From assembly GCF_016742135.1 (NCBI RefSeq), contig NZ_JACVCG010000004.1:1-64000 (forward strand): DNA of 64,000 nucleotides. The letters are read 5' to 3'. The position numbers and the translations under genes were made by a program. The notes under the pieces were generated by a model that did not search any database, was not told the origin of the DNA, and was given only the letters and a program-made list of their open reading frames with translations. Source of the stretch: Brevundimonas sp. Its GTDB lineage: Bacteria > Pseudomonadota > Alphaproteobacteria > Caulobacterales > Caulobacteraceae. Shown here one piece after another: positions 1 to 64,000 of this stretch. Numbering within the stretch: the stretch's first letter is position 1; each line of letters begins with the position of its first letter.

Positions 1-4
1 CAAG

Positions 5-568
5 GTGACAGTCGGCACAATTCTGCTCGTTTTCCGGCGAAAGCCGGATTCCAGGGGCGGTGGGCACAAGATCGCTCTGGGCTCCGGCTTTCGCCGGAGA
101 ACGGGTTTGGCTGCCTTGGCGGTGATCGCCGCGATACCTGCGCGCGCCGAAGCGCCGACGCCCGAGGCCGAAATTCGCACGGTGATTGCCGACATGGAAG
201 CGGCCTGGAATCGAGGCGATTTCGAAGGCTATATGCGCGGCTTTCTGAACCCCGGCGTGGTGTTCGTCTCGCGCGGGCAGTTCCAGCGCGACTGGCAGGG
301 GACGCTCGACCATTATGTCCGCGATTATGGCGGATCGCCGGAGAAGCGCGGGACGCTGCATTTCTATGACATCAGGGTGGAGATGCTGGCCCCGGATGCG
401 GCGCAGCTGATCAGCCGCTACCATCTCGATCGGGCAGAAAGCCCGCAATATGGCATCAACACGCGGCTGATGCGCAAGGTGGGTGGCCGCTGGGTGATCG
501 CGCTCAACCATGTCTCGTCGAGTGAGACGCCCGATCCCAACGACCCGGTCGAAGCGCACCGCCCATAA
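5..568 (+). CDS. SnoaL-like / DUF4440 (NTF2-fold) secreted protein; start uncertain
   Basis: EAEIRTVIADMEAAWNRGDFEGYMRGF...RLMRKVGGRWVIALNHVSS is typical of NTF2-like/DUF4440 proteins. The N-terminus runs through a palindromic repeat, so the true start is unclear. Confidence 0.7.
   Translation: MTVGTILLVFRRKPDSRGGGHKIALGSGFRRRTGLAALAVIAAIPARAEAPTPEAEIRTVIADMEAAWNRGDFEGYMRGFLNPGVVFVSRGQFQRDWQGTLDHYVRDYGGSPEKRGTLHFYDIRVEMLAPDAAQLISRYHLDRAESPQYGINTRLMRKVGGRWVIALNHVSSSETPDPNDPVEAHRP
28..104. repeat. Palindromic intergenic repeat, class A (CCGGCGAAAGCCGG...CCGGCTTTCGCCGG)
   Basis: TTTTCCGGCGAAAGCCGGATTCCAG...CTGGGCTCCGGCTTTCGCCGGAGAA is inverted; related copy at 44350-44470. Confidence 0.75.
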
Positions 569-574
569 AAAAAC

Positions 575-690
575 CTCCCCTGCAAGGGGAGGTGGCTCGC
601 CAGAGGCGAGACGGAGGGGTTTCCACTTCCAATCCGGGCGACACCCCTCCACCATCCTGCGGATGGTCCCCCTCCCCCGATGGGGAGGAA
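575..690. repeat. Palindromic intergenic repeat, class B (CCTCCCC...GGGGAGG)
   Basis: aacctcccctgcaaggggaggtggc...gacggaggggttt...cccctccaccatcc...ccccctcccccgatggggagga; related copies near 42166 and 49645. Confidence 0.75.
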
Positions 691-695
691 TGGAC

Positions 696-727
696 TTCAG
701 ACCATTCAGACTGTTCAGACGGTTCAG
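696..727. repeat. Short 9-bp tandem repeats TTCAGACNN
   Basis: TTCAGACCATTCAGACTGTTCAGACGGTTCAGG; second array at 871-896. Confidence 0.8.
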
Positions 728-822
728 GCGGCAATTTATGGAGTCCCACCTGGAGTCCCTCCACCCGACTCCACACCCGCCACCGCCCCAAACCCCAAAG
801 CCTGCAACGGTTTGCGGGCCCT

Positions 823-861
823 ATGGAGAAAGTGGAGTCTGTTTTCGCAGACTCTCTCCAT
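823..861. other. Hairpin ATGGAGA-aagtg-GAGTCTG-TTTTCG-CAGACTC-TCTCCAT
   Basis: Perfect 7+7 bp arms with a 5-nt bulge and a 6-nt loop, read directly. Confidence 0.8.
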
Positions 862-954
862 CGCCGGCATTTCAGACGGTTCAGACCATTCAGACGGTGT
901 TTCGACAAAAGGCAAGTTCTTGAGTTGTTCTCACGCCCGACCCATATTGCCGAC

Positions 955-1227
955 ATGGTCCAGACGACAGCCCGCAAGGCGCCAAAGGGCAGGGGCGCGC
1001 GCTCCAATGCCACCGGCCGCTATGAGGCCCATGTGGCCGAGGCCATGGACGACGGCTGGACCTCTGACGACGCCGAGGTCGCCCCGCTGCGCACCGAGCA
1101 GCTGATCGAGCGGCCGAAGACCATCATCTCGAAGAACACCAGCCCGGATGTCGGCTTTGACCGCTCCATCAATCCCTACAAGGGCTGCGAGCACGGCTGG
1201 CCCTATTATTCTGTTACACACCCATGA
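955..1227 (+). pseudogene. 5' fragment of chromosomal PA0069-family radical SAM gene, interrupted by the integrative element
   Basis: MVQTTARKAPKGRGARSNATGRYEAH...IISKNTSPDVGFDRSINPYKGCEHG then diverges to WPYYSVTHP-stop. Host sequence ends at 1199 and continues at 16268. Confidence 0.95.
1195..1199. other. Left junction core (attL), GGCTG; likely crossover dinucleotide TG at 1198-1199
   Basis: gagcacGGCTGgccctatt; the same GGCTG at 16268-16272 gives in-frame rejoining of the host gene. Confidence 0.88.
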
Positions 1228-2312
1228 CCGAGGCTGTGAAACTGAGGTCATCCGTTCGAGGGCGCGGCGCAAAATCGAACGCCAGCGGCCGCTTCGAAGC
1301 CACCCAGGTCGAGGCTTTCGACGACGGGTGGACCGATGAAGACGCCACCGCTTCGACCCAGATTCCGACGACGATAACCCCACTCCGCTCTCGAACCATC
1401 ATCAGTAAGAACCAGAGCCCCGACATCGGCTTTGAGCGTTCCATCAACCCATACAATGGTTGCTCCCATGGATGTAGTTACTGCTATGCGCGCCCGTCCC
1501 ATGCCTACTTGGGCCTATCCCCGGGCCTGGATTTCGAGAGCCGCATCTTCTTCAAGCCCGACGCCGCGCGTCTCTTGGAACAGGAACTCAGCGCCAGGAA
1601 ATACGTCTGCAAGCGCATCCACATAGGCGGCAATACAGACCCCTATCAGCCGGACGAGCGCGAACTGAAGATCACGCGTAGCGTGCTGGAGGTGGCGGCT
1701 CGGTTCAACCAGCCTGTCAGCGTCATAACTAAATCCAGCCTGATCACGCGCGACCTCGACATCTTGGGCCCGATGGGGTGCGACCGGCTGGCGACGGCAT
1801 TTGTCTCCATCACGACCCTGGATCGCGGTCTGGCCCGCGCGATGGAGCCCCGGGCCTCGACACCCGCTAGACGGTTGGTAGCGATTTCCCGTCTGGCCGA
1901 CGCCGGCGTGCCCGTCGGTGTCGGTTTTGCCCCTGTCATTCCCGGACTGAACGACCATGAGTTAGAGTCCGTCTTGGAAGCGGCCGCCAAGGCCGGTGCG
2001 GTGACCGCTATGTACGTCACCTTGCGCCTGCCGCTGGAGATCAAGGACCTGTTTCGCGAATGGCTGGCAGACGCCCGACCGGACCGTGCGGCCCGGGTCA
2101 TGTCGCTGGTTCGCCAAACGCGCGGGGGCAAGGACTACAACGCTGACTGGGCCCAGCGGATGAAGGGCGCCGGCCCCGTAGCCGACCTGATCGGGGCTCG
2201 GTTTAAGGCGGCCGTCAAACGCTATGGGCTGGACGGACCCCGCCACGATCTGGATACGACGAGGTTCACCGTTCCACACGGGTCAAGAAGCCAGATGGAC
2301 CTTTTTGAGTAG
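1224..2312 (+). CDS. PA0069-family radical SAM protein, full-length element-borne homologue of the interrupted gene
   Basis: INPYNGCSHGCSYCYARPSHAYLGLSPGLDFESRIFFKPDAA... to RSQMDLFE; collinear with both host fragments over its whole length. Confidence 0.95.
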   Translation: MTEAVKLRSSVRGRGAKSNASGRFEATQVEAFDDGWTDEDATASTQIPTTITPLRSRTIISKNQSPDIGFERSINPYNGCSHGCSYCYARPSHAYLGLSPGLDFESRIFFKPDAARLLEQELSARKYVCKRIHIGGNTDPYQPDERELKITRSVLEVAARFNQPVSVITKSSLITRDLDILGPMGCDRLATAFVSITTLDRGLARAMEPRASTPARRLVAISRLADAGVPVGVGFAPVIPGLNDHELESVLEAAAKAGAVTAMYVTLRLPLEIKDLFREWLADARPDRAARVMSLVRQTRGGKDYNADWAQRMKGAGPVADLIGARFKAAVKRYGLDGPRHDLDTTRFTVPHGSRSQMDLFE

Positions 2313-2447
2313 ACCGCGCGAGTATGTCTGCGATGCGCCAGAAGCGGTCATTGACCTATCGCTGGGGAGCGGACGTTCAGGTCACCGGGATATAGACGGT
2401 CGAACAGAACAAGGTGCTGGTGTCAGCGGCAAACCTACGAGCGGCTA

Positions 2448-2713
2448 GTTTGAAAACTCCCACTCCTGAGTGACGAAGTGGCGGGCGACTTCGGCGCTCG
2501 CGTAGCAGCAGGCGTCGTGCAGGCGATCATCTTTTTCAGGACCACAAGCATCAGCGACCGCCTTGATGCAGATGAATTGAGGCGGAGCGGCCCTCGAATG
2601 CTTGCACGCGTAGTAGAAGCCATATGATTCCATGTCTACGCCCCCGATATTGTCGTTAAGAGACTGGATGCTTTCGACAACGTCAGTGTCCGCAATCACC
2701 GCAGAGCCAGAGA
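2448..2713 (-). pseudogene. C-terminal fragment of a nucleoside phosphorylase / MTA-SAH nucleosidase-like protein, truncated by the IS
   Basis: LSGSAVIADTDVVESIQSLNDNIGGVDMESYGFYYACKHSRAAPPQFICIKAVADACGPEKDDRLHDACCYASAEVARHFV; upstream codons are lost at the IS end. Confidence 0.75.
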
Positions 2714-3523
2714 GTGCTGTCAACTTAACTCCCACGCATCGCCAAGTTGAGCGGCTTCGATCACGACGCCACAGCCGCATTCCAGGCAGCATGCGCCTGC
2801 GCCCGGAACGTCCGAAGCGTGCTTCGGCTGACCAAATGCCGCTGGGTGTAGAAGGTGTTGTAGACGGCGGCGTGGACCGTCAGGAACCGCTGCGCTGAGG
2901 CGGCGCTCTTGAAGCCGATCATCTGCCGCTCGCGCTTTCGGATCGGCAGATGCGAGTTCTCAGCACGGTTGTTCTCGCGGAGGCGGCCGGGGTGATGGCG
3001 GTCGCTGAGACCCAGCCGATCCAGAGCGGTCTTGTACGAGCCGAGGCCGTCCGTGACGATCGTCTCCGGCACAACTGGCTGATCCCGCAGCAGCTTTCTC
3101 AGGAAGCTTTCGGCGGTCGCGGCATCCCTTCGGCGCTCGACGGTGGAACCGAGCACCTCCCCTTCGTCGTCGACCGCGCGCCAGACGTACATGTACCGCC
3201 CGCCGATCGAGCTCACCATCTCGTCCAGATGCCAGCGCGGCGAAGGCGCCGGTCGGCGTCGCCGGAGGTTCCTGGCGATCTGCAGTCCGAACTTCCGGCA
3301 CCAGTCGCGGATCGCCTCGTAGGAGACGTCGATGCCGCGTTCGGCGAGGATCTCCTCAACGTCCCGGAGGCTGAGATTGAAGCGGTAGTAGAGCCAGACC
3401 GCGCGCTTGATGACGTCGCTTTCGAACCGGTGCCGCTTGAAGCTGATTTTCGCCATAAGTCCCTGCCCTGCATGAACTTTTCAGCATATCAGTAGAGACG
3501 GGTTAGGGTTAGACTGACAGCAC
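2714..3523. mobile_element. IS6-family insertion sequence (~810 bp)
   Basis: Terminal inverted repeats GTGCTGTCA (2714-2722) and TGACAGCAC (3515-3523), imperfectly extended inward; IS6-type transposase inside. Confidence 0.85.
2761..3456 (-). CDS. IS6-family transposase (DDE)
   Basis: FKRHRFESDVIKRAVWLYYRFNLSLRDVEEILAERGIDVSYEAIRDWCRKFG...WHLDEM...VTDGLGSY...NNRAENSH. Confidence 0.96.
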   Translation of the reverse strand: MAKISFKRHRFESDVIKRAVWLYYRFNLSLRDVEEILAERGIDVSYEAIRDWCRKFGLQIARNLRRRRPAPSPRWHLDEMVSSIGGRYMYVWRAVDDEGEVLGSTVERRRDAATAESFLRKLLRDQPVVPETIVTDGLGSYKTALDRLGLSDRHHPGRLRENNRAENSHLPIRKRERQMIGFKSAASAQRFLTVHAAVYNTFYTQRHLVSRSTLRTFRAQAHAAWNAAVAS

Positions 3524-3618
3524 CATCGCAGCGGCGGTTGGCTCCGCATCCAACCACTGCCTACAGTCCCAGTATCGCCTCAAGTCGTTCCATTCTCCTC
3601 GAACCGGAGCCATAACTG

Positions 3619-4422
3619 ATGAAATCCCTCCTAAGCGCCGCCGTTCTCGTCGCCACAACTTGCGGCGTAGCGCCTTGCCTGGCTCAGTCCATCGTACCCG
3701 GGCAGGTAGTTTTCGGAGCATTGGCTCCGGAGGACCGGGTGGATCACAGGGACGCACACTACGATTGTCATGATTTTGCGGGCGTCGCAGGCCAGTCGAT
3801 CGAAATCGTCATGCGCTCCATCGACGTGGATGCCTGGGTCGCGTTGCATCGTGGACCCGGCTGCCAGGGGGACTGGGAGGACGCCGACGACGACGGCGGG
3901 TTCGGCTTTCGAGCAGCGCATCTGGAGGCGACGCTGGATCAAGGGGGCACTTGGTCGTTCCGGGCCAGCAGCGCGGATTCACGGGACGTCGGAGACTACA
4001 TGATCGGGCTGGCTGTGGCGGACACGCCCGACGCCGCCCGCCTGCGCGCGGATCCCCTGACGATGACCGTCGGCAGTGAGGTGTCCGGCGAGTTGTCTCC
4101 GGTTGATGCCAACCTGGCGCCTGGGCGATATTTCGACTGCTATGAGGTCACCGTCGCCGGACCGGTGCAGGTGATGCTGAATGTCCGATCTGCGGATTTC
4201 AGCCCTGTCGGGCACGTCTACAGGGACCCGTCGTGCCGGCGGGGGTATATTGTAGAACTAGATTCCACGTCCGGGTCGGGCGAGGTTGATCCTCAAGAAT
4301 TTCGCGCGTCTGGGCTGCTCCCCAGAGCAGGGAGTTATTTCATCGCGGTGACCAGCGGCGGCCTTCGGGAGACGGGCGCTTACTCGATGAACATCACCGC
4401 GGCTCCTGCGACCCGACCGTAG
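3619..4422 (+). CDS. Secreted protein, PPC-domain-like repeats
   Basis: Signal peptide MKSLLSAAVLVATTCGVAPCLAQ; two repeats of the form ...YDCHDFAGVAGQSIEIVMRSIDVDAWV... and ...YFDCYEVTVAGPVQVMLNVRSADFSPVG... Confidence 0.7.
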   Translation: MKSLLSAAVLVATTCGVAPCLAQSIVPGQVVFGALAPEDRVDHRDAHYDCHDFAGVAGQSIEIVMRSIDVDAWVALHRGPGCQGDWEDADDDGGFGFRAAHLEATLDQGGTWSFRASSADSRDVGDYMIGLAVADTPDAARLRADPLTMTVGSEVSGELSPVDANLAPGRYFDCYEVTVAGPVQVMLNVRSADFSPVGHVYRDPSCRRGYIVELDSTSGSGEVDPQEFRASGLLPRAGSYFIAVTSGGLRETGAYSMNITAAPATRP

Positions 4423-4567
4423 GGTAGATCAAGCTGGGCCCCGGCTCCGGCGTGTGCGGCGCAGAACGCTTCGGCGGCAGGCGAATGACGCAACCTGACG
4501 TCCTCTCCTTCTGACCTTGACGCTGGATGCCGCCTCCAGCTTCACTTCGATCTCCAAGGAGTGAGCG

Positions 4568-4993
4568 ATGTCTCTGGATCGTACGATTTTGGCGTTTGCA
4601 GCGGCTCCCCTTGCGTCGAGTCTTTCGCTCGGAGCCGCCCTCAGCGCGTCCTCAGGCGCGGACCCGACGTCTTGGGTTTTCGGGACCTTGATGATCGGAC
4701 TCTTCGGCCTCCTGTTCACCGTTCCTGCGACGGTGGTCGGAGGCGGCTCTTCACTTCTTTTGCTCAAGGCGACCCGCCGCGACAGCCTGCCCTGGTTCAT
4801 TCTGGCAGGGGCGATCGTCGGTCTGCTCTCGGGATTGATCGTGTTGTCCAGCGGCGGAACCCCTGACGAGCACAGAGAGCCGGGCTGGGTGTTGTTGCTG
4901 ATGACCGCATTCGCAGGAGCGGTGGGCGGCGCAGCGTTCGGTTTGGTCCGCGGCCATCCGACCACTGATGGCGAGGTGTCTAATGTTCTTTGA
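4568..4993 (+). CDS. Small multi-pass membrane protein, unknown function
   Basis: Several hydrophobic segments; gene order with short gaps to the next ORF. Confidence 0.65.
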   Translation: MSLDRTILAFAAAPLASSLSLGAALSASSGADPTSWVFGTLMIGLFGLLFTVPATVVGGGSSLLLLKATRRDSLPWFILAGAIVGLLSGLIVLSSGGTPDEHREPGWVLLLMTAFAGAVGGAAFGLVRGHPTTDGEVSNVL

Positions 4994-5693
4994 GTTCATC
5001 GCGACTTCTCCGGCTCTGGCCGGTCACATTCAGGATCCGGCCGAGTGCCGCGTCGCGTCTCCCGAGCAGATCGCGCGGTTCGAAGCCGTCCGCACCGATC
5101 CCGCCTATGCCGACGCCCGCGCTCGCAACCTCGCTTACGAGGACGAGCTGTTCGCTGAGTTCGTCATTCCCGATGGCCCATGGCGATCGCCGCCTCCCGA
5201 CGCCCGCGTGCTGTTTCGAACGATCGCGCCGCCGGGCGGCCTCTACGGCAACACGATCTGGACGGCCGTCTGGCAGGAGAGCGACGGCTCCTGGTGGTTC
5301 TGGAAACAGGACCGTGACCCGCGGGTCGTCCAGCAGCCGCCCCAGCCCGGCTCCGCGCCCTCGGCCGCATCGGACACCGAGCGGTGGAAACCCTTGAGCG
5401 GTCGCCTTCGGGCGCAGAACGCGCAGGCGATCGAGGCGAGCCTCGAGGATCCTTGCCGCGCCGCGGCGGGACCTTTCTGGCCCGGCGAGGTTCCCTACGT
5501 GCCACCGCCTCCCCCTCCGGGCGTGCCCATGATTCCCCCGCCGCCTCCGACTCCGCCCGTTCCTGACTCCACCGTCGTCCATGTTCAGATGACCGAGCGG
5601 GGCCAACCGATGCGGCGGCTCGGCGCGTGGCGGACAGGGCATGGCAACCGGCTCATCGGCGCCGTCGCTTGGCCCCAACCGGAACTGGAGTAG
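4983..5693 (+). CDS. Hypothetical protein with proline-rich linker
   Basis: ORF with YVPPPPPPGVPMIPPPPPTPPVPDST linker; overlaps the end of the upstream ORF. Confidence 0.65.
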   Translation: MFFEFIATSPALAGHIQDPAECRVASPEQIARFEAVRTDPAYADARARNLAYEDELFAEFVIPDGPWRSPPPDARVLFRTIAPPGGLYGNTIWTAVWQESDGSWWFWKQDRDPRVVQQPPQPGSAPSAASDTERWKPLSGRLRAQNAQAIEASLEDPCRAAAGPFWPGEVPYVPPPPPPGVPMIPPPPPTPPVPDSTVVHVQMTERGQPMRRLGAWRTGHGNRLIGAVAWPQPELE

Positions 5694-5696
5694 GCG

Positions 5697-6191
5697 ATGG
5701 TCCGTGCCGCTCTTGCCCTGGTCCTCGTCCAGGCCCCGCTGACCCCCGTGCCCGACGCTCTCCGCGCTCCTGAGGCGGAGATCGTCGTGCTCGCCACAGG
5801 CGGCCCCGGAGACCCCGTCGCCGACCGGACCGTGCGACTGATCGAGGCGCTCGAAGCCGACGGCCGGCTCATTTACGGCCGGCCTTCCTTCGACGGCGAG
5901 GTGTTTCGACACTGCGTGACGGAAGACCCGAACCCCACCACCGAACGCCGCGACTGCGTGCGGGCCGCCATTCCTGAGCGCGCCTCGGCAACGCCGTTGG
6001 TGGTCATCGTCCTCGGCGACACGCGCGAGCGCGGCTCCTATCAGAGAATGGAGTGCATAGGTCCGCTCAGCGAAGGCTATCGCCGGTCGATCTACGTCAG
6101 GGATTTCGATCACCCCAGACCCGACGTGTCGGGCGGCACGCGCGACGCGGCTCTTCGGTGCATCGAGCAGGCGCTCGCAGCCAGCAGATAA
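5697..6191 (+). CDS. Hypothetical protein
   Basis: Continuous ORF in same-strand gene string, 3-nt gap to previous ORF. Confidence 0.6.
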   Translation: MVRAALALVLVQAPLTPVPDALRAPEAEIVVLATGGPGDPVADRTVRLIEALEADGRLIYGRPSFDGEVFRHCVTEDPNPTTERRDCVRAAIPERASATPLVVIVLGDTRERGSYQRMECIGPLSEGYRRSIYVRDFDHPRPDVSGGTRDAALRCIEQALAASR

Positions 6192-6212
6192 ACACTCCCG
6201 CGTAACCAGCCC

Positions 6213-6758
6213 ATGATCGCCAGGATGTCGCCCAGGATGCGCAATCTGTTTTGGACCTTCGCCTTCTGCCTTGTGACGGCTCTAGCGGCTCCATCGGCGC
6301 GGGCCGCGCAGATGACGCCTGCGGCGGAGGCCCCCGAGACGCAGGAACAGCGGCTCGACTGCAGCCGGCTCACCGACAGCCTTTACTGGTTCTGCTACGC
6401 GCTTGATCGGAGAAACTGCGGCGTGGCGGATCGCAGCCACTACTGGTTCTGCAGGGCGATCTCCGAGCGCAAATGCAATTTCGCGGATCGCTCGGACTAC
6501 TGGGAGTGCCGTGCGCTCACCGAGAGGCGGTGCAACTTCGCCGACACAGATCGGTACTGGCTGTGCAAGGCGTTCACCGAGGATTGCGCCCTTGCACCGA
6601 TCGAGCACCGCGACTTCTGCTATGCGATCGCTCCGGTCTATCGCGGCAGGGAGCCTTGGTGCCTCGTGAGTGAATGGTGCCCCCGTTGTCCGATGCGGAC
6701 ACGAAGGCATGGCTGCGTGGCGTTGGCGAAGGGACACGCCGCCGGACAGTCCGGCTAA
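6213..6758 (+). CDS. Secreted Cys/Trp-rich repeat protein
   Basis: Signal peptide then five ~19-aa repeats: DCSRLTDSLYWFCYALDRR/NCGVADRSHYWFCRAISER/KCNFADRSDYWECRALTER/RCNFADTDRYWLCKAFTE/DCALAPIEHRDFCYAIAPV. Confidence 0.7.
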   Translation: MIARMSPRMRNLFWTFAFCLVTALAAPSARAAQMTPAAEAPETQEQRLDCSRLTDSLYWFCYALDRRNCGVADRSHYWFCRAISERKCNFADRSDYWECRALTERRCNFADTDRYWLCKAFTEDCALAPIEHRDFCYAIAPVYRGREPWCLVSEWCPRCPMRTRRHGCVALAKGHAAGQSG

Positions 6759-6785
6759 ATGGCCGATTGCTCACGGAGAACGGAA

Positions 6786-7211
6786 ATGTCGCGGACGCAT
6801 ATGTTCCAGGCTGCGGTGCTGGCGATCTCACTGGGCCTTGCAGCCCCCGCCGGCCCAGCTTGTGCATGCACCTGCCTTCCCCCGGATCCCGCCGACCAGG
6901 TGGACGAGGCCGACGTCATCTTCGTCGGCAGGGTCGAGCGCGTCGTTCGCGTGGGCCAGGCTGGCGGCCGACCGATCAGCGCGACCGTCTTCAGGATCGA
7001 ACGGTCGCTCAAGGGCGACGTCGGAACGTGGACCGCCGTTCGTCACCAGTCCGGTGACAGCAGCCTTTGCGGCATGCAGTTCGACCGCGACCGCGAACAC
7101 GTCGTCTTCGCGCGTCGAGCCGAAGGGCGCCTTTACGCCCAGGCTTGCAGCCGGGACTGGCTGCCGCTCGAGCGATATGAAGCGGAGCTGATTAAGCTTC
7201 AGACTCGATGA
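6786..7211 (+). CDS. Secreted TIMP/NTR-like domain protein
   Basis: Signal peptide followed by CACTCLPPDPADQVDEADVIFVGRVERVV, typical of bacterial NTR/TIMP-like proteins. Confidence 0.65.
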   Translation: MSRTHMFQAAVLAISLGLAAPAGPACACTCLPPDPADQVDEADVIFVGRVERVVRVGQAGGRPISATVFRIERSLKGDVGTWTAVRHQSGDSSLCGMQFDRDREHVVFARRAEGRLYAQACSRDWLPLERYEAELIKLQTR

Positions 7212-7263
7212 TCACAGGCATTGCTGAGTGGGCGAGATGGTGCCCGCATTCCTGTGGTCCCGT

Positions 7264-7611
7264 TCAGGTTCCCCAAGCCTCGCAGGATCCCGGCATCCAA
7301 TCCACGCTGGCGCCTTCCGGTACTTGTCCGCGCCCGAGAAGCAGCTTTTCCGTGTTCGCCGGCGCCGTCACGAGCTGCTTGCCGCCCGCACGAGCCACCA
7401 CCACGCAGTAGGGGGTGTTCGACGTATTCTTCGCCCAGAGCTCTCGGTACCCGTAGGTCGAGCTGTTGTAGCCGGGGGGATAATGCCAAACGGTGATTTG
7501 CCCCCATTCGGTGCTGTGAACTTCCGGTTCGGGAGACAGGAATATCGTCTCACACCCCAACAAAACCGTGGATGCCGAAACGATGAAGAAGGCTTTCAGT
7601 AGTCGCGCCAT
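7264..7611 (-). CDS. Putative lipoprotein
   Basis: MARLLKAFFIVSASTVLLGCET lipobox. Confidence 0.65.
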   Translation of the reverse strand: MARLLKAFFIVSASTVLLGCETIFLSPEPEVHSTEWGQITVWHYPPGYNSSTYGYRELWAKNTSNTPYCVVVARAGGKQLVTAPANTEKLLLGRGQVPEGASVDWMPGSCEAWGT

Positions 7612-7797
7612 TTGCAGGATACTCTCCTTAAGTCAGACATTTGTGGAATACTTGGATGGCCCCCGATTCAGGTATCCAAGCCTCGTAGAGGAGTCCGAAT
7701 CCAGCAGCGCCTCGATCGTGGAGGTTGAGAAAGAGGAAATCAGATTCCAGCACCGCAACGTCGAAGCGCTTGCGCGGCAAGAAAGTCGGATCCCAAG

Positions 7798-8889
7798 TCA
7801 TGGCCGCCACCCGGGGATCGCGGCCGTCATGCGCCACATCATCTGGTCCAGCTTCAGGGTGACGTCCGAGCCAGGGCCGCCGGTGTTGGTCAGTGCCGCC
7901 ATCACATAACCCGAGCGCGTCTTGCACATGAAGGCGGCCGTGCCGTGGATGATGCCCGTATGCCACCAGTTGTCCCACTGGTTGATCTGCCATCCGTGGC
8001 CGTAGGCCGCGCCGGCGAACGGCCCGGTGGCCATCAACCTCGCCGAGGCAGGACGCAGGATTCGTCCCGGGCCCTCCGTCCCGTCGACGGCCGTCACGAA
8101 TCCGACCAACTCCCTGGCGCTGGCGATCCAGCCGCCGTTCGCGTCCATGCGGCGCACGTCCACCGCGGTCGGATCATCGAAGATCGTCAGCGCGCGATAC
8201 TCCACCTCGCCGACGCCCCGCGCGCGGTCCCCGACGCGCATGCCCCCCGCACCGCAACGGGACAGGACGTCGCGACGAACCCAGCCCTCATAGGGTTCCC
8301 CCGTCACCTGCTCGATGACCCTGCCAAGGATGAGATAGGCGAAGTTCGAATAGCTTTGCCGTGTGCCGGGCGCGGCTTCCAGCGGACGCTCGGCCAGGGT
8401 TCTGGCGATGAGCTGACGTTGATCGAGGTCGGGGTGGGCGAAGACCGGATCACGCCCGTCGTTGGTCCACCCTCCTGCCGTGTGGTTGAGCAGGTGACGC
8501 ACACGAAGCGCCCGGAGCGGCCCGGAGGTCGGGCCGAACCGATCGCCAAGAATGGACCCCGGTCCGAAGATCGTGGAGTCCAGGGTCAGTCGGCCCGTTT
8601 CGATGAGCCGCATGACGGCCGCCGCCGTGATCGGTTTGGAAAGGCTGGCGATGCGGAACCGGTGATCATGCGTCAGCGGGGCGCCGGCCTGGTCGGCCCT
8701 CCCCCAAGCCCCGACGAAGCCGAGCGTGCCGTTGCGCGCCATCGCGACCTGCAATCCCGGCGCGCGCGTCGCGGCGAGGAAGCTCGCGGCCTCGGCGTCG
8801 ATGGCGGGGTTAGCTTGCCGCGCAAAGGTTGGCGACGTCGCCGCGAGGGCCAGTCCCCCAGCCAAGAGGTTTCTGCGCGTCTGGCTCAT
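7798..8889 (-). CDS. Serine hydrolase, beta-lactamase (class C-like) family
   Basis: FRIASLSKPITAAAVMRLIETGRLTLD (SxxK), YSNFAYLILGRVIEQVTG (YxN), WWHTGIIHGTAAFM. Confidence 0.92.
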   Translation of the reverse strand: MSQTRRNLLAGGLALAATSPTFARQANPAIDAEAASFLAATRAPGLQVAMARNGTLGFVGAWGRADQAGAPLTHDHRFRIASLSKPITAAAVMRLIETGRLTLDSTIFGPGSILGDRFGPTSGPLRALRVRHLLNHTAGGWTNDGRDPVFAHPDLDQRQLIARTLAERPLEAAPGTRQSYSNFAYLILGRVIEQVTGEPYEGWVRRDVLSRCGAGGMRVGDRARGVGEVEYRALTIFDDPTAVDVRRMDANGGWIASARELVGFVTAVDGTEGPGRILRPASARLMATGPFAGAAYGHGWQINQWDNWWHTGIIHGTAAFMCKTRSGYVMAALTNTGGPGSDVTLKLDQMMWRMTAAIPGWRP

Positions 8890-8969
8890 TACCCCTCTCT
8901 CTTCTCGCCAATTTTCAAGCGAGCCATAGACCGCGATTTTTCCCGGCCCCGCGTGCTTCAGACATGGCG

Positions 8970-9443
8970 TCAGTCGACTGCGCTATCTGTGATGCGCAAG
9001 GTGGCGTCGGGCGTCGCCCATTCTTCCTTTGCACCGACCCAGATGTCGTATTGGCCCGATGGCGCGGCAAAGATCACCAAGCCAGGATCGCCGCCGTTGA
9101 GGCCACTGTCGTCGTCACACGCCCAGCTCCCGTTCGGAAAATTGACCAACAAGGTCGTGTCCGCTTTCGAATGCACCAAGAACACCAAGGGGGCTTCGCC
9201 AGCGGTGTAGTCGACCACGAAGTGAGGGCCTCGCGACACGAAGCCCCGGCAACTTGGAAGCAGTTCAGTGACGTCGATGTTCTCCAGTCCGCCGGCCTTT
9301 AGCTCCACGGCGTGCTCCCCGCCTGCGGCCAAGCTCACCCGACCATAGATGGGCTCAATTCCTATCTCCTGCGCGTTCACCGATGCGGCGAGCGTGAGCT
9401 GCAGCGCCGAGGCGACGAAAAGAGCTTTGATCATGACTGTCAT
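8970..9443 (-). CDS. Secreted protein, PPC-like domain
   Basis: Internal start MTVMIKALFVASALQLTLAASVNAQE signal peptide; ADTTLLVNFPNGSWACDDDSGLNGGDPGLVIFAAPSGQYDIWVG. Confidence 0.65.
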   Translation of the reverse strand: MTVMIKALFVASALQLTLAASVNAQEIGIEPIYGRVSLAAGGEHAVELKAGGLENIDVTELLPSCRGFVSRGPHFVVDYTAGEAPLVFLVHSKADTTLLVNFPNGSWACDDDSGLNGGDPGLVIFAAPSGQYDIWVGAKEEWATPDATLRITDSAVD

Positions 9444-9719
9444 CCTTTCCCCAAGACGATGAAGGTTTTCGTTTAGACCTCCAACCCTCTTAAAGCTGAT
9501 GGTTGCGACCCGGAGGTTGTCGCGCGCGCTATTGCAGCGTCGCAATCCTTGCACTGCTGGCGACGGGAAACGATCGCTCCCGTTGCCTGCTACGAGTGAG
9601 ACGCGGATGTGCTGGGTCTTAGCTCCAGTGCCGGGCCTGAAGCGGACGGGTCGAAGGTCGGCCATGAGTCAGTTCCGGTCATCGGTCGTCTAATCCGCTA
9701 GCACTTCGCGGCGTCGGGA

Positions 9720-10169
9720 CTACAGGTACCCTCCCCCCGCGCGCCACGCGGCCACGGCGCCATTGAGCGGCGCGTTGGTGTCGCGGATCATCATCTGATC
9801 AGGCAGCGTGCCGACCGCGAAGGCCGTGTGTTCGTTGAGCCAGACGTCAACGTGGCCTTCAACATAGCCTGGGTACTGGTCCGCCAGACCGCGGATGGCG
9901 TGGTCGCTACCGATGAGAACCAAGCCAAGGGCAAACCGCAGGTCGGACCCGTCGCTATTCCCTTCCAGATGACATTTCATTGTTCCGGGCAGATCGGCCA
10001 CGTGATGCGAATACAGCGTGATACCCGGCGTCAGGTCCACCCAGCCTTGGCCCGGGATTTTGACCGTCAGCGTTGACTGCATGATCAGTGCGATGTCGCC
10101 CGGACCCGGACGCAGGACCGGGCCGCTACGGAAGCAGTGCGCGTGTTGAAAAACGTAGTCAGGCACCAT
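9720..10169 (-). CDS. Hypothetical protein downstream of the serine recombinase operon
   Basis: ORF on the same strand 2 nt downstream of the recombinase stop. Confidence 0.5.
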   Translation of the reverse strand: MVPDYVFQHAHCFRSGPVLRPGPGDIALIMQSTLTVKIPGQGWVDLTPGITLYSHHVADLPGTMKCHLEGNSDGSDLRFALGLVLIGSDHAIRGLADQYPGYVEGHVDVWLNEHTAFAVGTLPDQMMIRDTNAPLNGAVAAWRAGGGYL

Positions 10170-10171
10170 GT

Positions 10172-12271
10172 CTATTCATCTTCCGTGGGGACGCCGAACT
10201 GTCCGATGACGACGACGAAGGCTTCCGGAGCGCCAATGCGGATCGGCGGCAACGGCAGGTGCATCGACGGGATGGGCTCGGCGAACGCGAGGCGTTTCCA
10301 CTCTTCGTCGGAGCGTTCGATGTGGTTCCAGACATGGCCCGAGCGCTTCGGGCCGCACGAGATGCTCCGAATTTCGCCAGCCCTGTCGAGGTAGCGGAGT
10401 ACATTCAGGACGCGTCGCCCGTGTGATCCGGCCGGGCTATAGTCGGGCTCCCAGTCCGACGCGTAGCCCTCCGCCTTGACGATGGCATCGATGATGGAAC
10501 GGCGGGTCAGGGGAACGTCCGTGTCGTCCAACATCCGCGCCACCAAGGGCAAGTCGGCGTAAGTCTGGGCGTCAAGTCGGTCATCTTCCGGAATGTAATC
10601 AGTATAATAGCGGAACCGCACAGTCGCGGGGTCCTGCACTGTTCCCGGATGTGAAGAATGCAGGATGACACCAGCGTCGTCCGCCAGGTCGACCAGGGCC
10701 GAGAGCGGGCCTTCGACGGTGACGCGCACGGGTCCCTGGCCGCGCTTGTCGATGCGCTCCAGCTCGATGGGGGTCAGGGTGACGCGCTCGATCAGGCCGC
10801 GCAGGGTGTCGCGGGCGCGGCCGGCTTCGCGGTCGTCGCCGGCGAGGGCGGAGCGCAGGTCGTCGAGCATGGCGTCCAGGCGGGCGATCACGGCCTCGGC
10901 CTCCAGGGGCGCGGGGGCGGGACGCGGCTTGACCTTGGTCTGGCGCTCGAAGCGCTGGCGCTCGGCCTCCAGCCGGTCCAGCTCCTTCATCATCAGCTCG
11001 CCCGCCAGGCCCTGGACGCGGCCGTCGCGGACCGTGTCCATGATATTGGCGATCTGGCGCTCCACCTCATTTAGATGGGTGGCCCCGGCCTCGGTGCGGG
11101 CGGCCAGTTCGGCGTTGGCGCGCTCGATCTCGGCGCGATACTCGGCGAGGTAGGGCTCAATCAGTTCGGGCTTCAGCAGCCGGCCCTTGAGGCCCCATAG
11201 CACCAGGTCCTCCAGGTCCTCGCGGGCCACGCGGCGGCGGTTGTCGCAGGTCCCCTCGCGGGCCGAGCCGATGCAGCTCAGCTTGTCGGAGACGACCGCA
11301 TAGGCCTTGCCGCAGACGCCGCAGCGGATGAGACCCGAGAGCAGATAGTCGGGGCGACGCCGTCCCCGGAAACTTGAGGGGGCGACGCGGCGGGCCTCGA
11401 TGCGATCCTGGACGGCCTGGAACAGTTCGTCCTCGACGATGCGCAGGTGGGGCACGGGGATGACCAGGCGTTCGCCCTGGGGGGTGACCTTGGCCTTGGA
11501 GGTGCCCTTGTGGCGGTTGTGCTTGGTGACGGTGCGGCCCCATTCGTTGACGCCGACATAGAGCCTGTTGCGCAGGATTCCGGTGCCGACGTCGCGGTTG
11601 CCGTAGATGGCGCCGGGCAGCCAGGGTCCGCCTCGGGGACCGGGCACGCCCTCGGCGTTGAGGGCCTTGGCGATCTCCAGGGGGGTCATGCCGGCGACGT
11701 AGTCGGTCATGATGCGGCGGACGACGGCGGCCTGGACGGGATCGGGCTCGCGCTGGCCGTTCTTGCCGTTCAGCGCCAGGACCATGCGATAGCCGTAGGC
11801 GGGCTGCCCGGAGATGCGGCCGTCCTTGACGGTGCCCTCCTGGCCTCGGCGGGTCTTCTCGGCCTGCCCCTTCACATAGCGGGCGTTCTGGGCGGCCTTG
11901 AAGGCGACCTCCATGTCGCTGACCACGCCGGAGGAGACGGTGCAGACGACGATGTCCAGGGCCTCCATTTCCTCCAGCATCCCGTGGGTGCCCGAGGCGC
12001 TGCGGCTGAGGCGGTCCAGGTCCTCGACGAGGATGACGGTGAACTCTCCCCGGTCGGCGGCGGCCAGCATGGCGAACAGGCCGGAGCGCCCGATCACCGT
12101 GGTGCCGCTGCGCTCGGCGTCGTGATAGGCGCCGGCCTCGACCCAGCCTTGGCGCTCGGCGTAGGCGCGGCAGAGGGTCAACTGGTCCTCGATCGACTTG
12201 AACGTCTGGTGGCCGGTCGAATAGCGGGCGTAGACGGCGTAGCGGGTGCCCGACGGCGGCAGGGCGCTCAA
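10172..12271 (-). CDS. Large serine recombinase (resolvase + recombinase + zinc ribbon domains)
   Basis: RYAVYARYSTGHQTFKSIEDQ...VILVEDLDRLSR...LSGLIRCGVCGKAYAVVSDKLSCIGSAREGTCDNRRRV; TTG start in TTGA overlap. Confidence 0.95.
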   Translation of the reverse strand: MSALPPSGTRYAVYARYSTGHQTFKSIEDQLTLCRAYAERQGWVEAGAYHDAERSGTTVIGRSGLFAMLAAADRGEFTVILVEDLDRLSRSASGTHGMLEEMEALDIVVCTVSSGVVSDMEVAFKAAQNARYVKGQAEKTRRGQEGTVKDGRISGQPAYGYRMVLALNGKNGQREPDPVQAAVVRRIMTDYVAGMTPLEIAKALNAEGVPGPRGGPWLPGAIYGNRDVGTGILRNRLYVGVNEWGRTVTKHNRHKGTSKAKVTPQGERLVIPVPHLRIVEDELFQAVQDRIEARRVAPSSFRGRRRPDYLLSGLIRCGVCGKAYAVVSDKLSCIGSAREGTCDNRRRVAREDLEDLVLWGLKGRLLKPELIEPYLAEYRAEIERANAELAARTEAGATHLNEVERQIANIMDTVRDGRVQGLAGELMMKELDRLEAERQRFERQTKVKPRPAPAPLEAEAVIARLDAMLDDLRSALAGDDREAGRARDTLRGLIERVTLTPIELERIDKRGQGPVRVTVEGPLSALVDLADDAGVILHSSHPGTVQDPATVRFRYYTDYIPEDDRLDAQTYADLPLVARMLDDTDVPLTRRSIIDAIVKAEGYASDWEPDYSPAGSHGRRVLNVLRYLDRAGEIRSISCGPKRSGHVWNHIERSDEEWKRLAFAEPIPSMHLPLPPIRIGAPEAFVVVIGQFGVPTEDE

Positions 12272-12519
12272 GACCCGGCCTCCTCGACCCCGTCGTCATC
12301 GAAGATGCTGTCATCGAAGACCTCGATGACGATGTCCATCTCCTCCATGGCCTCCATCGCCTCCAGCAACGCCTGGGCGCCCAAGGCGCCGTGGTCGGGC
12401 CGGTCCAGGTCCTCGACCCCGCCATCCTGCTCGGCACAGGCCCGGCACCGGGGCTGCCGGTCGGTGGAGTAGCGGGCGTAGAGGGCGACGCGTGCGCGGG
12501 GCGGCGGCGGGGCGCTCAC
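12268..12519 (-). CDS. Mini resolvase-like protein (internally deleted catalytic domain)
   Basis: RARVALYARYSTDRQ retained, then EDLDRPDHGALGAQALLEAMEAMEEMDIVIEVFDDSIFDDD resembles the late part of a resolvase domain. Confidence 0.6.
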   Translation of the reverse strand: MSAPPPPRARVALYARYSTDRQPRCRACAEQDGGVEDLDRPDHGALGAQALLEAMEAMEEMDIVIEVFDDSIFDDDGVEEAGS

Positions 12520-13259
12520 GACTTGACCTTCCGGCGCTTCTTCTCAGCGTGGCCGTAACGCGCCCTGAGCGAACGCTCCTGGCGGAGAGACTCGGTCATG
12601 ACGCTCCTGAACGCCACGTCCAGATCGGTGACGACGCCGCCGACGACGGTGTGGACGGCGACGCCCAGGGTCTTCAGCTCCGCCAGCAGACGAGGGACCT
12701 GCGAGGCGTCGCGGCTCAGGCGGGACACGTCCTCGACCAGCACGACGTCGAAGGCGCCACGTCCGGCCTCCGCGATCATCGCATCGAGGCTGGGGCGGGA
12801 CCCCGTCATGCCGCTGACGGCGTTGTCCTTGTAGACCGTGACCGTCTCCCAGCCCCGCTCGGCCGCATAGGCCTCGCAGGCGTTCCACTGGTCGGCGAGC
12901 GGATAGGGCGTCGCCCGAGAGGCGCTGGCGCAGCGCAGATAGATCGCGCAGCGGTGAGCCGGGCTGGGGGCCGGAACGGGGGCGGCGGCGGGAACATCGT
13001 CTTGCGGCCCGTCATCTTGCGGGACGGCGGCGATGGTGACGACGCGGCCGGCGCCGGCGTCGGCGACGATGACCTCGAACTCCCCGTCGCCGAGGCGATC
13101 GACCAGGCCGTTCAATCGGGCTCCCGCCAGCCCGACACCGGGGCGATCCTCGTCGATCATGGTCACGACCCGCAGACCGGCGCGCTCGGCGTGCCGGGCG
13201 CAGGTCGTCAGGGTCGATCCTCCGGCCATGTAGAGCGCGGCCCGCGCCGGGGCCGTCAC
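12516..13259 (-). CDS. Tandem resolvase-domain protein without recombinase DNA-binding domains
   Basis: Degenerate N-terminal unit (AALYMAGGSTLTTCARHAERAGLRVVTMIDED...EFEVIVADAGAG) plus second unit (CAIYLRCASASRATPYPLADQWNACEAYAAERGW...DVVLVEDVSRLSRDASQVPRLL). Confidence 0.75.
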   Translation of the reverse strand: MTAPARAALYMAGGSTLTTCARHAERAGLRVVTMIDEDRPGVGLAGARLNGLVDRLGDGEFEVIVADAGAGRVVTIAAVPQDDGPQDDVPAAAPVPAPSPAHRCAIYLRCASASRATPYPLADQWNACEAYAAERGWETVTVYKDNAVSGMTGSRPSLDAMIAEAGRGAFDVVLVEDVSRLSRDASQVPRLLAELKTLGVAVHTVVGGVVTDLDVAFRSVMTESLRQERSLRARYGHAEKKRRKVKS

Positions 13260-13495
13260 TGGACGCCTCCCAGGACCTCGGCGCGGGCCGTAATCCGCGC
13301 CAGCGACAGCATCAGGGGCAGCAGTTCGGCCGTCTCATCATCGAGGCCGTTGCTCAGGCGGTGTTCGGCCTGGGCCTGGCGCTGATGGCTGAGCAGGCAG
13401 CCGAACGAGGCGTCGCCGTGGATCGGCCGGGGTTGAAAGGCCGATGCGCCGTCCGGTTCGAACGGCGCATCATGGATGGGATCGGCATAGGACAT
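13256..13495 (-). CDS. Small hypothetical protein, first gene of recombinase operon
   Basis: 79-aa ORF with GTGA overlap into the next gene and a promoter-like region upstream. Confidence 0.55.
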   Translation of the reverse strand: MSYADPIHDAPFEPDGASAFQPRPIHGDASFGCLLSHQRQAQAEHRLSNGLDDETAELLPLMLSLARITARAEVLGGVQ

Positions 13496-13509
13496 CAGGC
13501 GGCTCCTTC

Positions 13510-13555
13510 ATTGTGAGTGGAGCGCCTATTAGGTCTACGGTCTATTGTGAGTCAA
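13510..13555 (-). promoter_or_regulatory. Candidate operon promoter TTGACT-N18-TAATAG with two ACTCACAAT direct repeats
   Basis: On + strand: ATTGTGAGT at 13510-13518 and 13544-13552; AGTCAA 13550-13555; CTATTA 13526-13531. Confidence 0.55.
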
Positions 13556-13560
13556 GGTCT

Positions 13561-14310
13561 TTATGAGGTGGACTCGGGCGGCGGCAGGTCGTTGACGGCC
13601 GCGTGGAGCGCCAGAAGGGTGGGCAGGCCGACCTCGATGGTGATCAGACAGTCGGTCTGCGCGGATGCGTCACCGGCATTGGGAGGTTCCGACCAGGCCT
13701 CGGCGGGGGCGTAATGTTCGTGGAAGGCCTCGACCTCCTCCAGCCGTTTCCAGGGGCGGCCCAGATGAATCTCAGCCGCGAGGCCGGGCACATAGCTGAC
13801 GACGCGCAGGGCGCGGGCGTAACCGGGGCGGAACGAACCGCCGGCGGCGGCCGACTTGACCACCATCCACTGCATTGAGAACTCCGCCTCGGATACGCCG
13901 CTCGTCGGTTGTTCCCAGTCCGTCATATAGGCCTCGTGCCACTCGGCTATCGCCGGAGCGTTGGCGATCAGCCGTTCGACGGCGTCGGCGAACCCGACCT
14001 TCTCGCGCAGGAAATCCATCCAGGCCGGCATGTCCTCGCGCTGCATGTCCCGGTTCGGATCGTCGGGGTGCGGAACCAGGGATCGCAGGTTATGGACGGC
14101 GGCGACGGTGCCTTGGGGACTGCTGTCGCCACAGGTCGCCAGCAGCAGGGTCGCGGCGTCCTTGACGGTCATGATCGCCGCGCCGACGCCCCGCTTCGAG
14201 GACCGGATCAATCCCTCGTCGCGGACCTGCCGGGCGATATGAGCGATGGTCGCCTGGCCCCGACGGTCATGCCGAGCGATGGCTTCGATGAGAGCGGGAA
14301 GGCGCGCCAA
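13561..14310 (-). CDS. Hypothetical element protein
   Basis: Long ORF coding away from the integrase; no family recognised. Confidence 0.6.
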   Translation of the reverse strand: MARLPALIEAIARHDRRGQATIAHIARQVRDEGLIRSSKRGVGAAIMTVKDAATLLLATCGDSSPQGTVAAVHNLRSLVPHPDDPNRDMQREDMPAWMDFLREKVGFADAVERLIANAPAIAEWHEAYMTDWEQPTSGVSEAEFSMQWMVVKSAAAGGSFRPGYARALRVVSYVPGLAAEIHLGRPWKRLEEVEAFHEHYAPAEAWSEPPNAGDASAQTDCLITIEVGLPTLLALHAAVNDLPPPESTS

Positions 14311-14450
14311 ACGTGATGTCTCCTGACGTGGAACTATCTCCCCTTAGCGCATTGTGCTCTCAACTCCAAAAGAGCCTTGGCGTGCCGGTCTTATCATCCA
14401 CGGCTTGAATCGCGACGTCCTCGACATCGAGGTGGGAACGGCATTCGTAG

Positions 14451-16220
14451 TCAGTTTCCCTTGCGATGACGCCGGATGTAAGTGGCCAACCAGCCCGCGT
14501 TCGCGGGGGCCGGTCCGGTCCAAGGTTGCTCGTCTACCGGATAGTTTGAGAGGGTCGTTTCCACTCGCTCCGCCAAGGCCGGAGCGTCCAAATCTGGAAA
14601 CACCGCTTGCGTGAATGCCAGTCCATCGAAGCGCATGATGACCTTCCCATTGTTGTCGAACAGGCAGGCTAAGACACCTCCCGGCAGGAACAGGCCGATC
14701 TGACGTCCATCGCCGGGATCGACGCTGCACACGACCTTGCAGCCCAGTCCGACGATCGCATTGTGGACGCGCAGCCGCGCCGCCTGGCGGGTCGCCGGAT
14801 CGGGGTCGTCAAGAGCGTCGCGAACGTCCCGGACCCGCTCCAGGTGCTCGGCCGGGCTCACAGCTCCCTTCGCCGCTTCCAGCGCCTTGGCGGCGTCGTC
14901 ACGTTGCTCCATCAGATTGCGGAGGGATCGTTCGGCATCGACCAGCTTCGCTTCGATCGCCTCCGAGGCGCCAATCCGGCCAAGGGCCTCGACCCACCGA
15001 TCGACCTGCTCCTTCTGGTTGGAGATCGCCTTCTCAAGGTCGGCGAGAACCGCCGCCGAGGAAGCGGTCTGGTCCGGCTCGGCGAAGTAGCGATCATCGA
15101 GCGCGAGGTGGAGGATTTCATCCAACGCGGCGCGCTCGAATGGGTCGTAACGGAACATGGCCTTCTGCGAGCATCCGCGCCGGCGCGCCGCGAAGTTGCA
15201 CTGCCAATAGCGGTTGGCATTCGGCTGTCCGCTGGACCGAAGATGCATCCGGTTGCCGCAGGACTCGCACACGACAACGCCGGCGAACAAATTGGCGACG
15301 CTTCGGGTGTGGCGCCCCCCTTTCCGGGGGCCGGTCTTTCGCGATTCCACCTGAGCCCGAGCTCGCGCCACAAGGTCCGCATCGACGATCCGGGGGTAGT
15401 AGCCGACGATGCGTTGGTCGAACTTGGTCCGCTTGGCGCTAGTGTTGGAGAAGCCAGGCACATAGTCGCCTTCGACCGAAGGCTGGCTGAGGATCAGCTT
15501 GACCGAGCCGATTTCCCACGTCGGAGTCGACTCTGGCTTGCGCCATTTGCCCCACGCGGGGATGCCCCGCTCATTCAGCTCCTTCGCGATCCAACGCGCA
15601 CCCTTGCCCTGGGCCGCCATCTCATAGACGTCGCGGACCATCTGCGCGCGATCCTCGATAATCTCGAAGCCGCTCCGGTCGGCCTTGGCGATCAACCAAC
15701 CGGGCGCCTTTGCGGTGATGATCTGCCCCGTGGTCCGAGCCCGTTCCATGTTGCGGCCTATGCGGTCGAGCACACGTTCCGACTTCTGCTGGCTCTCGTC
15801 GTTCGCCAGCTTGGCTCGCATCAGAATTTCGAACACGCCCATGAGGTCGGCGCGAAGCCCCGCATCGTCAAAGACCTTGCCGCCATCGACAGTGGCGATG
15901 GTCAGCCCCGCCGCACACAGGTCCTCCATCCAGCGGAGGGTCGTCCGGGTCTCCTGACGAGACAGCCGATCCAGCTTCTCGACAACCAGGACCGTTCCAG
16001 CTCCGACGCTGCCGTCACGCACGCGGTTGGCAAAGAGGCCGAGTTCTCCGGCGGACAGGTGCGCCCCTGTCCATGCCGACCGTCCCAAGTCCTCAATCAC
16101 CTCATCGACAGGCCATCCCCGCTGCTCACAGAATTGTTGGCAGAGCTCCAGTTGCCGGTCGCGACTGGCTCCCCTCTCCTGCTTGGGCGTCGAAAAGCGT
16201 ATGTAGATAACAGCACGCAT
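14451..16220 (-). CDS. Large serine recombinase, probable integrase of the element
   Basis: MRAVIYIRFSTPKQERGASRDRQ...LVVEKLDRLSRQETRTTL...LFAGVVVCESCGNRMHLRSSGQPNANRYWQC; start 48 bp from the right junction. Confidence 0.96.
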   Translation of the reverse strand: MRAVIYIRFSTPKQERGASRDRQLELCQQFCEQRGWPVDEVIEDLGRSAWTGAHLSAGELGLFANRVRDGSVGAGTVLVVEKLDRLSRQETRTTLRWMEDLCAAGLTIATVDGGKVFDDAGLRADLMGVFEILMRAKLANDESQQKSERVLDRIGRNMERARTTGQIITAKAPGWLIAKADRSGFEIIEDRAQMVRDVYEMAAQGKGARWIAKELNERGIPAWGKWRKPESTPTWEIGSVKLILSQPSVEGDYVPGFSNTSAKRTKFDQRIVGYYPRIVDADLVARARAQVESRKTGPRKGGRHTRSVANLFAGVVVCESCGNRMHLRSSGQPNANRYWQCNFAARRRGCSQKAMFRYDPFERAALDEILHLALDDRYFAEPDQTASSAAVLADLEKAISNQKEQVDRWVEALGRIGASEAIEAKLVDAERSLRNLMEQRDDAAKALEAAKGAVSPAEHLERVRDVRDALDDPDPATRQAARLRVHNAIVGLGCKVVCSVDPGDGRQIGLFLPGGVLACLFDNNGKVIMRFDGLAFTQAVFPDLDAPALAERVETTLSNYPVDEQPWTGPAPANAGWLATYIRRHRKGN

Positions 16221-16267
16221 GGGCGAAGTTTAAGCTGCGTGCTCCCGTGCGTGCAATAGGATCGTAG

Positions 16268-16272
16268 GGCTG
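16268..16272. other. Right junction core (attR), GGCTG; likely crossover dinucleotide TG at 16271-16272
   Basis: gatcgtagGGCTGtatctactgctatgcc; codon phase (GGC TGT) matches the left host fragment. Confidence 0.88.
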
Positions 16273-17116
16273 TATCTACTGCTATGCCCGACCCTCTCAC
16301 GCCTGGATGGGCCTGTCCCCGGGGCTGGATTTCGAGAGCCGGATCTTCGTCAAGCCGGACGCCGCCCACCTGCTGGAGCAGGAGCTGGCCCATCCGAAAT
16401 ACGTCTGCAAACGCATCCACGTCGGCGGCAACACCGACCCCTATCAGCCGGTCGAGGACGAGCGGCAAACAACCCGCAGCCTATTGCAGGTCATGCAGCG
16501 CTTCAATCAGCCCTTCAGCCTGATCACCAAGTCGTTCCGGGTCACCCGCGACCTCGACATCCTCGGCCCCATGGGGCGCGAGAACCTGGCCCAGGTGTTC
16601 ATCTCGATCACCACGCTGGACCGCTCGCTGGCCCGGGCGATGGAGCCGCGCGCCTCGACCCCCGAGCGGCGGCTGGAGGCGATCAAACGCCTGTCCGATG
16701 CCGGCGTGCCCGTCGGCGTCGGCTTTGCCCCCGTCATCCCGGGCCTCAACGACCATGAGCTGGAGGATGTGCTGAAGGCGGCGGCAAAGGCCGGGGCCAG
16801 CCGCGCCATGTATGTCACCCTGCGCCTGCCGCTCGAGATCAAGGATCTGTTCCGCGAGTGGCTGGAGGATGCCCGGCCGGACCGCGCGAAACGGGTCATG
16901 TCGCTGGCCCGCCAGACGCGGGGCGGCCGCGACTATGACGCCGACTGGTCCCAGCGGATGAAGGGCACCGGTCCGGTCGCCCAGCTGATCGCCACCCGCT
17001 ATCGCGCGGCTGCCAGACGCTATGGCCTCGACCAGCCCCACCCCCTGCTGGACATCACCCGCTTCCGCGTCCCGCCCGAGTTCCGACCCCAGATGGACCT
17101 GTTCGACCTGGCGTGA
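16268..17116 (+). pseudogene. 3' fragment of chromosomal PA0069-family radical SAM gene
   Basis: GCIYCYARPSHAWMGLSPGLDFESRIFVKPDAAHLLEQELAHPKYVCKRIHVGGNTDPYQP... to RPQMDLFDLA. Confidence 0.95.
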
Positions 17117-17119
17117 GGC

Positions 17120-18355
17120 CTAGCGTCGGAAGGTGCCGACCAGTTCGACGTGGGCGGACCACAGGAACTGGTCCACGGGGGTGACGGCCTCCAGCACAAA
17201 GCCCGCGTCGACCAGCAGCCGGGCATCGCGGGCAAAGGTCACGGGGTTGCACGACACCCCGACCACGGTCGAGGCGCCCGAGGCCGCGATCTGCTCGACC
17301 TGGGCCTGGGCTCCGGCGCGGGGCGGGTCGAAGACCACCGTGTCGATGCCCTTCAGGTCATGCGGTGTCAGGGGCCGGCGGAACAGGTCGCGGGCTACCG
17401 CCTCGATCGGCGACAGGCCCTTCAGCCCCGCCCGCCCGGCCTTCAGCGCGGCAATGCCGCCCTCGGCGGCGTCGGCGGCCAGCACCGGCGCGACCGAGGC
17501 CAGCGGAAAGGTAAAGGTGCCCGCGCCACAGAACAGGTCGGCGATCCGCTTCGCCCCCTTCACGCCGTCGAGCACCCGGGCGACCATGGCGGCCTCGGCC
17601 TCGGGCACGGCCTGCAGGAAGCCGCCGGGCGGAAGAGTCACCTCGGCGCCCCCGAAGCGAACCCGCGGCGCCCGGCGCATGGCCAGCACCTCGCCCGCCA
17701 GACTCAGCCGCGCCAGATCGGCGGCCACGGCGGCGCGGATGGCCTGCTGGCGGCGGTCGGCGGGCAGGCCGCCCGAGCGCCGCTCGACCCCGGTGACGTC
17801 GACGTCCAGACCGGTCTCGGTCAGGGTCACATGCAGGGTCGGGGCCGACTTCGGATGGTCGAGAAAGGCCGCCGCCACCGGGATCAGCCGGGGCAGGGCC
17901 GCGACCAGGCGCGGATCGGCGATGACGCAGGTCTGGATCGGCACCAGCGCCCACGACCGTCGCCCCTTGAAGCCGAGGCTGACGGTGCCGTCAGCGGCCC
18001 GCCGGGCATGCAGGGCCAGCCGACGCCGCGTGGCGGGCGGGACGCCGACGGTCGGCCGGATGTCGGTCTCCAGCCCCTGTCGGCCAAGCGCCATTCGCAC
18101 CTGCTCGCCCTTCCACGCCAGATAGGGCTCGGTCCGCCAGTGCTGCAGGGCGCAGCCGCCGCAGGTGCCGAAGTGGGGACAGGGCGGCACCTGTCGCTCG
18201 GGCGAAGGCGCGACCAGCGTCAGCCCCTCGGCGCGGCCGTCGCGCACCTCGGCCTCGATCACCTCCCCCGCCAGGGTCAGGGGGGCGAACACCGGACCGG
18301 GGGCCACCCCGTCGCCCTGGGCGCCCACATGGGAAATCGTCAGCCGTTCGCGCAT
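17120..18355 (-). CDS. TrmA/RumA-family class I SAM-dependent RNA (uracil-5) methyltransferase
   Basis: PCPHFGTCGGCALQHW; IADLFCGAGTFTFPLA; DPPRAGAQAQV; GVSCNPVTFARDA. Confidence 0.93.
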   Translation of the reverse strand: MRERLTISHVGAQGDGVAPGPVFAPLTLAGEVIEAEVRDGRAEGLTLVAPSPERQVPPCPHFGTCGGCALQHWRTEPYLAWKGEQVRMALGRQGLETDIRPTVGVPPATRRRLALHARRAADGTVSLGFKGRRSWALVPIQTCVIADPRLVAALPRLIPVAAAFLDHPKSAPTLHVTLTETGLDVDVTGVERRSGGLPADRRQQAIRAAVAADLARLSLAGEVLAMRRAPRVRFGGAEVTLPPGGFLQAVPEAEAAMVARVLDGVKGAKRIADLFCGAGTFTFPLASVAPVLAADAAEGGIAALKAGRAGLKGLSPIEAVARDLFRRPLTPHDLKGIDTVVFDPPRAGAQAQVEQIAASGASTVVGVSCNPVTFARDARLLVDAGFVLEAVTPVDQFLWSAHVELVGTFRR

Positions 18356-18501
18356 GGCGCCTCCAAGCAGCTTTCTGGCGGCAGGGCAAACGCCTGAAAC
18401 CTGAACGAAGATGAACGGCCCGCTCAAATCCCGTTCAGTCGCGGTCCCCTACAAGGACGGTGACAGGGGCCAGAGGGCTCCGGGATTTCAAGGAGCCGAC
18501 C

Positions 18502-19128
18502 ATGCAGAAGACCACGATCCGCGCCGGTATCATTGCCTCGGCTCTGGCCGCCGCCGGCCTCATGGCCGCCAGCCCGACCGCTGCCCAGAGCTATGGCGGC
18601 TACGGTTACGGCCAAGGCTATGGCCAATCCTACCCGCAGCAATCGTATTGCCAATCCGACCGCCAGCAACGCCAGGCCGCCGGTGCTACCTTCGGCGCCG
18701 TACTTGGGGCCGTCGCCGGATCCCAGGTCAGCGCCCGGGGCCGTCGCACCGAAGGCAGCGTCATCGGCGGCGTGCTTGGCGCTGTGGTCGGCGCCGGCGT
18801 CGGCGGAGGCTCCGCCCAGCAGTGCCAGCCCGGCTATGACCAGCGCGGCTATGCCCATCAGGGCTATGGCTATGACGATCGTGGCTACGACAACCGCAGC
18901 TACGGCTATCAGCAGCCCCAGCCCCGCCAGCCCTACGGCTACGACCCCCGCTACGATGACCGTCGTTACGACGACCGTCGTTACGATGACCGGGGCTACG
19001 ACTACGACGCTCGCGGCCAGGACTGCCGCCTGAGCGAAAGCATCATCCGCCTTCCCGACGGCCGTCAGGAGGTGCGCTACGTCCGCGCCTGCCGCGACGC
19101 CCGGGGTCAGTATCGCGTCGTCGACTAA
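18502..19128 (+). CDS. Glycine-zipper 2TM envelope protein with Tyr/Asp/Arg repeats
   Basis: GATFGAVLGAVAGSQVS...GSVIGGVLGAVVGAGVG; YDDRRYDDRRYDDRGYDYD. Confidence 0.8.
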   Translation: MQKTTIRAGIIASALAAAGLMAASPTAAQSYGGYGYGQGYGQSYPQQSYCQSDRQQRQAAGATFGAVLGAVAGSQVSARGRRTEGSVIGGVLGAVVGAGVGGGSAQQCQPGYDQRGYAHQGYGYDDRGYDNRSYGYQQPQPRQPYGYDPRYDDRRYDDRRYDDRGYDYDARGQDCRLSESIIRLPDGRQEVRYVRACRDARGQYRVVD

Positions 19129-19198
19129 TTTCAGCCCCCCTGTCTGTCGACGACGTGGAGGGACGCCGCCGGAGGAGCAATCCCCCGGTGGCGTCTCC

Positions 19199-19936
19199 TC
19201 AATTGGGGGAACCCTTTGCCCACAGCAGATATTCGACATTGCCGTCGCCGCCGGTGACCGGGCTTTCGGCTGAGGCCTTGATGGTCCAGCCCAGCGCTTC
19301 CAGTCCGGCGGACACGCGGTCGAGCGCCGCCTGACGCGCCTCAGGGTCGCGCACCACCCCGCCGCGCCCGACGTCCCTGGGCCCGTCCGCCTCGAACTGG
19401 GGTTTGACCAGGGCGACCAGATCGGCACCGGGCGCCGCCAGCGACAGGGGCACGGGCAGCACCTTCAACAGGCTGATGAAGCTGGCGTCGCAGACGATCA
19501 GCGCGGGTGCCGGATCGATCTGGTCCGCCGTCAGGTCGCGGGCATCCGTGCGCTCCAGAACCACCACGCGCGGGTCCGCCGCGATCCGCTCGTGCAACTG
19601 GCCGTGGCCGACATCGACCGCGTGGACCTTGGCCGCCCCCCGGATCAGGCAGACCTCGGTAAAGCCGCCGGTCGAAGCCCCGACGTCCAGCACGCTCCGC
19701 CCCTCGACCGCGATGGGCCACAGGGTCAGGGCATGATCCAGTTTCAACGCGCCGCGCCCGACGAACGGGTGGGCGGCCTCGGCCTCGATCAGGGCATCCT
19801 CGGCGACCCTGGCTGCAGGCTTCGTGACCACCTGCCCCGCCACCGTCACGCCGCCCGCCTCAATGGCCGCGCGCGCCTGGGCCCGGCTATCGAACAGGCC
19901 GCGCGTGATCAGCAGCTGGTCCAGGCGGACGCTCAC
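19199..19936 (-). CDS. tlyA: TlyA-family rRNA methyltransferase / hemolysin A homologue
   Basis: [31 protein letters not shown]...[16 protein letters not shown]. Confidence 0.92.
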
Positions 19937-22647
19937 CCCAGTCGGCTCAGTCGCTCCAGAGCCTCCTCCAGCCGCGCCTTGCCGGCTTCGGCCTCGGCCA
20001 GCTTGTCGCGCTGTTCCTGAACCACCTCGGGGGCGGCGCGCGAGACGAAGTTCGGGTTGTTCAGCTTCTTGCCGAAATGGCCGATGTCGCTGTCAAAGGC
20101 CGCGATCTCCTTGTTCAGGCGGGCGCGTTCGGCGGTGATGTCGACCAGACCGGCCAGGGTCAGGGCCGCGGTGGCACCCCCCGCGACGAAGGTCACGGCG
20201 CCTTCGGGTGCGGCCCCGGCGACCGACACTTCGGACACCCGGGCCAGCATCATCAGGATCTCGCGATAGCGGTCGATGCGGGCCGTGGTCGCCGCGTCCG
20301 GCGCAATGAAGCTCAGCGGCGGGCGGGCCGTGGCCACGCTCATCTCGCCCTTCAGCGAACGCACCGCCTCCACCGTTTCGATCAGCCAGCTGACCTCGGC
20401 CGCAGCCTCCGCGTCGATCAGGCTGTCGGCCAGATCGGGCCAGGCGGCACCGATCAGCAGGGGCTCGCTGCGCGCTGCGCCATTGTCGGCGGTCTGGGCC
20501 CACAGCTCCTCGGTGATGAAGGGCATGACCGGGTGCATCAGCTTGATGGTCTGGTCCAGCACCCAGGCGGTCATGGCCCGCGTCTCGTCGCGCGCCGCCG
20601 CGTCCGATCCCTGGAAGACCGGCTTGGCCAGCTCCAGATACCAGTCGCAGAACACGTTCCAGACAAAGCGGTAGAGCGCGCCCGCCGCATCGTCGAAGCG
20701 GCCCCCCTCGATGGCCGACGCCACCTCACGCTCGGCCTTGACCAGTTCGCCGCGGATCCAGCGGTTGATGGTCTGCTCCGCCGCGGCCGGATCAAAGCCT
20801 TCGACCCGGGCGCAGCCGTTCATCTGGCTGAAGCGCGCCGCATTCCACAGCTTGGTACCGAAGTTGCGATAGCCCTCGATCCGCTGGCGGCTCAGCTTGA
20901 TGTCGCGCGTGCCCGACAGGATCGCCATGGTGAAGCGCAGCGGATCGGCGCCCAGATCATCGATGATCTCCAGCGGGTCGATGACATTGCCCTTGGACTT
21001 GCTCATCTTCTGGCCCTTCTCGTCGCGGACGAGGCCATTGATGATGACGCGGTGGAAGGGCACCTCGTCCATGAAGTGCAGGCCCATCATCATCATCCGG
21101 GCGACCCAGAAGAAGATGATGTCGGCGGCGGTGACGAGGTCCGAGGTCGGATAGAAGCGCGCGAGGTCTTCCGTCTTCTCCGGCCAGCCCATGGTCGAAA
21201 AGGGCCACAGGGCCGAGGAGAACCAGGTGTCGAGGACGTCCTCGTCCTGCTTCAGGGGCTTGCCGCCCGCCTCGGCCAGGGCCTCGTCCTCGGTTTCGGC
21301 GACATAGATGTTGCCGTCGGCGTCATACCAGGCCGGGATCCGGTGCCCCCACCACAGCTGGCGCGAGATGCACCAGGGCTCGATGTTGCGCAGCCACTCG
21401 AAATAGATCTTGGCATAGCTGGCGGGCTCAAAGGTCGTTCGCCCGTCCTCAACCGCGGCAATGGCCGGCTGGGCCAGGGTCTTGGCATCAACGTACCACT
21501 GGTCCGTCAGCCACGGCTCGATGACCACACCCGAGCGGTCGCCGTGCGGGACCATATGCTTGGTCTTCTCGATGGCCTTCAGCCAGCCCTCTTCCTCGGC
21601 GCGGGCGACGATGGCCTTCCGCGCCGCAAAGCGGTCCATGCCCTCATAGTCGGCAGGCACATCGGGGCAGTCGGCGGCCGTTATCCGGGCCAGAGAGTCC
21701 ATGACGTTGAGCGTGGCCAGCCCGGCCCGCTTGCCGACCTGGAAGTCGTTGAAGTCGTGTGCCGGCGTGATCTTCACCGCGCCCGAGCCCTTGGTCGGAT
21801 CGGCATAGTCGTCGGCAACGATCGGCACGCGTCGCCCGGTGATCGGCAGGATCACGGCCTTGCCCACCAGCCCGGCATAGCGTTCATCCTCCGGGTGCAC
21901 GGCCACGCCGGTGTCGCCCAGCATGGTCTCGGGCCGGGTGGTGGCGACGACGATATAATCGCGGGTCTCCCATTCCGTGGCCTTGCCGTCGTCATCGAAG
22001 GCGACCGGATGCTCATAGGTCACGCCGTCGGCCAGCGGATAGGCGAAGTGCCAATAGGCGCCGTCGACCTCCTTCTGCTCGACCTCGAGGTCCGAGATCG
22101 CCGTCTGGAAGTGCGGGTCCCAGTTCACCAGCCGCTTGTCGCGGTAGATCAGGCCGTCGCGGTGCAACTGGACGAACACCTTGCGTACCGCCGCGTTCAG
22201 GCCCTCGTCCAGGGTGAAGCGCTCACGGCTCCAGTCGCACGAGGCCCCCAGCCGACGCAGCTGGCGCACGATGGTGCCGCCCGACTCAGCCTTCCACTCC
22301 CAGACCTTGTCGATAAAGGCCTCGCGGCCCATGTCGCGCCGCCCGACATTGCCGGCGGCCGCCAGTTGCCGTTCGACCACCATCTGGGTGGCTATCCCCG
22401 CATGGTCCGTGCCCGGCAGCCACAGCACCGCCTTGCCCTTCATCCGGTGATAGCGGGCCAGGATATCCTGCAGCGTATTGTTCAGCGCATGGCCGATGTG
22501 CAGCGATCCGGTCACATTCGGCGGCGGAATGACGATGGAATAGGCCTCGGCCGCGCCGTCCGTTTTCGGGGCGAACAGGCCGCTGTCCTCCCACGCCTGA
22601 TACAGACGGGGCTCGGCGCTTTGCGGTTCGAAATTCTTATCGAGCAT
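19933..22647 (-). CDS. valS: Valyl-tRNA synthetase
   Basis: [36 protein letters not shown]-terminal coiled coil. Confidence 0.98.
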
Positions 22648-22659
22648 GGTTTTGGCCGG

Positions 22660-22983
22660 TCAGGAAATTTGGGGGAGGAAGAAATTGAAATACACGGCGG
22701 CAGTGACCGCTACGCCAAAGGGCCAGCAGAAGAGGATGGCTCGCCAAAGCCTCATGCGGCGCATGGCGAGGTCATGGCGGATCGCGTCGCTCTCATACCA
22801 AAGAAACTGCAGGCTGGCCGACGGATTCAGGGTCGGGTCGAATCTCTCACGTTCTTCAACAGTCATGAGCCCGCGTTTGCGGATCATCAGGGGGAACCAC
22901 AGCCCAAGACATCCGACAATCGCAGGAAATACGGACATCAAAAGCAGATAGACAATGGTGGTAAGCAGATCGGCCAAGGTCAT
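22660..22983 (-). CDS. Hypothetical membrane protein
   Basis: Two hydrophobic segments. Confidence 0.55.
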   Translation of the reverse strand: MTLADLLTTIVYLLLMSVFPAIVGCLGLWFPLMIRKRGLMTVEERERFDPTLNPSASLQFLWYESDAIRHDLAMRRMRLWRAILFCWPFGVAVTAAVYFNFFLPQIS

Positions 22984-23056
22984 TTCGATGAATTGAAAGA
23001 GGGCGGCCCCGCCGGAGCCGCCCCCTCAGTCTTTAGGACGAAGTCAGGGTCAGAGG

Positions 23057-23686
23057 CTAGCGGGGCGCACCGTTCAGCCGCGATACGCGGTCGACTTCCT
23101 TGCGGACCTCGGTCTCGACGATGCCCTGCAGATTGGCGTCGAGCCAATCCTTCAGCATCTCGCGCAGCATGGGGGTGAGCAGGGCGCGGACCAGTTCGTC
23201 GATGGTGGCGCTGCTGCCCGCCGTAGTGCCGGTCGGGGCGGCGGGTGCCGGACGCAGGGCGGCGGCGAGGCCGGCAAAGGCTCCGGCGGCCGAGGCGGCG
23301 GTCGCATCGCTGACCAGAGCCTCGTCCGACGACGGCGCGGCGCGCGGGGCGGGGGCAGGTTCCGGCTCGGGCTCCGGCGCGGCCTCATCGACGGGGAAGG
23401 GATCGGCCGCGCCGATGTCGAGATCGCCCAGGGTCTCCTGCGCGGGGGCGAACTGTTCCTCGGCCGCTTCCTCGGCGGGGGCCTCATAGCGCTCGGTCAA
23501 TTCCAGCACGTCCTCGGCCGGCTCGGACTCGGCATAGGTCTCGGGTTCCGGCTCGGCTTCCGGTTCCGGCTGGGGCGCGGCCGCCGCCGGGGCCGTCTCG
23601 GCCGGGGCGTCGTCTTCCGAGATGATCCGGCGGATCGACGCCAGGATCTCCTCCATCGTCGGTTCCTGGGCGGTCGGATCAGTCAT
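23057..23686 (-). CDS. popZ: PopZ-like polar organizing protein (DUF2497)
   Basis: EPTMEEILASIRRIISEDD at N-terminus, acidic/proline-rich middle, LLTPMLREMLKDWLDANLQGIVETEVRKEVDRVSR at C-terminus; adjacent to valS as in Caulobacter. Confidence 0.9.
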   Translation of the reverse strand: MTDPTAQEPTMEEILASIRRIISEDDAPAETAPAAAAPQPEPEAEPEPETYAESEPAEDVLELTERYEAPAEEAAEEQFAPAQETLGDLDIGAADPFPVDEAAPEPEPEPAPAPRAAPSSDEALVSDATAASAAGAFAGLAAALRPAPAAPTGTTAGSSATIDELVRALLTPMLREMLKDWLDANLQGIVETEVRKEVDRVSRLNGAPR

Positions 23687-23827
23687 GTGTTTTAACCCCT
23701 GGCATGGTCGCTACGCTCGCGCGCAGACGGGATCGGAATGGACCGATGCGGCCCCGTGTGTCCTGTCGTCGCATCAACGCGGCCCGGAATCAACGGACCT
23801 TTTTCGCCTCTTTGGTTAAATCCCGGG

Positions 23828-25372
23828 CTAGTTGCGCGGCGCGGTCCGGATGACGTCGCCCTTGAGATGGCTGTCGATCGGCGCGTCCTCGGCATCGTTG
23901 GCGGGCAGGATCGGCGGCGCGGCGATGCGGTCGATGGCCTCGATTACCCCGTCCCACGGCAGGCCGCCCCGGTTGCGCACGCGGTCATAGTTGACGGCCG
24001 GATCATAAAGGTCCTCGGCCGGCACCAGCACGGTGACGTCCAGACGGCCCATGGCCAGCAACAGCTGGGCCATGGCGACGTATTCGTTGCGGCGGGCGGA
24101 CGCCAGGGCGACCTGGGCCGAACGCAGTTCCAGCTCGCCGTTCAGCACATCGAGGGTCGTACGCAGGCCGACCTGGGCTTCCTGACGGACTCCCTCGGCG
24201 GCGACGGTGGCGGCGCGGACGGCTTCCTCACCGGCGCGCAGGGTCGAACGGGCCGAGATCAGCTGGGCATAGGCCGAGCTGATGGATTGCAGCACGCTGC
24301 GGCGCTGGCCCTCGATGCTGATCTGGGCGGCATTGGCCCGCTCCAGCGCCTGGGCCACGCGTGACTGGTTCAGGCCGCCGGTGAACAGCGGCACCGACAG
24401 GGTGGCCCCGGCCTGGAAGGTGGTGCGGTCGGCCAGGTCAAAGCTGGACAGGTCATTGGTCGACCCGCCGTAGGAGGCGCTGACCCGCACGGACGGCAGG
24501 TATTCGGCGCGCGCCAGGGCGACATTGGCCTCGGCGGCGGCCAGGGCGTATTCGGCGGCGCGGATATTGGGGTTCTCGACCAGGGCGATGTCGAGGGCCA
24601 CCTCGAAGTCGTCCGGCACACCGGGCAGCGGGGGCAGGGGGGCCAGACGGCCCGGGGTCTGGCCGACGATAGCGGCATAGGAGGCGCGGCTGACCGACAG
24701 CTGGGCCTGGGCATTGGCCAGATCGGCCTCGGACTGGGCGAGACGCGCTTCGGCTTGGGCCACGTCGGTGCGGGTGATCTCGCCGACCTCGAAGCGGGCC
24801 GAGGCCTCATCCAGTTGGCGTTGCAGGACGGTCAGGTTCTCCTCGCGGATCCGGACGATCTCCTCATCGCGCAGCACATCGGCATAGACCTGGATGACGG
24901 TGGCCAGCACCTGTTGTTCGACCGAGCGCAGATCCTCGCGGCCCGCCAGGATGTTGGCCTCGGTGGCCGTGATCCCCAGCGAAATGCGGCCCCCCGAATA
25001 GAGGGTCTGGGACAGGCCGATGCTGGCGCTGCCCGAGGTGCCGTCACTGGTGCTGGAAGGGACATTGACGGTGGTGTCGGGGATACCGTCGCCGTTGGTG
25101 TCGACCTGCTGCGGTCCGCCGGCGATGCGGGTCTGTGTATAGCCGGCCGAGGCGCTGACATCGATCGAGGGGCGCAGGCCCGAGCGCGCCTGGACAATCG
25201 ATTCGTCCAGCGCCCGCTGGTTGGCGCGCTGGCCCAGCAGGGTCGGGTTGGTCCGGTAGGCCATCCGGAGGGCGTCGGGCAGGGTGTCCTGGGCGAAGGC
25301 CGGCAGGGCCAGACCCGAACCCAGGGCCAGGGCCGCAAGCGAAATCAGCGCACGGGTGCGATTGAGCATCTT
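23828..25372 (-). CDS. TolC-family outer membrane efflux/secretion protein
   Basis: MKMLNRTRALISLAALALGSGLALPAFAQDTLPDALRMAYRTNPTLLGQRA...; OEP coiled-coil repeats. Confidence 0.93.
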   Translation of the reverse strand, partial: KMLNRTRALISLAALALGSGLALPAFAQDTLPDALRMAYRTNPTLLGQRANQRALDESIVQARSGLRPSIDVSASAGYTQTRIAGGPQQVDTNGDGIPDTTVNVPSSTSDGTSGSASIGLSQTLYSGGRISLGITATEANILAGREDLRSVEQQVLATVIQVYADVLRDEEIVRIREENLTVLQRQLDEASARFEVGEITRTDVAQAEARLAQSEADLANAQAQLSVSRASYAAIVGQTPGRLAPLPPLPGVPDDFEVALDIALVENPNIRAAEYALAAAEANVALARAEYLPSVRVSASYGGSTNDLSSFDLADRTTFQAGATLSVPLFTGGLNQSRVAQALERANAAQISIEGQRRSVLQSISSAYAQLISARSTLRAGEEAVRAATVAAEGVRQEAQVGLRTTLDVLNGELELRSAQVALASARRNEYVAMAQLLLAMGRLDVTVLVPAEDLYDPAVNYDRVRNRGGLPWDGVIEAIDRIAAPPILPANDAEDAPIDSHLKGDVIRTAPRN

Positions 25373-25504
25373 CATATCCTGCCTGACGCGGCCGGCCCGC
25401 GTCATCTCATTCTCGGTGACGAGCGTAGTGCGAGATCGTTGTGCCCGACGCCAGTTAAGTTTTTTTCACGCGGCATACGGGCCATTCCGTCGCCGTTCCT
25501 GATG

Positions 25505-26134
25505 CTAGAGGCTGAAGGCCGGTTCGGGGCGCAACTCGTCCAGCACCGGCGGAGTGGCGTCGAACAACTGCCGGCGCGACCAGCCCTCGGGTGTGCGGAG
25601 GTGCAGGCCCGCCTTGCCGACCGGGCCGCTGCGTTCCACCAGCACCGCGCGACCGCCGACCTTCAGGCTGTCCAGCCAGGCGTCGGGGCGGACGGGCACG
25701 GCCAGCTCGGAGACGATCAGATCCCAGCCGTCGGAGGCGGGACGGTCCAGCGGTGCCTCAACCAGGGTCACGCCGGCGGCGCCCAGGGTCGGGGCGGCAA
25801 GCGCCAGGGCCTCGGCGTCCGAGTCCTGAAGGGTGACCGCAAGACCCATCTCGGCCAGCACGGCGGCGGCATAGGCACCCGACATGACCAGCGCCCGCTC
25901 ACCCGCCTTCGGGGCGGCGGCCATCAACAGCTTCGACAGATCGCGGGGCAGCATCAGACTGCGCCGCGCCGTGACCGGCACCTCGACCTCGGCATAGGCG
26001 GAAAAGGCGCGCTCCGGCGCGCACAGCGCTTCGCGCGGCACCGCCAGCAGGGCCGCCTGCAGGGCGCGATCCGTGACATCATTCACGCGGACCTGACTGT
26101 CCACCATCACCTTGCGTGCCGTCTGGAAGTCCAT
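25505..26134 (-). CDS. Protein-L-isoaspartate O-methyltransferase family
   Basis: MDFQTARKVMVDSQVRVNDVTDRALQAALLAVPREALCAPE. Confidence 0.85.
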   Translation of the reverse strand: MDFQTARKVMVDSQVRVNDVTDRALQAALLAVPREALCAPERAFSAYAEVEVPVTARRSLMLPRDLSKLLMAAAPKAGERALVMSGAYAAAVLAEMGLAVTLQDSDAEALALAAPTLGAAGVTLVEAPLDRPASDGWDLIVSELAVPVRPDAWLDSLKVGGRAVLVERSGPVGKAGLHLRTPEGWSRRQLFDATPPVLDELRPEPAFSL

Positions 26135-26242
26135 GCGTCGATCGATCCCTGGGGAGAGGAGAATGAAAAAGCTGGCCCGCTTATAGGAGTGTGCGTTGCG
26201 GGGGACAATGCGATCTGATAGCGAACGCGGCTCGCGATCAAT

Positions 26243-26316
26243 GGCCTGATGGCGGAGTGGTTACGCAGCGGACTGCAAATCCGTGCACCCCGGTTCGATT
26301 CCGGGTCAGGCCTCCA
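26243..26316 (+). tRNA. tRNA-Cys (GCA), CCA encoded
   Basis: GGCCTGA...GGACTGCAAATCC...GGTTCGATTCC...TCAGGCCTCCA folds as cloverleaf with anticodon GCA. Confidence 0.95.
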
Positions 26317-26343
26317 TCGCGGTTCCCGAACCGCCAGACCGTC

Positions 26344-26772
26344 TCAGCGCCAGCGCGAGCCCTCGCCGTGCTTGCCGATGCTGGAGAATTCGGGCGGCGC
26401 GGCGCTGCGGGCGTACTGTTCGGCCACCATCCAGGCCTTGAATGGTCTGAGACTGCCGAGGCACAGCACCAGAATCAGCGGCAGGGTCACCAGCAGGTGC
26501 ACCCAGAACGGCGGGTGCAGCCCCAGCTCCAGCGCCATCAGGGCGGCCATGCCGATCACCCCGACGATCGACATGACGAAAAAGGCGGGGCCGTCGGCCG
26601 GATCGGCAAAGCTGTAGTCCAGGCCGCACGCGGGGCAGGCCTCGCGCACCGTCAGATATCCCTTCAGCAGGGGGCCCTCGCCACAGCGCGGGCAACGGCA
26701 TCGCAGCGAGACCTTCCACAGATCGGCCCTGGGCTTTTCAGTGGGCTCCGGTCCGGGTTCCGGCGGTGTCAT
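26344..26772 (-). CDS. DUF983 family protein
   Basis: CRCPRCGEGPLLKGYLTVREACPACGLDYSFADPADGPAFFVM. Confidence 0.92.
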   Translation of the reverse strand: MTPPEPGPEPTEKPRADLWKVSLRCRCPRCGEGPLLKGYLTVREACPACGLDYSFADPADGPAFFVMSIVGVIGMAALMALELGLHPPFWVHLLVTLPLILVLCLGSLRPFKAWMVAEQYARSAAPPEFSSIGKHGEGSRWR

Positions 26773-26917
26773 GGGGAGTCCTTCCTCGTCTGTTCTGCAT
26801 CTGGGGCGCGGGAGTCGCGTGAACAAGTCCGGCGCAGTGTCGCACACCGGTCTGGCAGAGGGGCGGGTCAGGAACCGTTAACCGTGAAGCAACGCCTTGT
26901 TGCGAAGGTCGGCCATC

Positions 26918-29776
26918 ATGTCCCGAACCAAGGCCAGCAAGGGCGTCCTGAGGTCGACCGTGGCGCTGGCCGCGGCCGGGTCGGTCGCGTTCGCGCCCTT
27001 GCTCACCCTGGCCCAGGAGGTTCCGGCCTCGGCCGTAACCGAGCCGCTGGCCATCCGTATCGGGACCACGGCCGACTATACGCGGATCGAGTTCGCCGGC
27101 GTGGTCGGTGCGCGCTCACGCGTATCCGTCGACGGGCGCACCGTCGTGGTGCGGCTGGGCACGACGGCCGCCCCGGATGTCTCGCGGCTCAAGGTCGATC
27201 CTCCGCCGGGCCTCGCGGCCATCGAAACCCGGGCTGTGCCCAACGGCACCGAACTGGTGCTGACCCTGGCCGAGGGGGCGTCGGTCACCCGGGGCCAGGC
27301 CGACGGGGCCGTCTGGATCAATCTCTATCGACCGGGCCAGACCCCGCCGCCGTCGGCAGCCGCCGGCGCCGCGACGACCGTCGCCGTTCGCGCCGCGCCG
27401 TCTCCGGACTCGGTCACCCTGACCTTCAACTGGGACCGTCCGGTCGGGGCCGCCGTGTTCCGCCGGGGAGAGGCCGTCTGGATTGTCTTCGATCAGGCCG
27501 CGATGCTGGACATGCAGGGCGCGGGCGATCTTGGCCCGGCGGGCGAGGCGCACTGGGCGCGCGGCCCTGACTACACCTCCCTTCGCATCGATGCCCCGCG
27601 CAACCTGCAGGTCGCCGCCTCCGGACAGGGCAATGTCTGGACTGTGACCCTTGGCGGCCGGGCCGTACCGCCGGGCGGCGTCCGCGTCGGTCGGGATGAA
27701 GAGGGCCGCGCGTCCCTGGTCGTGACCATGGCCGGGGCGACCAAGGCCGTGTGGCTGACCGACCCCCTGGTCGGCGACCGCTTTGCCGCCGTGACGGCGC
27801 TGGCCCCGGGCAAGGGGTTCTCCGGCCGTCGCCAGACCGTCGATCTGACCCTGCTGCCGTCGGCGCAGGGGCTGGGAATCGAGACCCCGACCGATGACCT
27901 GACCATTCAGGCCGCCGGTGATCGCGTGCTGGTCAGCCGGCCCGGTGGGTTGACCCTGTCTCCCCCCTCGGCCGCGCTGGAAACCGCCGATCTGGCGGCC
28001 GATACGCCGAAAAAGGCCGCCCATCCCGCGCTGATCCTGAGCCGTTGGGCGGACACGGGCGATGTCGGCTTTGTCGCCGCGCACCGCCGCCTGCAGGAGG
28101 CCGCCACGGATGAGGCCCAGCAGGCCGGCGACAATCCGCGCGCGCCGGTCGAGGCCCGTCTGGCGCTGGCGCGGTTTCTGGTCGGGTCGGGTCTTCACTA
28201 TGAGGCGATCGGCGTCCTGAACGCGATCGTGGCCGCAGCCCCCGGCATGCTGGGCGAGGCCGAGGTTCGGGGGCTGCGCGCCGCCGCCCGGATCGCCATC
28301 GGCCGCCATGACGAGGCGGCGACCGACCTGGCCGGGGCGGCCCTGGCCGGCGATCCCTCCGCCCGGGCCTGGCAGGGCTATCTGGCCACCCAGCAGGGGG
28401 ACTGGACCGGCGCGCGCGAGAATTTCGCCCGCGCATCCGCCGTCATTGATGATTTTCCGCCGGTGTGGCGTGCCCGGTTCGGGGCCGCCCATGCCCGGGC
28501 CGCGCTGGAAACCGGCGACACCCAGGCGGCCAGGGCCCTGATCGCCTACTGCCTCAGCCAGGACATCAGCGCGGCCGAACAGCTGGCGGTGCGCCTGGTC
28601 CAGGCCCGGCTGTTCGAACTGGAAGGCCAGACCGACCGGGCGCGGGCGGTCTATCAGGCCGTGGGTCGGGCCCCGCTGGACCAGGTGGCGGTTCCGGCCC
28701 GGCTGGCGGCGGTCCGGATCGATCTTGCGCGCGGAGCGATCACCCCGGTCGAGGCGGCGCGGATTCTGGAAGGCCTGCGCTGGCGCTGGCGCGGCGACAT
28801 GACCGAGCTGGAGGTGATCCGCACCCTCGGCGAACTCTACATGTCCCAGGGCATGTACCGCGAGGCCCTGACGGCGCTTCGCAGCGCCGGAACGCGGCTG
28901 TCGCGCCTGCCGGGGGCCGAGACGCTGCAGGCGGATCTGGCGCGGGTATTCCGGGCGCTGTTCCTGGAAGGCGGGGCTGACGGCATGCCCCCCATCCAGG
29001 CGCTGGGCCTGTTCTACGATTTCCGGGAGCTGACTCCGGTCGGGGCCGATGGCGACGAAATGGTGCGGCGTCTGGCCCGGCGCCTGATCGACGTCGACCT
29101 GCTGGACCAGGCAGCCGAACTGCTGAAGCACCAGGTCGAGAACCGGCTGGAGGGCGTGGCCCAGGCCTCGGTCGCCGCCGATCTGGCCACGGTCTATCTG
29201 ATGGACCGCCAGCCCGAGGCCGCGCTTCAGGTCCTGTGGGCGACACGGACGACCCTGCTGCCCACGGCGCTGGCGTCAAAGCGGCGGGTGCTGGAGGCGC
29301 GTGCCTTGCTGGGCCTGGGGCGTCTGGACCATGCGCTCGAGGTGCTGGGCAACGACACCAGCCCCGAGGCCCGCGCCGCTCGCGCCGAGGTGTTCTGGAA
29401 ACAGGAAAAATGGGGCGAGGCCGCGGTCCTTTACGAACAGGGGCTTGGCGATCGCCACGCGGACACGGCCACCCCGCTGACCCGGGACGAGGAAAACCGC
29501 CTGCTGCGCGCCGCGGTCGGCTATTCCCTGGCCAGGGACGAGGCCGCCTTGCAGAGGCTGTCACGCAACTGGACACCGTTCGTTGCCCGGGCGCGGGCCC
29601 CCGATGCGCTGCGGGTCGCCCTGGCCGGTCTGAACGGGCTTGAGGATGCCGCCAGCGTCCGCGACTTCGCCGCCATGGCCGGCCGTGCCGATACCTTCAC
29701 CGGTTGGGTCGAGGGCGTGAAGGGGCGTTTCAGAAACGAAGACGGCGGCAGGGTCGCCCCTGCCGCCGCCGGTTAA
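26918..29776 (+). CDS. Large AMIN-like + TPR repeat protein
   Basis: Signal sequence; LAIRIGTTADYTRIEFAGVVGARSRVSVDGRTVVVRL; many helical repeats. Confidence 0.75.
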   Translation: MSRTKASKGVLRSTVALAAAGSVAFAPLLTLAQEVPASAVTEPLAIRIGTTADYTRIEFAGVVGARSRVSVDGRTVVVRLGTTAAPDVSRLKVDPPPGLAAIETRAVPNGTELVLTLAEGASVTRGQADGAVWINLYRPGQTPPPSAAAGAATTVAVRAAPSPDSVTLTFNWDRPVGAAVFRRGEAVWIVFDQAAMLDMQGAGDLGPAGEAHWARGPDYTSLRIDAPRNLQVAASGQGNVWTVTLGGRAVPPGGVRVGRDEEGRASLVVTMAGATKAVWLTDPLVGDRFAAVTALAPGKGFSGRRQTVDLTLLPSAQGLGIETPTDDLTIQAAGDRVLVSRPGGLTLSPPSAALETADLAADTPKKAAHPALILSRWADTGDVGFVAAHRRLQEAATDEAQQAGDNPRAPVEARLALARFLVGSGLHYEAIGVLNAIVAAAPGMLGEAEVRGLRAAARIAIGRHDEAATDLAGAALAGDPSARAWQGYLATQQGDWTGARENFARASAVIDDFPPVWRARFGAAHARAALETGDTQAARALIAYCLSQDISAAEQLAVRLVQARLFELEGQTDRARAVYQAVGRAPLDQVAVPARLAAVRIDLARGAITPVEAARILEGLRWRWRGDMTELEVIRTLGELYMSQGMYREALTALRSAGTRLSRLPGAETLQADLARVFRALFLEGGADGMPPIQALGLFYDFRELTPVGADGDEMVRRLARRLIDVDLLDQAAELLKHQVENRLEGVAQASVAADLATVYLMDRQPEAALQVLWATRTTLLPTALASKRRVLEARALLGLGRLDHALEVLGNDTSPEARAARAEVFWKQEKWGEAAVLYEQGLGDRHADTATPLTRDEENRLLRAAVGYSLARDEAALQRLSRNWTPFVARARAPDALRVALAGLNGLEDAASVRDFAAMAGRADTFTGWVEGVKGRFRNEDGGRVAPAAAG

Positions 29777-29794
29777 CAGGTCTGAACGTCAGAC

Positions 29795-30073
29795 TTAGCT
29801 GTTGACCGCATCCTTGAGCGGCTTGGACACGCGGAAGCGCACCGCCTTGGAGGCCGGGATCTTGATGGTGGCGCCGGTGGCCGGGTTGCGGCCTTCGCGG
29901 GCGGCGCGGGCGGCGGTGTCGAAGACGCCGAGGTTCGAGATGCGGACGTCGCCGCCGCTCTTCAGGCTCTTGTGAATGTTCTCGACGATGGCCGTCAGAA
30001 CGCGGCCGGCATCGGCCTGGGAAACACCGGCATCCTTGGCGACGGCGGCAATCAGTTCAGCTTGAGTGGTCAT
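29795..30073 (-). CDS. HU-family DNA-binding protein
   Basis: MTTQAELIAAVAKDAGVSQADAGRVLTAI...GDVRISNLGVFDTAARAAREGRNPATGATIKIPASKAVRFRVSKPLKDAV. Confidence 0.97.
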   Translation of the reverse strand: MTTQAELIAAVAKDAGVSQADAGRVLTAIVENIHKSLKSGGDVRISNLGVFDTAARAAREGRNPATGATIKIPASKAVRFRVSKPLKDAVNS

Positions 30074-30185
30074 TTGGGTCGTTTCCATTTTTTCGCCCGC
30101 TGCGGGCGATGACGAGCGGATCAACGCGCGTTTCCGGCGATATTGCAAGCCATGTCGGCCCAGATCGCCTGTGGATGAAAGGGTT

Positions 30186-31010
30186 TCAGCCGCTGCCGGC
30201 CGCCCTCTGGAAGCTCTCGACCAGGCTGCCCGCGACCAGTCGCCAGCCGTCCACCAGCACGAAAAAGATCAGCTTGAACGGCAGGGAAATCACCACCGGC
30301 GGCAGCATCATCATACCCATGGACATGAGCACGCTGGCGACCACCAGATCGATCACAAGGAACGGAACAAAAAGGAGAAATCCGATCTCGAAGGCGCGCT
30401 TCAGCTCACTGATCATAAAGGCGGGGGTGACCACCCGGATCGGCAGGTCGACGGCGGTTTCGGGGGCCTCGATGTTGGACAGGCGGGTAAACAGCGCCAG
30501 GTCGTCCTGGTCTACCTGCGAGAGCATGAAAATTTTTACCGGTTCCGAGGCCGCATCGAAGGCCTGGGGCAGCTCCATCTCCTGATCCATCAGGGGCCGG
30601 ATGCCCGAATCATAGGCCGCCTGCCAGGTCGGGGCCATGACGATGGCGCTCAGAAACAGGGCCAGCGACACCAGAACGGCATTGGGCGGCGACTGCTGCA
30701 TGCCCAGGGCGGTGCGCAGCAGGGACAGCACCACGACGATCCGCACGAAGCTGGTCGTCATGATGACGATCGACGGCGCCAGCGACAGGACGGTCATCAG
30801 TCCGACCAGTTGCACGACCCGCTCGGTCAGGCCGGCACCGGTGCCCAGATCGATGTTGATCGCGCTGCCCGAGGCCACTTCCTGGGCGAGTGCAGCCACC
30901 GGCCAGATCAGCGAGACCAGGGTCACCAGCAGCGACAGTGTAGCCGCGCGCTTCAGCTCCTGGCGGGTGGGCAGGGCGAAAAGGGCGGGGCGGGTGCCGG
31001 CCCGGCTCAT
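30186..31010 (-). CDS. fliP: Flagellar export protein FliP
   Basis: LSLAPSIVIMTTSFVRIVVVLSLLRTALGMQQSPPNAVLVSLALFL...MGMMMLPPVVISLPFKLIFFVLVDGW. Confidence 0.97.
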   Translation of the reverse strand: MSRAGTRPALFALPTRQELKRAATLSLLVTLVSLIWPVAALAQEVASGSAINIDLGTGAGLTERVVQLVGLMTVLSLAPSIVIMTTSFVRIVVVLSLLRTALGMQQSPPNAVLVSLALFLSAIVMAPTWQAAYDSGIRPLMDQEMELPQAFDAASEPVKIFMLSQVDQDDLALFTRLSNIEAPETAVDLPIRVVTPAFMISELKRAFEIGFLLFVPFLVIDLVVASVLMSMGMMMLPPVVISLPFKLIFFVLVDGWRLVAGSLVESFQRAAGSG

Positions 31011-31300
31011 GGCTGTGACCCGGGTGGCAGGGGGGCCAGCGACTGGCGCGGCTCGATCAGTTCGCGGCCTTCACCCAGCAGGATCAACCGCTCTTCCTGA
31101 TCGATGCGGACCAGCACCAGACGGCGGGCCGGGTCCAGCACCAGGGTCTCCACGACCTTCAGCCGCCGCTCGCCCCGCTCGGTTCCAAAGCGGGCCAGCA
31201 GTTGCGGCGCATAGCGGCGACCCACCCAGGCCGCCAGACCGATCAGGCCGAGCGTGAAGGCCAGACCGAAGATCGCCCGGGCAAGGTCAAGAAAGGACAT
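31007..31300 (-). CDS. fliO: Flagellar biosynthetic protein FliO
   Basis: MSFLDLARAIFGLAFTLGLIGLAAWVGRRYAP...RRLVLVRIDQEERLILLGEG; overlaps fliP. Confidence 0.85.
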   Translation of the reverse strand: MSFLDLARAIFGLAFTLGLIGLAAWVGRRYAPQLLARFGTERGERRLKVVETLVLDPARRLVLVRIDQEERLILLGEGRELIEPRQSLAPLPPGSQP

Positions 31301-31389
31301 GAAGGCTCGACATGGCAGGCTCGAATCGACGCGCCCGCACGGGCGGGTTCGGGCCAAAGGTTAACCGTGAGGGTTAACGCCGCGTTTAG

Positions 31390-31405
31390 ATAACCCGTGA
31401 TTAAC
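31390..31405 (+). promoter_or_regulatory. CtrA-like box ATAA-N7-TTAAC between fliO and flgB
   Basis: ATAACCCGTGATTAAC; consensus TTAA-N7-TTAAC with one mismatch. Confidence 0.5.
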
Positions 31406-31469
31406 CATAGAGGCGGCATTTTATGCCCAGCCCGCCCGTTGCGGGTCCTCGCGCGCCAAGGAGGCTGAC

Positions 31470-31871
31470 ATGGGTGTGGCCGACCTGCCCCTGCTGACCC
31501 AGATCAAGGGTCGCCTGACCTGGCTGGATGAGCGCCAGCGCGTCATCGCCCAGAACGTGGCCAACTCCGATACGCCCGGCTATGTGGCGCACGACCTGGC
31601 CCTGCCCAAGGATTTCGCCTCGGCCATGACGGCCCGGCCGGTGACCCTGGCCCGCACCCAGGCGGGCCATATCGCGCCGCCGTCGCCAGCCGCCCGCTAT
31701 GCTGCCGTCGAGGCTCCGGACTCCGAGACCACGCTGGACGGCAACTCCGTGGTGGTCGAGGAGCAGATGCTGAAGATGACCGAGAGCCGCATGGCCTATG
31801 AAGCGGCGATCGGCTTCTACCAGAAATCCATGGCCATGCTGCGGATGGCCGCGCGGCCGCCGGGCCGATGA
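31470..31871 (+). CDS. flgB: Flagellar basal-body rod protein FlgB
   Basis: RLTWLDERQRVIAQNVANSDTPGYVAHDLALPKDF. Confidence 0.95.
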   Translation: MGVADLPLLTQIKGRLTWLDERQRVIAQNVANSDTPGYVAHDLALPKDFASAMTARPVTLARTQAGHIAPPSPAARYAAVEAPDSETTLDGNSVVVEEQMLKMTESRMAYEAAIGFYQKSMAMLRMAARPPGR

Positions 31872-31895
31872 GCACGGTTGAAGGAAGCCTGACCC

Positions 31896-32315
31896 ATGCC
31901 CGATCCCGTTCCGCCCAGAAATCCCGCCATGGCCGTGGCCGCCGGCGCCATGAAGGCCCAGCAGTCCCGCATGCGGGTCATCGCCGAAAACATCGCCAAT
32001 GCCGATTCGACCTCGCCGGTCGCGGGGGGCGAGCCCTATCGCCGTCAGGTGCCGGTGTTCCAGTCGCGCACCGTCGATGGCGTGACCGGCGTGGTGCTGG
32101 CTGAGGTGCGACCCGACCGGGGTGACTTCCGCATGGACTACGACCCCTCGCACCCGGCCGCGGACGAGAATGGCTATGTGATGCGTCCGAACGTCAACAC
32201 CCTGGTCGAGGCCATGGACATGCGCGAGGCCCAGCGCGCCTATGAGGCCAACCTCAACATCATCGAGACGGCGCGCGCCATGGAAAGCCGCCTGCTCGAG
32301 ATCCTGAAGAAATAG
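31896..32315 (+). CDS. flgC: Flagellar basal-body rod protein FlgC
   Basis: MKAQQSRMRVIAENIANADSTS...DENGYVMRPNVNTLVEAMDMREAQRAYEANLNIIETARAM. Confidence 0.97.
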   Translation: MPDPVPPRNPAMAVAAGAMKAQQSRMRVIAENIANADSTSPVAGGEPYRRQVPVFQSRTVDGVTGVVLAEVRPDRGDFRMDYDPSHPAADENGYVMRPNVNTLVEAMDMREAQRAYEANLNIIETARAMESRLLEILKK

Positions 32316-32329
32316 GGGGACAGGTCGCC

Positions 32330-32626
32330 ATGAATCCGATTGCCGCCGCCCGCGCCTATCAGGCCGTTCAGGGCACCGGCGCGCCCGGCGGGGTCAGCCC
32401 GACCGATGCCCCCGGCTTTGCCGAAGTGGTTCAGAACGTTATCGCCAGCGCCACGACCCAGACCCGCGCCGCCGAGACCCAGATGACCCAGGTGGTTCAG
32501 GGGCAGGGTAGTCTGATCGATGTGGTGACCGCCATCAGCTCGGCCGAGGCCTCTCTGGAAACCGCCATGGCGGTCCGCGACCAGATGATCCAGGCCTATC
32601 AGGAAATCATGCGTATGCCGATCTGA
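32330..32626 (+). CDS. fliE: Flagellar hook-basal body complex protein FliE
   Basis: GSLIDVVTAISSAEASLETAMAVRDQMIQAYQEIMRMPI. Confidence 0.95.
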   Translation: MNPIAAARAYQAVQGTGAPGGVSPTDAPGFAEVVQNVIASATTQTRAAETQMTQVVQGQGSLIDVVTAISSAEASLETAMAVRDQMIQAYQEIMRMPI

Positions 32627-33746
32627 CGGCCTTCTTCGGGGCCGGAGCGCGGTGGCGGGTCCGGGCCTTGAGCCAGTCCTGCAGCGGCCCGTCGACCGTG
32701 TGGTGAAAGGCAAAGGCAAAGGCGACCGCTGCGGCGACTCCCGTGGCCCACAGCCCCCACTGGACCGGTTCGGACAGGTTCAGGCGGATGACGGCGACAT
32801 TGACCACGCCGAACCAGGCGATCCGCACCACCTCATTGCTGATGAACATCGAAAACGACACCAGCGCCGCCCGCTCGATCAGGCGCGAGGGCCTCCGGAC
32901 CGGAATGGCCCCGGCCGCCAAGATGATCAGCGCGATCATTGCCAGGCTGGGCAGGGCATTCTTGCCGTAGAACTGCAGGGTGATGAGGCCGACGGTCGCC
33001 AGCACGCCGACCCAGCGGGCCAGCTTGGGATTGATCCAGACCCGGTGCGCGAAGGCCGCCAGCGCCATGCCGAGGAAGAACAGCGGCAGGGCCCGGAAGA
33101 AGCCGAACTTCATCGGCATCTGATAGACGGGATAGCCCAGCAGGGTCCGGGCCAGCTCATTGGCGATCAGGTACAGGCCGATCCCCAGCACCAGCCAGGT
33201 CCAGGGGCCGAGGCGCGCACAGCCGCGCACGATCCACGGAAAGGCCAGATAGCAGCCGATCAGGGCCGAGATCGACCAGGTCGGCGCATTCCAGCCCAGC
33301 CCGCCGGGCACGCCAAACGCCTGGACCAGACCCAGTTGCGCCGGCAGCTGGCTCCAGTCGAACCATTCGGGATTACGCGGCGCCAGCCCGATGGCCGCCC
33401 CGCCGACCACCAGCGCCACCAGCGCCAGCCCCATCATCAGGTGCGCGGGCACGACCCGCAGCACCCGGCGCGTCAGGAACTCGGCGGGCGAGACCCGGCC
33501 GGTCGTCAGATTCTGGGCATACAGCCGCATCAGCACATAGCCGCTGTCGATGATGAACAGATTGGTCAGCAGAAAACCGGTGTGCTCGAACGCCGGGTGC
33601 AGCCCTTCGGCCAGGGCGATCGGACCCGCCGCCTGAAAGTGATGCAGGATGATCAGGAAGGCCACGATGAAACGGATCGCGTCCAGCCAGCCGCCCCGGG
33701 CGATGGCGGTTGTCTCTTTTCGGGTCGAAATCCAGCGATCCGGCAT
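32607..33746 (-). CDS. Acyltransferase 3 family membrane protein
   Basis: WLDAIRFIVAFLIILHHFQA...NLFIIDSGYVLMRLYA...RRVLRVVPAHLMMG. Confidence 0.9.
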   Translation of the reverse strand: MPDRWISTRKETTAIARGGWLDAIRFIVAFLIILHHFQAAGPIALAEGLHPAFEHTGFLLTNLFIIDSGYVLMRLYAQNLTTGRVSPAEFLTRRVLRVVPAHLMMGLALVALVVGGAAIGLAPRNPEWFDWSQLPAQLGLVQAFGVPGGLGWNAPTWSISALIGCYLAFPWIVRGCARLGPWTWLVLGIGLYLIANELARTLLGYPVYQMPMKFGFFRALPLFFLGMALAAFAHRVWINPKLARWVGVLATVGLITLQFYGKNALPSLAMIALIILAAGAIPVRRPSRLIERAALVSFSMFISNEVVRIAWFGVVNVAVIRLNLSEPVQWGLWATGVAAAVAFAFAFHHTVDGPLQDWLKARTRHRAPAPKKAVRSAYA

Positions 33747-33806
33747 GGTCCGCGCTCCTCTGACCCCCATGGTCGCAAGGTCCGGGCCAGCGAAAGCGGC
33801 GCATCG

Positions 33807-33822
33807 TTAGGCGGGCGTTAAC
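33807..33822 (+). promoter_or_regulatory. CtrA-like box TTAG-N7-TTAAC upstream of fliQ
   Basis: TTAGGCGGGCGTTAAC; CtrA control of fliQ is established in Caulobacter crescentus. Confidence 0.6.
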
Positions 33823-33877
33823 CACACTCCCGGCAGTTTCTGCCGGGTACGCGTGCCGGTCTGGAGAGTTCTGAGCA

Positions 33878-34141
33878 ATGAATGGTGCCGAGGTCATGGA
33901 CGTGGGGCGCGATGCCCTGTGGCTGACCATCCAGCTGTGCGCGCCGGCCCTGATCGTCGCCCTGCTGGTCGGGGTCGGCATCGGCCTGTTCCAGGCTCTG
34001 ACCCAAATTCAGGAACAGACCCTGATCTATGCCCCCAAGATCCTGGCCATCTTTATTTCCCTGCTGCTGTTCCTGCCCATGATGGGCGCCCTGCTGGGCA
34101 GCTTCATGCAGACCATCGCCGCCCGCATCGCGGGCATGTAG
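33878..34141 (+). CDS. fliQ: Flagellar export protein FliQ
   Basis: GRDALWLTIQLCAPALIVALLVGVGIGLFQALTQIQEQTLIYAPKILAIF. Confidence 0.97.
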   Translation: MNGAEVMDVGRDALWLTIQLCAPALIVALLVGVGIGLFQALTQIQEQTLIYAPKILAIFISLLLFLPMMGALLGSFMQTIAARIAGM

Positions 34142-34145
34142 GCGG

Positions 34146-34916
34146 GTGGACGGCTACGCCACTGCCGATCAGGTCTGGGGTGCCGCCCTCGTGTTCGCGC
34201 GGCTAGGCGCCATCCTCATGCTGCTGCCGGGTCTGGGCGAGACCTATGTGCCGCCGCGCATCCGCCTGTCGCTGGCGCTGGTGATCACCCTGGTCGTCTG
34301 GCCGATCGCCGCGCCCTCCCTGCCGGCCCTGCCCGCCAGCGTCGGGGGCATGGCCGGCTGGGTGATCCGCGAGGTCGCCACCGGCCTGATGATCGGTGCC
34401 ATCCTCAGGGCCTTCATGACGGCGCTCGCCACGGCGGGCGAGGTGGTGTCACTCCAGACCACGCTCAGCTTTGCCCAGAGCACCAACCCGATGCAGGCCC
34501 AGCCGGGATCGACCCTCTCGGCCTTCCTGACGCTGTTGGGGGTGACCCTGCTGTTTGCGACCAACACCCACCATCTGTTCCTCGCCGGGCTGGCCGGGTC
34601 GTATCAGCTGATCGCCCCGGTGCAGCCGCTGATCACCGCGGACTTCGTGACCCTGGCCGTGCGCACGCTGGGCGACAGCTTCATGCTGGGCATCCAGCTG
34701 GCCGCGCCGGTGATCGTCTTCGCCATCATCTTCAACCTGGCGTCCGGTCTGGTCGGGAGGGTGATGCCGCAGTTCCAGGTGTTCTTCGCCACCGCGCCGC
34801 TCAGCATCCTGCTGGGCCTGTCGATCTTCACCCTGTCGCTGGGGGTAGTAGGCACGATCTTCATCGACCGCTACCGCAGCCTGGCGCAGATCTTCGCCGG
34901 AGGCGCAGGTGGCTGA
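34146..34916 (+). CDS. fliR: Flagellar export protein FliR
   Basis: VFARLGAILMLLPGLGETYVPPRIRLSLALVITLVVWP; GTG start. Confidence 0.95.
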   Translation: MDGYATADQVWGAALVFARLGAILMLLPGLGETYVPPRIRLSLALVITLVVWPIAAPSLPALPASVGGMAGWVIREVATGLMIGAILRAFMTALATAGEVVSLQTTLSFAQSTNPMQAQPGSTLSAFLTLLGVTLLFATNTHHLFLAGLAGSYQLIAPVQPLITADFVTLAVRTLGDSFMLGIQLAAPVIVFAIIFNLASGLVGRVMPQFQVFFATAPLSILLGLSIFTLSLGVVGTIFIDRYRSLAQIFAGGAGG

Positions 34917-35982
34917 GGACAAGGATCCCGAGTCCAAAACAGAAGAAGCCACCCCGCGAAAACTCGAGGACGCGCGAAAGAAGGGCGATGTCGCCAAGTC
35001 GCCCGATGTGGCCTCGGCCCTGTCGCTGCTGGGCGCGGCCGCCGTGCTGCTGCTGGCGGGCGGGCCGTTCGCCGGCATGATGGCCGAAAGCCTGCTGCCG
35101 TTCATCGCCTCGCCCCACACCATGATGGGCGCGCTGGATGCCGGGGCCGGGGTCGAGATCGGGGCCCGGGCCCTGTGGGCGGCGGCACCCTTCCTCGGCG
35201 CACTGGCGCTGGCGGTGATCCTTGGGGGCGTGGGGGGGAACCTGGCCCAGTCCGGGCTTATCTTCAGCGCCGAGAAGATGAAACCCAAGTGGAGCAAGAT
35301 CAATCCACTGGAGGGGGTCAAGCGCATCTATGGCCCGGACGGGCTGATGAATTTCGTCAAGACCTTCGTCAAGCTGCTGGCCGTGATCGCGGTCTGCTGG
35401 ATGGTGCTGCGGCCGCACCTGCGCGAGCTCGAGAACATGGCCGCCATGTCGCCGGCCAGTATCCTGCCCTTCGCCCGCGACCTCGCCGTCTGGCTGATGG
35501 CCTCGACCCTGGCCTTTCTCGCGGTCACGGCCGGGGCCGACTATCTCTGGCAGCGGATGCGCTTTGCCAAACGCATGCGGATGACCCGCGAGGAGCTCAA
35601 GGAAGACTACAAGCAGTCCGAGGGCGACCCCCACGTCAAGGCCCGGCTGAAGCAGATCCGGGCCCAGCGCGGTCGCCAGCGGATGATGCAGAATGTGCCC
35701 AAGGCGACCGTCATCGTCACCAACCCGACCCACTATTCCGTGGCGCTCCGCTACGAGCCGGATCAGGGCGACGGGGCACCCGTATGTCTGGCCAAGGGGG
35801 TCGACACCCTGGCGCTGAAAATCCGCGAGGTGGCGAAAGAGCACAATGTGCCGATCGTCGAGAATGTGCCGCTGGCCCGCGCCCTTTACGCCTCGGTCGA
35901 TGTCGACCAGACCATCCCGCGCGAGCATTTCGAAGCCGCCGCCCAGGTGATCGGCTTCGTCTTCAAGAAACGTCGGCGGTAA
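34909..35982 (+). CDS. flhB: Flagellar export protein FlhB
   Basis: DKDPESKTEEATPRKLEDARKKGDVAKSPD...VIVTNPTHYSVALRYE (NPTH site). Confidence 0.98.
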   Translation: MAEDKDPESKTEEATPRKLEDARKKGDVAKSPDVASALSLLGAAAVLLLAGGPFAGMMAESLLPFIASPHTMMGALDAGAGVEIGARALWAAAPFLGALALAVILGGVGGNLAQSGLIFSAEKMKPKWSKINPLEGVKRIYGPDGLMNFVKTFVKLLAVIAVCWMVLRPHLRELENMAAMSPASILPFARDLAVWLMASTLAFLAVTAGADYLWQRMRFAKRMRMTREELKEDYKQSEGDPHVKARLKQIRAQRGRQRMMQNVPKATVIVTNPTHYSVALRYEPDQGDGAPVCLAKGVDTLALKIREVAKEHNVPIVENVPLARALYASVDVDQTIPREHFEAAAQVIGFVFKKRRR

Positions 35983-35988
35983 CTCAAT

Positions 35989-36078
35989 CCGCTCATCCCC
36001 ACGGAAGTGGGGCCCAGTCCTGAGCCCGGAGCACGATGGCCAAATCACTGGGTCCTGCTTCCGCAGGGATGAGCGGGG
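35989..36078. repeat. Palindromic intergenic element (CGCTCATCCC...GGGATGAGCG), class C
   Basis: Nested arms CGCTCATCCC/GGGATGAGCG and CCCAGT/ACTGGG. Confidence 0.65.
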
Positions 36079-36147
36079 GATATTCGGGCTCTACCCGGCG
36101 GATATGGCATAAGAGGGCAGGCGATTCGCCTCGCAGGAGAGAGCGGG

Positions 36148-38226
36148 ATGACCACCCCGGCCCGGCCGCTGCCCCGAGGGGCGCCGATTGATCTGACGCT
36201 GGTGCTCATGGCCATAGGCTGCGCCTTGCTGGTCGGAGCCCTGGCCTATCCGGCGTTTCGCACCAATCCATTCAGCGCGCCGGGCCTGATCCTGATCGCA
36301 GCGGCGGGCGGCGTGGCCCTGATCGGTCTGATGATCTTCACCCGCAGCGAGTCCCGCAAGCCGACCGGCGACGCGGCGGTCGAAATGCTGGAAGCCCTGG
36401 CCGAGCCTGCTGCCCTGGTCTGGTCCGACGGCCGGGTGCTGGCCTTCAATGCGGCGTGGGCCGAGGCGGAGGGGGCCACCGGCAGCTTGCCCAGACGGGG
36501 GGGAAAGGCGGCCCAGGCCCTCTATGCCGCCTTTGCCCAGGCGCGGGCGGGAGAACAGGGGCGCGCCCTGATCCCGCTGGGAAACAAGGATGTGGAGGCC
36601 TTGATCGGCCATGCCGGCCCGGGCCGGTTTCTGGTCCGGGCCGCCCCGGAAACCGTGCTGGCAGGGACCCCGGGCCGCGAGGTGGTCCCCGCCGAGGCCC
36701 AGCGTCCCCGCGCGACCGGCACCCTGCGTGAAGGCCATGCCATGGCGGCCGGTGCGCCGTTCGGCTCGGCCATCATCCGCCATGATGACCTGTTTGCCGG
36801 GCGGGTGGAACAGCCGAATGCGGCACTGGCCCTGCTGACCGGCCCGGCGTCGGCCCGCGACGCCGCCTTTGGCCATCTGTTCGATCCTGCGGGCGTGACC
36901 GAGGCGCGGGCTCGCCTGGCGGCCGGTTCGGCCGGTCCGATCGAGCTGGTCGCCCGTGCCCATCCCGAACGTATCCTGCACCTCTATGTCGCGCCCGAGG
37001 ATGATGCTCGCCGGGTCTGGCTGTTCGACGCCTCGGCCCAGAAGTCGATGGAGCTGCAGCTGTCGCAGGCCCAGAAGATGCAGGCCGTCGGCCAGCTGGC
37101 CGGGGGGGTGGCGCACGATTTCAACAATCTGCTGACGGCCATACAGCTGCAGCTGTCAGGCCTGCTGGAACGGCACCCGGTGGGCGATCCCTCCTATGAG
37201 GGCCTGAACGAGATTCGCCAGACGGCCATCCGCGCGGCCGATCTGGTGCGCAAGCTCCTCGCCTTTTCGCGCAAGTCGACGGTGCGGCGCGAGCGTCTGG
37301 ATCTGGGCGAGCTGGTCGGCGAGTTCGCGGTGCTGCTGCGGCGGCTGCTGCGCGAAGACGTGCGGCTGGAAACCGATCACGGGCGGGACCTGCCGGTGGT
37401 GCTGGCCGACAAGAGCCAGCTGGAAACCGCCGTCATGAATCTGGCGGTCAATGCCCGCGACGCCATGCGTGGCGTGGTCGAACCGGGCGCGGGTGTGGTC
37501 ACCATCAAGACCCGCCGCCTGACGCCTGACGCCGCGCGCGACATGGGCTGGCATGATGCGCCGGACCTCGACGTGGCCATGATCGAGGTGTCGGACACGG
37601 GCCCCGGCGTGCCCCCCGAAATCCTCGACAAGATCTTCGAGCCCTTCTTCACGACCAAGGCGGTCAATGAGGGCACGGGCATGGGTCTGGCCACCGTCTA
37701 TGGCATCGTCGAGCAGGCGGGCGGCCATATCAATGTGACGAACCTCGAAGGAGCTGGCGCGGCGTTCCGCATCTTCCTGCCCGCCGCCGCGGCCGCCGAG
37801 CTGGAAGCCGTCGCCCCGGTCGAGGTCAAGGTCAAGGCGCCGCGCGACCTGTCCGGCGCCGGGCGCATCCTGTTCGTCGAGGACGAGGCCGCCGTGCGGG
37901 GCATCGCCGCCCGCCTGCTGCGCCAGCGCGGCTATGAGGTGATCGAGGCCGGCGACGGCGAGGAAGCCCTGGCCCTTGCCGAGGAACACGCCGGCCAGAT
38001 CGACATGCTGATCTCCGACGTCATCATGCCCGGTCTGGACGGCCCCAAGATGCTGAAACGGGCCCGGCCGTGGCTGGGCGACATCCCGGTCATGTTCATC
38101 TCCGGCTATGCGGAGAGTGATTTTTCCGACCTCCTGCAGGACGAGGTCGGCGTCTCCTTCCTGCCCAAGCCGCTGGACATCAAGACCCTGGCCGAACGGG
38201 TCAAACAGGAGCTGCACGGCGGATAG
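36148..38226 (+). CDS. cckA: Hybrid sensor histidine kinase CckA
   Basis: [35 protein letters not shown]; HATPase motifs; C-terminal receiver [25 protein letters not shown]; next to flhB as in Caulobacter. Confidence 0.94.
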
Positions 38227-38298
38227 GACGACCGGGCCCTTGCCGGATCGCGGATGCGGTGCCCTTATGCGCGCCGACCTCATCCAAGGGAGCCTGCC

Positions 38299-40119
38299 AT
38301 GATCGACCGTCGCCGCCTTCTGCTGACCGCCGCCGCAGGGGCGGGCCTTGCGGCCTCGGGGCCGGCCCTGGCCCGGACGATTGCTTCGGCCAGCCCCGTC
38401 GCCACCCTCAACGACTGGATGGACCGGGTCTTCAAGGAGCTGGTCATGACCTCGCCCGAGGCCCTGACCTCGCTGGGCTTTGACAAGGGGCCGATGGCCG
38501 CCGCCAAGGGTCAGCTGGACGACCGCTCGCAGGCCAAGATCGATGCCGACGAGGTCAAGTTCAACGCCTTCATGGACGAGCTGAACGCCATCGACCGCGC
38601 GGCCCTGAGCGGACGGGATGCGGTCAATTACGACACCGTCAAATTCTTCGGAGAGACCGTCCAGATCGGTCAGGGCTTTGACTACGGGACCGGCAACTCG
38701 CCCTACACCGTCTATCAGCTGGGCGGCTCGTACAGCAACATCCCCGACTTCCTCGACAGCCAGCATCAGATCGAGACGGCCGAGGATGCCGAGGCCTATC
38801 TGTCGCGCCTGTCCGCCTTCCCGACGGCCCTGGATCAGGAAACCGAGCGCATGCGGGCCGATTTCGCCGCAGGTGCCGTGCCGCCCGACTTCGTCATCGA
38901 CAAGACCCTGCTGCAGCTGGCCAATCTGCACGACACCCCGGCGGATCAGTCGATCATGACCACCTCGATCCAGCGACGCGCGACCGAAAAGGGCATCCCT
39001 GGCGACTGGGCCGCCCGCGCCGAGCGGATCGTTGAGGGCGAGATCTATCCCGCCCTGATCCGTCAGGCCGAGGCCATGAAGGCCCGTCGGGCCGAGGCGG
39101 TGCACGACGCCGGCGTCTGGCGTCTGCCGGACGGCGAGGCCTGGTACAGCTATGGCCTGCGCTATTCCACCACCACCACCATGACCGGCGACGACGTCCA
39201 CCAGATGGGCCTGGAACAGGTCGCCGAGCTGACGGCGCGCGCCGACGCCCTGCTGCGGGCCGAGGGCATGACCCAGGGCACGGTCGGTGAACGCATCGCC
39301 GCCATGGGCAAGGACCCGCGCTTCATCTATCCCAATACTGATGCCGGCAAGGAACAGCTGCTGGCCGACCTGAACCTGCAGATGCAGGACATGCAGGCCC
39401 GCCTGCCCCAATATTTCGGTCGCATTCCGAAAAGCCCGGTCGAGGTGCGCCGCGTACCGGTCTTCACCGAGGCGGGCGCGCCGGGTGGCTATTATCAGGG
39501 ACCGGCGCTGGATGGCTCACGCCCCGGCGCCTACTACATCAATCTGCGCGACACGGCGGAATGGCCGAAATGGACCCTGCCGACCCTGACCTATCACGAG
39601 GCCTCGCCCGGCCATCACCACCAGATCGCCCTGCAGCAGGAAAACGACGAGGCGCCACTGCTGCTCAAGATCCTCGGCTTCTCGGCCTATTCCGAGGGCT
39701 GGGGCCTTTATGCCGAACAGCTGGCCGATGAGATGGGCGTCTATGCCGACGATCCCTGGGGTCAGATCGGCTATCTGCAGTCGCTGATGTTCCGGGCCAC
39801 CCGGCTGGTCGTCGACTCAGGCCTGCACCACAAGCGCTGGAGCCGCGAACAGGCCATCCGCTACATGGTCGACACCCTGGGCGATCAGGAAAGCGCGGTG
39901 ACCACCGAGGTCGAACGCTATGCCGTCTGGCCGGGTCAGGCCTCGTCCTACAAGATCGGCCACACCGAATGGGTGCGGATGCGGTCCGAGGCCATGGCTG
40001 CCCTGGGCGACCGCTTCGACATCCGGGGCTTCCACGACACCGGCCTCGCGGTCGGCGGCGTGCCCCTGACGGTGCTGGACCGGGTGATCACCGACTGGGT
40101 CGCCGGCCAGCAGGCCTGA
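38299..40119 (+). CDS. DUF885 family protein (putative metallopeptidase-like)
   Basis: TAT-like signal MIDRRRLLLTAAAGAGLAASGPALA; LTYHEASPGHHHQIALQQE; SEGWGLYAEQLADEMG. Confidence 0.93.
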   Translation: MIDRRRLLLTAAAGAGLAASGPALARTIASASPVATLNDWMDRVFKELVMTSPEALTSLGFDKGPMAAAKGQLDDRSQAKIDADEVKFNAFMDELNAIDRAALSGRDAVNYDTVKFFGETVQIGQGFDYGTGNSPYTVYQLGGSYSNIPDFLDSQHQIETAEDAEAYLSRLSAFPTALDQETERMRADFAAGAVPPDFVIDKTLLQLANLHDTPADQSIMTTSIQRRATEKGIPGDWAARAERIVEGEIYPALIRQAEAMKARRAEAVHDAGVWRLPDGEAWYSYGLRYSTTTTMTGDDVHQMGLEQVAELTARADALLRAEGMTQGTVGERIAAMGKDPRFIYPNTDAGKEQLLADLNLQMQDMQARLPQYFGRIPKSPVEVRRVPVFTEAGAPGGYYQGPALDGSRPGAYYINLRDTAEWPKWTLPTLTYHEASPGHHHQIALQQENDEAPLLLKILGFSAYSEGWGLYAEQLADEMGVYADDPWGQIGYLQSLMFRATRLVVDSGLHHKRWSREQAIRYMVDTLGDQESAVTTEVERYAVWPGQASSYKIGHTEWVRMRSEAMAALGDRFDIRGFHDTGLAVGGVPLTVLDRVITDWVAGQQA

Positions 40120-40125
40120 ACCCGG

Positions 40126-40440
40126 TCAGTCGTCGCGGTCGCGATCGCGGTCGCGGCGGCGGTCCCGCCGGTCCCGGCGGTCGCGACGGTCGTCATCCCG
40201 CCAGGAACCCGGATAGACGGTGACCGGCGGCACATAGCCATAGTCCCCGGGGCAGTAGCGCTGCGAGCCATAGGGATTGCCGGGCGGCGGCGCGTAATAG
40301 CAGTTCCGGTTTTCCCACTCGAGCTGGGCGTTCACCTCGCTCAGCCCCATGGCAATGCCCTCCATCAGGTCAGGGTCGTTGCAGCCGGACAGTCCGAGCG
40401 CGCCGACCAGCGCGGCGGCCAACAAGTGGGATCGGGACAT
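40126..40440 (-). CDS. Small lipoprotein with R/D repeat tail
   Basis: MSRSHLLAAALVGALGLSGCND lipobox; DDDRRDRRDRRDRRRDRDRDRDD. Confidence 0.65.
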   Translation of the reverse strand: MSRSHLLAAALVGALGLSGCNDPDLMEGIAMGLSEVNAQLEWENRNCYYAPPPGNPYGSQRYCPGDYGYVPPVTVYPGSWRDDDRRDRRDRRDRRRDRDRDRDD

Positions 40441-40464
40441 CGCGGGGCTCCTTCGGTTCAGGGG

Positions 40465-40767
40465 TCAGCGGGGCCGGGGCTTGTGCGGCCTGTGCGGCGG
40501 ATGCGGCCGGGGCCGGTAGTCCCGGTCGTCAGGGCAGATCTGATACGGATACCCCCAAGCGTCGATCCGGGTATAGCAGTCCGAATCCAGGATCAGCGCA
40601 AGGGCCACCAGATCGGCGGCAAGCGACACCCCGTGCCAGAACAGCGGATCGGACAGCGGGTCATCTGTCGCGCAGGCCGAAACCAGCAGGCCACAGGCGG
40701 CCAGCGCCGCGGCCCCTCTGGAACGGGTGGAACGCATCGGCATCGCGGTCATGGTCAAGCCTCCCAT
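40465..40767 (-). CDS. Small lipoprotein, His/Pro/Arg-rich tail
   Basis: ALAACGLLVSACATDDP lipobox; RPRPHPPHRPHKPRPR. Confidence 0.6.
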   Translation of the reverse strand: MGGLTMTAMPMRSTRSRGAAALAACGLLVSACATDDPLSDPLFWHGVSLAADLVALALILDSDCYTRIDAWGYPYQICPDDRDYRPRPHPPHRPHKPRPR

Positions 40768-40947
40768 GACCCGACCCTAGTCCGGGACCGGACCCGGAGG
40801 CCGTGACGGAATCTGATACCGGTGTGAGGGGACCCGCCGGGGAGCCTGCTCCCCTGCCCTCTGCCGTAGAAGGGCGGGGTTTCGCCCGGGCGCGCGGCTC
40901 GCTATACCGCCCCCACATTTTCCCTCCCCCAGAGACAGAGAGCGCAC

Positions 40948-42159
40948 ATGGCGAAGATCAAGGTCGACAACCCCATCGTGGACATCGACGGCGACGAGAT
41001 GACCCGGATCATCTGGCAGATGATCAAGGACAAGCTGGTCTTCCCCTATCTCGACCTCGAGCTCGACTATTACGATCTGGGCATGGAGCACCGCGACGCC
41101 ACCGACGATCAGGTGACCATCGACGCCGCCCACGCCATCCAGAAGCACGGCGTCGGCGTGAAGTGCGCCACCATCACCCCGGACGAGGCGCGCGTGGCCG
41201 AGTTCGGCCTGAAGAAGATGTGGAAGTCGCCGAACGGCACCATCCGCAACATCCTGGGCGGTGTGGTCTTCCGCGAGCCGATCATCTGCTCGAACGTGCC
41301 GCGTCTGGTGCCCGGCTGGACCCAGCCGATCGTGGTCGGCCGTCACGCCTTCGGCGACCAGTACAAGGCCACCGACTTCCTGATGCCGGGCGCCGGCACA
41401 CTGTCGATCAAATTCGTCGGCGACGACGGTCAGGTGATCGAGCACGAGGTGTTCAAGTCGCCGGGCGCGGGCGTCGCCATGGGCATGTACAACCTCGATG
41501 CCTCGATCCGAGACTTCGCCCATGCCTCGTTCGGCTATGGCCTGGCGCGCAACTATCCGGTCTATCTGTCGACCAAGAACACCATCCTCAAGGCCTATGA
41601 CGGGCGCTTCAAGGACATCTTCCAGGAGGTGTTCGACGCCGACTACGCCGAGGAGTTCAAGAAGCGCGGCCTGACCTATGAGCACCGCCTGATCGACGAC
41701 ATGGTGGCTGCTGCCATCAAGTGGTCGGGCGGCTTCGTCTGGGCGTGCAAGAACTACGACGGCGACGTCCAGTCCGACATCGTCGCCCAGGGCTTCGGCT
41801 CGCTGGGCCTGATGACCTCGGTCCTGATGACGCCGGACGGCAAGGTCATGGAGACCGAGGCCGCCCACGGCACCGTCACCCGCCACTATCGCCAGCACCA
41901 GAAGGGCGAGGCCACCTCGACCAACTCCATCGCCTCGATCTTCGCCTGGACCCGCGGCTTCAAGCACCGCGCCAAGCTGGACAACAACGCCGAACTGGAC
42001 CGCTTCGCCGACACGCTCGAAAAGGTCGTCGTCGACACTGTCGAGTCGGGCTTCATGACCAAGGACCTGGCCCTTCTGGTCGGCGACCAGCAGTCCTGGC
42101 TGACCACCGAAGGCTTCCTCGACAAGGTCGCCGAGAACCTCGACAAGGCGATGGCCTAG
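40948..42159 (+). CDS. icd: NADP-dependent isocitrate dehydrogenase
   Basis: [61 protein letters not shown]. Confidence 0.98.
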
Positions 42160-42165
42160 AAATCC

Positions 42166-42297
42166 TCCCCTGCGCAGCGGGGGAGGGGGACCGCGTAGCG
42201 GTGGAGGGGGCAAGCCTCTCCGCCGCGCCCGATTTCGCCCCCTCCACCCCTCCGGGGTCCCCCTCCCCCATACGCTGCGCTTATGGGGGAGGATTGG
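42166..42297. repeat. Palindromic intergenic repeat, class B
   Basis: tcctcccctgcgcagcgggggagggggaccgcgtagcggtggaggggg...cccctccacccctccggggtccccctcccccatacgctgcgcttatgggggagga. Confidence 0.75.
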
Positions 42298-42375
42298 ACT
42301 CGCGTCGGCGGGGCTTTTGTTTGTGGCCGGGCCGGGTTCGTGCATTCTGGGGCTGACACAGCCACGGAGAGGCAC

Positions 42376-42954
42376 GTGAAAATCATCGGCAATCTGATCC
42401 TGGCGGCGGTGGTTCTGCTGGTCGTCAGCTTCTTCGCGGCCCCCGGTGTCGCCTTTTTTGCGCTGCGCGGCGCGGCGGACAGCGGTGATGTGGCCGAGCT
42501 GGACCGGCTGGTCGACTATGGCGCCATGCGCAAGGCCCTGGGCCCGCAGCTGACCGGGCGGGTCGACACCCTGACGCCGCCGCCCTCCATCCTCGAGGAT
42601 CCCATCGGCGCCGTTCAGCGCCAGTTCCAGCGCGGGCCGGTGGCCGAAGGACCGAGGGCCGACGCCTACCTGACGCCTGCGGCCCTGGGCGCCCTGACCC
42701 GGGGCGAGGGACGCGCCGCCGCCCTGCGCTCCGAGGCGACGGGTCCGGATGCCGAGCCGCCCCGTGGCGGCCCGTGGCCGCGCCCGGTCTACTGGGGCAT
42801 GGACCGCGCCCGCATGGCGGTGACCGGGAACAGCGGCGACGACACCGTCTTCACCTTTGCCCGGACCGGCTTCTTCAGCTGGCATCTGGTGCACGTCAGC
42901 CTTCCGGAAGAGCGCCTGCCCATCGTCGGCCAGAGCGGTCGCAAGGGCGGCTGA
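42376..42954 (+). CDS. DUF2939-like protein
   Basis: N-terminal TM; FFALRGAADSGDVAELDRLVDYGAMRKALGPQL; GTG start. Confidence 0.75.
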   Translation: MKIIGNLILAAVVLLVVSFFAAPGVAFFALRGAADSGDVAELDRLVDYGAMRKALGPQLTGRVDTLTPPPSILEDPIGAVQRQFQRGPVAEGPRADAYLTPAALGALTRGEGRAAALRSEATGPDAEPPRGGPWPRPVYWGMDRARMAVTGNSGDDTVFTFARTGFFSWHLVHVSLPEERLPIVGQSGRKGG

Positions 42955-43057
42955 CCGGATGGCCGAACGCGGCGACTCACGGCAACCCTGATCCCCGGGA
43001 AGCGTTGGGGTGGCGGGAGTGCCCGGTCCGTGACCGGTCAGGTAAGGTGAGGGGATC

Positions 43058-43606
43058 ATGCGTAAACTTGTGACCGGCGTGGCCGGTCTGGCCATCGTGC
43101 TGCTGCTCGGGGCCTGGGCCCTGTCACCCGTCTTCGCCATGCAGGCCCTGACCCGGGCGGCCGAACAGGGCGATGAGGCCGCGCTGGAGCGGCTGGTCGA
43201 CTTTCCCGCCGTGCGACAGAGCCTGAAGGATCAGGTGAACGCCCGCATGCTGGCCGAGATGCGGAATGGCGGCTCCGACCTCGATCCCGCCCTGGCCGGG
43301 ATCGGCATGTTACTGGGGCCGGCCATCGTCTCGGGGGCCATCGATGCCGTCATTACCCCCCAGGGCGTCGCCACCATGGTCCGCACCGCCGAGGCGCCCG
43401 AGCCCCAGGACGTGCTCAACCGCCCCCGGCCGACCCCCGGCAAGACCGGGGACGACGTCCGCAAATCCTGGATCTATCGCGGCGCCAACCGCGTCGAGGT
43501 GCGCCTGACCAAAACCGACCGCCCCGACCAGCCCCTGATCCTCAACATGGACCGCCAGGGCCTGTTCGGCTGGCGCCTCGTCGAAATCGACCTGCCGGAC
43601 GCGTAG
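43058..43606 (+). CDS. DUF2939-like protein (paralogue of the previous gene)
   Basis: FAMQALTRAAEQGDEAALERLVDFPAVRQSLKDQVNARML. Confidence 0.8.
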   Translation: MRKLVTGVAGLAIVLLLGAWALSPVFAMQALTRAAEQGDEAALERLVDFPAVRQSLKDQVNARMLAEMRNGGSDLDPALAGIGMLLGPAIVSGAIDAVITPQGVATMVRTAEAPEPQDVLNRPRPTPGKTGDDVRKSWIYRGANRVEVRLTKTDRPDQPLILNMDRQGLFGWRLVEIDLPDA

Positions 43607-43622
43607 GGTCAGTCCCCACTCG

Positions 43623-44243
43623 TTAAAGCCACAAACCAGCCCAAGGCTTCACTTGGGACCACCATTCTGGGGGCGTTAATATTCGAATGGGGAGTTGGCG
43701 CAGCTGATCGCGCTTCTTTACGATCGTGCGCCGGTCACATGTACAGAACACGTCGCAGTCGAGGCCTATCGCGTTGCCGATTAGCTCTCGATCTGCCGGA
43801 TCAGGCAGTGAGGCCGTGAACGGAGCGTCGATAAGCCGGCGTCCTAAATCATTGGCGAAGGGCACGTCCTCGCCCTCGGGGTCGACGAGTTGGGTGCCAT
43901 AGGCCAAAAGTTCCGCCCGCTGGTCCGCGTCCGGCGTCTGGTCGAGCTCGTAGAGTGACTTTTCGGATGCGTAGATCGGCCATCCCATTCGCTGCCCGAC
44001 TTGAAAGATGTGCATCAGCGCTTCCACGTCGTTGGCCCGGGTCTCGTCGACAGGCATACTCAATGGGGCTTGCTCAAAGACGGTGGACGAGTAGCGCACC
44101 AGCAAGTTGAGCACATTCGTATCAAGGAATATGCGGCGTGGGATGTCGGCGTATGGGTATCGAGCGCAATCTGCAGAAGCCTCAGCTTGGCTGCGGTAAA
44201 GAACCCATTTGCCTCGCGATTCATCCCACTGCTCTAAAGCCAC
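43623..44243 (-). CDS. PIN-domain-like protein (no obvious antitoxin partner)
   Basis: RRIFLDTNVLNLLVRY...SEKSLYEL...DPADRELIGNAIGLDCDVFCTCDRRTIVKKRDQL. Confidence 0.6.
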   Translation of the reverse strand: MALEQWDESRGKWVLYRSQAEASADCARYPYADIPRRIFLDTNVLNLLVRYSSTVFEQAPLSMPVDETRANDVEALMHIFQVGQRMGWPIYASEKSLYELDQTPDADQRAELLAYGTQLVDPEGEDVPFANDLGRRLIDAPFTASLPDPADRELIGNAIGLDCDVFCTCDRRTIVKKRDQLRQLPIRILTPPEWWSQVKPWAGLWL

Positions 44244-44349
44244 GAGACGTCCCTGAAATTCAGCATTGTGGCTTTATCCTGGAAGAAGGGTTGGCCCGGC
44301 TCTCCTGCCTGAATGTGCGTTCGATGTTGACCTGAAAAGTTCTAACCGT

Positions 44350-44470
44350 TTCCCCGGCGAAAGCCGGGGTCCAGATGGTCGACACTGCGTCCTTGAGCCC
44401 GCGTTTCATCCTTACACCCAAGGATATGGGCATCATCCCTGTGATCTGGATCCCGGCCTTCGCCGGGAAG
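44350..44470. repeat. Palindromic intergenic repeat, class A
   Basis: TTCCCCGGCGAAAGCCGGGGTCCAGAT...ATCTGGATCCCGGCCTTCGCCGGGAA. Confidence 0.75.
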
Positions 44471-44504
44471 GCAGATATCAGCGTCACCAACACCTGACGT
44501 GAGT

Positions 44505-44717
44505 TCAGTTTGCCCTCGGCGAGGCGCTCGAGTTCAAACTACAACTCTCGCTTTGCGGCAGGTTCACGGAACATCGCTTGCCTTCGATGAAGGCCTCAAA
44601 GTCGAAAGCCGTCGACGGACCGCTGGCCTCACCAACGGCGAGAGCGGCCCGGAGTGCGTCTCGGTCGACGAACTCACCAAAGTGATCGCTGAGGGTCACG
44701 GAGGAGTTCTTGCCCAT
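44505..44717 (-). pseudogene. ParD-family antitoxin remnant with internal deletion
   Basis: MGKNSSVTLSDHFGEFVDR joined directly to DALRAALAVGEASGPSTAFDFEAFIEGKR; the usual central RHH segment (GRYxSASEVVRAxLRLLEE) is missing. Confidence 0.65.
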
Positions 44718-44755
44718 GGAGCACGAATACCACGATCAGGGACGTCTGGGCAGAC

Positions 44756-47416
44756 TCAGCCCCCCAGCGCATCCCGCACGGCCTGAAGCCCGGCTTCGGC
44801 TTTTGCCCCGTCCGGGGCGCCGCCCTGGGCGAAGTCGGGCTTGCCGCCGGCGCCTTGTCCGCCCATGGCCAGGACCGCGGCGCGGGCCAGGTCGGCGGCG
44901 TTGATCCGGTCGGTGACGTCCGAGGTCACGGCCACGGTCACAGCCGCCTTGCCGTCGGTCGTGCCGATCAGGGCGACGACGCCCGAGCCGACCTGTTTCC
45001 GGAAATCCTCGGCCACGCCGCGCAGGCCCTTGCCGTCGACGCCGTCCAGCACGCGCGCGATCAGCTTGATGCCGTTGACCTCTTCCGGGGCGGCATTGCT
45101 GCCCCCGCCGCCGCCCAGGGCGACCTGTTTCTTCAGCTCGGCGACCTGTTTCTCCAGCGTCTTGACCGAGCCCTGCAGGGCCTCGACCCGCCCCGGCACA
45201 TCCGCCGGCTGGATCTTGAAGTCGCGGGCCAGACCCCGGGCCACGCGGGCCTGTCCTTCCAGATACTGGCGGGCCGCCTCGCCGGTCAGGGCCTCGATGC
45301 GGCGGACGCCGGCGGCGATGCCGCTTTCGGAGACGATCTTGAACAGGGCGATGTCGCCGGTGCGCGCCACATGGGTGCCGCCACACAGCTCGACCGAATA
45401 GGGTTTGTCCTCCACCAGGCTGTGGCCCAGCGTCAGCACCCGCACTTCGTCGCCGTATTTCTCGCCGAACAGGGCGATGGCGCCAGCCTCGATCGCCGCC
45501 TCGGGGGCCATCAGCTTCGTCTCGGCCGGGATGTTCTGGCGGATGACGGCATTGACCTCGGCCTCGATGGCTTCCAGCTCGGCCTCGGTCACGGGCGCAT
45601 TGTGGCTGAAGTCAAAGCGCGCGCGTTCGGCATCGACCATCTGGCCCTTCTGCGCCACCTGCGGGCCCAGCACATTGCGCAGCGCCGTGTGCAGCAGGTG
45701 GGCGGCCGAGTGGTTGGCGCGCGTGGTCCGGCGCTTGTCCGCATCGACCGACAGGGCCGCGCGGGTGCCGGTCGCCAGCGTGCCGGCAGTGATCTCGGCG
45801 ACATGCACATACAGGTCGCCGGCCTGCTTCTTCACATCGATGACCTCGGCCGAACCGCGTGATCCATCGGAATTGGGCCATTCGATCACGCCGTGGTCGC
45901 CCGCCTGGCCGCCGCCCTCGCCATAGAAGGGGGTGGTGTCGAACAGGACCTCGACGATGTCGCCGACCGTGGCGCTGTCCGCCGACTGGCCCTCCTTCAT
46001 GATGACCAGCACCTCGCCCGAGCCGTCGATGGCCTCATAGCCGGTGAAGACCGTCGGCCCCAGCCGGTCGCGGATCGACATCCATTCGGCTGCATTGGCC
46101 ACCTGGCCCGAGCCCTTCCAGTGTTCGCGCGAGCGGGCGCGCTGCTCGGCCATGGCGTGCTGGAAGCCGTCGACATTGACCGAAAACCCGCGCCGGCGGG
46201 CCTCGTCCTGGGTCAGGTCCAGCGGGAATCCATAGGTGTCATAAAGGGTAAAGGCCGTCTGGCCGTCCAGCATGTCGCCGGCCCGGAACCCTTCGGTGGC
46301 CGTCTCGAACAGGCTCATCCCCTTCGACAGGGTGGTGCGGAAGCGGATCTCTTCCTGCTTCAGCGTATCCTCTACAAAGGCCTGGGCCCGCTTCAGTTCG
46401 GGGAAGGCCTCGCCCATCTCATCGACCAGGGTCGGCACCAGCCGGTGCATCAGCGGATCCGACGCGCCCAGCAGGTGGGCATGGCGCATGGCCCGGCGCA
46501 TGATCCGGCGCAGCACATAGCCCCGGCCCTCGTTCGACGGCGTCACCCCGTCGGCGATCAGGAAGGAGGCCGACCGCAGATGGTCGGCGATCACCCGGTG
46601 CGAGGGGGCGCGCGTCTCGTCCGACGGCGTCGAGGTCAGCTCTTCCGAGGCCCGGATCAGGGTCTGGAACAGGTCGGTGTCGAACACCGAATTCTTGCCC
46701 TGCAGCACCGAGGCGATCCGCTCCAGCCCCATGCCCGTATCGACCGAGGGCCTGGGCAGGTCGCGAACGATCGCGTCGTTCTCCTTCTCGAACTGCATGA
46801 AGACGTTGTTCCAGATCTCGACGAAGCGGTCGCCGTCCTCGTCGGGGCTGCCCGGAGGCCCGCCGGGAACATGGTCGCCATAGTCGTAGAAGATCTCGGT
46901 GCACGGGCCGCAGGGGCCGTTGTCGCCCATGGCCCAGAAATTGTCCGAACCCGCGATCCGCACGATCTTGTGGTCCGGAAAGCCCGTCACCTTCTTCCAG
47001 ATGTTCCAGGCCTCGTCGTCATCGATATAGACGGTGACCATCAGCCGGTCAGGCGACAGGCCGAAATCGCCGGTCACCAGCTGCCAGGCCTTCTCGATGG
47101 CGTGGTCCTTGAAATAGTCGCCGAACGAGAAATTCCCCAGCATTTCAAAGAAGGTCAGGTGCCGCGCCGTATAGCCGACATTGTCCAGATCATTGTGCTT
47201 GCCGCCCGCGCGCACGCATTTCTGGCTCGAGGTCGCCCGCGGCGCCGGCGGCCGGGCCGCGCCGGTGAAATAGTCCTTGAACGGCACCATGCCCGCGTTG
47301 ACGAACAACAGCGTCGGATCATTCTGCGGCACCAGCGGCGCCGAATGGATCGGCATGTGGCCGTCCGCCTTGAAATAATCGAGGAAGGTCGAACGGATCT
47401 GCTTCAGGCTGGACAT
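44756..47416 (-). CDS. alaS: Alanyl-tRNA synthetase
   Basis: MSSLKQIRSTFLDYFKADGHMPIHSAPLVPQNDPTLLFVNAGMVPFKDYFTG. Confidence 0.98.
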   Translation of the reverse strand: MSSLKQIRSTFLDYFKADGHMPIHSAPLVPQNDPTLLFVNAGMVPFKDYFTGAARPPAPRATSSQKCVRAGGKHNDLDNVGYTARHLTFFEMLGNFSFGDYFKDHAIEKAWQLVTGDFGLSPDRLMVTVYIDDDEAWNIWKKVTGFPDHKIVRIAGSDNFWAMGDNGPCGPCTEIFYDYGDHVPGGPPGSPDEDGDRFVEIWNNVFMQFEKENDAIVRDLPRPSVDTGMGLERIASVLQGKNSVFDTDLFQTLIRASEELTSTPSDETRAPSHRVIADHLRSASFLIADGVTPSNEGRGYVLRRIMRRAMRHAHLLGASDPLMHRLVPTLVDEMGEAFPELKRAQAFVEDTLKQEEIRFRTTLSKGMSLFETATEGFRAGDMLDGQTAFTLYDTYGFPLDLTQDEARRRGFSVNVDGFQHAMAEQRARSREHWKGSGQVANAAEWMSIRDRLGPTVFTGYEAIDGSGEVLVIMKEGQSADSATVGDIVEVLFDTTPFYGEGGGQAGDHGVIEWPNSDGSRGSAEVIDVKKQAGDLYVHVAEITAGTLATGTRAALSVDADKRRTTRANHSAAHLLHTALRNVLGPQVAQKGQMVDAERARFDFSHNAPVTEAELEAIEAEVNAVIRQNIPAETKLMAPEAAIEAGAIALFGEKYGDEVRVLTLGHSLVEDKPYSVELCGGTHVARTGDIALFKIVSESGIAAGVRRIEALTGEAARQYLEGQARVARGLARDFKIQPADVPGRVEALQGSVKTLEKQVAELKKQVALGGGGGSNAAPEEVNGIKLIARVLDGVDGKGLRGVAEDFRKQVGSGVVALIGTTDGKAAVTVAVTSDVTDRINAADLARAAVLAMGGQGAGGKPDFAQGGAPDGAKAEAGLQAVRDALGG

Positions 47417-47574
47417 GGACGGCGCGGGCTCGGTCAGGCGGGAGGAGAGGGGAGGCAGCCGTCATATAGGGGATCGCGTCCGATTGCATCACCTGCCCGT
47501 GATCGATGAGGAGGGATCGGAGGCGCGACACTGCGGCGGGCGACGGTGCGACGCCGGCGGGATAGGGTCCATCC

Positions 47575-47700
47575 ATGCGCGAAGTGGTCGTCTGGTATGA
47601 CGGGGCCTGTCCCCTGTGTCGCCGCGAGATCGGCGTGATGCGGCGGCTGGACCGGCGCGGGGCCCTCTTGCAAAGGCGCCTGCCTGTCGTCTGCGGCTGA
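47575..47700 (+). pseudogene. Truncated DCC-family (DUF393) thiol-disulfide oxidoreductase-like fragment
   Basis: MREVVVWYDGACPLCRREIGVMRRLDRRGALLQRRLPVVCG-stop; only the N-terminal DxxCPLC segment, ending at a palindromic repeat. Confidence 0.65.
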
Positions 47701-47832
47701 TCAGGTTCATCACAGAGAGCACGGAGGCGACACGGAGGGCACAGGGGGGCTCTGGTCCTGGCTCAGCCTCTCGTCAGTCTCGCCCCTGCCGTGGTCTCTG
47801 TGACTCCTCTGTGACCTCTGTGATGAACCCCT
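47701..47832. repeat. Palindromic intergenic repeat, class D (GGTTCATCACAGAG...CTCTGTGATGAACC)
   Basis: tcaggttcatcacagagagcacggaggcgacacggag...ctctgtgactcctctgtgacctctgtgatgaacc; related half near 49588-49627. Confidence 0.7.
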
Positions 47833-47976
47833 TTCAGGCCCGTCCACAACGGACGAAGCCGCCCGACCGGGGGGTCGAGCGGCCTCTTTCCCCGGACGGG
47901 GTCGCGGGGTCGGTGGCGGGTCGCGAGGAACCCGACCGGGGAAGTCTTTAGCGAGGCCTGGGAAAGGGGAGGGCGA

Positions 47977-49056
47977 TCAGCCCTCCAGGTCCTGCCCCTC
48001 GTCGGGCTCGGGCGAGCCCAGCAGTTCGTCGTCGATCTTGCTGGTCGACTGACGCACCGCCTTTTCGATGGCGTCGGCCACATCCGGATTGGCCTTGAGG
48101 AATTCGCGCACATTCTCGCGGCCCTGACCGATGCGCTGGCTGTCGTAGGAGAACCAGCTGCCGGCCTTTTCGATCACCCCGGCCTTGACGCCCAGGTCAA
48201 TGATCTCGCCCAGCTTGGAGATGCCCTCGCCATACATGATGTCGAAGATCACCTCGCGGAACGGCGGGGCCACCTTGTTCTTGACCACCTTGACCCGGGT
48301 GGTGTTGCCGACCACCTCGTCGCGGTTCTTGATGGCGCCGGTGCGACGGATATCGAGGCGCACCGAGGCGTAGAACTTCAGCGCATTGCCGCCCGTGGTC
48401 GTCTCGGGCGAGCCGTACATGACACCGATCTTGTGCCGGATCTGGTTGATGAAGATGACGATGCAGTTGGTCCGCGAGATCGAGGCAGTCAGCTTGCGCA
48501 GCGCCTGGCTCATCAAGCGGGCCTGAAGGCCGGGCAGGCTGTCGCCCATCTCGCCCTCGATCTCGGCCCGGGGGGTCAGGGCGGCGACCGAGTCGACCAC
48601 CACAATGTCCACCGCGCCCGAACGCACCAGGGTGTCGGTGATTTCCAGCGCCTGTTCGCCATTGTCCGGCTGGCTGACCAGCAGATCATCCAGGTTCACG
48701 CCCAGCTTCTGGGCATAGACCGGGTCCAGCGCATGTTCGGCGTCAACGAAGGCGGCCACACCGCCGACCTTCTGGATTTCCGCCACCGTGTGCAGCGCCA
48801 GCGTGGTCTTGCCCGAGCTTTCCGGGCCAAAAATCTCGATCACCCGGCCATACGGCAGACCGCCGATCCCCAGCGCCATGTCCAGGCCCAGCGAGCCGGT
48901 GGAGATGCTCGCTATCTCGGCCACAACCCCGCCCTTGCCCAGCTTCATCACCGAGCCCTTGCCGAACGCCCGGTCAATCTGGGCCAGCGCCGCTTCCAGA
49001 GCCCGCGCCTTGTCGCCGTCTTCCTTGCCCACCAGTTTCAAAGCCGCCTGTGCCAT
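47977..49056 (-). CDS. recA: Recombinase RecA
   Basis: [40 protein letters not shown]...[13 protein letters not shown]; alternative start at 49077. Confidence 0.98.
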
Positions 49057-49269
49057 TGCCTTTGTCTCCCTTGCCATGATTCCCATCCGACTTCGGGAGA
49101 GACCCGCCACGGGGATGGACATCCACCCCCGGCCCCGTCCCGGTGACCGGCATATGTGCATGTTTTGTTCTGGTTGCCAATATGTTCTTTTCCGGGGTGC
49201 GACCGGGATTGACGTAGGGGGCAAATGGCGCGCCCCCTACGAGGCGCGGCGGCCGCTCCCTTGGCGTGC

Positions 49270-49497
49270 CTAGAGCGCGCCGGGCGGAAAGAAGTCAGCG
49301 CGCTCCCTGAAGCGCTTCTGCATGTAGCGGAGGCAGATCAGAAATCCCACGGCACCCAAGGCACCGGCCCCGGCCAGCAGCGCGTCCCCCCTGTCGCCGC
49401 GCAGAGCGGCCAGAACGGCAACGATCAGCGCCCCGACGCCCACAACGGCGCCTATGATCTCGTTCAGCCGGAGCATGAGGAAGAAGAGGCGGTTCAT
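49270..49497 (-). CDS. Small membrane protein
   Basis: MNRLFFLMLRLNEIIGAVVGVGALIVAVLAALRG. Confidence 0.55.
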   Translation of the reverse strand: MNRLFFLMLRLNEIIGAVVGVGALIVAVLAALRGDRGDALLAGAGALGAVGFLICLRYMQKRFRERADFFPPGAL

Positions 49498-49644
49498 CCC
49501 TCAAGGAAACCAGATTTCCGGCCCTTCGGCCATGGGTACAGCGCCGCCGTCAAACGTCAGGAGGACGGCGCGTAGTAGCCAATCGGGTTCATCACAGCGA
49601 TCACGGCGCATTCACAGCGACCACAGCGGTGTCGAGCGCGATAC

Positions 49645-49796
49645 ATCGTCTCCTCCCCATCTCTTTGATGGGGAGGGGGACCACGAAGTGGTGGAGGGGT
49701 TTTTGACCGCGCGCTCCGGCCTCCAGAACCCCTCCGTCACGGCGCTGACGCGCCGCGCCACCTCCCCATCTGCGACAGGGAGGAGACAGATGATAG
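49645..49796. repeat. Palindromic intergenic repeat, class B
   Basis: gtctcctccccatctctttgatggggagggggaccacgaagtggtggaggggttttt...aacccctccgtcacggcgctgacgcgccgcgccacctccccatctgcgacagggagga. Confidence 0.75.
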
Positions 49797-50278
49797 GATA
49801 GCCGCCCCCCAATTCCCCAGCCCCTTCAACGCCCCCACCGTTTCTCGCACCGTTCTTCCCGACCGGGTCGCGGGGTGTGCAACCCTCTGCCTGTCTCCGT
49901 CGCAGGAGAGGCGCCTCGGGACCCAGGCACTGAAGCGGCGGCGGGGGCCGGTCGAGCGGGATTGCCCGGTGTAAACGCCGGGGCCCGGGGTGTTTCTGGA
50001 CACCCCGCCCGTCGCGGGCCGAGACGTCTGAAAGAGGTCGAACCGGGTCAAACGAGCCGGGGTGCGCAAGTTCGTCGGCGCCCCCGGTCCCGGCGGAAGA
50101 GACCGGAGCTTCAGACCGCTCGCGTGAACCGACCGGGGCGGCGCATAGGTCAGGTGCCGAAAATTCACACAGCGCCCGTAACGCGAAAGCAGGGCGCATA
50201 CGGTTCCGGGCCCCCGGCCCGCGCGCCGCCCGCCTCTCCCTCACCTCTGCCCCCCGGGCGAGAGGGGCTTTCGCGTGC

Positions 50279-50452
50279 CTATCTGACCTTTTTGTAGACC
50301 GTCAGCCCCAGCACGAAGACGGCGACCGCGATGATGACGGCCAGCCAGAACAGGATGACGGCGATGTCGACGAACACCCCGGCCAGGCCTCCGAAGCCGA
50401 GCACGGCGAGAACCAGGGCGATGATGGCGAATATGACGGCCCATTTCAGCAT
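50279..50452 (-). CDS. DUF1328 small membrane protein
   Basis: MLKWAVIFAIIALVLAVLGFGGLAGVFVDIAVILFWLAVIIAVAVFVLG. Confidence 0.9.
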   Translation of the reverse strand: MLKWAVIFAIIALVLAVLGFGGLAGVFVDIAVILFWLAVIIAVAVFVLGLTVYKKVR

Positions 50453-50619
50453 GGGGGGAACTCCTCCGGATGACGGGTATGACCTCGCAACGCCGCGCGG
50501 CAGGCCGCGTTCCGCCGCGCGGTCGCCCCGGCGGGGCTTCCCAAGCCTGCAACAGCCCCGGTTTCGGAAATATCTGTCCGGCCGGTGATCCAATGGCCAA
50601 GCTTTGCGTTGGAAGCGGC

Positions 50620-52167
<1,548 letters not shown>

Positions 52168-52168
52168 C

Positions 52169-54109
52169 CTAGCCCGGCAGGACCATCGGGGCCGAGGCCG
52201 AGACGGAGGTGGCCGCCACGATCAGCACCAGTCCCGCGACCGCAAGCCCCCGCCACGGCCCGGCACCCGGGCTGTTGGGGGTCATGAGGGCCAAGGGTGC
52301 CGCGAGGCTGAGCCAGAGGAGGGCGATCAGGGCCAGTATGCCCGGCAGGTCCATGCCGATGCCGAGGAAGACCGGATGGGCCATGGCCAGCAACCAGGCG
52401 CCGACCAGAACGGCCGCGACCAGGGGCACCAGAGCGATCCGCGCCCGCATCAACTCCGGATCGATGCCGGCGACCAGGGCGGCCGCGCCCGCCGCGACCA
52501 ATCCGGGCCACAGGAACAGGAAGGCGGCCTCCGGCAGCAGGGCCTGGGTAAGGGTGCCCATCGCCAGCACCAGGGCGATCAGCCCCAGCCAGCGCGGCCA
52601 GGGACTGGCGGCGGGGGGCGGTACCGCGATGGCGGCGACGAGGGCCAGCCCCGTCATGCCCGCGCTGACCGGATCCCAGCCGCCGATCAGCTGGACCATG
52701 AGCCCGAGGACCGCGACGACCCCCATCCACCCCAGACGCAACCGGCCGCCCAGGCCCGCCAGAAACACCAGTGCCGCCCCGAACAGGGCCAGCCCCGTGG
52801 CCACCTCCATCAGCGGCAGCCGTTCCAGCAGCTGGTAATAGACCTCGGCCGACTCGACGCGCCGCAGCATCGGCCCCGCCGCCAGCCGCACCGCCTGCGC
52901 CAGTACAAAGGCCCCGGCCAGAAAGGCGACGCCGTCGACGGCCCCGCGCAGCAGGCTGGCCAGCGCGGTGCGGCTGCGAAAGGCGGCAAAGGCCAGCAGG
53001 CCCAGCGACACGACCACCAGTCCCCAGCCCCAGGGCGCCGCCATGACGATCATCGCCCTGCCGAACGCATCGGCATAGACGCGGTCAGGGCCGGCCTCGG
53101 GCAGGCTTTCGGCCCGCAGCAGCCGGTCGGTGACCTCCAGCGCCTGCGACCCGATGTGCTGCAGGCTGCCCCTGTCCAGCGCCTCCGGCGTCGAGGACGG
53201 CCGATGGTATTGCTCCGCCCGGCCGATGAAGGCGAAGTTCAGACCGGCCAGTCCCCGGTCGCGCGGCACGGAAAAGTCCGTGTCGTTCTGCATCATCCGA
53301 TAGATGGCCACGGCCAGGGAGTTGCTGGTCACCCCGCCGTCGACATGGGGCGCGACCTCCGCCAGCAGGCCGACCGCGCCGGCGTTGCCGGGTCCGGTCT
53401 CAAACATCATGGCGCGGCCCCCGCCTCCCCGCGCCTCAAGGTTGATGACGAACCCGATCCGCGCCCGGTCGGGATAGTCTCCGAAGAAGACCCGGGCACC
53501 GTCCAGCCCCAGTTCCTCGGCATCGGTGATCAGGACGATCAGGGTGCGCTGGGTCGGCCCCCGCGCCTGGATGGCACGCACGCTCTCGAGGATGGCGGCG
53601 ACGCCGGTCGCATCGTCGGCCGCGCCGGGCGACCCGGGCACGCTGTCGTAATGGGCCATCAGCACCACGGGGGCGGCGGTCGGGTCGCGCCCCGGCAGGT
53701 GACCGACCAGATTGCGCACCCGATAGCCGGCGGCCTCGGGCGACAGGTCCCAGCGCTCCATCCGCCGGATGGAGCCGGGCGACAGGGGGCCCTCCATGAC
53801 GACCGGGTCGAGCCCCAGCGCCTGCATCCGGTCCAGCAGATACGCCCGGGCCTCGGCATGCTCGGGGGTGCCCAGCGGACGCGGCGCGCGCGCCAGCCGC
53901 TCGACGTCGACCATGGCGCGCCCGGCCGAGAAGCGCGCGGCTTCGGCGTCCGCGGGGCGCGGGGCGGGCGAGCGGGTCAGCAGGGCGGCCAGCCCCAACC
54001 CCATCAGAAGCGACACCAGCAGCAGAATGCCCAGCGCGGGGCGACCCCTCGGGCTCCGCGCTCGCGGCTTCGGACGGGTTGTCGACATCGTCACCCCCTT
54101 ATCGACCAT
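52169..54109 (-). CDS. M28-family peptidase with C-terminal multi-TM region
   Basis: VVLMAHYDSVPGSPGAADDATGVAAILESVRAI...LIVLITDAEELGLDGARVF. Confidence 0.94.
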   Translation of the reverse strand: MVDKGVTMSTTRPKPRARSPRGRPALGILLLVSLLMGLGLAALLTRSPAPRPADAEAARFSAGRAMVDVERLARAPRPLGTPEHAEARAYLLDRMQALGLDPVVMEGPLSPGSIRRMERWDLSPEAAGYRVRNLVGHLPGRDPTAAPVVLMAHYDSVPGSPGAADDATGVAAILESVRAIQARGPTQRTLIVLITDAEELGLDGARVFFGDYPDRARIGFVINLEARGGGGRAMMFETGPGNAGAVGLLAEVAPHVDGGVTSNSLAVAIYRMMQNDTDFSVPRDRGLAGLNFAFIGRAEQYHRPSSTPEALDRGSLQHIGSQALEVTDRLLRAESLPEAGPDRVYADAFGRAMIVMAAPWGWGLVVVSLGLLAFAAFRSRTALASLLRGAVDGVAFLAGAFVLAQAVRLAAGPMLRRVESAEVYYQLLERLPLMEVATGLALFGAALVFLAGLGGRLRLGWMGVVAVLGLMVQLIGGWDPVSAGMTGLALVAAIAVPPPAASPWPRWLGLIALVLAMGTLTQALLPEAAFLFLWPGLVAAGAAALVAGIDPELMRARIALVPLVAAVLVGAWLLAMAHPVFLGIGMDLPGILALIALLWLSLAAPLALMTPNSPGAGPWRGLAVAGLVLIVAATSVSASAPMVLPG

Positions 54110-54150
54110 GGCCCGACCCTAACCCAGCCGGTCGCGGTGCGTAAGGCGGT

Positions 54151-54972
54151 TCAGGCGGCGCGCTGCAGGAAGCCGGGGGATTTGACGTGCAGGCCTCGCC
54201 GCCCGCTGACGGGACGGAACGCCAGGCTGTCGCCGTTCAGGCTTTCGTCCGGCCCGAGGAACAGGCAGCCGTCATCGACCAGTCGCCGTTCCAGGCCTTC
54301 CAGCACCAGGGCCCGGGCGGCGGGCTCCATGTCGGTCAGCACATGGCGGCAGAAGATGACGTCGAAGCGATCGTCAGGATCGGCCTCGGTCGGGTCGACC
54401 AGATTGGTACGCTCGAACCGCACGACCCGCTTCAGGGAGTCGGCCGCCGTCCACAGATCGCCCTGCGGATGGAACCAGCGCACCATGGCGGCCGCCGACA
54501 GGCCCCGCTGGATTTCAAAGCCGGTATAGGCCGCCTGGTGGGCCCGCTCGAGCGCCATGCGGTTCAGGTCGCTGCCCAGCACTTCGACCTCGAGCTTGAG
54601 ATCGAGCGCGGCCATGGCCAGCGACCAGGCTTCCTGGCCGGTCGAACATCCCGCCGACCAGATGCGCAGGGTGCGTCCCCGGCGGGCCTGGGCCAGGGCG
54701 GGCAGCAGCTCCTCGGTCATGACGCGAAAGGCCGCGCGGTCGCGGCGGAACCAGGTCTCGCCGTTCAACAGGCACTCGATGATCTCCCACGCCAGACTGG
54801 CGACCGGCTTGCTCCACAGGGCCGCCAGCATGGCCTCGACGCTGTCGAAGCCGGCGCGCCGCGCGACCGGGCCCAGCCGGTGTTCGGCCAGATTCAGCCG
54901 GTCCCGCCGAAGCCGGTTTCCCGTGCGCGTCGCGACCAGGGCCTGCAGTCTGTCAAAGTCTTCGGGGCTCAT
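54151..54972 (-). CDS. cheR: Chemotaxis methyltransferase CheR family
   Basis: MSPEDFDRLQALVATRTGNRLRRDRLNLAEHRLGPVARRAGF...RIWSAGCSTGQEAWSLAM. Confidence 0.93.
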   Translation of the reverse strand: MSPEDFDRLQALVATRTGNRLRRDRLNLAEHRLGPVARRAGFDSVEAMLAALWSKPVASLAWEIIECLLNGETWFRRDRAAFRVMTEELLPALAQARRGRTLRIWSAGCSTGQEAWSLAMAALDLKLEVEVLGSDLNRMALERAHQAAYTGFEIQRGLSAAAMVRWFHPQGDLWTAADSLKRVVRFERTNLVDPTEADPDDRFDVIFCRHVLTDMEPAARALVLEGLERRLVDDGCLFLGPDESLNGDSLAFRPVSGRRGLHVKSPGFLQRAA

Positions 54973-55006
54973 GGCGTGGCCTGGTGGAGGTCTGGGATCG
55001 GCACCG

Positions 55007-55378
55007 TCAGACGGCACCGACCTCGGCGAATTTGGCGTGAAGGATTTCTCCGTCGAAGGGCTTCATCACATAGTCGTCGGCCCCGGCGGCCAGGGCCTCG
55101 GTAATCCGGTCGACGGCCGTTTCGATGGTGCAGAACAGCACCTTGGGCCGGTCGCCGTCCGCAAGGGCCCGCAGCCGCCGCAGAAAGGTCAGCCCGTCCA
55201 TGACCGGCATGTTCCAGTCCAGCAGGATCACATCCGGCATGGCCCCGGTGCAGAAGGTCAGGGCTTCGGCTCCGTCCGCGGCTTCATCGACGTCAAATCC
55301 CAGGGCCTCGACGATGCGACGCGAGACCTTGCGGATGATGCGACTGTCATCGACGATCAGGCAAAGTCTGGAGCTCAA
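55007..55378 (-). CDS. CheY-like single-domain response regulator
   Basis: CLIVDDSRIIRKVSRRIVEALGFDVDEAADGAEALTFC...VILLDWNMPVMDGLTFLRRLR. Confidence 0.95.
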   Translation of the reverse strand: MSSRLCLIVDDSRIIRKVSRRIVEALGFDVDEAADGAEALTFCTGAMPDVILLDWNMPVMDGLTFLRRLRALADGDRPKVLFCTIETAVDRITEALAAGADDYVMKPFDGEILHAKFAEVGAV

Positions 55379-55481
55379 GGTCGAATTCCGTTCGGGTGCA
55401 GGTCGGATAGAGGGGGCCTCGCGGTCTCCATGATCGCAAACTGCCGGTTAACGAGGCGTTGGGAAGGGCTGTTAAGACATC

Positions 55482-56177
55482 TTAACCGTGGGAAGACAGG
55501 GGCAGGCGGACGATCAATTCGACCCGACTTTCGTCCGTCGAGACCTGCAGCGTGCCGCCCTGGCCGCGCACCGAGCGCCACAGCCAGTGAGGCTGGATCC
55601 ACTGACCGGGCAGGCCGTCGGTCAGCTGGGCCCCCGACAGTCCCTGAACGGCCTCGGGCTTGAGGCGGGCGCGGGGGCCTTCCGATACGGTCGTCAGGAT
55701 CAGATCCCCGTCCATGCGTCGGGCGTCGAGCGTGGCGGTCCCCCCGGTCGGCAGGGCACCCAGCGCGACATAGGCCAGATTGACCAGGATGCGGGCATGC
55801 GGCTTGGCATAGTCGCCGTCGGGAATCCGCCAGTCGATGGAGGCACGCCCCCCGCCCAGCAGGTCGGTGACCGTGGTCCTCAGCTCGTCGCTCGAGAAAT
55901 TCTGGTTGGAGGTCGCGGCCCCATAGGCCACCCGGGCAAAGCGGACCAAGGCGACCATCCTGGCGGCGCTTTGCTGCATCAGGTCCAGCGCGTCGGCGTG
56001 CATGTCGGCCGAGTTCGGGTCGGTCATCAGGTCCAGTGCCGAGGTCATGGCCCCGGCCGGGCTGATGAAGTCGTGGCACAGTTTGGCGACGATCTGGGTG
56101 GCCAGCTCCGTCTCGTCGTGGTCGGCGGTCGCCCCCGTCGCGTCGTCGGGTTGAGGGGCAAAGGCTTGGGACATCAT
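55482..56177 (-). CDS. chpT: Histidine phosphotransferase ChpT
   Basis: ELATQIVAKLCHDFISPAGAMTSALDLMTDP; degenerate HATPase-like C-terminus. Confidence 0.9.
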   Translation of the reverse strand: MMSQAFAPQPDDATGATADHDETELATQIVAKLCHDFISPAGAMTSALDLMTDPNSADMHADALDLMQQSAARMVALVRFARVAYGAATSNQNFSSDELRTTVTDLLGGGRASIDWRIPDGDYAKPHARILVNLAYVALGALPTGGTATLDARRMDGDLILTTVSEGPRARLKPEAVQGLSGAQLTDGLPGQWIQPHWLWRSVRGQGGTLQVSTDESRVELIVRLPLSSHG

Positions 56178-56221
56178 GGGGGCAGGGCTCCGGCAACAGC
56201 GTGGCGCAAGGCTGACCTGAT

Positions 56222-57043
56222 TTGCCGGTTCGGGAAACCGCCGGGATCGTCTATCAGGCCGGGATGCACGATTCCCTGATGTCCGATTTCGAAAGCGGCG
56301 CGCTGGTCGAAATCCTGGCCGACCTTGCCGAGGCAGCCTCCGCGATCATCCTGCCCTACTGGCGGGCCGGTACCGAAGTCATCACCAAGGCCGACGACAG
56401 CCCCGTCACCCTGGCCGACCGTGAGGCCGAGGCCCTGATCCTGCAGCGGCTGACGGCCCTCTATCCCGGCGTGGCCGCAGTGGCTGAAGAAGCGTGTGAG
56501 GCAGACGGCCGGCCGGGCGAGGCTGCGGACTGCTTCTGGCTGATCGATCCGCTGGACGGCACCAAGGGGTTTGTCCGGGGCGGCGAGAGCTTCAGCGTCA
56601 ACATCGCCCTGGTCGATCAGCAGAGAGTGGTGGCGGGTGTCGTATCCGCTCCGGCGACGGGTCTGACCTGGGCGGGCGATGCCTCCGGTGCACGCCGCCG
56701 CCGCTTCGGCGAGGCCTGGCAGCCGATCCGGGTGCGGGACCGCCCGGATCAGGCCCTCGCCCTGCTGAGCCACAGTCTGAAGGACGACGAAGCCGACAAG
56801 CTGGCGGCCCGCTATGGCTGCGGCAGTTGGACCGGCATGGATTCCTCGCTGAAATTCTGTCTGATCGCCGAAGGGCGGTTCGACGTCTATCCCCGCACCG
56901 GCCCGACCTCGGAATGGGATACGGCGGCCGGCCAGGCCGTGCTGGAGGCCGCCGGCGGTCGCGTCATGGACATGAACGGCGGCCCGCTGGCCTATGGCAA
57001 ACCCGGGTTCATGAACGGTCCGTTCGTGGCCATGGGCGGCTAA
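56222..57043 (+). CDS. Inositol monophosphatase family protein, histidinol-phosphatase-like
   Basis: DDSPVTLADREAEALILQRL...FWLIDPLDGTKGFVRGGESFSVNIALV; WDTAAGQAVLEAAGG. Confidence 0.92.
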   Translation: MPVRETAGIVYQAGMHDSLMSDFESGALVEILADLAEAASAIILPYWRAGTEVITKADDSPVTLADREAEALILQRLTALYPGVAAVAEEACEADGRPGEAADCFWLIDPLDGTKGFVRGGESFSVNIALVDQQRVVAGVVSAPATGLTWAGDASGARRRRFGEAWQPIRVRDRPDQALALLSHSLKDDEADKLAARYGCGSWTGMDSSLKFCLIAEGRFDVYPRTGPTSEWDTAAGQAVLEAAGGRVMDMNGGPLAYGKPGFMNGPFVAMGG

Positions 57044-57045
57044 GG

Positions 57046-58299
57046 TTAGTCCCGAACCTGACGCAGCAGATGATCGGCCCGGTCCGCGATCAGGTCGGCG
57101 CCTTCCTCGCGCGCCGCGCTCGCGGCCTCGATCAGCACCAGGCGGACCGGGCCGGCGGGCTTGTCCAGCAGGCGCGCCCTGGCCAGTGCAATCCGGGCCA
57201 GCCCGATCTGATCGACCGACCAGGCAAGGGGACGAGGGGCGTCCATGGCCAGCCGGGACCGCAAGCGGGCAGCCAGCCGGTCGAGCGCCAGAAGGTCGCC
57301 CTGAGTTTCGGCCTGCATCACGCCAGCCTCGACCACCGTATCGGCGAGGGCCAACCCCAGGACCGTGCGGGACTTGATCAGCGCAGCCGGAATCGCCGAT
57401 GGCCCGCCGTCCCCGGTCAGACAGGCCGCCCCGGGCAGGGCGGCGGACCGCGCGAGGGTCACGGCGGCCCAGTCCATCGGGCTGTGGTCGGCCGTGAACT
57501 GGTCGCAGGCGGCATCGAACAGGGCGCGGCCCTGCTCCACCGCCTCATCATTGTCCGCGAGGGTGGCCAGCGCCGACAATCCCGCCCCGCACAGGGCCAG
57601 GGCGCGGGCCCGGGTCAGGGGCCTGCGATCCGACGGACAGGTCTCGACCAGATCGCGCAGTTCCCGGCCGGCCTGGTCGAGGAGACGCGCGTCGCGCTGC
57701 TGAATCCCGAACATCAGGGTCAGGGCCGCCCGGTCCAGCTTTAGCGCGTCCAGCAGCGGACCGGGACGACGCGACAGCTCGTGGACGGCCTGATCCAGAA
57801 AGGCCATGGCTTCCAGACTGTCGCCCTCCGACAGGCGAGCCTGTCGGGCCTTGATGCGGGCGTGAAGGGCGGTCAGCCGGGCCTTGAGCGCGGGCCGTGT
57901 GGCGTGATCCTTCAGGCCGTCGGTCAGGCTCAACGCGCGACCGAGGGATTCGGGCCCGCCATACAGGTCGAAACTTAGCACCATGGTTTCGGCCAGGGCC
58001 ATGACGGCCTCGGCCCGTTCATCATTGGTACGCGCCGCCTTGCGGGCGTCGAGAGCCGTCAGCCGCGCGTGTTGCAGGCTGTCGGCGGCACCGGACCGGC
58101 GGGTGTGCTCGCGCCACAGCGCCGAGGCCAGCAGCCAGGCCTGAACGGGGCGCGGACAGGTGGCCCGACCCGCATCGATGGTCTGACGCCGGGCCTCGCC
58201 GCGCAGCACATCGACGTCGACGACCTCAAGCCAGCCGAGATCCTGATCGGCCTGGGGGCCGTCAAAAAGCCGCCTGAGATCTCGCCCGAACTCGAACAT
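57046..58299 (-). CDS. Hypothetical alpha-helical repeat protein
   Basis: Long single ORF, Ala/Leu/Arg-rich helical repeats. Confidence 0.65.
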   Translation of the reverse strand: MFEFGRDLRRLFDGPQADQDLGWLEVVDVDVLRGEARRQTIDAGRATCPRPVQAWLLASALWREHTRRSGAADSLQHARLTALDARKAARTNDERAEAVMALAETMVLSFDLYGGPESLGRALSLTDGLKDHATRPALKARLTALHARIKARQARLSEGDSLEAMAFLDQAVHELSRRPGPLLDALKLDRAALTLMFGIQQRDARLLDQAGRELRDLVETCPSDRRPLTRARALALCGAGLSALATLADNDEAVEQGRALFDAACDQFTADHSPMDWAAVTLARSAALPGAACLTGDGGPSAIPAALIKSRTVLGLALADTVVEAGVMQAETQGDLLALDRLAARLRSRLAMDAPRPLAWSVDQIGLARIALARARLLDKPAGPVRLVLIEAASAAREEGADLIADRADHLLRQVRD

Positions 58300-58407
58300 G
58301 GGCCACGCTCCGATCGTCCCGACGCGGGACGTATCGCCCGCCACAGACCCTGACGAAGCAAACGCGGTGCCGCCCGTCCGGTTCGCCCCGGCCGGACGAC
58401 GCCGGCA

Positions 58408-58917
58408 TCACAGACCGAGCGCCTCGATCATCCGCTCGACCAGAACGTCGGATATGTTCAGAAATTCATTCAGTTCGCGCGAGACATGCTCCAGGGTCAC
58501 CCCTCCGTCGGTGATGACGTAGCGCTCAATGGCGATGGCTTCGTCAAAGACGATGACCTTGGCGATGCTGTACTGGCCGTTGAAGGTGTTGGCCAGTTCC
58601 TCGAGGGTCGGGCGTTGTTCGGGCGAATAGCCCCAGCTGGCCATGATCGACAGGCCGAGGCAGCCTTCGGGCTGACCCTCCTCGTCGCAGACCCGCTGCT
58701 CGACCGTCATCTTGAATCCGCCTTCGACGGTGATGTTGAAGATGCCGGGCTCGACCTGCTTCAGCTCGTCATAGCCCTGACGCGACAGAACGGTCTGAAG
58801 ATCGGCATGGGTGAGGGCGAAGTAGACCTCTTCCGTGCCCCGGCGGCTCTGGGCCTCGGCCGGCACGGCCATCCCCAGGCTGAAGACAGCCAGCATGGCC
58901 GCGATGACGTAACGCAT
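58408..58917 (-). CDS. Secreted YbjN-like domain protein
   Basis: Signal peptide; TVLSRQGYDELKQVEPGIFNITVEG...LEELANTFNGQYSIAKVIVFDEAIAIERYVITDGGVTLEHVSRELNEFLN. Confidence 0.75.
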   Translation of the reverse strand: MRYVIAAMLAVFSLGMAVPAEAQSRRGTEEVYFALTHADLQTVLSRQGYDELKQVEPGIFNITVEGGFKMTVEQRVCDEEGQPEGCLGLSIMASWGYSPEQRPTLEELANTFNGQYSIAKVIVFDEAIAIERYVITDGGVTLEHVSRELNEFLNISDVLVERMIEALGL

Positions 58918-58995
58918 GATGATCCCTCTCCCTTGATCTGTCAGCAGCTTAAACAGAACAGGCTCTGCCTGACCAGATGACGAAGGCTGACGGGC

Positions 58996-60639
58996 TCAGC
59001 CCCGCTCCTTGGTCTTCAGGAACCGCACCTTGGGGAAGCGTTCGCTGACATAGCCGGTTTCCCAGCTGCTCTTGGCCAGGAAGACGGGGTCGGCGTCGAT
59101 GTCACCGGCCATCTGCGGGCGGTATTTGCCCATGAAGTCCTCTAGGTCGGCCCTGGTCGCGCCTTCGGCGGGGGCGATCCAGCGGGCCTCGGCGTAAGGG
59201 CTGGGCTCGAAGATGACGTCGAGGCCGTATTCCTCGCCCAGGCGGTCGGCCATCACCTCGAACTGCAGCTGGCCGACGGCACCGACGATGAAGTCCGCAC
59301 CCAGCTCGGGCCGGAACAGCTGGGTGACGCCTTCCTCGGCCAGACCCTCCAGCGCCTTCTTGAGGTGCTTGGCCTTGAGCGGATCCCTGACCCGTACGCG
59401 CTGCAGGATTTCAGGCGCGAAGTTCGGCAGGCCCTGAAAGCGGACCAGGCCGCTCTCTGAAAGACTGTCGCCGACGCGCAGGACGCCGTGGTTGGGAATG
59501 CCCATGACGTCGCCGGCGTGGGCTTCCTCGGCCAGTTCGCGGTCCGAGGCGAAGAACATGATCGGCGCGTTGACGGACAGCGACTTGCCGGTGTTCTGCA
59601 CCTTCAGCTTCATGCCCCGTTTGAAGCTGCCCGAGGCCATGCGGAACATGGCGATCCGGTCGCGGTGATTGGGGTCCATATTGGCCTGGACCTTGAAGAC
59701 GAAGCCCGTGACCTGATCCTCTCCCGGCTGAACGATGATGTCCTCGGGCGGGGGGGCGTTGCGGGTGTCGGGCGGCGCGGCCTTCTGGGCCTTCAACGGC
59801 TTGGGCGACGGGGCCCAGTCGCCGATAGCCTTGAGCAAGGCCTCGATACCGAAGTGGCGCAGGGCCGAGCCCCACAGCACGGGCGTCATATGGCCTTCGA
59901 GGAAGGCATTGACGTCAAAGGTCGGATAGCCCTCGCGGACCAGCTCCAGCGCCTCGTTCAGATCCGCGTGCTCGCCGCCCTCGAAATAGCGGTCGGCCTG
60001 ATCCAGCGGCAGGGCCTCGGGGTGGTCCGGCTCCTCGGCGGCGCCGGGGGCCTTGCGGGCATAGGGCTGGAAGGTGCCGGTCGCGACCTCGACCATGCCG
60101 CGCAGGCGATTGCCGCTTTCGGCCGGCCACCAGATGGGGGCGGGATCCAGCTGCAGGCGGCTGGCGATCTCGTCCAGCAGGGCCATGGGATCCTGGGCCT
60201 CGCGGTCCAGCTTGTTGATGAAGGTGATGATCGGGATGTCACGCAGGCGGCAGACCTCGAACAGCTTGAGCGTCTGCGGCTCGATGCCCTTGGCGGCGTC
60301 CAGCACCATGATGGCGCAGTCGGCGGCGGTCAGGGTGCGATAGGTGTCTTCCGAAAAGTCCTCGTGGCCCGGGGTGTCCAGCAGGTTGAAGCGCTTGCCG
60401 TCATGCTCGAACGTCATGACCGACGCGCTGACGGAGATGCCGCGCTCCTTTTCGATCTTCATCCAGTCCGACCGGGTGCGGCGGTTCTCGCCGCGCGCCC
60501 GCACGGCCCCGGCCGCGCGGATGGCACCACCGGCCAGCAGGATGTGCTCGGTCAGGGTGGTCTTGCCCGCGTCCGGGTGGGCGATGATGGCGAAGGTCCG
60601 GCGGCGGGACGCTTCCTGGGCGAGGGAGGCTTGCGACAT
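58996..60639 (-). CDS. prfC: Peptide chain release factor 3
   Basis: RRTFAIIAHPDAGKTTLTEHILLAGGAIRAAG...SDWMKIEKERGISVSASVMTFEHDGKRFNLLDTPGHEDFSEDTYRTL. Confidence 0.98.
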   Translation of the reverse strand: MSQASLAQEASRRRTFAIIAHPDAGKTTLTEHILLAGGAIRAAGAVRARGENRRTRSDWMKIEKERGISVSASVMTFEHDGKRFNLLDTPGHEDFSEDTYRTLTAADCAIMVLDAAKGIEPQTLKLFEVCRLRDIPIITFINKLDREAQDPMALLDEIASRLQLDPAPIWWPAESGNRLRGMVEVATGTFQPYARKAPGAAEEPDHPEALPLDQADRYFEGGEHADLNEALELVREGYPTFDVNAFLEGHMTPVLWGSALRHFGIEALLKAIGDWAPSPKPLKAQKAAPPDTRNAPPPEDIIVQPGEDQVTGFVFKVQANMDPNHRDRIAMFRMASGSFKRGMKLKVQNTGKSLSVNAPIMFFASDRELAEEAHAGDVMGIPNHGVLRVGDSLSESGLVRFQGLPNFAPEILQRVRVRDPLKAKHLKKALEGLAEEGVTQLFRPELGADFIVGAVGQLQFEVMADRLGEEYGLDVIFEPSPYAEARWIAPAEGATRADLEDFMGKYRPQMAGDIDADPVFLAKSSWETGYVSERFPKVRFLKTKERG

Positions 60640-60695
60640 GGCGCGGGGGGTTAGCCTGTCCCGTGCGCGAAGTCACGCCGGGAACAGGCGGGAGA

Positions 60696-62210
60696 TCATT
60701 CCGCTGCGGCCTCGATCTCCGCCCCGGCCTGGGCGTTGTCCTCACGGACGACCCCGTTGGCCTGATCGATCAGCTTTTGCGCCTGCTCGGCCCCTTCGCC
60801 GCCATGGGGGGCGTTGGCCAGTGGTTCCAGCAGGGCGATGGCAGTGGCCTTGTCCCCGGCCGCGAGGAAGGCGTGCCCCGCCCCCAGACGGATGCCCGAC
60901 AGTTGCGGGGCGGCGATGAAGGCCATCTCCCACGTCGCCAGGTCATTGTCGTTGGGATAGCCGGGTGCGCCCTGGCGAGAGCGGGCGATAAGCAGCAGGG
61001 TCAGATAGTTGTCTGGATCCGCACGATAGGCGGTGGCCAGATAGCCGCGCGCGAGGTTCATGAGGTCGGTCGGGTCTTCCGACTGCTCGGCGGCATCCTC
61101 GATACGGGCCATGGCCATGAACTGCAGGGCTTCGACGTTGTCGGGCTGCTGCTCCAGAAGCCGGGTGAAGGCCGCCTCACCGGCTGCCCGGTCGCCCATG
61201 TGCAGCTCGGCGTGACCCAGCACCAGCAGCGCCAGCGGGTCGTCCGGATGGCGCGCGGCCATCCGTCGGGACTCTGCCAGCGCGGCGGCACGGTGTTCCT
61301 CGGACATCGGCATCTTGAGACGCTGCCCCAGCAGCAGCAGATCATTGGCCGAGGGCGGCAGGCGGCTGACTTCGATCTGGATGTCCAGGTCGATGTTGTA
61401 TGTGTTCAGCTCGATCCGGCCGTACAGATGGTCGCGAAGCACATTGCGAAGCTGGTCCAGCGTCAGGCCGGTCGCCTGCTGCATGGCGGTTGTCGGATCA
61501 ACCCCCTGCCGGATCAGGCCCAGATAGGCCTCCAGCTTCACGACGCGATCCGGGGCGCTCATGAACCAGTGGGTCAGCAGCCAGGCGACCGGGTAATAGG
61601 TGGCCCGGTGGATGTCGCGTTCGACCTCTCCGAAGCGTTTGCTGAGCAGCACGCCCAGCGGCAGCCATTGCACATTCGTCAGCCATGAGGCGCGCGCCTC
61701 GCTGTGGGCACCGACCTGGATACGGTTGGGCCAGACCCGGGCCGTCATGACGTATTCGGCCAGGCCCTCGACCAGCCAGCCGGGATAGTAGGTCGAGAAA
61801 TGCTGGAAAAAGAAGTGGTGCGCATATTCGTGCAGCAGGGTGAAGTCCCCGTCGCCGGTCACGGCAACGGCAAAGATGTCCTCTTCCCCCGGGTAGTAGA
61901 AGCCTGCGACCGAGCCGGAGATGCCGGGGGCAACCTTGCGAAGGTCGGCGCTGCGTCGCACCAGATAGATGGGCAGCTTGCGGGCCACGGGGCGATCAAT
62001 CGGTACGCCGAAGCGCATACGCAGGAAGCGGTCGAACACCTCAAGCTTCATGGCGTATTCGCGCAAGGGGCGTTCGCCACCCTCGGAATAGATGATGAAA
62101 TTGGGCGTCTCGGCCTTCAGCCAGTCGGCGCGCGCCGGTGACGCGCCGGTGGCGACGGCCAGCAGAAGCGCGGCGGACAGGGCCAGGCCCAGACGTGTGA
62201 TGATGCTCAT
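60696..62210 (-). CDS. Secreted zinc-protease-like (DUF1570) protein with TPR-like C-terminus
   Basis: LLHEYAHHFFFQHFSTYYPGWLVEGLAEYV (HEYAHH); signal peptide. Confidence 0.82.
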   Translation of the reverse strand: MSIITRLGLALSAALLLAVATGASPARADWLKAETPNFIIYSEGGERPLREYAMKLEVFDRFLRMRFGVPIDRPVARKLPIYLVRRSADLRKVAPGISGSVAGFYYPGEEDIFAVAVTGDGDFTLLHEYAHHFFFQHFSTYYPGWLVEGLAEYVMTARVWPNRIQVGAHSEARASWLTNVQWLPLGVLLSKRFGEVERDIHRATYYPVAWLLTHWFMSAPDRVVKLEAYLGLIRQGVDPTTAMQQATGLTLDQLRNVLRDHLYGRIELNTYNIDLDIQIEVSRLPPSANDLLLLGQRLKMPMSEEHRAAALAESRRMAARHPDDPLALLVLGHAELHMGDRAAGEAAFTRLLEQQPDNVEALQFMAMARIEDAAEQSEDPTDLMNLARGYLATAYRADPDNYLTLLLIARSRQGAPGYPNDNDLATWEMAFIAAPQLSGIRLGAGHAFLAAGDKATAIALLEPLANAPHGGEGAEQAQKLIDQANGVVREDNAQAGAEIEAAAE

Positions 62211-62285
62211 GACCTGATGCTCCCCCGAACAGACCGTCAGGCTAAAGGGGAAAACAGGGGGGAGGCAAGCTTGGGTGTTTACGTC

Positions 62286-62693
62286 TCAGGCTGCGAGGCG
62301 GCCCCAGACGGCGCGATCCACGGCCGCGGCGTCGGGCTTTCCGCCCCGGGCGCGGGCATGGAGCTGGGAGAGGACCTCGTCCGGCAGGGCGCAGAATTGC
62401 GGCTCGACCAGCGCCGGGTCACAGCCGACGGCAGGGGCAGCGAACAGGGCGGCGGTGATATCCGGACCCCGGTCGTGGATCAGCCAGGCCAGACGGCGTG
62501 CCCGGGCCGGGTCGTTGCGATGCAGCAACGGGTCTTCGGCAAACAGTTCGCACCCCAGCTCCAGCAGATAGTCAAAGCCCAGCTTCTCGAACCGGCGCGC
62601 GTCGGCGGGCGTGACCGGCGAGGCCTCGTCCAGATCGAAGACAACGTCGTTGAGAAGGAACAGCATAGGCACACCCACCATCACCAGGGTCAT
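62286..62693 (-). CDS. Hypothetical protein
   Basis: MTLVMVGVPMLFLLNDVVFDLDE...; single plausible ORF. Confidence 0.6.
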   Translation of the reverse strand: MTLVMVGVPMLFLLNDVVFDLDEASPVTPADARRFEKLGFDYLLELGCELFAEDPLLHRNDPARARRLAWLIHDRGPDITAALFAAPAVGCDPALVEPQFCALPDEVLSQLHARARGGKPDAAAVDRAVWGRLAA

Positions 62694-62780
62694 GATCGCC
62701 CCGTTGTGATCACCCTAGCGGGCAGCGTTTGAGGTTCCGTTCCCGAACGCGGTTAAGCATTTACGACCAGCCTAACGCGG

Positions 62781-63107
62781 TCAGGCGACCTTCTCGGTGA
62801 GGAAGTGACGGCCCTCGCGGTCCTCGATCTCGACCACCCAGAGGTCGCCGTCGAAGCGGGCCTGTCGCTCTATATAGGCGTCGATCTCGGACTCGACTTC
62901 GGTGTCGAGGGGGCGCATCCACAGGGGCTGGCCGTCCGGTCCGGTCGCCTCGGAATAGAGGCGGGCGGTGCGGTTGGCGCTGTCATAGACCTTGACCAGA
63001 ACGGCACCCGCGCGTTCGTCGCCCTTGCGCGCAACCGTGGCGAAGGCCCCGCCCGACTGGGCCCGTCGGATCAGGGCCCCGACCCAGACATCGGTGGCGA
63101 GAAGCAA
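62781..63107 (-). CDS. DUF1491-like family protein
   Basis: TDVWVGALIRRAQSGGAFATVARKGDERAGAVLVKVYD...DGDLWVVEIEDREGRHFL. Confidence 0.8.
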   Translation of the reverse strand: MLLATDVWVGALIRRAQSGGAFATVARKGDERAGAVLVKVYDSANRTARLYSEATGPDGQPLWMRPLDTEVESEIDAYIERQARFDGDLWVVEIEDREGRHFLTEKVA

Positions 63108-63163
63108 TTCGATAACCCTGCTTTGAAACCCGGCTGGAAGGTCTGAGCCTTAGGCTGCCGCCC

Positions 63164-64000
63164 ATGTCGAGGAAAGCACAGATTGGTCGTGCAGGGTCTG
63201 CCATGGCCATGGCGGTCGCCTTGCTGACTGCCGCCGGTCCTGTGGTGGCCGCAGGATCGGTGCCCTTCTATGAACGCAGCTTTGTGCTGGCGGCGCATGA
63301 ACGGTGCGGCCTGTTCAGCGCCGATCTGGGCGCGGCTCTGACGGTATCCACGCGGCAGGCGCGCAGCGCGGCGCTGCGGGCGGGAACCGAGACGGCCGAG
63401 GTCAACGCCACGGCGCGAAGGGCGCAGGCGAGGGCGGCCGCAGTCGCCTGCGACGACCCCGAACTGGCCATGGTGGCGGGCCGGGTCGAGACCGCCTTTG
63501 ACGGCTGGCGGCGCATTCCCTCACTGAGCTTTCCCGGGCTGAAGCAGCCCTGGCTGGCGGACCGGCGGGCCTATTCACAGGAGACCTGGGCACTCAGCCA
63601 GGCGTCGCACACCGGGGCCTCGCCGGTGCGGTTCGGCCAGACCTCGGCCCGGGGCGAGATGAAGGTGGTGGTGTCCTTCGTCGGGGCCCCGCGGCCCTAT
63701 GCGGCCCGCGTCGTGATGCGGGACACGGGCGTCATGGCGCGCCCCTGGCTGGGACGTGCCGGGGCGATGCCGCCCGCGCCCTCGCGCCGGGCGGTGATGG
63801 CCATGTCCCAGGCACCGGCGACGCGGATGCTGCTGGCTGCGGATCGCCGGGCCGGCGAGGTCTGGACCTTCCCCGCCAGCCTGGGCAGCCAGCTGGAGGG
63901 GCTGGATCCGCGCGAAGGATTCTGGGTCGAATTCCTGTTCCGCGACGGCAGTGTGGCGCGGGCGGCCTTTGAGGTCGGCGATGTCTCGGCGGGCCGGGCC
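63164..64000 (+). CDS. Secreted hypothetical protein (incomplete, runs off the window)
   Basis: MSRKAQIGRAGSAMAMAVALLTAAGPVVAAGSVPFYERSFVLAAHERCGLF... open to 64000; translated by hand, absent from ORF track because it has no stop. Confidence 0.75.
   Translation, partial: MSRKAQIGRAGSAMAMAVALLTAAGPVVAAGSVPFYERSFVLAAHERCGLFSADLGAALTVSTRQARSAALRAGTETAEVNATARRAQARAAAVACDDPELAMVAGRVETAFDGWRRIPSLSFPGLKQPWLADRRAYSQETWALSQASHTGASPVRFGQTSARGEMKVVVSFVGAPRPYAARVVMRDTGVMARPWLGRAGAMPPAPSRRAVMAMSQAPATRMLLAADRRAGEVWTFPASLGSQLEGLDPREGFWVEFLFRDGSVARAAFEVGDVSAGRA

Follow-up and report, generated by a model that had tools for sequence, protein, structure and literature searches.

An integrative element that splits a radical SAM gene of Brevundimonas and carries a whole substitute gene at its junction with the host fragment

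The window, i.e. the whole stretch of Brevundimonas DNA analysed here (64,000 nucleotides), contains near its left end a radical SAM gene of the PA0069 family broken at its CxxxCxxC motif by an element with a large serine integrase, which occupies approximately positions 1198 to 16272 (Table 1). GGCTG is the sole sequence common to both host fragments (1195-1199 and 16268-16272). When positions 955-1197 and 16271-17116 are joined a single open frame is obtained (...NPYKGCEHGCIYCYARPSH...), and its product is 95% identical to the intact protein of G021, a sister species that matches the Brevundimonas halotolerans record. The corresponding locus of G021 (L146) is an uninterrupted allele of the gene and aligns with the window over positions 912-1199 at 92% and then, free of gaps, over 16268-20000 at 88%, the two alignments overlapping by 5 bp. 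The ~15 kb insertion found in the window is a true site-specific insertion. An earlier reading made from the DNA letters only (the sequence-only reading) had placed the split at the Gly-Cys codons of the motif and had proposed to look for the empty site in related Brevundimonas; the halves do form one frame and align continuously as a single gene, and the empty allele exists in G021, where the 5-bp overlap corresponds to GGCTG. The same reading had drawn the fragments as 955-1199 and 16268-17116, of which the split and the shared GGCTG stand, while the right half proper starts at 16271 and not at 16268, because TG is most likely the dinucleotide at which crossover occurs. The halves can likewise be joined to an intact frame in three other interrupted genomes (G075, G105 and G061). 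The gene is present in 123 of the 131 genomes of the genus, nearly always single and intact, and no further radical SAM copy was found in the window's own genome (2.6 Mb). No solved structure resembling the PA0069-family protein by sequence was found.

The integrase gene adjoins one end of the insertion, and a short core overlap, a dyad-symmetric attP and an empty-site allele are all present; the element belongs to the site-specific integrative elements (genomic islands) that use a large serine integrase. No relaxase or conjugation genes were recognised among the scanned part of the window ORFs, the other elements being incomplete. The attP arms mirror each other around a central TG (TAGGGC-TG-GCCCTA) at 17 of 25 positions, a symmetry equally good in 1 of 20000 shuffles, and a CTGTTRCACAC block is common to the attP arms and related elements. 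Serine integrases have a known crossover geometry, and TG (1198-1199) is most likely the crossover dinucleotide because it is the centre of the reconstructed attP dyad. In the window and in G075 (L069:11612-12334) a protein of 240-249 aa is encoded immediately 3' of the integrase, and it is a candidate for an accessory or directionality function. The elements of G075 (L069:13138-15776) and Marinicauda (L068:12705-14747) also contain a second large serine recombinase; in the window and G075 a shorter protein with a resolvase domain comes before it, the two frames being close or overlapping.

Table 1 Features of the interrupted radical SAM locus and of the inserted element, in window coordinates
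Feature	Position	Strand	Evidence or remarks
LexA-type box GTTCTTGAGTTGTTC	916-930	+	Exact GTTCN7GTTC upstream of host gene
Host gene, 5' part	955-1197	+	NF033668 match; frame continues to TGA at 1225-1227
attL core GGCTG	1195-1199	+	Also at 16268-16272; attP dyad centre; empty site in L146
attP arm, left end	1200-1223	+	Read in the interrupted host frame as its final codons (PYYSVTHP); dyad with right end
ATGA, host-frame stop overlapping replacement start	1224-1227	+	Same overlap in G075, G064 and between copies 1 and 2 of G051
Element-borne complete radical SAM gene (replacement)	1224-2312	+	NF033668, 497.8 bits
Recoded attB-equivalent in replacement	1470-1478	+	GGA-TGT-AGT (Gly-Cys-Ser), host GGC-TGC/T-ATC
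IS6-family transposase inside element	2761-3456	-	NF033587, 215 bits
Variable cargo	3619-9665		Beta-lactamase-fold protein (7798-8889, -) and proteins without assigned function
Second serine recombinase module	10172-13259	-	699-aa large recombinase, 83-aa fragment and 247-aa resolvase-domain protein in overlapping frames; Pfam PF00239, PF07508, PF13408
249-aa protein without family match	13561-14310	-	Directly downstream of integrase; kept in G075 (47% identity)
Large serine integrase, right end	14451-16220	-	Pfam Resolvase, Recombinase, Zn_ribbon_recom; PHROG 95 integrase, 2.6e-75
attP arm, right end	16221-16270		Dyad with left arm
attR core GGCTG	16268-16272	+	Identical core at attL; empty-site comparison with L146
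Host gene, 3' part	16271-17116	+	NF033668 positions 70-348; without start and first cysteine

The host frame is not completed by the element: it ends at a TGA in the attP arm, and a separate full-length gene comes next. The product of this gene is a PA0069-family protein over positions 1-348 of 348 of NF033668, with 497.8 bits for a cut-off of 360; its CxxxCxxC cluster motif is intact (CSHGCSYC), and it is 77% identical to the host right half, in agreement with the full-length, diverged homologue that had been recognised from the sequence. That a whole second gene is supplied and not a spliced end, as had also been proposed, extends beyond the window, the same design being present in three further genomes of the genus.

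A search for other PA0069-family genes split here with a serine recombinase nearby, as suggested by the sequence-only reading, gave insertions at this codon in 6 of the 131 genomes of the genus, and in four of them (the window, G075, G064 and G051) the substitute is located at the left junction. The G075 element contains an integrase 75% identical to that of the window, a counterpart of the 249-aa protein (47%) and also the second recombinase module. The G064 element is interrupted by contig ends and no integrase was recovered, but its copy is 98% identical in nucleotides to the one in G075. Both genomes belong to different host lineages despite carrying nearly identical copies, suggesting transfer of the element, which is probably still mobile. 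In G051 the host left part is followed by a first substitute, itself split at the codon of insertion, and then by a second one, truncated at codon 241. This is a nested insertion in which a new copy was supplied at each round, and the first (invaded) copy keeps the C before TG, like the hosts. The cargo of G064 includes CBASS genes (cyclase, TRIP13, 4TM effector) and a P-type ATPase, and that of G075 metal efflux. The CBASS-like set of G064 (SMODS cyclase, TRIP13-type ATPase and 4TM effector) adjoins the substitute (L056:1681-5304).

The comparison of host and element copies by phylogeny, which had been put forward earlier, showed that the replacement did not arise from the gene whose place it takes, an origin rejected by the AU test (p=6e-5 for the window and 0.0016 for G075). 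The 5' third of the gene is alike among the element copies (71-88% between the window and the others, host mean 64%), and by segment comparison the 3' part of the G075-type copies is host-like. The element copies are mosaics and a single origin is not claimed. Actually, a quick tree had placed all of them in one clade with G046, a grouping that was abandoned when the careful tree gave two groups and the segment comparison mosaic genes. The sole radical SAM gene of G046 (L061:8350-9435) is of the element type and 88% identical to the window copy. It is free-standing, with its own LexA-type box, unaltered crossover codons and a different gene neighbourhood, and it is possibly the source or a settled descendant of the element copies. 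Such a close free-standing relative with its own box, and the mosaic copies with host-like 3' parts in the G075 type, are what would be expected if an ordinary element had gained a chromosomal (G046-like) gene by recombination, the features of the junction being coincidental. We regard this as the least probable of the readings considered here, since the same joint between the attP arm and the start of the copy is found in four genomes and near-identical copies are found in different host lineages; because of this recurrence, copy and attP arm are taken to travel as one.

At four of the five junctions the interrupted frame runs ~8-10 codons into the attP arm and stops on the ATGA of the substitute. 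The fifth, between the host and the first copy of G051, has no ATGA overlap. There is no ribosome-binding site before the starts of the window copy and of the second G051 copy, and a weak ribosome contact is possible at the start of the G075 copy (-2.7 kcal/mol). The missing ribosome-binding site is weak evidence, because the host start in the window likewise has no evident one. The simplest reading implied by these junctions would be that translation of the substitute is coupled to that of the interrupted frame, and that this coupling arises only with integration.

The host gene has a box (GTTCTTGCTTTGTTC) located 38-40 nt before its start across the genus, and the exact GTTCN7GTTC is found in 72 of 83 distinct 5' ends of the gene; of the remaining 5' ends most are element copies, which lack the box, or wrongly called starts with the box visible nearby. 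The LexA motif known from Caulobacter has this same form, GTTCN7GTTC (PMC12700426), and it is found also at three Sphingomonadales genes and at the Marinicauda gene. The single exact match in the window is not significant alone, and the box is read as LexA-type because its position is conserved across species. A close form of the box appears three times in the window's genome, before the host gene, before a higBA-like toxin-antitoxin operon and before a GIY-YIG nuclease gene (L134, L135), the last two names being taken from translations and not from a family search. Control of the radical SAM gene by LexA, as part of the SOS response, is likely. A LexA-type box is absent before the element copies, and integration would therefore set them behind a probable SOS promoter. 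One contig (G084:C27, L123) contains two diverging radical SAM copies, each with its own LexA-type box and one of them ended by the contig end.

The hosts encode Gly-Cys-Ile across the crossover, mostly as GGC-TGC/T-ATC (ATC in 66 of 68). The element copies have GGA-TGT-AGT in the window, where the site spans GGATGTAGT, GGT-TGT-TCC in G075 and G064, and GGA-TGT-AGC in the second copy of G051; the free-standing relative in G046 keeps GGC-TGC-ATC. This recoding is found in all the mobile copies readable across the site. Among the 489 positions with a conservation of at least 95% in hosts, there are only two at which all three element lineages are altered and G046 is not, one of them being the second base of the recoded Ile/Ser codon. 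The use of two serine codon families would require at least two events, or one event plus a later shift and a reversal in G046. The recoding suggests self-immunity of the copy against the integrase, to be read with the fact that it is seen in three lineages at most and that the copies differ from hosts at other positions too. The altered site, together with the second element of G051 inserted inside the copy of the first, might also indicate that the copy serves chiefly as a second or altered site in the competition for attB, shaping superinfection, with the enzyme being secondary. However, a decoy would not need an intact gene of 1.1 kb, and the element copies are under purifying selection (dN/dS 0.12-0.17 between diverged copies) that acts on the whole protein, indicating that the enzyme matters, and we hold a decoy role to be very improbable.

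The remaining two insertions of the genus, in G105 and G061, have a ~42% identical integrase at the same codon and no intact copy. The G061 insert contains baseplate and tail genes and the G105 insert a tail-fibre-assembly gene, and both are prophage-like. Marinicauda pacifica has at the same site a metal-efflux island of 40 kb that likewise lacks a copy; its integrase is 76% identical. The gene directly behind the host fragment in these three cases (L059, L053 and L068, respectively) is the integrase and not the substitute, and the integrases of the window and Marinicauda lie on opposite sides of the same TG, so the orientation of attP decides which element gene lands behind the host promoter. 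In the elements without substitute, an integrase located behind a LexA-type promoter could be DNA-damage inducible. The start of the G105 integrase overlaps the host-frame stop as ATGA.

Across 299 genomes of the family and 385 of the class, integrase relatives in another genus of the family leave the radical SAM gene intact. In annotated phages and plasmids the radical SAM proteins were either distant or encoded by ordinary PA0069 genes of large replicons. One 40-kb contig of IMG/VR (L067), an incomplete record, has the right half beside a 52% identical integrase and no full copy. The junction pattern had 45 matches in viral contigs, none near a radical SAM gene, and they were taken as chance.

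Hosts live with elements that lack a substitute at the same codon, and the radical SAM gene is therefore dispensable. The sequence-only reading had held that replacement allows the use of a conserved site without cost to the host; the replacement stands, and a cost-free use is not supported, elements without substitute being tolerated at the same codon. This tolerance of gene loss, the existence of sister elements without the copy and the CBASS and metal efflux genes borne by the islands would all fit a copy that is just cargo, a useful DNA-repair gene with an incidental place at the attL side and no role in replacement. Against it, the copy is always the first gene of the left end and directly follows part of a gene homologous to it, three diverged elements preserve the ATGA register, and the copy has no promoter box of its own and a recoded attB-equivalent in each of them. 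We consider the cargo explanation unlikely.

The best explanation is probably an island that carries a whole substitute, with coupled expression regulated by the host and an altered attB of its own. The attB is the part of a conserved radical SAM gene that codes for CxxxCxxC, the gene being probably under LexA/SOS control, and the element brings a whole substitute rather than restoring one end of its target. After integration the substitute directly follows the host box, the promoter region and the first ~80 host codons. Transcription from the host promoter would read into the element, and ribosomes coming from the host fragment would cross the approximately nine codons of the attP arm, terminate at the TGA and begin again at the ATG that overlaps it. 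The substitute would be expressed under host regulation and solely when integrated; in the excised circle it would be without host promoter and translating frame. The altered attB-equivalent would make the copy a poor target for the integrase, preventing it from being broken in turn, and the older G051 copy, with the host base still before TG, was broken in such a way. Position, ATGA overlap and altered attB suggest that the copy is more than a spare and represents a fitted replacement. We give roughly even chances to a more demanding version, that of a natural break-and-rescue element in which an SOS gene is disrupted, the substitute is switched on only by integration and the recoded attB stops re-breaking by the element or its relatives. 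Rescue is in any case not required, because elements without a substitute are tolerated at the same site. With respect to the sequence-only reading, the LexA-type box, the ATGA overlap, the recoding and the nested insertion are new.

Elements such as e14 and phage 21 (in icd) and SXT/R391 (in prfC) restore one end of their protein-coding target. They resemble the window element in that integration takes place inside a conserved protein gene and a working product remains. However, they replace the missing 5' or 3' end and the product is a host-element fusion, whereas the window element contributes an entire diverged gene with its own start and both host fragments are left behind. In some mycobacteriophage immunity systems integration at attP truncates the repressor gene, and there, too, integration itself changes the expression or the product of the gene at the att site; in the window it is an element gene that would come under a host promoter and behind a frame that is being translated. 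Synthetic break-and-rescue designs disrupt a target and carry a recoded rescue gene, the working copy being altered at the target site, as here. The window element differs from them in using a serine integrase and no nuclease, in having no sexual inheritance bias and in hitting a dispensable target, and its altered-site resistance is putative. Integrative mobilizable elements (IMEs) with serine recombinases and internal sites, for example in rumA, are known, and a review classes internal sites as leaving a disrupted gene (PMC5704250). They share with the window element the serine integrase and the internal site in a conserved dispensable gene, but no substitute is described for them in that review. 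The Marinicauda island and the inserts of G105 and G061 are of this ordinary kind. Searches of the open-access literature gave no precedent for the substitution of a whole gene.

With whole-gene substitution, integration would become possible at internal coding sites that are strongly conserved, and an element gene would be tied to host regulation; the arrangement would be a natural equivalent of the recoded-rescue designs known from synthetic gene drives. The elements at the same codon that have their integrase behind the probable SOS promoter represent a natural experiment on the orientation of attP. Finally, the uncharacterised radical SAM enzyme likely belongs to the alphaproteobacterial SOS response.

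Follow-up and report, generated by a model that had tools for sequence, protein, structure and literature searches.

A mobile element in Brevundimonas splits a radical-SAM gene and carries a replacement copy altered at the attachment site

The PA0069-family radical-SAM gene is a DNA-repair-like bacterial gene. In Brevundimonas sp. (contig NZ_JACVCG010000004.1, positions 1 to 64,000; this whole 64,000-nucleotide stretch is called the window), a 15.1-kb mobile element at about 1200-16272 is located inside this gene and brings a complete gene of the same family with it. How can an element whose integrase recognizes a coding sequence carry another version of that sequence beside its own attachment site? 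We compared the insertion with related ones to locate the crossover, and examined the corresponding site in the element-borne gene.

Element anatomy and predicted expression of the replacement gene

The host gene starts at 955, is broken at 1198-1199 and resumes at 16271. Its 5′ part is joined at the crossover to nine element-encoded codons, followed by TGA. The features are as follows.

916-930, plus strand: LexA-type box GTTC-N7-GTTC (GTTCTTGAGTTGTTC), upstream of the host gene
955-1227, plus strand: host PA0069-family radical-SAM gene, 5′ part (tblastn with the element copy as query; sequence)
1198-1199, plus strand: attL crossover dinucleotide TG, in the Cys84 codon of the split host gene (six reconstructed attB/attP pairs)
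1224-2312, plus strand: complete replacement radical-SAM gene of the element, 362 aa, at the element's left end (NF033668)
14451-16220, minus strand: large serine integrase, 589 aa, N terminus toward attR, at the element's right end (PF00239, PF07508, PF13408)
16271-16272, plus strand: attR crossover TG, start of the resumed host 3′ half (junction comparison)
16271-17116, plus strand: displaced 3′ part of the host radical-SAM gene, from codon 84 to the stop

The integrase contains a resolvase catalytic domain, a recombinase domain and a zinc ribbon (PF00239, PF07508 and PF13408, respectively), all above cutoff. Its relatives at 75% (genome G458) and 76% identity (Marinicauda) adjoin the same radical-SAM gene. 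The replacement protein was assigned to the PA0069 family with an NF033668 score of 497.8 bits (cutoff 360), and it keeps the CX3CX2C cluster motif as C80-SHG-C84-SY-C87. It is 77.5% identical to the product of the host 3′ half (tblastn). DNA identity between the replacement and the host right half is 75%, and no stretch of perfect match exceeds 17 bp. Pfam scanning of a subset of the element ORFs detected no relaxase, conjugation or phage structural domain. The element also contains, on the minus strand, a second large serine recombinase (10172-12271) and a separate resolvase-domain protein (12516-13259). An IS6-family transposase gene (2761-3456) adjoins a nucleoside-phosphorylase fragment (2445-2792), which probably reflects an insertion into the element cargo.

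The TGA of the truncated host frame overlaps the ATG of the replacement gene (ATGA, 1224-1227). This overlap and the nine-codon run past the crossover are common to the window, G458, G447 and copy B of G434. Only about 25 bp separate the crossover from the replacement start codon, which leaves no room for a promoter, so the replacement lacks one of its own. GTTC-N7-GTTC, the LexA motif of alphaproteobacteria, was found within 120 bp upstream in 69 of the 72 radical-SAM genes examined. The motif suggests that the host gene is under LexA/SOS control, and expression of the replacement from the host SOS promoter after integration would be the natural reading of this layout.

Crossover site and related insertions

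We rebuilt attB and attP for six insertions with integrases of the same family, namely those in the window, G458, G444, G488, Marinicauda pacifica and element E1 of G434. The host attB reads AAG GGC TGC GAG CAC GGC TG/T ATC TAC TGC (left junction 1180-1199; right from 16271). In G458, attL and attR have only TG in common; elsewhere the shared stretch is GGCTG (window), CTG (G444 and G488), GCTGC (G434) and AGCACGGCTG (Marinicauda). The attP dyad was centred on TG in five of the six reconstructions, with 15, 12, 14, 10 and 14 of 20 positions matching (1-9 at other centres). The dyad of G434 E1 was ambiguous (9 of 20 at TG vs. 10 at neighbouring centres). Since the stretch shared across the six insertions shrinks to TG and the attP dyad centres there, we concluded that TG is the crossover dinucleotide; it supplies bases 1 and 2 of the codon for the second cluster cysteine (Cys84). 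All the junctions compared come from completed insertions, presumably made by attP × attB recombination through the large serine integrase.

A first-pass annotation of the window had regarded GGCTG as the integration core and proposed that the element copy is changed in it. GGCTG is shared only at the junction pair of the window, and it was ruled out as the functional core because the shared stretch in G458 is only TG. TG itself is retained in the copy, so the proposed core change does not hold. The replacement retains TG because it encodes the catalytic cysteine, and a change there would lose Cys84.

The insertions in G458 and G447 have the same layout as the window, each with its own replacement copy. 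The replacement is full-length in the window and G458, and in G447 it is full-length across two contigs. G434 carries two copies, A and B. No replacement is carried by the elements in the congeners G444 and G488 or by that in Marinicauda (39.7 kb); the left end is occupied by the integrase gene instead. Because these three elements lack one, the replacement gene is an option within the elements of this integrase family, not a rule. In the elements without a replacement (loci L066, L067 and L004/L012), the integrase gene lies directly behind the LexA-boxed promoter of the split host gene, a placement that could make excision SOS-inducible.

Searches of plasmid and phage collections found no close integrase or replacement gene. 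The viral contig set gave one relevant prophage contig (IMG/VR 3300011665_000024; L124/L158; 40 kb), whose integrase is 52% identical and located at the same site. It ends in the radical-SAM 3′ half and covers the right end only. In class-, order- and phylum-wide integrase searches, Marinicauda was the sole added insertion at the Cys84 site. An order-wide search with the radical-SAM gene added genome G749 (L143, L144), in which a distantly related serine recombinase of 28% identity is inserted a few bases upstream, with GAG as the shared sequence; no replacement gene was seen adjoining this insertion. The G749 insertion in the same motif suggests that the cysteine motif is a repeated landing site. 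Short tandem duplications of GAACAT and of about 19 bp were seen at attB or right next to it in genes that carry no element (L073 1640-1690 in G388 and L074 1960-2010 in G445), and these are possibly scars of failed recombination.

Altered footprint in the replacement copy

The part of the replacement gene that corresponds to attB was compared base by base with 68 native genes of the genus and scanned for divergence in windows along the gene.

1453-1494, plus strand: altered attB-equivalent footprint, covering TG (1473-1474) and 20 bp on either side (per-base comparison with the 68 natives; divergence window scan)

The site in the window copy reads AAT GGT TGC TCC CAT GGA TGT AGT TAC TGC, with aatggttgctcccat at 1455-1469 and GGATG at 1470-1474; the sequences, coordinates and left-side changes given in the first-pass annotation were exact on re-reading. 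It had described the alteration as synonymous and the protein motif as kept, and both statements stand in part. GGC>GGA is synonymous, but K78N (AAG>AAT) and E81S (GAG>TCC) on the left side and I85S (ATC>AGT) on the right side, the last of which it missed, are not. The cysteines, Gly and His of the motif are kept, whereas residues 78, 81 and 85 are changed, and KGCEHGCIYC of the host becomes NGCSHGCSYC. Almost all of the 68 native genes have KGCEHGC(I/V)YC, with K78 in 96%, E81 in 99% and I85 in 99%.

The motif is TGCSHGCSYC in G434 copy B and TGCAHGCSYC in G458 and G447, and its cysteines, Gly and His are unchanged in the element copies. All four intact or near-intact copies, from four genomes and with three distinct footprints, are altered; they form one related clade and are not fully independent evidence. 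The first-pass annotation had called for such a survey, and the counterexample it named, an element copy that retains the attB core, was not among the four, none of which keeps the native site. At -8, -7, +3 and +16 the copies differ from bases that are invariant or nearly so in the natives, and at -1, +1 and +19 from the base that natives usually have. The same positions carry different bases in different copies (A/T at -1, C/G at -8, G/C at +3, G/T at +16), and +16 is changed in all of them. The Ser85 codon is AGT/AGC in two copies and TCC in the others. The -1 C>A change was rejected as a diagnostic base, as 10 of the 68 natives have A or T there (GGA/GGT before TG).

Codons 78-90 were the top 13-codon window for excess codon divergence in each of the three distinct copies (1st of 339, 1st of 339 and 1st of 231). 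The footprint-to-rest divergence ratio was 1.19-1.23 for the four element copies, and the compared natives had a maximum of 0.93 and a median of 0.43. When single bases were counted instead of codons, the footprint ranked 4th to 8th by excess, and a stretch near codons 42-57 was also diverged. Among positions conserved in 95% or more of the natives, the window copy is changed at 3 of 13 in the footprint vs. 6 of 197 outside (p = 0.013), and the G458 copy at 3 of 13 vs. 4 of 197 (p = 0.006). A test limited to synonymous changes was marginal (p = 0.02 for the window copy, not significant for the other copies). Purely synonymous recoding was thus set aside as statistically weak, with three amino-acid replacements present. 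We concluded that the B-arms have been recoded, with three tolerated residue changes, and that the alteration is neither in the core nor purely synonymous.

Could the site have changed by chance, the copy being dispensable and subject to ordinary drift or to relaxed constraint? The identity between copy and host, only 78% for protein and 75% for DNA over the whole gene, and the truncation of G434 copy B would fit such decay. However, the excess of changes at native-conserved positions is specific to the footprint, and the cysteines, Gly and His of the motif have been preserved; we regard chance alteration as improbable. The first-pass annotation had also suggested that recoding prevents homologous recombination over the site. 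As the main effect of the recoding, a block to recombination of the copy with either host half seems to us very improbable, even though no exact run longer than 17 bp is left between the copy and the host right half. Copy-host similarity is low gene-wide, which makes such avoidance needless, and the excess codon divergence peaks in the integrase footprint; altering 40 bp would hardly hinder recombination in the remainder of the 840-bp overlap.

Inherited divergence is a further alternative. The copy may have been taken from a diverged lineage that already had NGCSHGC, in which case resistance would be a by-product that allowed capture. The single chromosomal gene of G429 (L070) is 88% identical to the window copy; its site is AATGGTTGCTCCCAT, with a left arm identical to that of the window copy, and it shares N78 and S81. 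The element copies and the G429 gene form one supported clade. On the other hand, the G429 gene is native at -1, +3 and +16, its right arm is native except for +19, and its footprint ranks only 17th of 339 windows. It is nested in the element clade, lies outside the usual neighbourhood of the host gene, and may thus have come from an element itself. In addition, codon choice at 78, 81, 85 and 89 differs between the window and G434 B copies despite their close relationship. The G429 gene may represent the donor lineage or a former element gene that was domesticated. In the donor case, some of the left-arm change would have come with the captured gene, and the elements themselves would have acquired only the changes at -1, +3 and +16. 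We consider inherited divergence unlikely as the full explanation, and it is the least unlikely of the alternatives to recoding against the integrase.

The first-pass annotation had attributed the recoding to protection of the replacement gene from the integrase. Its suggestion agrees with our results in that the site is specifically and repeatedly altered, in a pattern that would fit avoidance. One element copy is known to have been invaded. In the nested insertion of G434 (L063, G434:C6, 1284-2650), the host 5′ half is followed by copy A of element E1; the left end of E2, a second and window-like element, breaks copy A at the same TG. E2 brings copy B, which shares 88% identity with the window copy, contains GGATG and is truncated at residue 241. 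The interrupted copy A has the native AAG at codon 78 and the native C at -1, and is nearer to attB; its right half is missing and the integrase of the invader was not recovered. Element copies can therefore be attacked, and the attacked one was the nearer to attB, a single event that serves as an illustration and not as a statistic.

Proposed integrase self-immunity and its relation to known systems

We propose the following mechanism, which we hold to be probable as a whole. The large serine integrase would recombine attP and attB at TG in the Cys84 codon and destroy the LexA-boxed radical-SAM gene, and the full replacement gene directly behind attP would compensate for the lost target. Integration would place the replacement behind the host promoter, with its translation coupled to the truncated host frame through ATGA. 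With TG fixed by the cysteine, the B-arms would have been altered at the tolerant residues 78, 81 and 85, and also at the silent positions -1, +1, +16 and +19. The integrase of the element itself, and competing ones, would then bind or recombine the replacement poorly. In the circular element, attP and the attB-equivalent of the replacement lie in direct orientation with a spacing of 275 bp (1198 to 1473). If that site were functional, the integrase would delete the 275-bp segment, destroying attP and the start of the replacement; after integration, the replacement would be a fresh attB for the same or rival elements.

The replacement site is altered relative to the host target, and a complete linked replacement gene is present. 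Recoding for integrase self-immunity is well supported by these sequence comparisons, with loss of substrate activity as its predicted effect and selection as its presumed cause. Immunity through the arms is plausible because arm bases matter in serine integrases: in PMC5311408, phiC31 attB is cited as mutation-sensitive at bases 2, 15 and 16 from the crossover (position +16 being altered in every copy here), and the two phiJoe attB sites compared differ at six left-arm bases. For the broader view of these elements as a natural recoded-rescue system, targeting a cysteine codon, with arms selected to evade their own and rival integrases and a gene expressed only after integration by SOS-promoter capture through ATGA, we see the chances as evenly balanced.

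Serine integrases targeting radical-SAM genes are already known. The Streptomyces phage Samy inserts in an Rv2578c-family radical-SAM gene (PMC12924846), and the phiJoe and SCO2603 elements have attB within a radical-SAM gene (PMC5311408). Like the window element, they combine a large serine integrase with an attB in a conserved radical-SAM gene; they differ in that no replacement gene with an altered site is reported in the accessible parts of these papers, and the radical-SAM gene of the phiJoe attB is an unrelated, B12-binding one, with the site 74 bp from its end (PMC5311408). Serine-recombinase IMEs of Firmicutes share site-specific insertion inside genes, but the disrupted genes are described as dispensable (reviewed in PMC5704250), whereas the window element carries a full replacement that would be under the host promoter. 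Islands in tRNA and tmRNA genes also compensate for damage to the target; they restore the gene end from island sequence (PMC4383910), whereas the window element supplies a whole gene with a changed site. Among open-access texts we found no precedent for a whole-gene replacement whose site is recoded, an absence that is weak evidence.

Synthetic Cleave-and-Rescue, or recoded-rescue, gene drives link a target-destroying enzyme to a resistant rescue copy. The window element similarly pairs a destroyer with a linked rescue copy, whose resistance is putative; unlike these drives, it is natural, bacterial and integrase-based, and its changes include amino-acid replacements. If the proposal is true, the element would be a bacterial parallel to such drives, and a conserved protein-coding gene would be usable as a landing site at little host cost, through full replacement and self-immunity. 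It would also show an arms race that is simple enough to test and confined to 40 bp of coding DNA: catalysis fixes the dinucleotide, which leaves change to the arms alone. The copies would further serve as naturally occurring attB variants from which the arm specificity of the integrase could be learned.
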